Source of the DNA: Dysidea avara
Taxonomy: Eukaryota > Porifera > Demospongiae > Dictyoceratida > Dysideidae
Direction: 5' to 3'
Assembly: GCF_963678975.1 (NCBI RefSeq)
Contig: NC_089274.1
Location: forward strand, 17,811,633-17,875,632
Length of the DNA: 64,000 nucleotides
The notes beneath the pieces were generated by a model that had not been told where the DNA came from, searched no databases, and saw only the letters and a program-made list of their open reading frames with translations. The position numbers were made by a program, and so were the translations under genes. Below are positions 1 to 64,000 of the stretch, piece after piece. The stretch's first letter is position 1, and each line of letters opens with the position of its first letter.

Positions 1-3000
1 CACATTGTCATTTGGTCTTTGGATCAACAACCCATGATCATAGTCAACAATGAAATTGACATTTTGCCCTTTCCATGATGCTTGAAACCTTGCACTCTGA
101 GATAGGCTTGTTAACACACATGAGCACACAATGGTGATTTCCTTACCTGTTGTTGCTTTGCAGTTAAAGCAGTTGCACATTGGATGCTGTTAGTCCATGT
201 TACAATATCATCATGACGTTCTGCATTGTGTACATATGCTAACTTTTTCACCATGTACTGTCTTCTTACCAAATGAAATAATATGAGAATCACCAATCCC
301 TGCTATCAGCTTAACACACTCAGGTCGTACAGTCTGTGCAGCCTACAAGACAACATACACTATAATACTTTAGGCACTAGAGCCTATTGTGCTTTTGATT
401 TTGTTATTATCTTTGTCTTGCTCTGCTAATAATTTTTTATTTAGTAATAGTATGGAATTATTTTATCAACACTCAGTCATGTCAAATAGATACTTGGTTG
501 ATCTATTAGCTATACTTATTGTTCTATTAGAGTTGTTTGGTCTGCTCCTGTGATATGAATTAAGGAATGGATTTATTATAGTTTGGCATACAAAATGCTT
601 TCAGTGAATACCTGTAGTAATTCAGTTGATATCTCAGTGAGTGCATATGACCTCTCTGGTCTCATCCATTCACTGACTGTGAGCTGTAAGATATTGTCAC
701 ATATTGTAATGGTGTGTGCTACATACCGGTACTGTTGAAAACATTTCGATATGAGATCGTCTAAGTACAAGGAATTTCCTTTTCCAATTGCTCCACTGAG
801 GATTAGCTGATAGTTGCTCTTGTACAAACCCCATGTGAATTATCTGTGATCATAATAAATTCCAGAATAGCACATTTACTCAAGTTACTTTACCTTTTCT
901 TCACATTCAATCATACGACTGTTTTGAGCTTCCACCTTCATAAGTTTCCAAACGTTAACACAGCTACTATAGATAGTGTGTAGTTATTACCTCTTGTTGG
1001 TTTAGTAGTGAAATATTATTGTAAATGGAATCATACCACTCTTGCCTGTCTTCTTCTGACCCATCAAAATATAGCACAACACTTTGTCCATCCGCACTAA
1101 CAACTTCAAAAGCATTTTGCCTGTATATATGGGATGTGGCCAAGTTAGGAATAATGCTAATATTAAATTATAGTACCTTTGCTCATTAGTTCCTGCTTTA
1201 TACTTAGTTATTGATGCTGTTGTTAGTGGAATTTCATCATGGACAACCCACTCTGTATGGTTCTCCATATTAAGTGGTTTAATCTCTACACTCTGCAAAC
1301 ATATAGCTATTACAAGTGATGTACATACTTATGTGTATCTGCATGCTTATAAACAGTTTGAGCTACCACTCACATTTTTATCATCGCCATCATCATTGCC
1401 ATCATCTTTACCACTGTCACCATCATCTGGCTCATCACGATCTTCTATATATTGAGGTGTTACTAGCTACCACACTTTCAGGACATACGTACTTATCTTT
1501 CTTTTTGCCAAATGTAATGTGATGTATTTCCCTCCATCGTGAATCATACCAGCCTGCCAAAAACACACAAATCATGGATCCATAAAGAAGTATATTGAAC
1601 ACATACCGCTTCTTGATGTGTCTTGCCTTGAAGTGATTTTCCATTCACAGATAAAATTAAATCATTTTCAAAGATCATTTTGGAATTGTCAGCTGCAATT
1701 AATATGCATTCAACTGAATGATGGTGTAGCTATATGAGTGTACCACAGTGAAACTTTGTTAGCCATCCATGGGACCAGTGATATAGGTGGCCCTATTACC
1801 ATAAACCTCCGCAGCCTTAAAACAAAATGGCCTTACTACTTGTTGTAACAGAAATCTACAATTGACATAAACACTATGACTATAATAGCAGAGTTTAATT
1901 TATCACAGTAAATATACCAATTATTCTGGTGCATAATGACTTGAAAAAGCATGTTGGAATAATAGGTATAGACTTTTTTCGTAGTTAAATTATACACTTA
2001 GAAGTATATAACAACTTTTGCAATGATACGTTGAATGCCAACTCAGCTGGTCTCTATTGGGCAACATTGTATTAGTTTTACCAGTTTGGTCCTGCCGTAT
2101 GTGACCACTGGATAATTAACAAAAAAAATATACTAAAACAGAAAATGCATCTAGACTTTCTGAACAACTTGCTCTCTATAACAAGGTGGACTCATTATTG
2201 AGGTGGCCACTAAGTAGGCCTGTGCTGGTTAATCATGCCAATTTGAATGTGCCCTGTTCCATGATAGATTCTGCATTCTGGAAACCTAAAGTTTCAATTT
2301 CTTAATGTTTCAAGTAGTGTGTAAAATCCAAAGGGGTTTCCTGAAACTCCTGGAAACCCCCCGGTACGCCCCTGAATTTAGGCAAGTAGTGTTAACATCA
2401 GAAAGAATTGAAGGTACAAAAGAGAAAGTACTTACTCTAATAGAACACAAGGGACAAATACACAGATAAACGAACATGCATTCAGTTGGCATGCCCATAC
2501 CTGCCCTATACCAATCAAATGTGTTAGCTACTATTATAATTTTCCAACAGTGAATATGCATTGCTGTGAAGCAGAACCAGGAAGCTATGAACTTACTATA
2601 GCTATGCACAAAAAAAAGTATGCATCAAAAAGAAAACAGGTGGGATTCAGACTTGCAACCTATGCTGCAGTAACTGCAACAGCTTCAGGGAGGTGCCATA
2701 CCAGCTGAATTGTTTGTCCTGTGGTTTGCAATGTAATGCAGCTGAAGTTTTCTCTATATCATGGCCTTCAACATGTTGTAGCAGACAAAGGAAAGTACGT
2801 AGACACTCACAATAAACTTTTTGAGATAGCCAGATGATGAGTATTTCATGTTGCATGTAAATCATGTTGATAGGTGCATAGACTGGTGAGTATAAGCATC
2901 ATCAATATCTAACATTTGAAAAAGATGTTATGACAAGGTGCATTGAGAAGAAAAAAACTGTGATGGGCAGGAATATGAATTCAGGACCTTTGGGTTAACA

Positions 3001-4895
3001 GTTCTATGCACTAATACTAGGGTTGTTTGTTCATGGTTTAGGCATGCAGGGATGTAGCTCAAGTTTTCCTCAACACCAAAGCCTTCAATGCTCGACGAAT
3101 GACAGCGGTTAGAAACTTCATTGAAAAGTGATATAATTCTTAGATGATGAGTGCTTTGTTTGACTCAGCAACTGCTTCGATACATGCATCAGCTTGTGAG
3201 GTAATTGTCTGATGTCAAAGGAATGTAGACAGACAGATAGCTTTTTAGCTTTATAGAAATGTTTGAATGATTTATTCTTTTAACATAGTGATTTCAATAT
3301 AGCGACACAGACTGGTGTGTCTATTTTATAAGACTGGACCAGTTGGACTGAAAATTGCAGTTTTAAAGTCTATTATATGGATTGGATTTACAACTAACCA
3401 GAAATATCTATAATTAAATGGAGTTAGGTACAATATTTTACTAAATATATGACTTGCCGTGCTATATAGACAGTGAGATAGTTATAAAGCATCACTAGCG
3501 ATGGTGTTTTCTCCCACTGACAAGATCTAATAATCTAATAGAGCAGTCAACTACTGTCACATCTTATAATCTCCTCTCCTCCCTTTAAGGTAAGACCAAT
3601 GACACATGCCTTATTACATTCTCAAGAGATCGCCAATGACCTGGCACTCTCATACTCTATCCAATTATAAATGAGAAATCTGGAATTATCTTACATATTG
3701 CATCTTTTCATTATATTAGTATTAATGACTTGTCACAGTGACTAAAATCATAATCAAAATACTTTGGTGCTGCTAGCTCCTTAGCAAAAAAGTAAGGGTA
3801 TGGCCATTTCAATACGTAAACTGCTGGTTACGTCAGATGATTGTTCTCCAATTCAAATAAAAGCATTGCTTTGCCAAGGCAATTTGTGTGCTAATGGCAT
3901 TGGCATGCATTAATTGGCTAGCACCGAATTCTAGCACTAGAAAAATGATATTGGACCTGTATTTCACCAGACTCTTACTTTTTTGCGATGGGGTCCAGAC
4001 TAGACCAAGACATGATGGCTTTGACAATGACTGGCAGACTGAGTAGCTATGACAACTATTTGGAGCAATGGACTGTCAGATATTTGATCATGTTGCTGTG
4101 TAAAAAACATTTTGTGCTCCTGTTGAGACTACTGTTGTCTACTGTCATTTTGGAAGAAAAAAATTTAATGTCATATTTTCACAAATATTTATTGAAATGC
4201 TAAAATGTCTGGGACTCTCATATTTGGGGTTTTGCGACTGTATGCTGTTATATAGCCTTACTCTGCCATGGTACTAAATGCATTACACTGAATAAAAAAA
4301 TGTTGTTTGACCCAGAAAATTAAAGAGCCCTGTACATTGCAGCAAACCTGCACAGAGTTTTGTAACTAACCAGGAGATCCTTTCACTATCCTGCAAACAT
4401 TCACTGGACTCTTCACGTCTACACCACCCTATAGGTACATGTGATAACACACAAAAGTATTTAGAAGTCAGTGTAGCTAGACCGCTGGAAACTTACTGCC
4501 ACATGGACTCCAACAATTTCATCTTGTCCTTTTTGCAACAGGACTCTTCTTTCCTAAAAAGACAAGGAAAAACTGGAGTCATTTTGCTTATTTCTCAATA
4601 CCTGTTCTATCTCAACATCTTCCCCAAGTCCCAGTTGTACATTCCTCTTGAGAATTTGCAAGACATCGTCATTCAGCGCTGCTTGTATCTCCTCTTTGGC
4701 TTCCAAGAATAGTAGTCCAACTTTATTCTGTAAAAGCAATCAGTATGATGATCACGATCATGTCCCAGCTCCGCCCCTCAAGCACCGGTCTCAACTGACT
4801 ACGATAATCGCGTAGCTGCCGGTTATATATATTACTATGTGTGTGTAATGTATGTAGCTAAACTATTTATGTAGTACTCTTACGTGGAATGGCAT
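1..4895 (-). CDS. SNTG: Gamma-syntrophin-like scaffold protein, 3' end beyond window
   Basis: Exons rebuilt from splice sites with consistent phases: 4895-4884 (ATG, four codons), 4727-4602, 4553-4497, 4428-4371, 1692-1607, 1553-1493, 1444-1374, 1292-1177, 1120-991, a short exon ending at 894 (5' edge uncertain), 818-612, 342-270, 220-147 and 96 to the left edge. Exons 2-7 give a PH1a strand region, then a PDZ domain with the diagnostic NDLILSVNGKSLQGKTHQEA stretch (carboxylate loop degenerate), an acidic linker, and PH1b containing QNAFEVVSADGQ and EDRQEWYDSI. PH2 follows (SNYQLILSGA, WMRPERSYALTEI, DDIVTWTNSI), then the start of the SU region (ARFQASWKGQNVNFIVDYD). A PH domain split by PDZ and followed by PH2 is the syntrophin architecture; the PH1b wording is closest to gamma-syntrophins. 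Syntrophins are membrane-associated adaptors of the dystrophin complex. Introns are 48-56 nt except one of 2.7 kb. The start codon is inferred from the first in-frame ATG before a good donor. Confidence 0.85.
1693..4370. other. Long syntrophin intron with repeat relics, no gene seen
   Basis: This 2678-nt intron splits the PDZ coding region (phase 1, G|CT). I find no coding exon on either strand. It holds repeat-like text: tRNA/SINE-like B-box-type stretches near 2640-2700 and 2955-3010, and a CTAATAGAGCAGTCA motif near 3535 that recurs at many places in the window (33380, 34145, 54345 and others). The short reading frames here have no coding character. Confidence 0.6.
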
Positions 4896-5028
4896 TAGAA
4901 CGGTTGTTTATCCAACATCAGCTATATCCTATTTTTTTCGAGCGAAATACTGGGCGTGACTACGTTTGAAGCAATGACATAACTTAGTAGTCGTGAAAAT
5001 TGTATAAATGAATAAAATAAGTTACATG
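4896..5028. other. Short intergenic gap between cyclase-like and syntrophin genes
   Basis: 133 bp between the stop codon of the upstream minus-strand gene and the presumed start codon of the syntrophin gene. It must hold both the 3' end of one gene and the leader of the other. I see no canonical AATAAA on the minus strand. A larger leader inside or beyond this gap, or an additional 5' exon, cannot be excluded. Confidence 0.5.
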
Positions 5029-6219
5029 CTACAAGTTGTCATATACTGATAGCGAAAGTGCATCATCCAAAACTGGCATCTTCAAAGGCAATCCATCCAT
5101 AGCTAATAACCAGTAGGATTCTGTCAATGTCTTTTTCTGCCATGAAACTAGATCTGGGCACCGCTCAAAGTGAAATCCTCCATGTTGTTGTAGAAGATCT
5201 CTGCATGCTTTACTCACTCTGATTTGCAATGCTAAACCTGATGCACATAAGTTTTGAGCTTCTTTCATTGTTGGACCAAACAACTTATACTTGGGAACTT
5301 GTCTAGAGCCTTCAGCTGTTTGCAGACCAACAATTCCCCCCAAACAATCACCAGCATGCAGAGCAACACGCATCTGAAGACGATAATCTGGTTTACTGGG
5401 TATTGTAACTTGTGTTGACATGCTCATCAACTGCAGAGCACCTACTGCTAGTATTGCAGCATTTTTAGAAATATTTGCTGTTTTCTTGGGAGTAACTGCA
5501 GCTCTATGAAGATCAGAAGAGTTAAGTTTTCCATGATGATATATTTCATGACCGTCAAATGCTTCGTCACCAGTTTCGTAACAACTATCGGTTAGTGATA
5601 TCGGAGTTTTTGTATCGTATCTTCCAGACATCTGCCTACTCTGAGTTACTGTTTTATCATTTCTATCCTCGGTTCTGGTGATGCCACAAACAGCTGTGCA
5701 GCTATCAGAAGATCTCTCCATTAAGAAAACAGACTTGTTTGAGAAAGCGTCATCTATGATGGCATGAATATGATCCACTAAATTGATGACTTCGTGCGGC
5801 GGTAGATCAGAGACAAGAGATGAGAAGCCCACTACATCACAACAAGCAATTGCCACTGATGAAATGATCTGGCTGAATGATGCATTGTCCCCAGATAAAC
5901 TGGATGATTGTCCACTAAGCAATGACAACGGCAGTTCACTGAACATCAAAGCAAGTGATCGGTTTTTCTCCTTTTCTAAATTCTCACTTGTAATTGAGAG
6001 CTCTTTCTCTGCCACCATTAGTCTTTCAGTTAGCTCATCGTTTTTAGCTTTAAGCTCTTTGATCTTGGCATCTGCAGTTTGTTCAAAGTGGTTCTGTTCT
6101 AGTGCAAACTCTTTTTCTTTCTCTAGTACAGTATCTCTTGTCCTTTCAAGTTGCCACTTCATTGCAGTAGAGGAGGGGCCGTGCTTCGACCGTGATGATA
6201 CGCTGGAACCTGCTCCCAT
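5029..6219 (-). CDS. Intronless class III cyclase-homology protein with myristoylation-type N-terminus, probably catalytically impaired
   Basis: Single 396-aa frame. Residues 1-10 (MGAGSSVSSR) match an N-myristoylation signal (Gly2, Ser5/6), so membrane anchoring is predicted. Residues about 20-88 are heptad-rich charged coiled coil, ending in LALMFSELPLSLL, which resembles the signalling helix before guanylate cyclase domains. The cyclase homology domain runs from about 121 to 375: CCDVVGFSSL carries the first metal Asp (128), SSDSC the second (172), then LQMRVALHAGDCLGGIVG (281-298) and YKLFGPTMKEAQNL (311-324). Active cyclases normally have an Asn and Arg in that last motif (NTASR); here they are replaced, so catalysis is doubtful. 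About 75 extra residues interrupt the domain at 180-255. Lack of introns could reflect a retrocopy. The gene shares a short upstream region with RPL7. Confidence 0.8.
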   Translation of the reverse strand: MGAGSSVSSRSKHGPSSTAMKWQLERTRDTVLEKEKEFALEQNHFEQTADAKIKELKAKNDELTERLMVAEKELSITSENLEKEKNRSLALMFSELPLSLLSGQSSSLSGDNASFSQIISSVAIACCDVVGFSSLVSDLPPHEVINLVDHIHAIIDDAFSNKSVFLMERSSDSCTAVCGITRTEDRNDKTVTQSRQMSGRYDTKTPISLTDSCYETGDEAFDGHEIYHHGKLNSSDLHRAAVTPKKTANISKNAAILAVGALQLMSMSTQVTIPSKPDYRLQMRVALHAGDCLGGIVGLQTAEGSRQVPKYKLFGPTMKEAQNLCASGLALQIRVSKACRDLLQQHGGFHFERCPDLVSWQKKTLTESYWLLAMDGLPLKMPVLDDALSLSVYDNL

Positions 6220-6451
6220 CTACTTGCAAATAGCCCAACCCCACGCCCAATCCATCAGTTCGACTTACTCGTAAAACGGCTCGATGAATCTACTATACGG
6301 AAACTAGCTAGTTATGCTCTTTATAAACAATCTGTAAATACGATAAAACTTAAGCGATGTTTTAGTCAACGTACAAACGATCTCTGTTTTGACGAGTTGC
6401 TAGGCAGCCATTATTGGAATTGCGCATGCGTAGAAAGTTCTCCTGAAAATA
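6220..6451. promoter_or_regulatory. Divergent promoter between cyclase-like gene and RPL7
   Basis: Only 232 bp separate the two start codons, which point away from each other, so both leaders and core promoters must lie here unless upstream exons exist. The RPL7-proximal side carries a CAGCCATTATTGG stretch (CCAT/CCAAT-like) and an NRF-1-type palindrome. No TATA box is evident near either start. Confidence 0.6.
6421..6430. promoter_or_regulatory. NRF-1-like palindrome TGCGCATGCG
   Basis: TGCGCATGCG lies 22 bp before the RPL7 start codon and matches the core of the animal NRF-1 site (YGCGCATGCGCR) except at the edge. NRF-1 sites are common in TATA-less housekeeping promoters. Binding here is inferred from sequence only. 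Confidence 0.4.
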
Positions 6452-12513
<6,062 letters not shown>

Positions 12514-13026
12514 TTGACATGGACAATTGTGTATGCAATTATTCACATGTCTGAAAATAATTTTGAAGTATTTCACTGTATAACAAATGTGTATTAGGGT
12601 TTATATGGGGTGGGTATGAGGGATGCAGAATACTACACTGGAACTTTTTCACATACACTTTGAGGAAATAGTGCAGTGAAGGTTTCCTACTACAAAGGGT
12701 AGGTTTTGTGTTTATGATCCTTTGAGAGTATCTGGTACAATGTAATGCAGAATTTATTTGTCAACAGATATACTACTGCGAGTAGCATGGTGACCAGATT
12801 TACAAAAAGGGGTCTTAATAGAATGTGTGCAAAAAGTGGGGGGAACTAAAGAAAACTCCCTGTCCATCACTACAAACATAAGTTTGGTACAAACCGTTAC
12901 AACACTAGCTCTAGCCAATAACACTATTTACATAAGTCTCTAATAATACAGTATATTTCACTTTTTACATAAATAATTCATATACATAAATAATTCATAT
13001 ACATAAATAAATAAGAATCACTCTGA
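12514..13026. other. Convergent 3' region of RPL7 and SLCO-A
   Basis: 513 bp separate the two stop codons, so this holds both 3' UTRs. At 12965-13012 there is a short tandem repeat, unit ATAAATAATTCATATAC, about 2.5 copies. No gene and no clear AATAAA signal on either strand was found. Confidence 0.6.
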
Positions 13027-16000
13027 TTATTGTGACTGAGATTTAACCATCTCGATACCATTTTCTTTACTATGTTCAAGTTCATTGATTTTATTACGGC
13101 TGCACAAAGTCACATCAAAGAACACCCACGTGCAGACAGCAAATATGGAGGATAAGATTCTAATGCCAAGCATTAAACCAAATATACGAAGACTCAAATC
13201 GTCATTGTTATATACCCAACAATTTCCCCTGTCCCCACATTCTTCTTGCCAGTACAAACATGATCCATCAAATAGTGCACCAACTATAATGGGTGCAGGA
13301 ATACTACCCAGTACCCTGAAGAACACTGACTGTACCCCTAGAGCTAGACTTCTGTGTTCATCCTCAATGCATCTGTAAAACACATGGCAGTTGGTACACA
13401 TTGTATTAGAGGCTTTTACTCACCTTAGAGTGACCACTACATTAGGGATCTGACCTGATAAACTCATGATCAGTCCCAAGGCAATCGTCGACAGGTAAGG
13501 GATTAGTGCCTTACAGCCTGTGTCACAGTATTCATTTTCTGCAGTAGACTGGCCAGGGATACATGTGCAGTTCTCAAATACTGGATCCTAAAGATTGTAC
13601 ACAGAGAATGTATACAACCGCTCCCTAGTAACAACAGACCATGGTTTTTCCTCTAGATTAAGATGTCATCAATGAAATATAAGACAAACAAGTTGGTGGG
13701 TGTAATAAGGTGACTGTTCTATTAGGGTATTATTTATAGTACTAAATACATGCCACTCAGAACATTTTACTCTCTGATAATGAATATAAGGTTATTTATT
13801 AGAATAGTGTATTTACTTGGTTAAATGCTGCAGCTACTATTAGCCTAGTGTCAAAAACAGTGTGGCTACTATTCAAGGACGGCCACTATTTGAGGTTGGC
13901 GTTTATAGCATAAGCAGGTCATAAAGTGATTTGGTAGCCACCACTGGGTCTGGAATTTCTTTTTCATGTTTTAGCTGACTCCCTGTATTCACAGGCTTTA
14001 AGCCTTCTTCACAGGTCCCCAGTGGGATATCATTCACAATGTACACTAAAAAGGAATTAGCAGATGAATGGTACGGCCTCAAGATACATGATGTAGAATA
14101 ACTATTGCTCTTTTCCTTGCTGAGAACACTACTGAGTATACTTCAGGATAACCTACTTCACTTTCCTAACTGCAGAAACACCTTAGAACAATCAAGGTAT
14201 ATGGATTCAATTAGTAGCTATGGTGTTTATTCAAGGGTGGCATTTATGTTCTATCATTAAGGGCACAGTGTGGATTCAAACGTGTGAATAATTTTGACTG
14301 CTGTATTTTGGTGACTGTTCTATTAGAGTATAATCTTGATGTTTACCATATAGAGGGAAACAATGGCGGGGGTAAACTTTGGCGAATGGCAAGCTAAATT
14401 GCATTTGGCAAAATTAACCTTTGGCAAATTCAAGCTCAATCTAGCTATAAAGATGCTAATCTGAGGTGCTACAAGTAATTGGCGGGCTAAACTTTGGCGA
14501 ATTTGTAGCAAATCGCCAAATTCACCAAAGTTTCCCTCTATACGGTATAACAGTACACAATTATTGATACCTGGGTTTGGGACAAGGTACCATTCATAGC
14601 TATGCTTCTGTTGAATAGTCTTGGAGATATAATGCTAGACAGTTGGATCAGCAAGAAATATGATTTGTATATCGTAGCAGCTACACAGCAACTAAATAAC
14701 AGGTACTTAATATATAACATAGGCTATATTATACGAAGTTGGGACTTGACTCTGCGTGTTCACTATGAACAGGAACTTTACCAAGGTATAGAGTTTTCTT
14801 TACATTCTTATGTGTATGCAAAGAAGAAGGCCATTCCAATAAAGAAATGATGATGGTAAACTTTGTTTCCATTGCAAACAAGTGCCTTTAACTGAACTCC
14901 AATCAAAGATATTCAAACTACACACAGACAAATCCAATGGTGTTATGGGATTTATTGATCTAACTGTTTCCAAAGCAATAAATGCATGCGTCTTTAATGT
15001 AGCACCCATAATTTTTAGCAAAACAAAATTTTGTGAACAAGGTGAGTTTTTGCTCAGCCGGTCACATATACTACTAGCATACACCCTGGTGTTTAAACAC
15101 TAGAAAAAGGAGATATATTAGGTTTGCACTTTTGCCTTTATTACAAACATTTCAGTCTATGTACTTACATCTTTTGACATGTGATCATCTTTATCACAGC
15201 CAGCTCGGCATGGTGAAAAATAAGTTATGTCATCAGATCCACACACTGGTTCAAACACAGACGACTTGCAGTCACAATCACTGTTACAAGAGTCGTTCAA
15301 CCTCAAGTCCCCTGATGTGCTATTACAATTAAATAGATATTTTACAAGACATTTTGTAAACACACGCAACTACCTGTTGTGATAAGAAACAGTTATACCA
15401 GCAATATCATGAGTTGAACATCTCAGAAAGAAACCGGCAAGAAATATAATCGATGTCACATTGATAATAGCATAATACAGAGCCAATCTCTTTGTAGTTG
15501 GCTTAAAAAAGAACACTAAAAATGCACCTGTCAGTGGAACAAAAGAAACATGATACAGGAATTCATCATGAAGTTGCTCACCTAGCATAATGCCTAGCCC
15601 AGCTGCTGGTATTGCAATTGCTCCAAATATTAATCCACTGGATGATGCATTGACTCCAAATTGTGTCTCAATGTATTTAGGTGAAAATACAACTAGTCCA
15701 GACACTACAAATATTTGGGTTGAGTAAGCAAGAGTTATGAATAGAAACGGCATATGTGCCAATAATTTGAGAACATGGCGAGGAAGATCTTTTAGTTTCA
15801 CCCGATAAACTAGGTCCTCCTTAGTTGCTTGTCTACTTAGCTGCTGTGACATCTGCTTAATCCGCTCTTGTTGTATAAAGTCTGTGTCTGAATACTTCTC
15901 AGGAAACATGAAAAATAGAATGCTTATTAATATGGAAATTGCTCCACAGATAATATATCCTATCCACCAAGCACCCACCCAACCTGGGTCTGATTCTTCA

Positions 16001-19000
16001 AGGGTGGTCTCTGTTGAAGGGTCGACATACAGTTTAAGAAAACCACCTCCAATTCCAAACCCCAGTGCTGGACCTATCACTGCTAAGGAATAGAATATAC
16101 CAAGCCAAATGGGAGCACGTTTAGGATGAACAATATCATCAATATAAGATGTTCCTATTGTGAAGAGTGGAGCAGCTCCAATTCCAATTAGAATATTTGC
16201 CAATATAAAAATAAAATAAATGCTACTTGATTCTTTACTACAGTCAGGAGAGAAGTCATTCTCATCACCGCATGCCTCAAATGTCAGATTGGCATCTTTC
16301 CCAACATCATAATCACCAGCAATAAACTGTGGAAATGCAAACAATAGTGCTCCAATTCCCTGTATGAATACACCAGCTCCCAACCACTTGGGTTTATGGC
16401 TGGTGCCACCAAAATAACTGATGAACACTACCGTCACTAATACAGTCAAATCAAAGGTACTTGTCATCATTCCAAGTTGTGTGCTAGAAAATTCATATCG
16501 TGTTTCCAGTGATGATATAACTACTGACGTTAACCCTAAAAAAGAAATAATATAACTATAATCATGGTGTATAAATTAACTAACTAGCTAGTCTGGTGAG
16601 TACTGTCATGTGATACTTGCAACGCTGCCACACCAAGAGTTAATAAAGTAATAATTGATATGGTCAAATGATAAACATAACTACCAACTTTGGTCAAATT
16701 TGTATAGGTAATCACACACATTTGAGTGCAATTAGGGAATAATTGTACGAGTAACAGTCAAAATTGCACGAAGCGAAGCCGAGTGCAATTTTGGCTGTTA
16801 CGAGTACAATTATTCCATAATTGCACGAAAATGCGTGTGATTGTCTACTAATCACATAGTGACCACCCTTCGTGGTTTGTAGTACACATCTATCCAGTTC
16901 TATGTGGCCATTAACTTCTACCAGGTGATTGCATCATCCTTCTTTGTATTACATCATTTGTTGTTGCACTTAAAAGGCTTCACGTGTCAGCAATTCTGAT
17001 TGGCTACTCAAAATGACTACATATGTTTAATAGGCTTCTATTGTCAGCTTATTTGATTGGCTATTCATTATATCACTTTCTTGTTGCACTTAAAAGGCTT
17101 CTGTTATTCCGCTATTTTATTGGCTACTTTACAGTGCAATTACAGAAACAAGGCCATGCAATTTGGGATTAATTGCACTCCTACTATTGGGACTAATGTA
17201 TGGCAAATTAAATCACTATGTGATTAGTACCTTTACTGGTGTGATTGGTGTTGATTACTGTTACTACACAAATATGAACACTGGATTCTGACAAAAATTG
17301 TTGTATTTTTACACTTACACATGATCACCATCATGTGATATTTGATTGGCACAGGAAAACTCATATTTTTCTTAGTGCCCTTTTGCTGCATTCTTGCTAC
17401 AGCTGTATACTTTAACTTAACAGTGGGTAATATCACTTCACAAATTTGTTTACTTCCACTACAAATCAGGTGTGTTTAATGGAATATTGCGTCTATCTAT
17501 TGTCACATGATTTTAGTTGTACCATGGCCATGAGGGATCTGCCTGATATATATGCCTAAGCCTGAAGGCATGGGGGCAAATCCTGAGTGGTCATGGTTAG
17601 GTGACAAGACAAACCTACATTCACTCCAATAGTTTTATAGTGCCAGTTTGGGACATTCACTAGTGTTCGTTTCAACCTACTCACAACTAAAAATGAACCA
17701 GTCTGGCAACTAGTGCTATACAACAACTTGTGGATTCAAGAGATATTTACCAGAGCATGGCAGTCAGAGTAAAAGTGAAAGTGGTAAAGCTCAATCCTAA
17801 CACTGCTGAAGGAAGCTCACATTTTGAGATGCTATTTGAAGGTAGTTTTGGGCTGTAATGCTGTGCTAGCTAGCTGACAAGTGTTCAATGTTAGGGATAA
17901 ACTGGACACTGACCATAAAGCACTTCAAAGAGAAATGCAATCAAAACTGAATATAACAGTGTTTACCATAAACAACAAAAGCTTGGTGTGACTAAAGTTT
18001 GGTGAATTTGGTGAATCGAGGAACTTTATTTGCAATTTTGCTAAATTTATATTGGCAACACGGTATATTCATAAAACCCTTATATCCGCCAACCAGTTTT
18101 GCATGCTGATTTGCCAAACTTAAGTTGCACCAAACTTTCATTATTTACTATTATTAGAGACGCTTAATAAGGACAGAGTGGACATGAAGCTATTCTGGGT
18201 GAAAGACAATGCTATTTCTATCAATTGTTGCCACTACACAAATGCCTAGTACTGCATGTTCAGTATTGAGTTTTTATTAAAGTGGTGAAGCCCTGGCCTC
18301 ACTGGTCGCACCTACTCTATATGATCCCTTGCCAGATGCTCTTGCATAACATTCTCTGTTAAATTTCAGAAGTTCAAGATCCTACATTCAAATTTATTTA
18401 TCGTATAGCAGGAAAGTTTAGTGGGAGGAAACTTTGGTGGTGAATTTGCTGTGATAGGATTTTGGCAAGAAAAGGTTTGGCGAATTTGCTATTAGCTAAT
18501 ATTGTACTGTTCAGTGGATTAGTTTGGCGAAGCACCAATCATTCACCAAAATTTCTTGCTATATGGTATGTGATAGTACTTTTAAATATTAAAATACACC
18601 AGTTTTGAGAAATCTGATACCTCTCTTTTGATGATCATTTGTGGCAGGTGGTGTCACTTTACTAATGATATAGAATGATGTCAGCAGGTAGCCACATTCA
18701 CTCTGTCAGTTGAATAGCTTGCAAAATGATTAAATTTTAGCTCTTCATGTAGAGCATTTCTTTCCTAGTCAGACAAAAAACACTATGCGGGCGGGCGGCT
18801 ATATTGTTAAAATATATTATTTAATATCAAGGATATTAAAGGGAGCCCATTAACTCCTAATTGCTTTTTTCTCTTAGATTCAGGAGAGCTAGATTCAAGG
18901 TTTGGTGTGATTTGAAATATTTTATTGGGATTCAACAAGATTCAAACCTCTAGAAGGTTAGATTCAAAGTGTTGCAGACCCCTCGTGCTTCCTACGCAGC

Positions 19001-21503
19001 CAGGAAGGCATTTGTCATGCTCGTGGTGACACATGCTATATAGCACTAGCCTGACTCTGTACCATCAACTTCAACAGTGCGAATTTTCCGAATGTTTCAC
19101 ACAAATTAATAGAGAATGGGACTTGTGTTCATTAATGTATCTCAAGTTTCACCAAGGCTACTTGAAGAGATCCACTGCTATAGTCTTTTCGCATTCACCT
19201 GAGCCCTCGTTTCTTGTTAATAACTTTTGTTACATGGGCCAGCTGCCCAAACATTTAGTAGCACTGTGAAGCCCCTTTAAACACCAGGTCGAAAAAGCGC
19301 TAAGAACAAGTGAGTTATGAGACTTTAAAAATATCCCATACATTTAGTATTGACGATTCAATGGAGTGAACATGTGTTCACCTCTTTGATATTACTATAT
19401 TTGGCGGGGCTCAGGTAAATGCGTATGACTATAGTGTTACAGGGCCGGAGGAGGGAAATTGAGTTGGTCAGGCCATTGACTATAATGTTGAAATTGCTAC
19501 TATATACATGCCAATGAGAGAGGAGCTGTTACGCAGTGTGCCAAGTGTGAAGCACGAGCATCCTAAGGGGGTCTGGGGGCATGCCTCCACAGGAAATTTT
19601 TGAAAATTAGACACTCAGATATACAATTTTAGTGATATTTCACTGCTAGCTAGCTATATAAATATGCTCAAGCCTATCTGTTGTTCTTCAGACTTTCTAT
19701 ACTATGTATAATTGTAGACCTGACATACAGGGGACACAGCATGAAACTTGCTGTATGGTTCATTTAGTTATAGCTAGCAATTAGAAGTTCAAGGGGGGTC
19801 TGGGGGTGCAACCCCCAGGAGCTGCAGAATTTTTGCAATTTAAAGGCTTGAAAATGCCTTAAAATTTAAAATTGATGCTAAATTTTAAAGTAAAACTAGC
19901 TAGCAACTTGCAACTTTCCCCCCAAATTTCACAGCAGCATGGCCCCCTTTAGCTAGGATATAATTACTATACAGTGAATTCACACAGCTACAATAAAAAG
20001 CTACATAGCTACAAAAATACAGTATACTACTATACTGGTTTGTATGAAGTGAACGGATCATCACGTAAATATACTGGTGGACCATCACGAGACCAATCAG
20101 TATTTGAAAATGGCGCGATGTGAGTGAGACTGAGAGTTTGTTCAGTATCTCGACAGGACAAATGGGTAGTTGAAGAGGAGTGATTTCTACTCAACATCTC
20201 ATCCAGATGGCCACCATGTAATGTATGGGTGTACAGCTTCTTGCCGTGGAATAAGTCATCTGGTTTGTCACTGCCAGCCCTTCGCGCAGTAAAAGAAACC
20301 AAGAGAGACAAGCCAAGGAATGCTAATGATTATTTTATGAAGATTGAATTGTGATATAGATGTCTAAGTGTGCTGGTTTAGAATCAAAGAAGGCACCTGC
20401 CTTACACGTGATAAATGTCAACTGTCAGCACACGTGATACTGTACGTAGAACCCACAATCATTTCTGTACAAAACGATAAGAATGCTATGCTGTACTGTA
20501 AGGTAATTGGAGGTACTATACGTGTAGTTGCTTTAGTTAGGCTGAGAAACTAGGTAACTACTCGTGCCATGCATTTTCAATAACATCTGTAAAATGTACG
20601 TAGCTACATGTAGATCTGATCATCCAAAGATTGCATGAGAGTAATTTAGTTCGAGCTGGTCAGCTAGTTGGTTCAACTCCAGATTATTGGTCCGGCTCAG
20701 GCCTGACCAACCGGACCGTCTCCTCCGGCCTTGTGTTAGGAGCCATGCAGTAAATAACATAACATCTGAAACTCACATCAAAGTCCACCTATCCATTAAT
20801 ACACCATGACACTAGTCTTTATTCCAATGACATGACCACACAACTCCCTGCCAGTAGTAATATTTAGGTCACATGACTATCAAATGCAATAATAAGTTTC
20901 CATGCGGCTTTAAAATTACCATTCGGGCGGGTGACAGGAAACAAGGAATCTACAATCGGTGGCCTAAAGTTGACAAGGGACAAAACAGCCAGTTGATACA
21001 TGTACTTTTGATCACTAAAACTGTCTTGATTTCGCTTAAAAAGAGCCTTGAAATCTTGAACATCAACCATAAAAGCCTAGCACAGTAGCTACATTCTCAT
21101 GTTGCTAATAGTTTATAACTTCAAAGGTATTTGATTACTGATTATGTGGTCATCTTGATTGCTTGATTAACTGCAAAAAAATCCCACTGATTGCTTATAC
21201 CTTGATCCTGGTTGCAAGTGTTTTACTGTGCAAGAAAGAAGTGACCACCCTTTAACTATACAGTGTATGAGCTACATAGTATTTACCAGATACAATGGTT
21301 CCTTCCACCAGACAGTAGATATTTAATACAATCAGAAAACAGAACGGTCTAGCGAAGATCTGCAAACAACGTGGCCGCCAACCAAATATCCCGAAACCTG
21401 TCTCAATAGAAGTGGCCTCATACTTATCACTATCTCTGTTCAACAGTTCTGCTCCGCCAGTAGAATTGTCAGTAGGCGACAAGTCACCAAGTGCCGCACT
21501 CAT
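13027..21503 (-). CDS. SLCO: SLCO/OATP organic-anion transporter, copy A
   Basis: Six coding exons: 21503-21287, 16535-15582, 15527-15374, 15319-15169, 13587-13424 and 13372-13027. They total 1986 nt, a 661-aa protein with all phases consistent. Exon 1 ends in the first membrane helix (LIVLNIYCLVEGTIVSG). Exon 2 carries helices 2-8 and the OATP signature in the form DPGWVGAWWIG (usual Arg replaced by Gly). Exon 4 encodes the cysteine-rich Kazal-like fifth external loop (CNSDCDCKSSVFEPVC). Exon 6 has the typical ALGVQSVFFRVLGSIPAPI and the last helices. OATPs are twelve-helix plasma-membrane carriers of bulky organic anions such as steroid conjugates. Intron 1 is 4751 bp, and intron 2 (54 nt) is a multiple of three with no stop, so retention would not break frame. 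Confidence 0.93.
13588..15168. other. SLCO-A intron 4
   Basis: 1581 nt between the Kazal-loop exon and the next exon. It contains a CCGTATAG-type MITE (14344-14547) and CTAATAGAGCAGTCA-like words near 13720 and 14310. Short open frames near 14600-15100 have no splice-site support. Confidence 0.6.
14344..14547. repeat. CCGTATAG-type MITE with inverted repeats
   Basis: Left end TACCATATAGAGGGAAAC and right end the reverse complement of TACCGTATAGAGGGAAAC. Both arms continue with TTTGGCGAA-type words. TA at both edges suggests a TA target. Related elements lie at 18399-18568, 31287-31767 and, more distantly, 35208-35833. Confidence 0.7.
16707..17232. repeat. Inverted-repeat element with CACGAAGCGAAGCCGAG core
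   Basis: The left part (16707-16855) is a near-palindrome: GGGAATAATTGTACGAGTAACAG is answered by CTGTTACGAGTACAATTATTCC around a GCACGAAGCGAAGCCGAGTGC core. AATCACATAGTG (16851) is answered by CACTATGTGATTA (17213). No coding frame. The GAAGCGAAG core resembles that of the hairpin at 58887-59020. Confidence 0.6.
18399..18568. repeat. CCGTATAG-type MITE, second copy
   Basis: Starts TATCGTATAGCAGGAAAG and ends with the reverse complement of TACCATATAGCAAGAAAT; internal TTTGGCGAA words as in the copy at 14344. TA at both edges. Non-coding. Confidence 0.6.
19185..19435. repeat. Repeat shared with 26225-26530
   Basis: About 250 bp starting near CATTCACCTGAGCCCTCG and running through GGGCCAGCTGC, TTTAAACACCAG, AAATATCCCATACATTTAG and GTTCACCTCTTTGATATT. 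The same order of words is found at 26225-26530. Both copies lie in the first intron of an SLCO gene. Probably a mobile repeat; conserved intronic regulatory DNA is the less likely reading. Confidence 0.6.
20030..21070 (-). CDS. Candidate nested membrane-protein gene (exon-like frames) in SLCO-A intron 1
   Basis: Three minus-strand pieces look exonic. 21070-20920 begins MVDVQDFKALFKRNQ and ends at donor AATG|gtaatt. 20495-20441 (after TTACAG) encodes YSIAFLSFCTEMIVGSTY and ends in phase 1 at a gtatc donor. 20322-20030 (after ATTAG) continues in the matching phase with a hydrophobic FLGLSLLVSFTARR, then a Ser/Thr-rich tail ending FTSYKPV-stop. The last two join in frame and read like a final helix plus cytoplasmic tail. 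I could not connect the first piece to the others without a stop, and I recognise no family. It could be an independent nested gene, an alternative end for SLCO-A, or chance. Confidence 0.35.
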
Positions 21504-22930
21504 AGTTCGCTTGAAACAGAAAGAAAATGACGTAATCAAGTTACACCCACAATACCGTACACATTAGCGCGGGGGCGGCTGGACAAAAGATTCTGTATTC
21601 AGAGGTAGCTAAGCAGGGCGGCTTCATAGTATTTAATATATATATAGCTGGATTTATGCATCCATTTAGTAACACGTGCACAACTATTGCATTGCTATCT
21701 GAAAATGCTTTAAGTTTTGATGGCTAGCTATATTAAAGAGATTTTTAAGCCAGCCTTTAGCTATTAGCCAAGGGTATTTCTTTCGGTCATTTCACAAAAA
21801 AAAAATTGATTGGAAAATAATTTTATATTTTGCTGAACAGTTTTGATGATAATGTGTGTCTTAAGCAAGCTTTCTTTTTAATCTACAATAATTGTGCAGT
21901 ATAATATAGTTGTGCAAAATTGGGCTCTCACAAATTGAATACCATGCATGCATTACTGCATGTAGCTGTTGTAATGGTAACCTATCTGATTGGTTGTGTA
22001 AACATGTATGTACTGAGTACTGTATTAATGTGTAGCTGCAGGGCGTAAACTGCATGTTCAAATATTTACAGATTATAACCTTTTATTGAGGAAAATTGTG
22101 AACACAAGCATGAGGAAGTCGGTTTGAATATGAGAGCATGCACTATTGATCAGCTGCGTGTGTGTATAATTTTAAATGAAAACAATTAGTCCTACTGTAA
22201 GGAGAGTAATTAACAGTTGAATATTAATAAACTACACTTAGCTGCAGTTATCAGGGCCTACAATTAGACTGTGCATACTTTTAAAAGTGAAATGGAAGGA
22301 GGGATGTAGCTATATATAGGCTGTATAAATTAACTGGAAACTCATGACCATGTAATTAGATGGTGGGTGGCTTCAAAACTGTAACATAATACTGATCTGC
22401 AATGAGCCAGATATGATTTCCTCAATAAAATTCATTCAATAGGATGACGTGCACAATCAACATTCCTTTATTGGCAGCCATGAATCTATTTTCATTTAGG
22501 TACACAATATACGTATAGGCTGAAGACTTTCTGTAATCCTCCTTACAGGTCAACTATTAGTTTCTTATCCTCAAATACTCAAAATAGTAGTGCGGACTTT
22601 ATTTTATTAACTAGATAGCTGAACTTATAACTAGCTAAAATTACTCACAATGCAGTTTTCTTAGACTGCTCTAGCTAGTTACCAACTTTAAAGGGTGCTG
22701 AATGACTACACTCAGCCATCAGTGATGTAAAAGAAATCCTTGATGTGGTAAGAAAAATGGCAATGCAGGCAGGAATGATAAACTGACAATTAAATTTATC
22801 ATTTGTAATTTTCTGCACAACCAAAATCAAAAATAATTATACTGCAATGACTTGTAACAGACTATAGGTATAGTGTACAGAATGTTGTATACATGGTAAA
22901 AATGTATAGTATGGAAAAATAATGAATAAG
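21504..22930. other. Intergenic region between SLCO-A start and SLCO-B stop
   Basis: 1427 bp that should hold the SLCO-A promoter and the SLCO-B 3' end. GC-rich text (GCGCGGGGGCGGCTGG) lies about 65 bp upstream of the SLCO-A start codon. No other gene, RNA or clear element seen. Confidence 0.55.
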
Positions 22931-25900
22931 TCACATATCTGTGTCCTTCATAACAATTGGATTCACATCCTTCATTTCATTCTCATTTTCTTCATCTACT
23001 CCGATGCCACGATTACAAAGCGTCTTGTTGAAGAATCCCCAGGCTAGAAATCCAAATGCAACAGATATTATTCTAACAGCTACGGTTATAAGAAATAATC
23101 GCAGGCTAAGGTCCTCATTGTCTAGCACGTAGCAGTTCCCTCTGTCGCCACACTCCTCTTGCCAAAAAGCACAAGATGAATCAAATATAGCACCCATTAC
23201 AATAGGACCGGGTATAGACCCAAAAATTCTCACAAACACTGACTGTATTCCCAAAGCTAGACTCCTCTGTTCATCTGCAATGCATCTGTCCAAGAGTGAG
23301 AACAATGTATAAGCACATTCACAATCATACACTTATTGTCATCAACTTAGCATGTAAGTACATATTATTTACCTACCTTAAAGTAATTATAAGGTTCGGA
23401 ATTTGCGTTGCCATATTGGTGATTAGAGTAATTGCAACAACTATCAAAAATGGAGCAAGGACTTTACAGTTTTCATCACAAAATCCACGTCCAGCTCTTC
23501 CACTGGGAGAAGTACTACATGTACAATTCTCAAACCTTGGTTCCTATAAAATTCATAAGAACACAATCATAACATGCCTATATCGTGGCTATTGACATTG
23601 ACTATCAGTGTCAGTAAGTATCACCATGCATGCCATTAATATAAACTGTTCCCACCCATCACTCAAAACAACTTAAGAGTCAAGCACACTAGTTGTATGG
23701 TTGTATTAGGTGAGTTTACATCTAGGTTCCTGCTTGGCTTGCATTTATTAATGTAGAGCTCCAGCGATAAAAAGAAACACAACGGTAGCTATTACAACAT
23801 ACGCAGCTAAGTGGGAAAATCCCTAAATTGGCACATTGCCTATGCTGTAATAGAATATAAACCTCACTACGTAGTATTATGAACTCTTGGTAATAACTAC
23901 CATTACTCTTGTCTCTTTTTTAACCATGCGGGTGATAGATTGATAGTACTCACATCTCTATCACCATTCAAAAGGTACTTATCACAACCAGCTCGGCAGG
24001 GAGAGAAATAGGTGATCCCATCAGAACACACTGGTTCAAATATAGTTGATTTACAGTTACAATGACTGTTGCAAGTAGCATTAAGAGTCTGATCATCAAA
24101 TAGTGTGCTAATTGTCAAAGGAAATCACACAAGTATTAATCTACATACCATTAACACAAATAATAATTTATAGTAAATTTGCACAAGGTGTTTCTAGAGT
24201 TCCATAAATGGAAATATCAAATACTTGGTGCTATCATCGTGCAATTGCAAAGTCACATCTGTAACCTAGTTGCTAAATTATGTAATTAGTTAGCATGTTT
24301 ACATGTAGAGAATCTTTACAATTTTGAGGCTTTGAGATTGCTCTTTATTGTGTGGTACACTTGACTTCTTATGGCCTTTTCATAAAGCAAGCAATGCAGT
24401 TTGTGTAGCATTAGTGCTTACAATGTGGTCACACCAACATCCATTGCACGTGCATTTGAACATTGTGTAAACATCATTCTGTTCAGTTCTCTAATGACAT
24501 GACAGTTCTACACTTTTTTAAGAATTCAATATTGTTTTGTGCTATTTGCTAGTGTGATTGTGCGACCTTTGAAGGTAGGCCTTGGATGCAAGTCATGCAC
24601 TGTCAGCATTTAAAAGCAAGTCAACTGTACTCAATCGAGTGGTTTATAGGTTGACTAGTCTGAATATGTATTACCACATCCACATAGCCCATAAACAGAC
24701 TAGTCTTAATAGATATGTGCAGGCAGTTACATGTGATAACCACACGAAGAATTTACCTATCAGGATAAGGCACAGTTACACCAGCAACGTCATATGTTGA
24801 ACATCTTAAGAAGAACCCAAAGAGAAACACTGCTGATACCAAGTTAATCACAGTGTAGTAAAGCGTCAACCTCCTTGTGGGAGGCTTCAGAAAGAACACC
24901 AGCAGTGCACCTAAAATATACAGATATATAACGTATGCTCATAACACACATGAACCAACCTAATATAATTCCTGTTCCAGCAGAAAAGATTGAAACTGCT
25001 CCACTTACTAATCCAGCAGTGGAAGCTGTAAAGCCAAACTGTGCCTCTACATACTTGGGAAAGAACACCACAAGCCCAGCCACTACAAATATTTGTCCTG
25101 AAAATGCCAATACCATAAATAAAAATGGCAAGCGGGCCATTAAGTCAAGAAACTGTTTTGGAAGATCTTTCGGTTTAGGCCACTTATTTAAGTCCTCCTT
25201 TGTAACTTGTTTATTACGTTGGATAGACATCTGCTTAATTCTTTCTTGTTGTATATAATAAGTGTCTGGGTAAGTTTCAGGAAACATGAAAAAAGGAACT
25301 GACAGTACTAGAGACAGTACACCAAACAACACAAAGCCTATCCACCATGCTCCTACCCATCCAGTGTCGGTCTGTTCAAGAGTAGTTTCTGTCCAAGGAT
25401 CAACATATATAGTGAGAAAAGCACCACCCAATCCAAAGCCTATTGTGGGCCCAACAACTACAAGAACTGTGAAAATACCAAGCCAGATGGGGGAACGATT
25501 AGGATGAACAATATCATCTATGTATGATATCCCGACTGTAAAAAGTGGTGAAGCTCCAAGTCCCAACAAAATCATTGCAATGATGAACAAAAAGTAAACA
25601 TTGTTTGAATTATCATCACATTCCGGAGAGAAGTCTGAAGGATCACTGCATTCTTCCAAACTTAAATTTGCATGTTTTCCAATCTTGTAATCTTCAGTGA
25701 CAAATTGAGGAAGTGAAAACACTAGTGCACCAATTCCTTGTATGAAACAACCAACTCCCAGCAATTTGGGCTTTTGTCGTTTTCCACCAAAATAGCTGAT
25801 GAAAATTGCAACCAAGACAGTAACAAAATCAAAAGTGCTTGGTAACATTCCAAGTTGAGTACTAGAGAACTTGTATCGTTTCTCCAATGATGACAATGAG

Positions 25901-28900
25901 ACAGGTATTAAACCTAATAGTTACATGTAACACATTGTAAAGGTTGTATAAACATGTATTTCTAATACATGATCACAAGACACTGATTACAACTCCTTGT
26001 TTATACATAGCACTTAAAGTTTCATTCATATAGCTACATAGTTGTCTGCAAAAATAACACTTCAATTTAGCCATAGACAGGACAGAGATTTTGTTGTGGA
26101 GGGGGGGTTGAGGGTGGCAATACATTTTAGGATAAAACAGTGTTTAAAGATCAGGTTGGCATAGCTGGATATTTGCATTATGAGTCAAGTTGGATATCTC
26201 CTTAGAATAGTTTTAAGATTATAATCTGTTCACGTTCACCTGAGCTCTCATTTCTTGTTAATAATTCTTGTTACAAGGGCCAGCTGCTCAAATAGCTGTG
26301 AAGCCCTTTAAACACCAGAACTGTTTAGCAAAAAAGCACTTTGATACGGGCAAGAACAAGTGAGTGCGTTATGAGGCTTTAAAAATATCCCATACATTTA
26401 GTATGGACAATTCAGGTGCGCAAACATGTTTACAACATGAAAGCATACTTGTTCCAGTACGGGAGTGAACGCATGTTCACCTCTTTAATATTGCTATATT
26501 TGGCGGGGGTCAGGTGAATGCGTACTGACTATAGACTCCCTATCCTGTGATTGAATCTAAAGGTTTTTTTGATAGCTAGCTATTCAAGTGTGTGATTTGA
26601 AATATGTGACTGGATATGCGAAAACCCGACATAATGGTGCATTTTTCAAATTCTTTATTATTGAATATTTATAATCTACTTAGCCGAGTGTATGCTCTGG
26701 CCAAGTTTCAGCCTTGTATGCCAACAAATTTTAGAGTTACAGCCCTACAAAATAGCAGCAACAGAAGGGTTGATTTGTACAGCAAGTATTGGGAAAATAA
26801 ATTACAGTTGCTTACAAAAACGACTGTAACTTACACATGCAATGTAGTACAGAGTTGCAACTTACACCATCGTGTTTGCCATGAATAGGGGAGTCCATTA
26901 CATGGTAGGTTTTTTCTCCTACCACCTTTCTTCACTACATACAGAGACGAAATCAGTGAAGAAAAATCGATCGTATATGATCGCTTCGACGTGATGTAAA
27001 CAAACGCCCATAACTCATGTATCCTTTAGGCTACTACTACTACTACTACGAAACAAAGAGTTTCGAACTCCCCTTGAGTAGGCGAATAAGATGATATCCA
27101 TGTTTTTATCATTACATGCTTTCTTCACAAAAAACAAAGCATAAAAAAATTTAACAAATTATTTTTCATCTATGTAAATATTTTACCCATTGCAATCAAT
27201 AAATAGCCTATACTGAAAATTTAGGCTTGCGCTATTATGTCAGGCTTTCGCAGATCCGGTCACATATGTTAACGTCAGTTTTCTTACCTGTTTAATAGTT
27301 AAGTGTGTTGAGTATTAATTTTTGGAAGTAAAATGAGGCGGTACCATCATAACACACAATAGAAAGTTAACAATCTTTTATTAGAGTATAGGACTGTTTT
27401 ATTAGAGTATTTCAACTTTTTGATGCATACTATCCAATTGTGACCATCTTTTATATTCTCAGCATTTACTGGGGATATACCACTCTAGTAAACTAAGAAA
27501 CTTTAAGCAGTAAAGAGAAGGTTGAATACTCAGCATTTATGTATAGTTTTCAAGGAATGGATTACTGAAGTTTTAGCCACAGTTGGAATTATAGTGTAGG
27601 AAGGGCAAAAAATTGATTTGTACAGCGACTATACTGGATGAACTATTTTGCAGCCATAAGTTCTGTTTGTATTGATTTACAGAGTTGGAATTTATCTTAC
27701 AGTATTTACCTTGGATTGGCAAATTAATCAAAGCATAGTTTTATTCTTGTAGTCACTTGTGCATACATGTATGAAGGTATTTACGTGAAGAAATAACCAT
27801 CTTCTTTACATGTTTACTGCATTGTAAGCACAAATACACCTGACACCCATATTGTTGGGGCTACAGAAGATATTCAAACTCTTCATGAGCAGGCAAAAAA
27901 GATGGTGTATAGGTTTAATCAATTGGAACTTGCTTTCCTGAGTATTGGCTTGATTGAACATATTTTTTCTTTGTATAGCATGGTATAATTTCACCAGTTT
28001 TCTGAAAAGCATGCTTGTGCAAACTACACAGATTTTTACTTAGATGGTCACAACTGTCAAAGTAAAAACTTCTCTAAGACTTTCATTATACAAGACAGTC
28101 ATTACTGTGCAGGTCTGTGACTTATTTTTCTATCTCGTTTTAAAACCAAAACAGCTCAAATTGGGCTTTCTTCATCATTGGAACATCATTCCAAACACGA
28201 AGCCATAAAATATCATGCTAAAAGGTTGAGATTTGCTCACATACAAGGTTTGTTGCTAATCAAACCTGTTAAGCCAGGAAGCTTAACCTGCACTTAAAGA
28301 TTATGGTTTTCTTGTGATGATTGGTATGCATGGCCAAGTCATTGGGATGCGCTAACCATCAAGCCTCACAAAACTGAATTAGATAGAAGTTGGCTACAAA
28401 GAATGGTAAAACAGGTAGGTAAAAACAGAGGACCCAAGGACCACGAGGATCCAACTCTTCTTAATTCTATACACTTCACAATATTCTATACCTGTACTAG
28501 GTTCCTCTACAAGTAGTTTTACATGGCCAATCCCATCATGGTGTCTCATATACTAGTCTATTACAGGGTGTATGTCACCTATATTTCAGGGAAATAGCGA
28601 TTACTAGTTAAGTAAGTTTCAGTCCAGCAGCTCGACAACCAGACCTCATACACTGTGATGTGTTTGCACAATGTTTCTAAACTTTAGTAGCTTGGCAACA
28701 TATTAGACTAGTATGCTCATCGTGTAGCAGGAGAGTGACCTATAAATGGAGTCAGCTTCAGACACTTCTTCAAAGACGTTTACAATTTCTAATTAGAAAC
28801 ATCATGTGAGATATCATGACAGGGGAAAAAGTGGATTGGCCATGCAAGACTACTTGCGGAGGTATCTAGTACAATTGCGAAGTGTACAAAATTTCAAGAA

Positions 28901-31900
28901 GAGATGGATCCTTGTGGGTCCCTGGGCCTTGGTCCCCAGGTCCACTGTTTTTACCTACCCTGGTAATGGTAAAACAGCCTTGCTCAATGCTGAGGTTTAT
29001 GAAATAATTTATTTGTAGGTGCCATACTGTCTGTATGTGGTTGTGGGAAGCTGCTAAGTGCAAACCAAAGCTGCTGACCACCATATGCCAACATCATTAT
29101 ATCATTTGACTACTGCAATGTAAACATTACATCATTTGACTACTGTGCACTATAGTGAGCCAATCACATATAAGTGGAAGGAAAGGTTAGGAATTTTGCA
29201 ACCTAGTAGGGAATGTTATAAGTAACTAAAGAGTTCATAACCCGACGTAGGTATAAATTTAATACCTACTTTATAAATGTCAGTAAACCAGTGGCATGAC
29301 CAATTAAATTTGTACATCAGGTGAATTAGTATATTTACTTTACTAGTTTGCAAAATTCCTTCCACTTATTGGTCTAGTTTATATGGTCAAGAATGTATAA
29401 AACTTGAAACAACTTCCCTTTCATATGTATATAAGTGCAAGTGACTATTTGTGTGGGCAGGCACCTCTAAAATAAATGGCTTCATAGTAGGACTTAATTC
29501 AGATTATTCTTTATGCATAAATTAAAATACTGCATGACGTTCTGCCCCAAAGGGCATGACAACAAGTTAAATCAATCGTTAAAGAGGGTGTGCCCCAAAA
29601 TTACATAGTACATGCATATTTATGTGAACAATGCCTTCGAAGTTGTTAAGTGCAAACAAAATATTGGTGAAGCTATTAGGATTCAGACTGCAAATCAATG
29701 CTTCCAGGGTAGAACGAAGCCATGGTTACTGATTAAAGAAGAAAGCGTAACGAGATACAAAGGTAGCACTATACTTCAGACAGTATTCCTCTTGTGGAAT
29801 TGCAAAAGGCATTAGTCTTGCATGGCCAGGCCACGTTTCAATGGGGTGTCACTCCCATAGCCTCTGTACTATGATCTGCAACCATGGTCAAAATAAAAGA
29901 TCAATGAGCAAGGATGATTTTACACAATGGACAACAATCAAGCTGTTCCCTCAGCATGTGCGGGTAAAAAATTCATGAAACTATAGCAAAAATAAACAGA
30001 GCCAGGTTAGTTGTCAAGACAAATTTTTGGCAAAAGTCCATCAAAATCAAAAATCAATTCTGACCAGCTTTGACCATGGTCGCAAATTTATGTCACACAG
30101 TATCTACTGGAATGACACCCACTTGACTTTTTGTGCTTAACAACTAGAAATTACAAGCGCTTACTCCAAAATATCATACAGTATGGTTTTACTGTACAAT
30201 AAGAATTGCAAAGGTTTGTACTTTCTTAATATATATATTCAGCTTCACAATACCTTCATGGTGTCTTTGCAGTATTGGTTAGGCGCAACCAGTACCTTCA
30301 GCATGATCTGAAAATATTGAGTATATATTCAATGTACTGACTGACTGACTGACTGCCTGACAGACTGCTGTCTTCAGACAAGTGGAACTTGATAAGGGTT
30401 AGGGATACGTGCTTGAGTTTTTTCGTTGTTTGATGTCAATTCAGCCTGACAGGTGCCTTTTGGCATACCACAATACGTTCAATGTATGTTTCATGGACTT
30501 ACCTGTGTCCTTCTTTGTGTCCCATTTATAGTGCAAGGTGTCGATTGGTGGTAGCATCACATGATAGCTTCCCTACATTTGTGACAAGGATTGTCCAAGT
30601 TTTCTGTTGTGACTGGATTGATTGCGAGGTCCTTCTTGTAGTGTTTTTTGTTTGTGCTACTGTGTAACGGGATGAAAATAGCTGAAAACGAAACATACGT
30701 AATGGTCACTGCTTTCAGATGAAAACAATAATAAGCCGGCATCATTAGTTCTTCTAATGCAGTATGTGCAGATTCATCAGCTATAATAATGTTACAAAAA
30801 GGTAAACAAACAAGCACAAGGAAAAATTAGGGATCAAAAAATAAAAAGTAGTAAAACAAGGGAGATCTGCAGACTATACCAGTGCTGGATATTTAAGTCA
30901 GTTATGGGTATAGACTGGGGTTGGGCAAAAAATCATCAATATTGCCTAAGCAAGTGCTCACAATACCATTATCACATGTATTTTGCCTTCGCAATATTAT
31001 CGCATAGACAATATTTATCGCATTTCGATATAATCATCACATTTATCATGTATTTTGTGTCTCTTCTAGGCCTCATATTTGATACAGTTCATGCATAATT
31101 ATTGCTAACTATGTCAATTGGTTAACTTGTTAGCAAAGAAGTTGTGTTTGTAAACTAATTCTTAGTGAAAACAAGCAGTCGTATGGATTTTTCAAACTAT
31201 GTGGTTGTGTTTCAATTTTCACATGCAATATTGCAATAATCGCATTAAAAGACTCATGCAATAATCGCATTAAATGACTCATGCAATACCGTATAGCAGA
31301 AACTTTTGGCGAATTTAGCGAGTATGCATGGAATCATCAAAATTTTACTCGCCATTTTTCTAAACACTGAAAGTGTAGTAGACGCTGTCCTCCATCAGTG
31401 AGTGAATATTGTTGAGTGGTTAGTCTTTCGCAAGTGTCCAATTGAATACAGTATGGTTTTAGAATAGGTAATAGCTCGGGCAGATGCAGAATTCAGCTGC
31501 CCATGCACATGCCTCGCCACTCACGTTCCAGTCTTGATTACTGACTTAGCGAGCTACCGGTAGTGCATGTTGTTTTTGTTATAGCTAGCTAGCTATTTAC
31601 ATAAGAACGTGTTGATTCGAATGAGAGGCCTTGAACTGTAGTACTTCGTCTGTAGACATCGCAGAGCTTCTTTTCCCACGCTGCATTCGCCAAAATATTA
31701 TTCGCCAATTTCGGTCAATGATAAATTTACCAAAAATTTCTCCCACCAAAATTTTCCGCTATCAGTAATTGCATGTCACAAATTCAATATCACCCAATCC
31801 TAGACTATAGACTGAAGTAGGGATTAAATGTTCACTAGTATATCTTCAGGTGTAGGCAACCTACTTGTTTCATTACTTTTTAATACTTTGATCCCTAATT

Positions 31901-34900
31901 GAACTAAAAATTCTTAATTTTCCTTGTACTTGTATAATTTCAATCAATAGGAGAAAAAGTGGTTTGGCCATGCAAGACTACAAAAGGCATTTCTTTAATA
32001 CAAACTACAATAGGCACATAGCTTCAGTTGTTTATCCTATAGCGTTATCTGAGCACAACAGTGAGTGAGTCAGTGAGCATTTTGGCTTTAAAAGCAGCCC
32101 CGCAATTTCTTATCTTTTGTTCTCTGCTTTCCACAATTATGCTACATGCACAGCTTAATAACACTTTTCCCGCAAACAAAGAAGTCCCAACCCCTTAAGA
32201 GCAGTTCTATACAGTTTAGCAGCTATTCATCTTGAAAGATGAACTTTTGGCTATCATCATATCTACGTGACAAGTATACAGCCTCATTTCTAGAGTAATA
32301 TTCATTAAACTCACTGATGACTCTTGGAGGATTGCAGTATCCTCGGCTATTCATCCAACAATCCAATGTCTGGAAACAAAATACTTCTAAACTAATTAAA
32401 TCTAAAACATGGGATTGATTCCTTCTGACTTATTCATTGAAATAAGTCAGAAGAATTAGTCCTTGTGCATATATAGTACTGCTGCTAAAGTAGGGATCGC
32501 CCCAATATTGAATGGCACCCGCCAATAATTCTGCCTCTAAAAATCACACTAGAAATGACCACAGTTACAATTAGTATGCTGGACAATATACATTTTTCTT
32601 ATGTCATGAAAAAATTTATTCGCAATATGTATTATAGTCACAGTGTATATACCAATATTTGACATGCATGTTTATTGTCTTTTTTCAGGTGATTTGTCAA
32701 GTACATACTATACTGCACACATTACACAGAAACATGGCCACATAGTACACAAATAATTATAGCCTATAGCATCATATGCATTTTGTATAGCTAATTTTAA
32801 GCATGCCTGGTTTATTGAAATTGTTTCAAAAAACGTGTGTGTGTGTGTTTGTGTTTCTTTGTCTGGCCACACCGCACTTGTATGGTAATCAAGTTATGTA
32901 CTAAAAGTAGCCAGTGTGAACACTCTGTAGACTCTATATTAAACTTATAGGCAGGTAAGCTGTGCTCTGAGTGTATATTTTGTGAAATACGGGTGAAACT
33001 GGTTTTGAATATGATGTGAACAGTCTTACTAGTGTGCTTTATGGGTGTTTTAGTGACTGAAAAACAACAGCGCAAGCCTTGTAGGTGTAAGAACCAAACA
33101 AATAAACATCTCTCACAATAGCTCAATAAAGTTTAAATGCCAGACTCAATAATGTACAGTGGTTACATGGTACATGATGTAATGTTATGTAGTTATATGA
33201 TGTCATATAGTTACAATGATTGTGGGACACATGCATAAATGTTTAAAAGTTAATTACATTAGTTAGTTAATAGTTCTACATACTACATAGGTTACCAAAA
33301 ATTGCATGTCTATTGTGCAATAGTCGTCACGTGAACTCCTGCAAGGTTTCCAGAAACTAGTTCAGCACGATCAAGATACTCTAATAGAGCAGTCACCCCG
33401 ATAGAGCACTCACCCTAATACAACAGTCCAGCATGTGTTGAAACAAAGTATATTTGAATAACTGTTAAAACCACTGAAAATGTCTTAAATTCAATCTCAT
33501 GGCACCTATTTTTCAAAAATTTCCAGGAGAGGGGGATGCCCAGACCATCCTAGAATTAGCATGCTTTGCATACATACTACTAGCAATGTAAATTTTGAGC
33601 ACCCCCAACTCTAGCACCCTTCTGCCTCCTATGAAAGGAATAGTACTAACTGCATGGGCAGCTGGTTTATGTGCATCAACTTGTTTAAAAAAAACAAGTT
33701 ACAATGCTCAAATCTTTATCTTAAATTCTTCATCTGCAGTGGCTCTTTGTGAACTACTGCTCGGCCTATTGGAGTCAATTGCCCGGAAAATTGACAACAA
33801 TATCTGAAATTTGGCAGTCAAATTTCATATTTCAATCCAAATTTCAGTATATTCTCTATTTCAACGGTAAAATTTCATTATAAGGCCATCATTATTAATT
33901 TCCTTGTTTCCTGTCACCGCCCGCATCAATTTTTAGGCAGCCGCATCAAATTTTAATTATTATTTTGATTATAGATCACGTGAATGCACTATTTTATGGT
34001 AGAAGGAGGCACAGAGTGACCAAGTTTTAAGGTAAATGCATTAACTGTACATATAAACATAGCAGAAGGGTGGAAGTGCCTCCACTCTTGCTCAATAGGG
34101 TGCATGGGTGTACAGTCCCGGCAGCTTTCAAGATTGAGATACTCTAATAGAGCAGTCAGAGACTGAAATAAGAAGAGTCTAGTGTATAATTAATAATCAC
34201 CTCCTGCCTGCATCAGTTTTTGTTCCATTGGTTGACGGGAAATAAGCAATATAATAATGATGGCCTAACGGTCATCAAGTGACAAGCAAGATCTTAAAAT
34301 ACGGAGGCTTAAGGCAGAAATTTCTTAGGCCACATGTGATGTTATGGAAGAACTTTACCTGGAAAACAAGCCTACAATTCTGAGACAGTTCATTGTGTGA
34401 ATAAGTCTTACTAGTTAAAAACCTTACCTGTAAAGTGTTAGAAACCATTAAATTTCTACTATTATTCAATATACTGTTTGTATTAAAACGTAACTGCCTA
34501 TGGCCTTAATCAGAGTTGGGGAAGTTACTTCATGAAAGTAATATACTACAAATTACATATTGCTTTTATATCAGTATAATATATTACAGTTACATATTAC
34601 TTAGAATAAAGAGTAACTTAATAATATTATATTAAGTTACTAACTTAATAATATTAGCTACAAATATTAAGTTACTAATTTATAATCATGCTAAGTTACT
34701 TTTATATTAAGACAGCTAAGTTAAAGTTAACATATAAACCACATGCAGTCATGTGATGCACATCAGTCACGCGTATATGTAACACCTGAGCACCATTATA
34801 GATGAAAGGTTAATGGATTAAGGTGATTAATTAATAGTAGAATGGATAATTGGTAGTAAAATCCATTTATAATGCGTTACTTGTTCATCGTTACTAGTAG

Positions 34901-37552
34901 TATCATGCGTTACATTGCGGTAAAGTTACTTGTTACTTTTTGCTTCTAGTTACTCGTTACGTAACATTATTACTTTTTTCGTTACTAGTAATGAATTATA
35001 GTTTCCAAAAGTAACTTAAAGTTATATTACCGCATTTCCAAAAGTAACTCATTATATTACTCAGAATCGTGAATTGTAATATATATTACATAACGCGTTA
35101 TATTACATAACGTGTTATCCCATCTCTGGCCTTAATTATGTTGAACAATTGTACACAGTTTTACCTTGTTTTGTTAAAATATGCTATAATTCATACAAAG
35201 TTGTGCATACCGTATAGCGGGTTATTGTAGCGTCTGAAATTTCCCACGAAATTAAAAGATAGCGGCAGAAAATTTAGCGATTGAATGGCAACGTTATTAA
35301 ATTTAAATCTTGCTTTTAATTACGATACGCACAAAAATCCAATGTAGCATCACTTGTAACAAGCACAAATCAGTTTGGTTTCAACTAGCAGAAGTCGTGG
35401 TGCATGGCATCATACATGCGACTGTTGCATCACTTTGTCAGCTGTCGTTCGCATCCCCGGTTGTATCCATTGTTACACATAGTTCTGCAAGGGCTGGGAG
35501 AAAGATTTTAATAGAGAACTAGACCTTGCTAGCAGGTCTGCAGGCTACATCCCAATCATTTTTAGTTCGAGCCATTAGTTAGTTCAGGTCATGTGCACCT
35601 TTCCTTATCCGCACTTCTTGCTTTGACTCGCATTAACTGTTCACAGCATTATCCCTGGCTTTAGCTGGGCAAAAACGTATCTTTCCAGACTGCTTAGTGA
35701 TGAAGCTGTGACCTTAGACTAAATGACACGATGACATTATTATCACGGTGCCAAAATTCTCACGAATTCAATTTTAGTAAATAGCCCCAAATGCTAAAAT
35801 TAATTCCTTGCTATAAAAACCCACTATACAGTATATGATGCTATTAATACATTGCATGCAAGGTTATCACATTGCCTAATTGCCACATCCTGCTACAAAT
35901 TATGACCTCACTCATGGATTATAAATAAAATTAATAGGCTAGTCAATACAGAAGAAACCTTTAAAATGCTGTATGACAGGAAATTTTGACAAAGGAAAAG
36001 ACACTTTATCAGCTTAAATGTTGGCAGAAATCAAGAAATTATACATTTAAACAAGAATATTAGCACTTATAGGAATTAGACAAATTATTTCAACAATACC
36101 TAATCCTAATTTTAAATTTTTTATATATCTATTCTAGATGAAATTTTTTGGTACAGAGTGATTTCAAATTTCAATGAAATAAACATACCTCAAGTTTCAG
36201 TTTTAGCTACAGTACCTGTGAAGGAAATGGGGTCTAGCTAACAGGGGACCACAGGAACCTTGACAAAGACTTTCAAAAAATGAAATACCCAGTAAACTAC
36301 TCCAAATATAGCTCAGCCATTGTCAAAGCCATTGTCAAAGCCATTGTCAAAGCCATCATCAAAGCCTTGCTAAAAAGTCTAGTCTTTTGTCGAGTCTAGT
36401 CGGCTTGTAACTAAGTGTGTTAATGGACGGAAATGAAGATAACCAAGTTTGTACGTGATTCCAGATTTCAGGAATCTAAATATTTAATGGCTTTCTCAAA
36501 CAGTGTAGCTATGAGAGTCCCACAAGGGGTGCGACATCTTCGCAAACCTGTACGTTATTTGAAATCATTTCGTGATTTGAAACCTGATTTGTGATTTGAA
36601 ACTTCACGCGTGATTCCTGGAGGAGACTGAGTGTGGCCCCGACTAGACATTGGGTGACCTGCAGTTCGATTCCTGGGGCTGGAGGGATTTTTTTCCTTAC
36701 TTTGGCCCCTTTTCTGTTACACCTTTTCAGCTATAAGTCACTAAGTCTAAGTCCTTGAAATTAGGTTAGGTAATCCTAAGGCTGCAGCACATGTTGCTGC
36801 AGACCTTCAGTGCTGGTCACTGTAAAGCATTAATACAATACAATACAACAATGTTGTAGTGTGATTTGTGAGGTTATTACAGGGTTCAAAGACTAGTATT
36901 GTATCACTGTGAGGTTGTATTGTTTAGAAATATGTTTTTGAGACTAGTTTCAAACAGTTTAAATTATTTGCGTGGGCGAAATCGCTCGGATTTGTTGATT
37001 TGTAATTTGGTAGCTGAAGGGTGTACGTGATTTGTAGAGGTGCCATACTCCCCCCAGAGTCCCAGGTTGTTGGCCCTTTGATATCAACTATGGCCAAGGA
37101 TAGAAAATGTTGGATGTGTAGTTTTATCAAAAGTGTAAATTGGGGAGGCCCAAATGCGGGACCTTGACTACTAAATCTTTCTGGCTACGCCCCTCGCTAT
37201 GCCCTTGACCTTGTAACGACTGTGATCATGTCATAAAATATTACCTCTAGATTTACACTACCCGGTATTTTTGTCATGTTTTCGTGTTATTAATTACCAA
37301 CTTCAATAACATGCCTTACACGACCTGTTTGGCATACAACATCATCAATATATAAAGGATCTATGATATACCTGATACAATAGCTCCTTCGGCCAATGTG
37401 AGAGAGTTAAGAACAAGCATGAACCAGTATGGCTTTGCGAAAAACTGCATACATCGCGGTCGACAGCAGAAAAGGCTGCACTCGTGGGCACCAGGTTTGG
37501 TACCGTCTGTTTGATCTATCTCTATCAGTTCGTCCTTGGTTGTTGTGTCCAT
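22931..37552 (-). CDS. SLCO: SLCO/OATP organic-anion transporter, copy B
   Basis: Exons 37552-37372, 25913-24960, 24910-24757, 24107-23954, 23543-23377 and 23285-22931 total 1965 nt, a 654-aa protein with the same phases as copy A. Exon 1 is read from the ATG at 37552 (MDTTTKDELIEIDQ) and ends LNSLTLAEGAIVSG. Exon 2 carries DTGWVGAWWIG, the OATP signature region, and YIDDIVHPNRSPIWLGIF. Exon 4 gives the Kazal-like loop (CNSHCNCKSTIFEPVC). Exon 6 has ALGIQSVFVRIFGSIPGPI. Exons 2 (954 nt) and 3 (154 nt) are exactly the lengths in copy A. Intron 1 is 11,458 bp; intron 2 is 49 nt. A fresh Ty3/gypsy element ends 144 bp upstream of the start codon in the same orientation. Function as in copy A; substrate cannot be told from sequence. 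Confidence 0.92.
26225..26530. repeat. Second copy of the 19185-19435 repeat
   Basis: Same ordered words as the first copy, with an extra segment (GTTTACAACATGAAAGC) in the middle. Sits 0.3 kb upstream of SLCO-B exon 2. Confidence 0.6.
28415..28964. mobile_element. DNA-transposon-like segment with inverted ends and 13-bp direct flanks
   Basis: The left end GTAGGTAAAAACAGAGGACC is matched, inverted, by GGTCCACTGTTTTTACCTACC near 28960. AATGGTAAAACAG occurs at 28402-28414 and again at 28965-28977. The direct repeat may be the target duplication or partly terminal sequence; the exact edges are uncertain. No transposase. A GGATCC-containing stretch inside both ends extends the inverted repeat. 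Confidence 0.6.
30917..31805. mobile_element. hAT-like insertion with TATAGACT target duplication
   Basis: Flanked by TATAGACT at 30909-30916 and 31806-31813. The sister hairpin element holds the same target once (50515-50522), so the empty site is known. The ends GGGGTTGGGC and CACCCAATCC are imperfect inverted repeats. The interior has ATTGC/AATAATCGCATT words and itself contains a CCGTATAG-type MITE. Confidence 0.7.
31287..31767. repeat. CCGTATAG-type MITE, third copy, inside the hAT-like insertion
   Basis: Left end TACCGTATAGCAGAAAC, right end the inverse of TACTGATAGCGGAAAATTTT. TA flanks. It makes a three-level nest: palindromic element, hAT-like element, this MITE. Confidence 0.6.
34511..35128. 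mobile_element. hAT-type MITE with 8-bp target duplication, second copy
   Basis: Ends CAGAGTTGGG and CCCATCTCTG (one mismatch as inverted repeats). GCCTTAAT stands at 34503-34510 and 35129-35136, an exact 8-bp duplication. The interior shows the same GTTAC/AATATTA-type low-complexity text as 7656-8147. Non-coding. Confidence 0.88.
35208..35833. repeat. Inverted-repeat element, CCGTATAGCGGG ends
   Basis: Left end TACCGTATAGCGGGTTATTG, right end the inverse of TACTGTATAGTGGGTTTTTA. No coding capacity despite a 70-codon open frame inside. TA at both edges. Confidence 0.6.
36610..36850 (+). repeat. tRNA-derived SINE-like unit
   Basis: Contains a polymerase III B-box-like GCAGTTCGATTCC preceded by a GTGGCC segment, then a non-tRNA body and a 3' tail of AATAC repeats (near 36830-36845). 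That order is the usual SINE plan. The 5' edge is approximate and the parent tRNA is not identified. Confidence 0.55.
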
Positions 37553-37695
37553 GTTGTTCAATGTCTGGCGCGGCCGCCCCTTCGATAAGAAGTCACCAGC
37601 GCGCACTAGCTGCAGCTTATAAGCGCCAGTAGGGTCTGGCCGAGACTATAGTTACTGAGTAGATTAATGTGATAACGGTAAACCTCACCACTACA

Positions 37696-37875
37696 TGTGG
37701 CGGTTGCTGCGGTGCGTTCACTAACAAGTCAAACAATTGTTAATAATTCTGTTAATCAATACAACAATCACCAGCACACTCAAGATTACAACAACTCATG
37801 ATAATTACAATCACGCGACTCTTTATACTCTACGTTACATCACTATAAGAAGTCTGTTCATTACGTAATACCACA
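37696..37875 (-). repeat. 3' LTR of the gypsy element
   Basis: 180 bp, TG...CA on either strand, identical to the other LTR as far as I can read. In element orientation this is the downstream LTR, and its outer end lies 144 bp before the SLCO-B start codon, pointing toward it. Confidence 0.93.
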
Positions 37876-37885
37876 TCTCCCCCTT
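37876..37885 (-). other. Polypurine tract
   Basis: On the minus strand AAGGGGGAGA directly abuts the 3' LTR, the position of the plus-strand primer in LTR retroelements. The pol stop codon overlaps it. Confidence 0.8.
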
Positions 37886-40800
37886 AAGAGAAACGGCGGG
37901 GGGGACGAATCTCAGTCCCAGTTTGACTTCTAGTCATCATTCGGTGAGGCTCTTCTGGTTCTGACAGTTCTTCATGAAACCCAGCATTAGATTCTTGAGG
38001 AACAACTCTTAATTGGATTCTGTTCCTCTGAAGTTGACCTGAAGGAGTCTCTACAAGATAGGATCTGGGGGTTTCTGCTGAAGTAACCACTCTGCCCGAA
38101 ACTGGACCATTATCAGAGTCTATCCAAACGGGAGTGTCATCGGGGATCATAGGTAAATCCTTGGTCCTATGACGTTTGTCAAAATTGTCCTTCTGTTTCA
38201 GCTTGTATGTGGCATCAGACTTCTGAAATTCTTCCAAATAGGTCCATTGAGGAATCAGCTTACAGTCTGCAGTAGGAACACAAGTTCGGATCTGTCTCCC
38301 CATACTCAATTCAGCTGGGCTCCTTCCACACCAGGGAAGAGGTGTTGACCTATAAGTAAGCATCGCCATGTATGGATCTTTACTGTTTTTCAGTAAATGT
38401 TTAACAGTTTGAACCATGCGTTCAGCTTGCCCATTACTTTGGGGATACTTGGGGCTGCTTGTGATGTGACAGAATCCATATTCATTTGCAAACTGAGTAA
38501 ACTCTAGAGCTGAGAATTGTGGACCATTATCGCTGCGAACTACTTCCGGGATTCCATGATGTGAGAACACATTTTTGAGGTGGCTAATGACAGCTGCTGA
38601 GGTAGTTGTAGTCAACTTGGTTACTTCAGGGTACCTTGAAAAATAGTCTACTGTTAACAAGTACTTGGTACCTTCCAGTTCAAACAAATCTGTCCCTATA
38701 ATTTGCCATGGATAATCTGGGAGTGTCGACTTGATCAGGGGTTCTCTCCTTTGTTGGGATTCTCTAGCACATGTGGGACACTGACGAACTATCTCAGCAG
38801 TATCCTTGGTAATCTCAGGCCACCAAACGGAGCACCTCACTCTGGCTCTACAGCGTTCGATCCCTTGATGCCCCTCGTGAATCTTTGCCAAGGTCTCCTT
38901 TCTTAAAGAAGAAGGAATAACAATACGCTGGTTATATAATAGCAAATTATTATGAAGCGAAAAGAAACTTTTCACCTTCCAAAATGCACTCAGGTCAACA
39001 TCTGTAGGAGATTTGGCAGGCCAACCCTCTAGGCACCATCTTTTCACTGTCATGCACGTCGAGTCATCATCCTGAGCATCTTTGTACTGTTTCAAGCGAT
39101 GCTCCCCAGCTGGTAGAGCTGCTACTACAGTATCAACAAACCATTCTACTTCTTCTTGAAGTTGATTGTCACAAAGTGGGGATGGTGCTCTTGATAAGGC
39201 ATCAGCTGTAGTCAATAGCTTTCCAGGTACATGTGACACAGTGTAATTAAACCTGGCCATTCTGAGTCTAAAACGAAGAATTCTAGGAGGTAAATGGTCA
39301 AGGTTTTTGGCATTCAACAATGGGATGAGTGGCTTGTGATCTGATTCTATTAGAAAGTGAGTACCCAGTATGTAGTTTGCAAATTTGTCACATGCCCATG
39401 TAACTGCCAGGGCCTCTTTTTCTATCTGGGCGTAGCGACGTTCAGTCTCCGTCATGGAGCGGGATGCGTACGCCACTGGCTTCCAGACTTGGCCTGACTG
39501 TTGGAGGAGAACCGCACCCAACCCGTAGGAGGATGCATCAGCAGATACTTTGCTGCTGGCTTCAGGGTCATAGAGTGCCAGGACTGTTGGTTGTGTCAAT
39601 TCAGTTTTAATTGCTATGAATGAATCTTCCTGTGTTGGGCCCCACACCCAAGCATGTGACGGACTCAGTAACTCACGTAATGGCTGACTAATTTGGGATA
39701 GCCGGGGAGAAAATTTCCCTAACTGGTTAGCCATTCCCAGGAACCTGCGTAGCTCAGTAACACTAGTAGGGGGTTTCATATTAGATACTGCTGCAATCTT
39801 CTCTGGGTCTGCTCTGATTCCTTGACTATCAACAAGGTGTCCCAGGAATTTCACAGATTTTTGGTTGAATTCACACTTAGTACGGTTCAGGGTGACATTA
39901 GCTGACTGTAGTTGCTGAAGTACTGCCAACAATCTAGAGTTGTGTTCTTGTGGGGTGGAACCAAACACAAGGATATCATCCATCTGGCATACTACCCCTT
40001 GCAGACCCTCAAGAATTCTCTTCATTCGTTTCTGAAATAGTTCTGGGGCACTTGTGATGCCAAAAGGCAATTTGTTAAAACAATACCGCCCAAATGGGGT
40101 TATGAATGTTGTAAGGTGGCGAGAATCTTTGGCAAGAGGAATTTGCCAAAACCCACTATTGGCATCGAGTTTGGAAAATATAGTGGCACCAGCTAACAAG
40201 GCTAAAGTTTCATCTACTTTGGGCATCGGGTGTACTTCTCTGAGAACACCTTCATTCAATTTCTTCAAATCGACACAAATTCTGATGGCCCCAGATTTTT
40301 TTGGAACCACCACCATCCCAGCACACCATGGTGTGGGCTCGTCAACCTTAGAAATAATACCACCAGACTCCATTCGAGTTAATTCTTCTTGGACTTTCTT
40401 ACGAAGCGGTAGTGGTATGTTACGAGGGGTATGAAGAGAATGTGGCTGTGCATCATCCTTGAGTTTAATCAAATATTCATCCCCTAAAGTGCCTAAACCT
40501 CGGAAAACTGTGGGAAACTGGCTGTAAATGTCCTCAGCAACCATAGTATGAATTCTGCAAATGAGCTGCAGTGCTGTGATGGCTGGTAATCCTAAGAGGT
40601 TGTGTCTCAAGTCCTGTGCTACGAAGATTTCCTGTCTAGATGAAATCTCTTTGTTAGACAGAGCACCTGTAAATTGTCCCAGTACAGTCAACTTTTGGTT
40701 GGCAGGTCCTGACAATATCTTAGAGGGCTTCTTCAACTCTGTTTTTGGAAGTGCACGGTATGTTTCCTCTGATATGGCTGTTACTGCAGCACCAGTGTCT

Positions 40801-41061
40801 AGTTTGAACTGAACAACTTTGGTATCCAGAGTCACTGTAACATACCAAGACGATTCTGAACTGGTTGCCATGGCATCTAGGAATGCAGTATCAAGGGACA
40901 GTTCTTCAACAGGAGGTAGTTTCTCACTGGGTGTGGTATCTACAGATAATTCATCAGTGGGTGAAGTGTCAACTGAAAATGTTTGTTTCTTAGTCTTGGA
41001 AAAACAAAGTGAGCTGTAATGCCCTCTTCTGTTACATCTGTGGCATGTGGCACTGATAGCT
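37884..41061 (-). CDS. pol: gypsy pol: second zinc knuckle, protease, RT, RNase H, integrase
   Basis: Open frame from the insertion boundary to the stop at 37884. In order: a CCHC knuckle (CHRCNRRGHYSSLC, near 41045-41004), aspartic protease with LDTGAAVTAI, reverse transcriptase (FSKLDANSGFWQIPL, FNKLPFGITSAPELFQ and a QMDDILVFG active site), RNase H (VSADASSYGLGAVLL, the acidic EKEAL, SDHKPL), and integrase with an HHCC finger (H..H..CPTC), core residues in GTDLFE, RSDNGPQF and NGQAERM, and a C-terminal domain. No frameshift or stop seen over nearly 1000 codons. It replicates the element through reverse transcription and integration. Its start is upstream in gag; the junction is now occupied by another element. 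Confidence 0.93.
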
Positions 41062-42099
41062 GGGCGTCTGGATTCAGTGGAATGGAATGGTGGACTGGAA
41101 TGGTGGAATGGACTGGACTGGAATGGAATGGTGGAATGGACTGGAATGGTGGAATGGACTGGACTGGAACAAACAATGGAATACCGATAGACTGACCATG
41201 GACTCCGACGCTTCTTGGATTATACACAGCTGTAGCGTCCCTGCGTCCTGAGCACAGTGAGGGCGCGAAGGGTTACTAAATCGCTTGGTCGCGGTGTCTA
41301 ACTTATTTAGATTATGGTTTAAATCACGTACCAAGCGTCTGTTCATCATCTTCTGAATCGTGCTCCGACGTCGACATAGCTAGTCACTTTCTACATTATC
41401 CACTGTACATATCTATACGGATGTCGACTTGTAATAATTATAATCAATTAATTAAGAGCTAGCTAGATCACGTGCAGCTGAAATGCCAATTACATTTGAT
41501 TTGTTGAATCGACTGTGTGATACATTACAACTGAACTGATGTACGAAAGTCCCAGCATAGATAATACGTGCTTATATTATCTATGACTCCAATCCATTAG
41601 GTGGCACTTATCTCTCAAACTCTTAGCGCATGTATTATTAATTATCGTTGGTTGTAGCTGAGCGTGCATTATTATAATTATATTGTGTACTGTGTAGGTA
41701 TGATTATAATGCACAGGTGTAATTATAATTGTGTCCAAATCATTAAAAAACTCAGTGTAGCTATGCGGGAGCGTTAACAATGTTCTGGGGTACTGGTCTC
41801 GCGTGGCCAGACCCTTTCCGCACAGTCGCTTATCGATTGGAGATTATAAGTTTTGTATTGGCATCACGCTGACTTCTGCCATACGTACTGGTATATACCT
41901 ACGTAGTCTATAATATCTATGGTGCTGAGTATAATCCCGGCAGCGTCGGAGTCCATGGCCAGTCTACCGGAATAGTCTACCGGAATTCCACCAGTCCATT
42001 CCACCATTCCAGTCCATTCCACCATTCCAGTCCATTCCACCATTCCAGTCCATTCCACCGTTCCAGTCCACCATTCCATTCCACTGAATCCAGACGCCC
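41062..42099. mobile_element. Foldback/MULE-like element inserted in the gypsy element
   Basis: 1038 bp. The ends are GGGCGTCTGGATTCAGTGG in inverted orientation, matching over at least 42 bp with one difference. The exact 9-bp direct repeat CTGATAGCT lies at 41053-41061 and 42100-42108. Each arm continues into a minisatellite of ATTCCACCATTCCAGTCC-type units, then a further shared block (ATGGACTCCGACGCT...GGATTATAC), so arms are about 150-180 bp. Long inverted repeats made partly of tandem repeats plus a 9-bp duplication are the hallmark of foldback elements, whose transposases are MULE-type. No transposase is encoded here. The centre (41230-41920) is unique and may include captured exon-like DNA. 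Confidence 0.88.
41330..41390 (-). other. Exon-like fragment carried inside the foldback-like element
   Basis: Minus strand: ATG starts MSTSEHDSEDDEQTLG and ends at a donor-like G|gtacgtga. A candidate acceptor (GCGATTTAG) follows near 41280, but the joined frame soon reaches a stop. This looks like the first coding exon of some host gene captured by the element; chance is possible. No family recognised. Confidence 0.3.
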
Positions 42100-42833
42100 C
42101 TGATAGCTGGACACTTAACACCTTCTGGATGTCTACTGTGACCACACCTACTGCATGCTTGTGCAGATTGTTGTCTGTCTGGCAACATGCCTCCTCTGAG
42201 TTGTTGTGGGTGGGGTGTGGTTTTTCCACCAATGGCTCTCTTGTTGGAATACTTGGATACAGCATCCACTACTACAGGATCTTGCATGGTCCCTTCACCT
42301 TTTAACTGACGTTGCTGATCTTGTACAGCTTCGTTCAAACGTACTGCCTTCTTAGCTTTGTCGAGCGTTAGTTCCGGGTCGAGCTGAAGGCGTTTGGAAA
42401 TGGCTTCATCTCTTATTCCAACAACAATTCTGTCACGGAGCATCTCTTCTGTTAAGTTTCCGTACTCACAAGTCTCTACTAAGGCATAAAGCTCGGAGAT
42501 GTACTGCTCCACCGTTTCACCAGGTAATTGGTTGCGACGATTAAATTTGGCTCTTTCAAAAATTACGTTCCTTCTAACTTTGAAGAACCCGTCAAGTTTG
42601 GCCAGGACAGTGTCATATTTCTTTCGTTCTTCACTAGTAATTCGCGTGGAAGTTAGAACGTTGTCCGCATTTTCTCCCATCGTATACAACAGTGTGCTCA
42701 CTTGTCGAGTTTCAGATTCTCCCGATAAACCAGACGCTTCTCTAAACTGTTCGAATCTTCTTTTCCATTTGGACCAGCTGTCTGGATTATTGAAGTCGAA
42801 AGGTTCCGGCGTTTTCAACTGAATGCCAGCCAT
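42100..42833 (-). CDS. gag: gypsy gag (capsid and first zinc knuckle), cut by insertion
   Basis: Starts at MAGIQLKTPEPFDF (ATG at 42833, overlapping the primer site; the frame is also open upstream into the LTR). A capsid-like region (SWSKWKRRFEQFREASG, GETVEQYISELYALVETC) and a basic region follow, then a Cys/His knuckle (CSRCGHSRHPEGVKC). The frame then runs into the foldback-like insertion. The sequence on the far side of the insertion is in the same frame, so before that event gag and pol were one continuous reading frame. Beyond 42100 the apparent WNGGMDWNGGMD-type residues come from the inserted minisatellite, not gag. Confidence 0.88.
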
Positions 42834-42849
42834 CCCACTCCTGTCACCA
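42832..42849 (-). other. Primer binding site, tRNA-Leu type
   Basis: Directly after the 5' LTR the minus strand reads TGGTGACAGGAGTGGGAT. This is complementary, with one mismatch, to the 3' end of eukaryotic tRNA-Leu (CCCACTCCTGACACCA). The decayed relative at 47.5 kb has TGGTGTCAG at the same place. Confidence 0.75.
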
Positions 42850-43029
42850 TGTGGCGGTTGCTGCGGTGCGTTCACTAACAAGTCAAACAATTGTTAATAA
42901 TTCTGTTAATCAATACAACAATCACCAGCACACTCAAGATTACAACAACTCATGATAATTACAATCACGCGACTCTTTATACTCTACGTTACATCACTAT
43001 AAGAAGTCTGTTCATTACGTAATACCACA
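42850..43029 (-). repeat. 5' LTR of the gypsy element
   Basis: 180 bp, identical to the copy at 37696-37875; followed on its outer side by the CTACA duplication. Confidence 0.93.
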
Positions 43030-43034
43030 CTACA

Positions 43035-43900
43035 CATAGCACCTCGCCATAGCACTATTGATCATAGAGTATCCTCCACAGTTGCAACATTACTGATATC
43101 CCATGCATGGTCGGGCCCGGCTACACTATCAATATAGCCTCAGGCTACTAAGAATTTTTACAAATGAAATGCATATGCCACTCTTCAGGTTCATATTAGT
43201 CTATACTATATAGCTAGGTGAACTACTCATGGCTGTCACTTCAGTATCCCTACACTGTACAGCTATTGATCAATGTGTTCCACTCAAGTTGAAGCAGTAT
43301 GATTTAGACTGACTAAACCAAAATTTTCACTGAGTTACTCAAATATAGTGCACCCCCCAGACCCTCTGCTCCATATGCCTACTATCCTAGTGCATCCTCA
43401 CTTGCCAATCCCTGGATCTACGCAGGAGCATATAATATAGTCTTAAAAGTTTAGGGATTCACTGAAGCTTTCAGTTCACAAATGCCAATAGTTGCCATCA
43501 ATAACACTAACTATAGCTATAACTAATACAGCTGCATTTCAAATTATGTGAACTTTCACAAATGCTTTCATTTAAATGAGTCCTCACTTGTAAAGTATCC
43601 TCACTTTATCATCATTTTAAACATGAGAAACAATGGAAGTATGAGCAATGCCGTATTCAGGAAATTGAGATGGGTTCAGTCTTGTATCCCACTTGTATTT
43701 TCAAAATTTGGAAAAGACTTGCTTTCCTTGTCTCTCTTCAGAAGGAGACAGTTCAGTGATGTCATGGCCTGTGTTGTCATATGAGTCTTTATAAAACTAT
43801 TGTCCCTGGTACTTGCTTTCTCCCTGTATGCAGCCAAATCGAAGTATTCTTGCTAAGAGTAGGAAGTGGTCGAGTTCTGTGCCTCTACAGTTGAATTGTA
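43035..43900. other. Intergenic DNA between the two gypsy elements
   Basis: About 870 bp with no coding frame of substance and no recognised repeat edge. It belongs to the spacer between SLCO-C (3' side) and SLCO-B (5' side). Any original SLCO-B distal promoter DNA pushed away by the gypsy insertion would lie here. Confidence 0.45.
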
Positions 43901-46900
43901 TTTGTTGTTTGAACTTTTAGTTGTCGTCAGCTTCTTAAATACTTCAGGTGAGACCAGTGGGGAGTCAGCTCAGGGGTGAGTTGAGGTAAGTTCAGTGGCA
44001 ATTTTCCATCTAAACAATAACTCTGCAGGGCTGAGAGAACTCCACAGAGTCAAAGAAGCAAAAGGAATGGCACAGAACCTGACTGGTGTTTTACTGCTGA
44101 AACAGTAGCTACCAGTTTCGATGAATTTAATTTGCTTTGAAATTGTCAAGAGAATTGTAGGGATGGCTTGATAGCTGGGTATAGTAATGCCATGTGAGGA
44201 TCTGGAGATCCTTGGAGTAGTCCTTTAACCATCCTCACCATGCACTCTTTCTACCAAACCATTGCTCTGTGAGTATCGTGTAACATGATGGAAGCCATAC
44301 TGAAATTAAACTGTGGTCCAATGTCAGTTACCAGTGTTGATGGGATGCCATGCCTCCCAAAAATAGATATGAGAGCATTGCTAAGATGTGCCCTTTGCCT
44401 GCTGAAGATGTACTGCCCCAAGACCACGTCTGTAAATACTGATTTTAGTTTGTGCCTAAGGTTTGTACATTATTAATATTGTACATGTGAGGTGTCGTTA
44501 GTTCTGTTTTCGGTTGATTAAAGGCTCTATCCTGGTCTGGACCCCAAGGCCAAACTTGGTTGGTACTACACAGTAAATTCAAATGGATCAATTTGACCTC
44601 CAAGGGTATATTTAAACTATAGAAATAATGACCATCTAAAGGTGGTTGTAACTAGGGTAGGGAATTTGAACTAAATAAGTCAAAATAACTAGGGAAGGTC
44701 AATATCAAATGGTACTACTGTTTAAGTAGGGAGGTGCCTCTCAGCAACAGCAAGGTTGATGGCTGGAGGCACACGGGACACTTGGATCTAGAACAATCCC
44801 CTGATACACATTACTGAAGAGCGCAGCAAGGAGAACCCCAAACTACAGCGAAGCCTGCCCATAACCGCATAATACGGGGAACTCCACTTCTCCCTGAGCA
44901 AATGGGCAAGATGTTTATAAGTGATGGTATCTGCGACTAATACAAGTTACATTGTAGCTAGCTGTGCCACAACAAAAAACTAAACAAACTAGTATTTTTA
45001 AAAAATTGTTAATTTAAAAATGAAGTAGGGATCTATGCAATAAAATGTAGTGAAACTAGAGATGAATGATGGTGTTACAGCATAGCTCCGTGGGAAAGTC
45101 TCTACTTAGGCACATTAGCTATTATTATTTGTTCAATGCCAAGGTAGAGACTTCCCACTGAGCTGTGCTGTAACACCATCATTCATCTCTTGTTTCACTA
45201 CTTTTTATTGCATATGCATAGATCCCTACTTCATTTCTAAATTAACAATTTAAAAAAAAAATACAAGTAACTGTTCACTTAGGATGTTAAGTGTGTATTG
45301 TCAAGTCTACTATGGTAAAGATTTAGATGGCCAGCTACATGGTTATTTTTACAGTACACTCACTACATTGGCCATTATAACAATTGTGTTCATCCTACAA
45401 TCAAAAGTGAACATGGAGAACATAGGTTTTATATACAATTTGAAAATTCTATGTCATAGATAGATTAATGTATGTCATTACTAGTGATGACTGACTCGTT
45501 AATTACTGTAAACAAACAAAAATATTTTGTGACATGGGTTAATCTTACCACAGATGGTTAAAATGACCATGATGGCAAGATTATTTCAAACACTTGGCTA
45601 GAGGCTGAAGAGACTATAGAGTAATATGACTATATCTTACAAAGTTTAAACAAACAAGTACATTCTTGGGTCATTACTACCAAAAATCAGTCATTTGAAT
45701 TGAAGGTAAAACAACCCAAAAATTTGGGTCGTTTGTACCCATTTGAATTTACAGTGTGTGTAGTGTATTCAATGGAGCAGAGAATTCAGCTGTGTTAGGA
45801 TCTAGTGAACTTTCCAAGTTGGTTGATAACTCCCATAAACCTCCATAGTTCAGTAACATTAATTTTGTAGGAAGAGGCATTTCTTTGATGGCTGACAGCT
45901 TCTCAGGATCAGCAGATACCAGATTTGTTGATAATGTGACCAAGGAAGGTTTTCCCACACTCACACTTTGCTGGGTTTAAGGTTATTCCAGCATCATGAA
46001 TTCTAAGCGGCACAGCTCATAGTCAAGTGTCATGTTCAGTATTGTCACCACCAAGTACTAATATGTCATCAAAATGTCTGGGCAGATGTTCTAAAATATG
46101 CTCATCTGCTTCTGAAAAAAAGCAACAACTCAATATCCCAAAGGGGAGTTAATTAAAATAACGCCCAAAACATGTTAAAGGTGATAAGATCTTAGCTAAT
46201 CACACCTGCCAAAAGCCACTACTGACATATCCAACTTGAATGCACTCTCCCTCCTTGAAGCTGAGCTAAGGTGTCTTTTCAATGTGGAATGGGATGTATT
46301 TTCTAAGCACGTTCTGGCTTTAGGTCTAGGCATGTGCAAACCCTCCAGAATTTTTCTGGACTACTACGTAGCATGCTCTCACACCAAGCATGCTCTCACA
46401 CCAATTGGTTGGCTGATCAACTTTACTTATAACTCCTGTGGCCTCCATCTGTTTGAGCTCTTGCTCAACCTTATGTCAATGGGGAATTGGTATCCGGCGG
46501 GCTGAGAACAGTGCATATGGCTTAGCATGTTGTTTGGTTTTTATTTTATATTCAGCATTCATTGTTCCAGTAGCCCTTGAAATAGTTCTAGGAATTGGGA
46601 AATAATACTGCTGGTATTGTCACCAATAGCATCGACCATTGTAAGGATATTTAAAGTCATGATAACTGGGAGACCCAACAAATCTGGTTCAGTGTTTTAC
46701 AACATACCCACATCTGGTGTTTTATTGTTCTTTTTTTGTACTATAATTTGGTCCAACACATCCAGAGGCTATCTACTTGATCCTCAGAGTATCTTCGTTG
46801 GCTGGGCTGACCGATGGCATCAATATACCTCCTTGGAAATTGCAGTGACTTCCGCTTCTGTATCAACCTTAAATACCATTGCATTGTTAGTCACCATTGC

Positions 46901-47697
46901 TCAGATGTACCAGGCTGTGACGGACTGTTCAAACTTGTTACTTATGGCATCAAGGTATAGTTGGATGTCTCAGTTTGGGCATTGTCCTCAGGATTAGGAG
47001 TGTCCTCAGATACCATTGCCACTGTTTTAGAGAAGCATATCTTGCTAAAATTCCGTGATAATTGCAGGTTGTACCTTTAGCAGGACAGTGGTCTCTACCA
47101 TGATTTTTACCACATCTGGAGCACAGTGACACTTTTGTCTTGGTGTGAATAGGTGTACTTGTAGGTTTTTGTTTGACAAGCTCCAGTGTACATTCTTCCT
47201 TTTTTAAAAATGATTGTTGCTCTTCAACTGCCTCTCTTTGGCAAACGAGTTTCTTGGCTTTTTCTAGAGTTAATGATTCGTCTATATAGAGTGGAGTTGC
47301 TCTGACAAAAACTTCTATTGCAGATGCCAACTGCTAGTGGTCTTGTATCATCCCTTCGTGTTCTATCAGACTGCAGAGACTAGTGATGTATTGTTCAATG
47401 GATTCCCCCTCAGCTTGCACTTCCAGACACTACTTGAAACTGTTCAAAACGTCTATGCCACTTGGACCATTCATCTGGAGAACTGAAGTTAAATGGCAGC
47501 AGAGGCTGGAGAGATACATTGTACATAGAGGATCCCATTTCTGACACCATGTAACATGTGATCACAATTAATTGACTCAATAGCACATGCGTGCAATGTG
47601 AGATATAATTAGAATACAACTACAGAATGTGTCAGCATGATACAACTTAGCAGTGCATATGTACATGTGTGAGTCAAACAGTTCAGTCTATACAACA
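43901..47697 (-). mobile_element. Decayed Ty3/gypsy element related to the intact one
   Basis: Minus strand, in order: LTR remnant (47697-47549), TGGTGTCAG primer site, gag start (PFNFSSPDEWSKWHRRFEQF, near 47500), gag zinc knuckle (CSRCGKNHGRDHCPA, near 47110), reverse transcriptase/RNase H linker (SADPEKLSAIKEMPLPT, near 45900), and an integrase scrap (FGRHGIPSTLVTDIGPQF, near 44350). The frames are broken many times. Gag wording is close to that of 42100-42833, so both belong to one family. Its own 3' LTR was not found. A hairpin element (45000-45262) is inserted within it. Confidence 0.8.
45000..45262. repeat. Long hairpin MITE (family with 54905-55130)
   Basis: Left arm GAAGTAGGGATC...GTAGTGAAAC...GATGAATGATGGTGTTACAG is answered by CTGTAACACCATCATTCATC...GTTTCACTAC...GATCCCTACTTC on the right, arms about 110 nt around a short loop. 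It would fold into a long dsRNA if transcribed. No coding frame. Confidence 0.75.
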
Positions 47698-47755
47698 CAA
47701 AGCTTGTGTAGGAAATAACTAAGATTACTATTTGTCTCAGTTTTAGTAGCAGAGT

Positions 47756-50700
47756 TTATTTAATAGCAGTCATTTCTTCACCATGTTTTTCCTGCTCTTT
47801 TACTTTGTCACGGTTACAGAAGGTGACATCAAAAAATATCCAAGCACAAAATGCAAATATCACAGATACAATTCTCACTCCAAGAGACACACCAAACAAT
47901 CCAAGACTCAAATCATCATTATCATACACCCAACAGTTTCCCCTGTCCCCACATTCTTCTTGCCAGTACAAACATGATCCATCAAATAGTGCACCAAATA
48001 TGATGGGACCAGGAATACTACCCAACACACGGAAGAACACAGAGTGCACTCCCAAGGCTAGAGTTCTTTGTTCATCTGATGTACATCTACAGAGATATAA
48101 TATATACACAATACATTACACCATGAAAGGCAAAATGTACTAGTTGTGATCATTGTGTATGACAATTGTATGTGTCTAACTGTAAAAATTGAATGCAGAA
48201 AAATAATTGGTGAATAAATCCAAACCCATCTCTTATATTAGATATTCTCTTTGCTCTAGATGCTACAGGCCTTGAATTCATAGCTAATATGTACTTCATG
48301 ACCTCATTAGGCCACTATATTATGTGATAGTATTATAGATTAGAGATCATGAATTCGAAGGTTTGGACTTTCCTGGCCAAAAAAATCTTTTCCTTCATTA
48401 CAGTTTGGTTAGGCATAACCAAGCCCATAAATGTCTTCAAAGTGACCCCAAATTCCTCCAAAAGTTTGTGAAATTTTTAAATTTTTAAAAGTTTTCTTTT
48501 ATATAGAATTTTCTGTTGACTAACTGACTGACTGACCAACTGATGCCTTCAGCCAAGCATAACCAGACTTTGGATAAGGCTAGCTACAGACTTGATTTCT
48601 TCACTATTCAACATTGTTCCAGCCCAAGACGTGCCTTTTCACTAACCGCAGCAGCTACAATGCATGCATCATAGACTTACTTTTGTCCTCCTTTGTGTCC
48701 CAGTTTTTCGTTCTTTTCTCTGAAAGATGTTGATTCGCAGTAGCGAGATATGGCTTCCCTGTGGCTGCCTATCACACTTATCACCTATATTTTCTGTAGC
48801 GACTGATTTACACTTCTTGTACTGTTCTTCATGTGTAACACTGTGTAATGGGCAGAACATTGCTGAAAATGAAGTGTAATACAGGTTCACTATTTTATTA
48901 AAAACGAAAAATTGGAACTTTAAGTTGGATTAGGGATTAAAGAAAAAAAAGTAGTGGAACAAGGGAATAGCTAAAAGTAGTGAAACAAGAGAGGTTGCCT
49001 ACTGTATACCTATGATACCTATTTCAATCATGGTTATAGACCGAATTAGGGATTAAATATCCACTAGTGTATCTGCAGGTATAGGCACCATGAATGAATT
49101 AGGGATTAACCCTTAAACCAGAAAACTGGATTTAAACTTAAGCTTGCCTTGTACAAAGCGCTGTAACTTTTGAAGCATCTGTCCTATGGCTATGCAATTT
49201 ATGTCATTCTACTCGTGATGTAACAAGGATTAAAATGATACCTAGGGGTTTACCTTAACACTAACTGGTGAGACTAAAACTAGCTGTGTAAGTAACTTTC
49301 GGTAAGGAAACATGCAAATTCTTTACATACTTTTATAAAATGATTCATAATTCAATAGTGGTTGCTCCTATCACCTTGCAACAAGTTCCGTTTGATTCAC
49401 AATTAAATTTTCCATCAGACCAAGTAAACATGTGGTTAGAATTTTGAAGCATGGAGATGCAACTCACTGTTGTTCATTGCTTCATAACAAGTAAGCCGCT
49501 GTAGTTACAGTGTTCATTTAACCTTCAAGTAGCCCAGTGAACAGACTTTTAATCAATGTGTTGTTGTATATAGGCTACAAGAATTATATAAGTTATCCCA
49601 CCTAACGTCACTATGTGTGCCCATATTAGTAAACATGCATATTGTGTAAACATGTATTTTCCCAAAAGTTCTTTGCAAATTTAAGGGTTAAATGTCCACT
49701 AGTATATCTGCAGGTATACAGTAGGAAACCTATCTTGTTTCACTACTTTTAGCTATTTCCAACTTAACTTTCCTGAATTTTCCTTCTACTGTTGACCGTA
49801 TGAGCCATTCAGTAATACATATGATACATACTTACAGTAAACAAACAATGTCTGCAGCAAAGCATAACTCAACAATGGATAAGGCTACAGGCTTGATTCT
49901 TCCCTGTTTGACATTGCTTTGTCCTAAGATGTGCCTTTTCGTCAACCGCAGTACATACAATACATGCATCATGGCAGTCATACAATGTATGCATCATGGA
50001 CTTGCCTTTGCCCTCCTTTGTGTTCCAGTTCTCTTTGCTGACAATGCAAGGTGTCAATTTGCGATAGCGCAATGCGGCTTCCTGTGGCTGTGTTGGCTAT
50101 TATGCTTATCGCCAGTATTTTCTGTAGCAACTGGATTGATTGCAAGGTTGCTTCTTGTACTGTTCTTTGTTTGTAACACTTTGTAATGGGCGGAGCATAG
50201 TTGAAAACAAAGTGTAATGGCCACCTCCCTTTCCATTGCATAAATTGCTGGATTGTTAGGGTGCACATTCTGACACAAAATTACTTTTATGGCATTCCTG
50301 GTGCCATTCTTTCTTTTAAAGTGGTATGCGCTGGTTCATTTGTCATAATTGTGTTATTAAAAAGTAAACAAACAAGTAGAAGGAAAAATTAGGAATATTA
50401 AGGAAAAAAAGTAGTGAAACAAGGGAATAGCTAAAAAATGGTGATCGAAACAAGGAAGGTTGCCTATACCTGCAGATAGACTAGTGGACATTTAATCCCT
50501 AATTCAGTCATGGTTATAGACTGAAGCTTATATAGGGATTAAATGTCCACTAGTATATCGCCAGGTAGGTATAGGCTACCTTCTTTGTGTTTCACCACAT
50601 TTTAGATATTTCCTTGTTTCATTACTTTATTTCTTTGATCCATATCCAACTTAAAATTCCTAATTTTTCCTTCTACTTGTATATATAGATTTCAGCTGCA

Positions 50701-53700
50701 TGTTACTGTGAAACAAGTTGATGCTGTGCTACTAGTTAAATTACCAGTCACCCATGTAGATAACACTATCCCTACATGTATATAATTTAGTTAATGCTCT
50801 GCTATTATTAAGTAAATATTGCAATTTAGTGTATTTCATAATTATTTTGCAATTCAGTAATTAAGTTGCCATCCACTGTTAAGGAAGCATAACCCATAAC
50901 CGCACTAACTTGTGCAGCTTCGTACATTGTTGTATATTTCCCAGACAAGTTTTTGTGTGAGACACATTAGTGCATCTGTGGATCACTGGTAAGAAATCTG
51001 CTTAGATTTCTGCCAGTTTCATCTCATTAGAGAGTTCACATACATGCACTGACACCCCCCAATGTGATAGAATCACAATGGCTTACCCATCTGATACAGT
51101 AGCTAAAGGCATAGAATCTATACTATATACCACTCAAGCTATACAATTTAATAGCACCCAAGAATTTCCTAAGACAGAAATTGGAAAGTTGTTAGAAATT
51201 TATCTAGAAATTAGAAGCAATTTTCTACTCTATATTTCAAAATATCATCAACGTATTTTGCATGTGAAGGACTAGTCAGAAGGACCCCTTGCTTCATTTC
51301 AGTTTGCATAAGTACAGGACATGCCTCCTTCACCTCAAAGGAATTCATTATTCCCGGTAGCCTACAAGGCTAGATTTTCAGTTGTTCTATGCCCATACAG
51401 CTCACTGTGAAAGGCAATTCACATTGTCTTCAGGAATCCATTTCACCTGTATTTCAAGCTGGCACAAATAAACATCTCAAAATGAAAGCTTACCTATAAT
51501 ACTGGTACTGTATAGCCTTCATACAGGCTGCTTTTAACATAAAAAAACTTATTGCTCACATGGGCAGAAAGATACAGAAACACAAATTTCCCAAAAGAAT
51601 TACAATAATTAGACACATGATCCACAACTGGTCAAATATTACTTCTGATCGCACAAAGACTATGATATTTCACATGGTATTTCACAAACCTTAATACGAT
51701 CACTGGGTTAGGAATTTGAGTTGCCAAGGTGATAATAAATCCCAGTGTAATTGCAATCACAAAGGGTGCAAGCATCTCACAGTTATCATCACAATATTCT
51801 TCTTCTGCAGTATCAGCACCACCACATGTGCAATTCTCAAATCTTGGCTCCTTCAATTAATACATACAAACTGATAAATCCTAATTCTACTATTAATTAA
51901 GAATTATCAATAGATAAAATCAAGAGTACATAATAAAAATAGGGAGGGAGAGTGTCTAACTAGGACACCAGCAAAAGCTTTACTTTATTCAACACCTATC
52001 AACAGCACTCAACACCTATCAACAGCACTCAACACCTATCAACAGCACTCAACACCTATCAACAGCACTCAATACCTATCAACAGCACTCAACACCTATC
52101 AACAGCACTCAACGCCTATCAACAGATCTCTATCATCAGTAAAAGTGTTTATTTGTTCAAAGATCATTGTCTTTTATAATACACAGTGATTTTGTACAGG
52201 CTGCATTGGCAGTTAGACACTCTCCCTCCCTAGATTTATTATGTACTCTTGATAAAATACACAGGTAGAATAACATTAATGAGCAACAAAATCATACAGC
52301 TTGCTAGAGCCATATAGTTGGTTCCACTTTGTAATGCATAAGTGCAAGGTTGTATGTATATATATAGTAACGTAACAGCTGTTGTCACCAGTATACATGC
52401 ACTGTATGTGCATGCTAGTGTATAGTGTACACAACATGTGTGCATAGATGCAGTGTGTGTGAATGTGTGTGTCTCAGTCAATGTTAAAACTCATGCTGCA
52501 CTCACATCTCTATCACCATTCAAAAAGTACTCATCACAACCAGCTTGGCAGGGGGAGAAATAGGTAATCCCATCAGAACACACTGGTTCAAATATAGTTG
52601 ATTTACAGTCACAATGACTGTTGCAAGTAGCATTAAGAGTCTAATCATCAAATAGTGTACTATATAGATCATATAAAAATATGTACACATCATCACACAT
52701 TACATTCTACTACCTGTTGGGATAAGGAACTGTTACACCAGCTATGTCATGTGTTGAACACCTCAAGAAGAATGAAACCATGAATAAAGTTCCTATAGAA
52801 CTCAACACAGCAAAATAGAAAGTTAGCGTTTTAGTCTTTGGTTTTATGAAGAACACCAGAAGAGCACCTAGAGTTAAATAGATAGTTAGTGTCAAATAAC
52901 AAATAGCTTACCCAACATGATTCCTACTATGGCAGATGGTATACCAATTGCTCCAGTTATTAAGCCACTAGTAGAAGCAGTGAGACCAAATTGTGTCTCA
53001 AAATATTTAGGAATAAATGAAGAAATCCCAGCTGCTACTAATGTTTCAAGAGCATATGATATTGACACACACATAAATGGCACATTGACCAGCAAGCCAA
53101 CCAACTGACGTGGAAGTTCTTTAAGGTGAAATTTAATGTTTAGGTCTTCTTTGCTTATTTCTCTTTTATATTTAATAGACATTTGCTTAATTCGTTCTTC
53201 TTGTATAAAATCAGTGTCTGGATACTTCTCAGGAAACATAAAGAAAGGAATACTTATCAATAACGAGATTATTCCAAAAATAATAAAGCCTATCCACCAA
53301 GCACCCACCCAACCTGGATCGGATTCTTCAAGGGTGGTCTCTCTCCAAGGGTCAACATAAGCTGAAAGAAAACTGCCTCCAATTACAAATCCCAATGTTG
53401 GCCCTATCACTGCACAAGTATAGAATATACCAAGCCAAATGGGAGCACGTTTAGGATGAACAATATCATCAATGTAAGAAACTCCTATTGTGAAGAGTGG
53501 AGCACTTCCAAGAGCAATCACAATGATTGAAAGAATAAATAAAAAGTATATATTGTCTGACTCCCCACACTCTGGGGAGAAGTCATTCTCATCTCTGCAT
53601 TCCTCAAGTGTCAGATTGGCATTCTTCCCAACATCATAATCACCAGTAATAAACTGTGGCAATGCAAACAATAGTGCTCCAATTCCCTGTATGAATACAC

Positions 53701-56700
53701 CAGCTCCCAACCACTTGGGCTTGTGGCTGTTCCCACCAAAATAACTGATGAGCACTACTGTCACTACTATAGTAATGTCAAAAGTAGCTGGTATCATTCC
53801 AAGCTGGACACCAGAAAACTTGTATCTTGTCTCCAGTGATGAAAGGACAATAGAAATCATTCCTAAAGTAAATGATACCTTTGTGTACATATGTCATCAC
53901 ACACACACACAGGGCTGAGTAATATTATCGTTTTATTGATATATCGCGATATTTTGTTATTAACTATTGTGATACCACGACTGTACATTATTGTCATTAA
54001 AATTCCATTTGTTATGCAGTACTAGGTTAAGAATCCTTGTTAGTGATAAGCTGGTTACCACTGCAGAGAGGTGTGAACACCATAACATAACCTCAAAGCA
54101 TGTGTTACAATAACTGTTACTGTAAACAAGGATGATGGTGGCTAGTTTGGTACTACCTTTAAAGACTTCCTGCAGGAATTCTGAGCAATGCACTACATAG
54201 GCGGTGGAATAGGGGGGGCTATGGGACTGAAGCCCCTTATCGCTCTGCTGAAGAATGATATCATGCTGAAATTATCCTCCTTGGAGTGGGGCTGAAAACC
54301 GTGATAAATATTGATATACTCTAATATAATGCTCAAATACCCTAATAGAGCAGTCAAGGCCTTCATAACAGTGTTCCTAAAAGAAGTTAAAAAAAGCAAA
54401 ACGAAAAAGTTACCTACAGCGGGAATCGAACCAGCTGCCTTTTACTTTAAGGTTGGTATCTTATCACTGTATCAGGTGTTTCCAGGTGGCTATAGGCTGT
54501 TTTGTACTGCTTATAAATGCTATATGTTCATTAACCCTGTAGTCAACAACAAAAAGCTTTGCCAAAAAGTGTTTTAAATAGTTTTAACTAAAAGTTGGTG
54601 TTTTAGTTAAAATGCTTTAAATTGTACCTATAAAATTAATTTTGGTGAACTCTGAGTCATTGTGAAAGCTAAAATGGCTACAGCTTCTGGTGGGCTGCAG
54701 ACCCCCTGCTGCCAGAGACTCTATACTCTGGTCAGTCCCCCCTCATATCATCTACTTCCTCCGCCACATCAGCTATGATTGACTTATTTGTAAGTATCGC
54801 GAACTATTCAGTATTGTGAATAGCGACTTTAGTATCAATCGTGATACTAAAATGGCAGTATCGCTCAGCCCTAATACACACATACATACATTAGTATATT
54901 TAAAATAAAAATGAAGCGATAAAAAGTAGTGAAACAAGAGATGAATGATGGTATTACAGCATAGGGAAAATCCTTACATTGGCATGTTTTATAATAAATA
55001 AATCATTTTGTTCAGTGCCAAAGTAGGGATTTTCCCACCGAGCTATGCTGTAATACCATCATGCATCTCTTGTTTCACTACTTTTTATTGCTTGGACCCC
55101 TACTTCATTTTCAATAATATACTAGTTTGTTTAGTATTTTTGCTATAGTGTACAGTGTGGCTTTTCTATTAGGGTAATTGCTGTATTAGAGTATCTCAAG
55201 CCTACCAGGGGACATGTCACCATTAATTTTTTCCATAATTATTGTCATTGTGCTACCATTATGAATGCAGCTAGACCAATAATAAGGGGTGTGGTCATTG
55301 TGATCGAATAAATATATTAAGAAGTATGGTCCCCTACACTTGATCGTTATTAATCAACCAAGATCGTTATAGCCAATGTCTTGAATCTATCGTGAAGTTG
55401 CAGGTATCTACTGAGCATAACTGCTTTAAATAATTTTGTGGCATTGGTCAAGTTGATATGGAAAATTAATGCTTCAATATGGTTTCATTACATCAAGAAG
55501 ATGAACCTGATTGAAAATAAAAGGAAAGACAAGGCACAGAGGACACACACTCATCGGAATCCCAAAATGCACATGCCACTGCATGGTGAGTTTGTTAATA
55601 TTGTGGTATAAAATGGTGGCTGTGCGCTGCTTTGTTTAGCCTCCAGCCTTGTAACTGTGGTCAGGCAGGGAGGCAAGCAGGCTGGCAGACAAAAGTTCAA
55701 GCCTTGGTTATTAGTTTTAAATTCTATATCTGGCCGGCTGTAAATGTTTTCTTGTTTTTAATGCTGTATTTATGTTAGATGGACTAATGATGTTCCGTAA
55801 AGGTGATTTTTGTCACGTAAGATGTCTATAGGATGGTAGCATTTTAGGTAGTGCGCGTCACTTTTGGAGGGATCCCTACTTAAACAGTACTACCGTACTG
55901 ATACATACATACATACACATATACATACTAGTCCAGACCAATTTGTTTCTTTTGTGTGTGTGGGTGAGGAAAAAAGTGGTCTGGTACACTTGCATTAAGA
56001 ATTACATGCATTCCCAATGGTGGGTGCTGATTGGTGAAGCCATTCTCTTCTTACACTTTGACTGTTGTCAAACAATATGGTAATATTGTTTAGTAGGGTT
56101 CCCCCTAAAGGGATAGGCACAGCTAAAAATGCTGCAACTATAAAAATGTCATACGTGATGAAAATCACCTTTACAGAAAAGTTGAACATCTAATACAGCA
56201 TTAAAAACAAGACAACACTTAGCATAAATAATTGATTATCATAAAAAACAAACTTCGAAGCACTAATGGAAGTAATCACCTTATTACTGTACATCAAGCC
56301 AAAAATTAATCAGTTTCATCATCATTAATCTATTATTGTCCGCCCAATACATTGCCATAGATCTATTATTGATGGGTTTAGAAACTTTTCCCTCTAACTT
56401 TCTGTGGAATTTATAGATTTACAAAAGATTTTTATATAATGTGGGGATATCCTTGAAGAGCCAATGGCTCAGGTTTGGTGCAGTACCATCATTCTGTAAT
56501 TACGTTACAGGTTTTTGTGGTTGGCGAAACCCACCAAACTGCTCGCAATAACTTGGTAACTAGTACCTAGGACTAGTAGAGAAAATACTTTTTTAACACT
56601 TACCAGTAAAGAACACCACATATTTTGCTGCTTGTTTAATCCGTATACTACTATTCTCATTATATGTATTACCATTCAAGTTATGCATGCCTCAATATTA

Positions 56701-59700
56701 TTGATAATAGATATGCATTGATAATTGGTTGCTCATAACACTACAGGCAGCCAGATACAGAATACAGTCTTTGGTCCACCTGCCTGCCTGACTAAGGTTA
56801 GATACCAAATAAAGCAGCATACAGCCACCATTTTCTGCCACAACAACAAACTCATAAGTGGAATGTGCCTTCAACAAATGTCTGCCTTCTGTGCTTTGAC
56901 ATTCCTTATATCTTTAATTAAATGGTCTTCTTCATGCCAGGAAACTACACCAAGGCGTTAACTTTCCATATTGACACATATTATTTAGATGCCACAAAAT
57001 TATTTGAGGCACTTAATAGACTGTACCATCACTGCATGGTAGCATTGGGTAGCAGTAAGCTGGGCTTATAAAATGGCTCCATTCTGTCTAATCTTCTTGT
57101 CAACTAGCTGAACACTCGTACTACACAAAACTCATACTACTTGTATGGAGATAAACATAAAGCAGCTGATTGTTGCTTCAGAATGCCATAAATATGGGAA
57201 GAAAGAACACCTTGCCCGTGTATGTAAAAAATAAATGTAAACCCTTACCGAAAGGACTGATAATGGCAGTTGTTGTTTTACTAGCAGTGCGTTGGCTGAA
57301 TTACAAGGCAAAATCACATCCACCATTTCAAAACTGCAGCTTGTCACCCATCTTCTAATGGTTGCCATGCAAACCATCAAGGCAGGAATGAAGAATATTG
57401 ACCAGCTCAGTATACACTAAAAATGTGACATTTTCTGTTTCATTACAGACTGACACCGCACACAACAATGGGTGTAGCTCCAGCAGAGCTAATGTTGAAA
57501 CAACAGCCTTGCTTATAGTGCTAGTTTAAAAGACAAAGCTTCACAACAACAGCAGAGACAGAAGATACATGATAGCACCATGAGACAACACATGTTTTAA
57601 AAAGATGACTTAGTAATGGCTTTAAGACAATATGGTTACCAGGAACCGGTGGTGAACAATCATACAAAATCACGCTAACAGACGAATCATCCTACAGAGT
57701 GCCCATTTTCAGTAAGGCTAAAATATGGCAGCTTTGGCTACTTGTATGGCTTCACTGGGATATATAAAGTTAGCCATGCTCCATGGAATGTATTGTAACA
57801 TTATGGATTTTCAGAAACTTCTAGAACCACTCTATTAATTGATCCTTGTTGGATAGTGCTGATGAAGTTAATATGCAGCAATATTGATGACCTATTAATT
57901 ATGACATTATTTGTGCACCAGTTGTGTTTAGCAGTCAAGATGAGAGAGCTCTTTGTGATGAATTAATGTTTAAATGATTCCTGGCCTTGTAGTTGTTAAC
58001 AAGCACTGCATTGCTTCACCAACTAGTTTTCATGTATGATAGCAACATAGTGATGTACCACTGTGTACTTGACATAATTATTGTGATCACATAGCTGTAC
58101 AAGTATGCACATATATCAGAAGCCATACATTGCTGACCACAGCATGCTATCAAGAGTTAATAATATAGCACAAAGTCATTCAAAACAATACACTGGTGTT
58201 TGTGTTATAACTCTGATTATTATTATTAGCTGACTACTTAACAGCTACTATACATGATGACTGACTTAAAATACGTGCATATTTGGCACTGTGTAGCTAA
58301 TATCAAGCACCACCAGCGATATGTGATAGCGACATAGCATTGATAGTGATGTTGTTCTTAAACTAACCATCAGGTCTCTTATAGTTTAGCGATTGTATTT
58401 TCTTTCTACTATTGTTTTTAGTAACATTACTTAGTGATCTGGACCTTGTCTTCCCTGCTTTCTAGATTACACACACACAATTAATGATGCCATATGTAAG
58501 TGATCATCATATTATACTGCTGCATATTAATATCATAATCATACTTCGGGGTATGAACCATATACCAACACAGAGTGTCTTTAAAGAGCACTCCTTCAAG
58601 ATTATAAAGCTTCATAGCAATTATTATTATTATAATTTAATATGTGCACAACATACATACACTCAGGAGTTGATTAGGCAAATGGCCTTTGATTGTGTCC
58701 ATATCCAATGTTGCTCCAAAATTTGTTTAATTCAAATTTGAAATTGATTGTGCTGAAGTAACATATTGTTCCATGGTGATAGCTGAAGAAGTTTAGTCTG
58801 ATGGGATATGGTGGCTCTAGGTTCGAATTACTTTTCTACTGTGCATACTGTGTATTACACCCTAGTAACATGTGTATAAATAATAGTTATACGGGCACAA
58901 TGTGGAGTCTGAAATTTATAAACCTGAAGGCCCGGGCTGTAGCGCACGAGCGAAGCGAGGGCGCTACTAAGGGCCTGAGGGTTTATAAATTTCATAGACT
59001 CCACATTGTGCCTGTGTAACTGCTTTAGACTCTATTTAACATTACACTCAGATTACTTACCTCATACACGGCTGTTTCTGCTGTAGGCTTGGCAAAAGCG
59101 GCTGGTTTTCTTGCAATAATACTAGCACCATGGCAACTATACGTCCTCACATGACAAAATAATCGCGCTCGTTAGATCACTGCACGTGAACAATGCATAG
59201 CGATTGGATAAACCTAGATTTTGAGCATATGTTATATTGTGCCTGAAGGCGTGGAGTATATTAGAAAACAAGATGGAGGATATGAGATTTATTATCCACC
59301 CAAAACAGCCTAAATAGTGTCTAAAGACTAAAACACAGTGGAAAACATAGTTTCGTGGTTAAAATAAAGCACATCACAGAAGCCATAACTTTAATCGCAA
59401 ACTATAAATGTAATGGTCCACATGATGATTGATACTGATGACATCCCTATCCCATTCTCTTAGCAGCCACCTCCTAGTGGAAGTGCTCCAATCAAACTTC
59501 ACTGTTCACAGAGGAATTGTAAGCCTTCAGAGATACAGAGGAACCATAAGCCTCCAGGGGAGGAATGCAGTAGCCAGAAGCCCTATGTTAACTTGTTTTT
59601 GTAATTGAATTAAACATGCTGTTTAGGGTTTCTTTTATAAGTATAAATATAGTGCATTGTGCGTGTTGTTGTGTAGTTAAGTGTTATCCTTATAAATGTG

Positions 59701-62352
59701 TGCTACATATATAACTGGGCAGATATGACAGTGCCAGTAGCAGCAGTATTCCAGCAGGAGGGCTACTAAAGGGACATTGCTTCAAGGAATTGTCAAATTC
59801 CCACCTAATCTCCACCCTGTCTGTATTGGGGGAGTAGGGTTTTAATTAACAGTGATAGGTAAGTAACATAAACCACAAGGGGTAGTCACTACCAATACAT
59901 AGGTATGTTGATAGTATACACCAGTCACCTAGCCTCAAGATGGTATTGGTTCCCCTAATTCCAGAGTCATACCGCCCCACTCTGCTTAGCTTCAAGTTAA
60001 GTTATCCCAGCTAAGAGATTTTGTTGAGACACACAGCACCCATGCTAGCATGCAGCAGAAGCGTTACTACAATGGACATGCTGTTTCAAGAACATTTTGC
60101 TGTAGATGATCCTCTTTGGCTTTTCATTCCTACAGTAGGCAAGATGGGAAGGAAAATGGACTCTAGTCAGTGAAAAGCCCCATTATATATACCAGATGGC
60201 AACAGAAATTAAACAGTACATGTCAACAAGCTGAGAGCAAGACTACAAGCTGCTACTACTTTCGATCCTGCTTCTCCAAAATGACTGGGTTCCACCTTCA
60301 GTAGATTCAGTAGAGCATCATTTTATTGAGTATGATCCACCTGGACCTGAGCACCATTATCCTACCCGATAGAAGACTGTCCTTGAAGAATGAACTAAAG
60401 CTAGGAGGGACAGATGTAATGATGAGTAATATTTTGTATTGGCTTGTAAGCACACACACATTGCTGATGTAATTACACATGAATATATTTGTATATGATG
60501 TCACTTAAAAGTCTTGCATTTTTCAGTTATTTGGTGGCATTACACTGAGTACTACACATATACAAGACATATAAAATTTGCACATTATTCACTACCTCAG
60601 TGTAGTTTAACAAAAATAATTTGCCTACCACCAGCAATGATACAAGCACTGTTATGTTAACATGGCTAATTCATCTGTATATCACATCAAGGCCGGCTCT
60701 GGAGGGGGGGCAAGTAGGCCATGGCCCACCCAACATTTTCCTAACTACAGTTAACTTGACTCAGTAGTATGTTATAGCAATACAATTACGCATGCAAGTC
60801 TGCTGCTTTTTTAGCACTCGAACTTACCAAAACTTCTTGTAAACCATACTAAACACTAGTCTGTGCTGGGTTAGAGGACTTAGATACTGTGCTACAAGTC
60901 TACCAGTCTCTCAAACACGGAATGTTACAGAAAAGTCTTGGCAGGGGCATGCATCAAAATATTTGTGGGTGCCTTATTGTCTATGTGGTACAATTTAGGC
61001 CACACCACTATTACAGTAACGGTACTGTGATCATTATTCATCCAGCTACTGGCTAATAAGCTTAGATTTATACATGCAGCTGTTAACAGAGTTGGGGATA
61101 GTGCGTTACATTTACTTTTACAGCAACGAATATTATAACGCGTTACATGACAAAGTAGCAAGTAACATGTAACGGATATTACATCCGGAAATTGTAACGA
61201 ATGTAACGCATTACTTCCTTTTAAGGCGCATTGTATCCGGGCATGTGATTGAGTGCATTTTGGGTCCAGACAAGACTGAAGATAACATTAAAGGCATGGA
61301 CAAAGAATGATAGTGTATGGGGAGTGCCCTTGAGGCCAAGATACAACAACAAAGTATGTATTTGTGGCTGAACTACACCCGAAACATGTGTCTCCCTCAT
61401 GTCACTTGTAGTTGTAGGGTGGTAGCTTGTATTTAGAAGGTTGGACTTACTTTATAGTTTGTAACAACAAATGTATTATTACTAGTTACAGCCCTCAGAG
61501 TAGCGAGTAATAATAGTACTTCAACACACTACCTACCACCAACCATGGACGGCCCACCCAACCTTATTTGGCCAGAGCTGGCCCTGGACATAAAATTCAG
61601 TCAGTTTTATACCTGGAATTATATTGAGCCTCTCAGCAGTCTGCATATTCACTAAAGATTTTCCAGGTCCTTGGTTTATAATGCAACGGGTGCACAGTGT
61701 TCAGTAGCCAGAGAAATGCTTTCCAATGACATATCTAACAAGCAGGTAAGGTTGCATTAACTCATACCATCCATTAATCAGTGAGACTACATCATACAGT
61801 TATGTGTCTCTATAATTCAAGATAAGACACTGAAAACCCTGAGTGTTTAGGTTGGTACACAAAGTAATGATCATACAGCTAATCACATTTTAGTGGTTAA
61901 AAAGATGTTTGAGAGTCCAATCCAGTGAATGGCCGGTTACACGTACACCCCTCAAAAAAAAAAAAAAAAAAAAAAGCAGTCTGCCGGGCCACTCAAGACT
62001 AACTACAAGTTGGTATGCACGGATCACATAAACACATGTTGCTTAATTGTAGCCATTTTGTTGCGATCAGTTTTGTTGATCGCAAGTTTGAACGAGAAAG
62101 CAAAACATTCACGGAGTTACAACACCAGTACGACAATATTTCCTTACCATTCACAATAGCTCCCTCCACTATGCAATAGATATTCAGTAGGATCAAGAAG
62201 ATAATTGGCTTCGCGAAGATTTGCAAACAACGAGATCGACAAGGACCTAACCCACAGCCGAGAGTAGTCTGATCGTGATCGCCTTCATCACTTTGCGAAC
62301 TACGACACAAAGTCGCTGAGCTATCCTCTCTGTCGTCACTTCTATCCACCAT
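47756..62352 (-). CDS. SLCO: SLCO/OATP transporter, copy C, with premature stop in exon 4
   Basis: Exons 62352-62148, 53862-52912, 52867-52714, 52659-52506, 51850-51690 and 48086-47756 total 1956 nt with conserved phases; without the stop this would be 651 aa. Exon 1 starts MVDRSDDREDSS and ends LLNIYCIVEGAIVNG. Exon 2 carries DPGWVGAWWIG and YIDDIVHPKRAPIWLGIF. Exon 4 is the Kazal-like loop, but its sixth full codon is TAG (52643-52641) where copy B has CAG. Translation would end after 442 aa, losing the external loop and the last helices. All later exons are intact and all splice sites look good, so this is a very young pseudogene, a polymorphic null, or a sequencing/assembly error. Intron 1 is 8285 nt; intron 2 is 44 nt. 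Confidence 0.85.
48900..49780. repeat. Hairpin-family element with a long non-palindromic centre
   Basis: Left arm has GTAGTGAAACAAG, GGTTGCCTACTG and GATTAAATATCCACTAGTG; the right arm repeats them inverted (TCCACTAGTATATCTGCAGG ... CTTGTTTCACTAC near 49690-49745). Between them lie about 560 bp (49110-49680) not found in the compact copy at 50372-50680. It is either a longer family member or another nested insertion. Confidence 0.5.
50372..50680. repeat. Palindromic MITE, uninterrupted copy
   Basis: Ends ACAAGTAGAAGGAAAAATTAGG in inverted orientation; the arms read into each other across about 309 bp with TTTAATCCCTAATTCAGTC...TATAGACTGAAG near the centre. Serves as the empty-site reference for the nested insertion at 30917-31805. 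Confidence 0.75.
51921..52251. mobile_element. Small foldback-like element with minisatellite core
   Basis: Ends CAAGAGTACATAATA in inverted orientation; arms of about 41 bp share AGGGAGGGAGAGTGTCTAACT. ATAAAAT flanks both sides (51914-51920, 52252-52258); an ambiguous base could make it 8 bp. The interior holds the 20-bp tandem repeat. It lies in SLCO-C intron 4. No coding frame. Confidence 0.8.
51990..52130. repeat. 20-bp minisatellite, about seven units
   Basis: Unit CAACACCTATCAACAGCACT, repeated head to tail with two single-base variants (AATACC, AACGCC). Entirely inside the foldback-like element. Confidence 0.9.
52641..52643 (-). other. In-frame TAG in SLCO-C exon 4
   Basis: Reads GAT GAT TAG ACT where SLCO-B reads GAT GAT CAG ACT in an otherwise near-identical exon. 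One C-to-T change. No alternative acceptor nearby keeps the frame. Confidence 0.85.
53910..54873. mobile_element. DNA element with AGGGCTGAG inverted ends
   Basis: Left end CAGGGCTGAGTAAT, right end the inverse of TAGGGCTGAGCGATACTG, with TATCG/CGATA words near both ends. Flanks are CACACACA and ATACACAC, so an 8-bp duplication is possible but masked by the CA repeat. A hAT-type MITE is the best guess. Confidence 0.6.
54395..54490 (-). repeat. tRNA-like/SINE relic
   Basis: Minus strand carries an A-box-like TGATACAGTGATAAG and, about 40 nt on, a B-box GGTTCGATTCC. The T-arm and acceptor do not pair properly and no 3' partner exists, so this is a tRNA-derived SINE fragment rather than a working tRNA. 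Confidence 0.4.
54905..55130. repeat. Long hairpin MITE, second copy
   Basis: Same layout as 45000-45262: GTAGTGAAACAAGAGATG...GGTATTACAGCATAGGG on the left, answered inverted on the right. Loop around 54990-55005. Non-coding. Confidence 0.75.
55748..56218. repeat. Inverted-repeat element
   Basis: GTTTTCTTGTTTTTAATGCTG (left) is answered by CAGCATTAAAAACAAGAC-type text (right, near 56200). GTAAAGGTGATTTTTGTCACG is answered by CGTGATGAAAATCACCTTTAC. Arms about 80-90 bp; no coding frame. Confidence 0.6.
57173..57720 (+). mobile_element. Ty3/gypsy relic (zinc knuckle and integrase scraps)
   Basis: Plus strand: ECHKYGKKEHLARVCKK (57177-57227) is a CCHC knuckle with its second Cys changed to Tyr. 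HPSSNG with a following TIKAGM (57340-57395) and TPHTTMGVAPAELML (57453-57497) are integrase pieces, followed by a C-terminal-domain scrap to about 57720. Several frame breaks and internal loss. Opposite strand to the SLCO genes and a different gypsy lineage from the intact one. Confidence 0.7.
58887..59020. repeat. 134-bp near-perfect hairpin with GCGCACGAGCGAAGCGAGG core
   Basis: Arms GTTATACGGGCACAATGTGG and its inverse (GTTACACAGGCACAATGTGG) continue through GACTC, AATTTATAAACC and GGCCC to a CpG-rich loop. Only a few mismatches over about 50 pairs. Non-coding. Confidence 0.75.
60040..60370 (+). mobile_element. Possible gypsy integrase C-terminal relic
   Basis: Scattered, frame-broken plus-strand words resemble the end of a gypsy integrase (QKRYYNGHAV; LFGFSFLQ; HFIEYDPPGPEHHYPT). 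Weak alone, but the order fits and another gypsy relic lies upstream on the same strand. Confidence 0.35.
61087..61215. mobile_element. Truncated hAT-type MITE
   Basis: CAGAGTTGGG at 61087-61096 followed by GTTACATTTACTTTTAC and TAACG/GTTAC words, as in the full copies at 7656 and 34511. I could not find the right terminus or a target duplication. Confidence 0.55.
61956..61977. repeat. Poly-A run
   Basis: About 22 consecutive A between CCCCTC and GCAGTC. It could be the tail of a retroposed sequence, but no parent is recognisable upstream. Confidence 0.7.
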
Positions 62353-62448
62353 GTCGCAGGAATAAGTAGCTACGTATACGGGCCCGTAACGTAAGATTCT
62401 TTGTTATGTTTATATTATAGATTAGACACACCCCGGTTGACCGCGACT
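62353..62448 (-). promoter_or_regulatory. Presumed SLCO-C promoter region
   Basis: Only about 96 bp lie between the SLCO-C start codon and the 3' tail of the LINE relic, so the proximal promoter must sit here or inside the LINE. GTAGCTACGTATACGGGCCC lies just upstream of the start. No TATA box at a convincing distance. Confidence 0.4.
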
Positions 62449-63775
62449 ACGTTTATTTATTTATTAATGGATAAAACAAATGCATTAGGCCTGAGGCCTT
62501 AGCTTTCACAGTATCCATATGCTATTACAGACCAATAATTGTCTAATCTAGATTTAAAAGAGTTACTTATGGGTGCTGAGATTACCGAACTAGGTAAATC
62601 ATTCCACTGATCAATTATTCAATGGCTGAAAAAGTTCTGTCTTATTATAAGTCTGGCTCTTTGTTTGTAAAGTTTTTAGATGGTGTCCTCTATTACTGCA
62701 GGTGGTGTTCAAGATAAAAAGACTCTTAAGATCGACTCTAATAGTGATTGTTTAATATCTTGTAGACTTCTATCACCCCTTTGTCTACGACAATATAGAG
62801 AGTACAGCCCAAGAAGTTTTAGTCGATTCTGATATGGTATACTGGATAGACCATGTACCAGTTTGGTGGCACGACGCTGAACATTTTCCAGTAATTAACT
62901 CAATATCCTTGAGAGACCAAACTTGAACACAAAATTCTAACTCAGGGCGAATATAAGTACGATACAAAATCTTGAAAGAACTACAAGACAAAACTCGAAA
63001 GAGCATTTTATTCTATCAAGAGTTTGCTTGGCCTTAGCAGCTATTTGTTGACAATGAAAAGAGGGTTTCAAATCTGATGAAATCCACACACCCAAATCCA
63101 TTACCTTTTCAGTATAAGGAACCATAACACGCTTGCCACTTTTAATGCCAACAATAAAATATAGTTATTTTCTGAAGTCGTATGTAAGTTGATACACATT
63201 GCCTTACATTTATCAATACTCAAAGACAGTAACAAATGTAGAGACCATTCCATGGTAATATAAAGATCCTTCTGTAGCTTAACAACATCTTCAGAACATT
63301 TGACTACTCTGTAAAGCTTGGTATCATCTGCAAACTGCTCAATAGATGAATCATATGCATGTTGAGTGAAATATCATTCACATTATAACAAAAAAGTAAG
63401 GGTCCTAATACAGATAGTCCTTGAGGTACTCTGCTCTTAACAGTTATCTGGCCATTACACCGTTATATATAGCTCCCTGTTAGCTGTGTAAAAGAAAACT
63501 TCTTAATCATGTCAAGATTTTCCCAGTAATTCCATAAGACTTTAATTTCCTTAACAAATGAATGTGTGGGACCGAGTCAAATGATTTACGATAATCCAAA
63601 TATAAAATGTCAACTTTCCAACCTTCATCTACAGCAAGAGTCCAATCATTGTATGACTTAATAAGGTTTGTAAAACAAGATTTACCATGACAAAACCTGT
63701 TGCGCATGTGCAATGAATAACCAGTGGATTTTCGCATTGATTTTGAATTGAGTGATTTCATTGGCTATTTGCTGC
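62449..63775 (-). mobile_element. 5'-truncated non-LTR retrotransposon (LINE) relic
   Basis: Minus strand: reverse transcriptase pieces FCHGKSCFTNLIKSYNDW, VDILYLDYRKSFDSVPH (first catalytic Asp block) and VPQGLSVLGPLLF, then the thumb and a C-terminal WNDLPSSVISAPISNSFK-type tail near 62545, typical of CR1/L2/Jockey-like elements. The YADD-type box near 63330 and later frames are broken by stops and shifts. The 3' end is an AATAAATAAATA run at 62452-62468. The upstream endonuclease is missing: dead on arrival. Confidence 0.85.
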
Positions 63776-64000
63776 ACATGCGCTACGTACTCATGGACAA
63801 CCACCCTATACCTATGGTATAATCTATGGTATTACGGCATTCCTATAGAAGAACCGGCCATATTAACTAGTGTTGTTCTAGTTCTCGGGTTCTAAGGTAC
63901 TAGAACTAAAAAGTACTTTTAGTACAGTAGTTAGTTTATTTTTAGTACACTAAAACTAAATCAAAATTATGAGCTGTTTTTCATTCAAAAACATGATTTG
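63776..64000. other. Right edge, no feature recognised
   Basis: 225 bp of AT-rich text with a short self-complementary TAGTACTAAAA-type stretch near 63895-63950. No gene. Confidence 0.4.

Follow-up and report, generated by a model that had tools for sequence, protein, structure and literature searches.

Muta1 of Aedes aegypti is described as a type 2 foldback element (PMC5225508). The Muta elements have been grouped with Phantom, and the duplications of this group are given as 8-10 bp; for Mutator-like (MULE) elements, target duplications of 8-11 bp, usually 9 bp, are given (PMC6446971). The general phenomenon had been described before; the family reported here is a new one, of a type known from mosquitoes and nematodes. 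The end sequence of this family was absent from the literature text that we searched, and the text search produced no match for a foldback transposon in a sponge genome. The element under study is located in the window, i.e., the whole 64,000-nt stretch of sponge DNA analyzed, at positions 41062-42099 (1038 bp, contig C3; Table 1).

Table 1. Features of the element, its target duplication and its host retrotransposon (window positions)
Feature	Position	Strand	Evidence or remark
Host gypsy retrotransposon, interrupted by the element	37696..43029	-	LTRs and Pfam domains
Left copy of the 9-bp target duplication, CTGATAGCT	41053..41061	+	single copy in 3/3 empty sites
Left tip GGGCGTCTGGATTCAG	41062..41077	+	window sequence; identical tip in family copies
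Left arm, TGGAA/TGGAC/TGG words in tandem	41078..41169	+	tandem-repeat analysis
Inner inverted repeat, left arm	41181..41230	+	50 nt, 86% complementary to 41924-41973
16 initial codons of exon MSTSEHDSEDDEQTLG	41330..41377	-	longer form on C14
Dispersed-repeat piece	41668..41792	.	85-87% identity to 11 further loci among the matches listed
Inner inverted repeat, right arm	41924..41973	-	pairs with 41181..41230
Right arm, ATTCCACC/ATTCCAGTCC words in tandem	41985..42083	-	tandem-repeat analysis
Right tip	42084..42099	-	window sequence
Right copy of the 9-bp target duplication, CTGATAGCT	42100..42108	+	perfect match to left copy

The element has long inverted ends made of tandem repeats, as in foldback-type DNA transposons. 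Inverted-repeat analysis found the outer 60 nt of the two ends to be 97% complementary, in agreement with the preliminary description of this DNA, where at least 41 of 42 terminal bases were reported to match. When up to 3 mismatches are allowed, the end sequence GGGCGTCTGGATTCAGTGG occurs just twice in the window, at 41062-41080 (+) and 42081-42099 (-); in 100 shuffles, the mean number of matches was 0.01, and none of the shuffles contained two. Arms composed of minisatellite units, as originally proposed, are borne out by tandem arrays in both arms, with reported periods of 5, 13, 18, 23 and 36. When the element is folded as single-stranded DNA, the arms pair, with a minimum of -242.6 kcal/mol (a value computed without a shuffle control). 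No long transposase-like frame is present in the 1038 bp. The dispersed-repeat piece, judged by eye, is probably the 3' end of a non-LTR retrotransposon. No Rfam match was obtained at the gathering threshold for window positions 35000-45000. Elsewhere in the window, there is a minisatellite with a 20-bp unit (51989-52125, 6.8 copies, 97% matches), and a frame with a guanylate/adenylate cyclase catalytic domain (PF00211; 5029-6216, minus strand).

The Pfam search of the host gypsy gave reverse transcriptase, RNase H and integrase above the cut-off and protease below the curated cut-off, whereas the Gag piece matched no Pfam entry. Its LTRs, delimited by eye, are 180 bp long (37696-37875 and 42850-43029) and identical, with a 5-bp duplication CTACA; the identical stretch defined by program is 182 nt (37694-37875 and 42848-43029). 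A genome search with the right flank identified 19 places including the window, 92-100% identical. Three of the 18 other gypsy copies found were fetched, and in all three the element is absent, CTGATAGCT is present once, and the two flanks share an overlap of exactly 9 bp. These empty sites confirm the insertion into gypsy, and the perfect 9-bp duplication was likewise read correctly in the preliminary description. The duplication would have been left by a staggered cut at insertion. Since the arms are satellite-like arrays, the locus might instead be viewed as a transposon look-alike, i.e., an inverted satellite or a segmental duplication; however, the tips are fixed, the 9-bp duplication is different at each site, and the empty gypsy copies already refute this explanation, the probability of which we consider negligible. 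Three pieces of organic anion transporter (OATP) genes (PF03137) are found on the minus strand (15373-16575, 24847-25920 and 52895-53893), i.e., a tandem gene cluster surrounds the gypsy insertion.

The genome searched is a single assembly, with 108 contigs that add up to 550.8 Mb. When up to 2 mismatches were allowed, the 19-nt end had 571 matches (281 forward and 290 reverse), compared to a single match for the control, the same end read backward. Exact ends number 194, and these include 46 neighboring inverted pairs within 12 kb, with the median of 1147.5 bp (one of the 46, a 7.9-kb pair, is not one element). Another 102 exact ends have no exact partner. Two of these were sampled for partners within 1.4 kb, with one partner (2 mismatches) found for one end and none for the other; some of the remainder fell in loci already fetched. 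Target duplications of 9 bp were found in all 20 complete elements fetched, a non-random set that consisted of best matches, pairs and one sampled end; 17 duplications are perfect and three have one mismatch. Excluded from this count were the relic on C14 (L066), a lone end (L078) and the outer end at L072, for which no second end was found. The search for inverted pairs of ends that the preliminary description had recommended revealed a multi-copy family, with copies dispersed and associated with target duplications and empty sites. That description had named a lack of other copies, or copies without the 9-bp duplication, as evidence against it, and neither was encountered. The base preceding the tip in the 194 exact ends (28 A, 60 T, 33 C, 73 G) departs from the assumed 37.8% G+C (chi-square 53.7, a rough value because the ends of one element are not independent), suggesting a mild target-site preference. 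The 29-nt end had no match in viral and prokaryote collections, from which records close to the genome of the window are possibly absent.

Two unrelated interiors, types A and B, occur inside the common arms. Type A, the type of the window copy, is represented by seven copies. Their interiors (7 x 822 bp) differ by a total of 4 substitutions: two in the window copy, one in each of two others, and none in the remaining four, one of which carries a 9-bp insertion. Arm length varies by a few words among the type A copies, and one copy contains an additional insert near an end. The type B interiors are 91.7-97.4% identical in nine copies (median 94.55), and were not matched when the seven A interiors were used as queries (E 1e-5). 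Judging from these identities, type B is older than type A, and type A spread recently because its seven interiors are nearly identical. The preliminary description had deduced a very recent insertion, and a family that is probably still mobile, from the LTRs of the host. The LTRs are indeed identical, but 180 bp dates the gypsy poorly because such a length without a difference still permits an appreciable age; a stronger argument for youth is how little the seven A copies differ from each other. Conceivably, the tip and the TGGAA-type array form a portable end cassette, i.e., unrelated cores (A and B), each bounded by an inner inverted repeat of its own, became mobile by gaining the same outer arms, perhaps through recombination between arrays, and are served by a transposase of a foreign lineage; we consider this scenario unlikely.

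Several longer end pairs were also examined. The 7.9-kb pair of exact ends on C14 was rejected as an autonomous copy: its right end is part of a separate element of 875 bp that has a duplication of its own, and no partner was found for the outer left end (L072). A protein encoded beside this outer end was also rejected: it has 145 hits in the genome, and the two closest relatives fetched lack the end with up to 5 mismatches. This Pfam-less protein family, in which several of the hits are identical (L072:503-1485, minus strand; L075:1456-2370, plus strand), looks repeat-encoded; in L075, a MULE domain on the matching strand is located approximately 2 kb away. The 3.4-kb pair is a type B copy that contains another repeat with inverted minisatellite arms; such a repeat, with long arms, is located in the type B copy at L061 (C3:46525900-46529700; element positions approximately 404-2604), i.e., one foldback-like element is nested in another. 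The 1.9-kb and 2.2-kb pairs are type B copies with an extra piece, which is retrotransposon-like by eye in the former and contains no long frame in the latter.

The element is a non-autonomous foldback DNA transposon, and we consider it probable that it is moved in trans by a MULE transposase and that type A originated by internal deletion. The transposase, which would be encoded elsewhere, presumably recognizes the ends common to types A and B, namely, the 16-nt tip and the TGGAA/TGGAC/TGG arrays. A MULE partner is the most likely one because of the 9-bp duplication, a length that is usual for the superfamily and is seen in 20/20 elements (with one mismatch in three), and because of the likeness of the arms to those of Muta1 and Tm1. 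It should be noted that, of the foldback/MULE link drawn in the preliminary description, the foldback anatomy and the 9-bp duplication stand, but no MULE gene was found in the elements examined. MULE domains are common in the genome (of 410 candidates, 150 were scored, and all 150 matched). The distance from each of these hits to the nearest of the 194 exact ends exceeds 17 kb, and the full-length copies with a MULE transposase and shared ends expected from that link did not emerge from this set. The best 30 MULE loci, searched with approximately 1.5 kb on each side, contain no family end even when 3 mismatches are allowed; matches with 6 mismatches occurred at 5 of the 30, which is chance-like. 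There was no MULE gene between two family ends among the elements examined, in a search that would miss an autonomous copy if both of its ends were inexact or if its transposase was one of the candidates left unscored.

Alternatively, an element of the same non-autonomous type could depend on a transposase from a different superfamily (Merlin-like, P/Galileo-like, hAT or undescribed). We regard this alternative as possible but rather unlikely. It is compatible with the result that no transposase was found with family ends, and foldback-like ends are reported with unrelated transposases, which speaks against the MULE reading: Galileo combines such ends with a P-type transposase (PMC3169594). 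Merlin is described as making 8-9 bp duplications (PMC4482050). However, hits of the Merlin type (IS1016/IS1595-type transposase, PF12762) are few (21 among 24 candidates), several contain stops, and none is within 99 kb of an exact family end, exact ends being the only ones mapped. The 9-bp length is also constant in all 20 elements. P and hAT elements usually produce duplications of 7-8 bp.

That type A arose from a longer coding element through an internal deletion is suggested by one broken relic on C14 (L066). The relic has a diverged end (3 mismatches), with an arm and inner repeat as in type A, and matches 472 bp of the type A interior at 87.7%, then continuing into a 75-aa open exon followed by the donor-like GTATGT. 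Type A retains 16 codons of this exon, beyond which the sequences diverge; we read the divergence point as a putative deletion junction, and type A looks like a deletion derivative of the longer relic. Neither a second genomic copy of the exon nor a Pfam match was found, and because of this it may be the start of a lost transposase or of something captured. The right end of the relic was not found in 16.9 kb. The relic is interrupted by an ISL2EU element and by a hAT element (the latter recognized by its domains, with ends assigned by eye).

The relic continues into frames with HTH_Tnp_4 and DDE_Tnp_4, and THAP and YqaJ-type frames are found farther along, as if the partner were an ISL2EU (PHIS) transposase and type A its deletion derivative. 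This candidate was dropped, and we consider it highly improbable. A separate ISL2EU left end is present at L066:1414 (over 78 nt, it shares 70.5% identity with the end of a related copy), indicating that the ISL2EU element, whose right end was not found, is nested in the relic; in the present family, the combination of DDE, HTH, THAP and YqaJ frames was encountered only there. Furthermore, ISL2EU is described as making AT 2-bp duplications (PMC4482050), compared to 9 bp in 20/20 elements of the present family. The genome contains at least 152 matches to the ISL2EU-type DDE domain, and two copies on C5 and C9 (among L067, L068 and L069) are 99.5% identical over 3.85 kb; thus, the ISL2EU group has also moved recently.

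To what was already described, the family adds one young burst, along with clean empty sites and a pair of unrelated interiors in common arms. Since arm lengths differ between copies with identical interiors, it is a handy case for studying how tandem-repeat arms originate and change, and is useful for asking whether the arms alone suffice for movement. Among the known systems, Tetris and Galileo of Drosophila have long, internally repetitive inverted ends, and Tetris is apparently non-autonomous as well, although its repeats are about 220 bp (PMC4079207), and the Galileo transposase is of the P type (PMC3169594). In the published account of Tm1 of root-knot nematodes, the inverted ends are composite with a variable number of tandem repeats, the duplications are mostly 9 bp, and there are several interior classes, as in the present family; in contrast, Tm1 has asymmetric 7-bp terminal motifs outside the inverted part and a MULE transposase of the Phantom type, and is old and inactive (PMC3169594), whereas type A is young. 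Muta1 is reported to have a terminal motif followed by short tandem repeats in long inverted ends, 8-9 bp duplications, and over 300 non-autonomous derivatives with common ends, variable interiors and variable repeat number. It differs from the present family in sequence, in units of 12 bp as opposed to words of 3 or 5 bp, and in its autonomous copies with a 504-aa transposase mobile in yeast, of which no counterpart was found here (PMC5225508). The MULE reading is supported because Muta1 and Tm1, both with transposases of the MULE type, share tandem-repeat ends, duplications of 8-10 bp and mixed interiors with this family.
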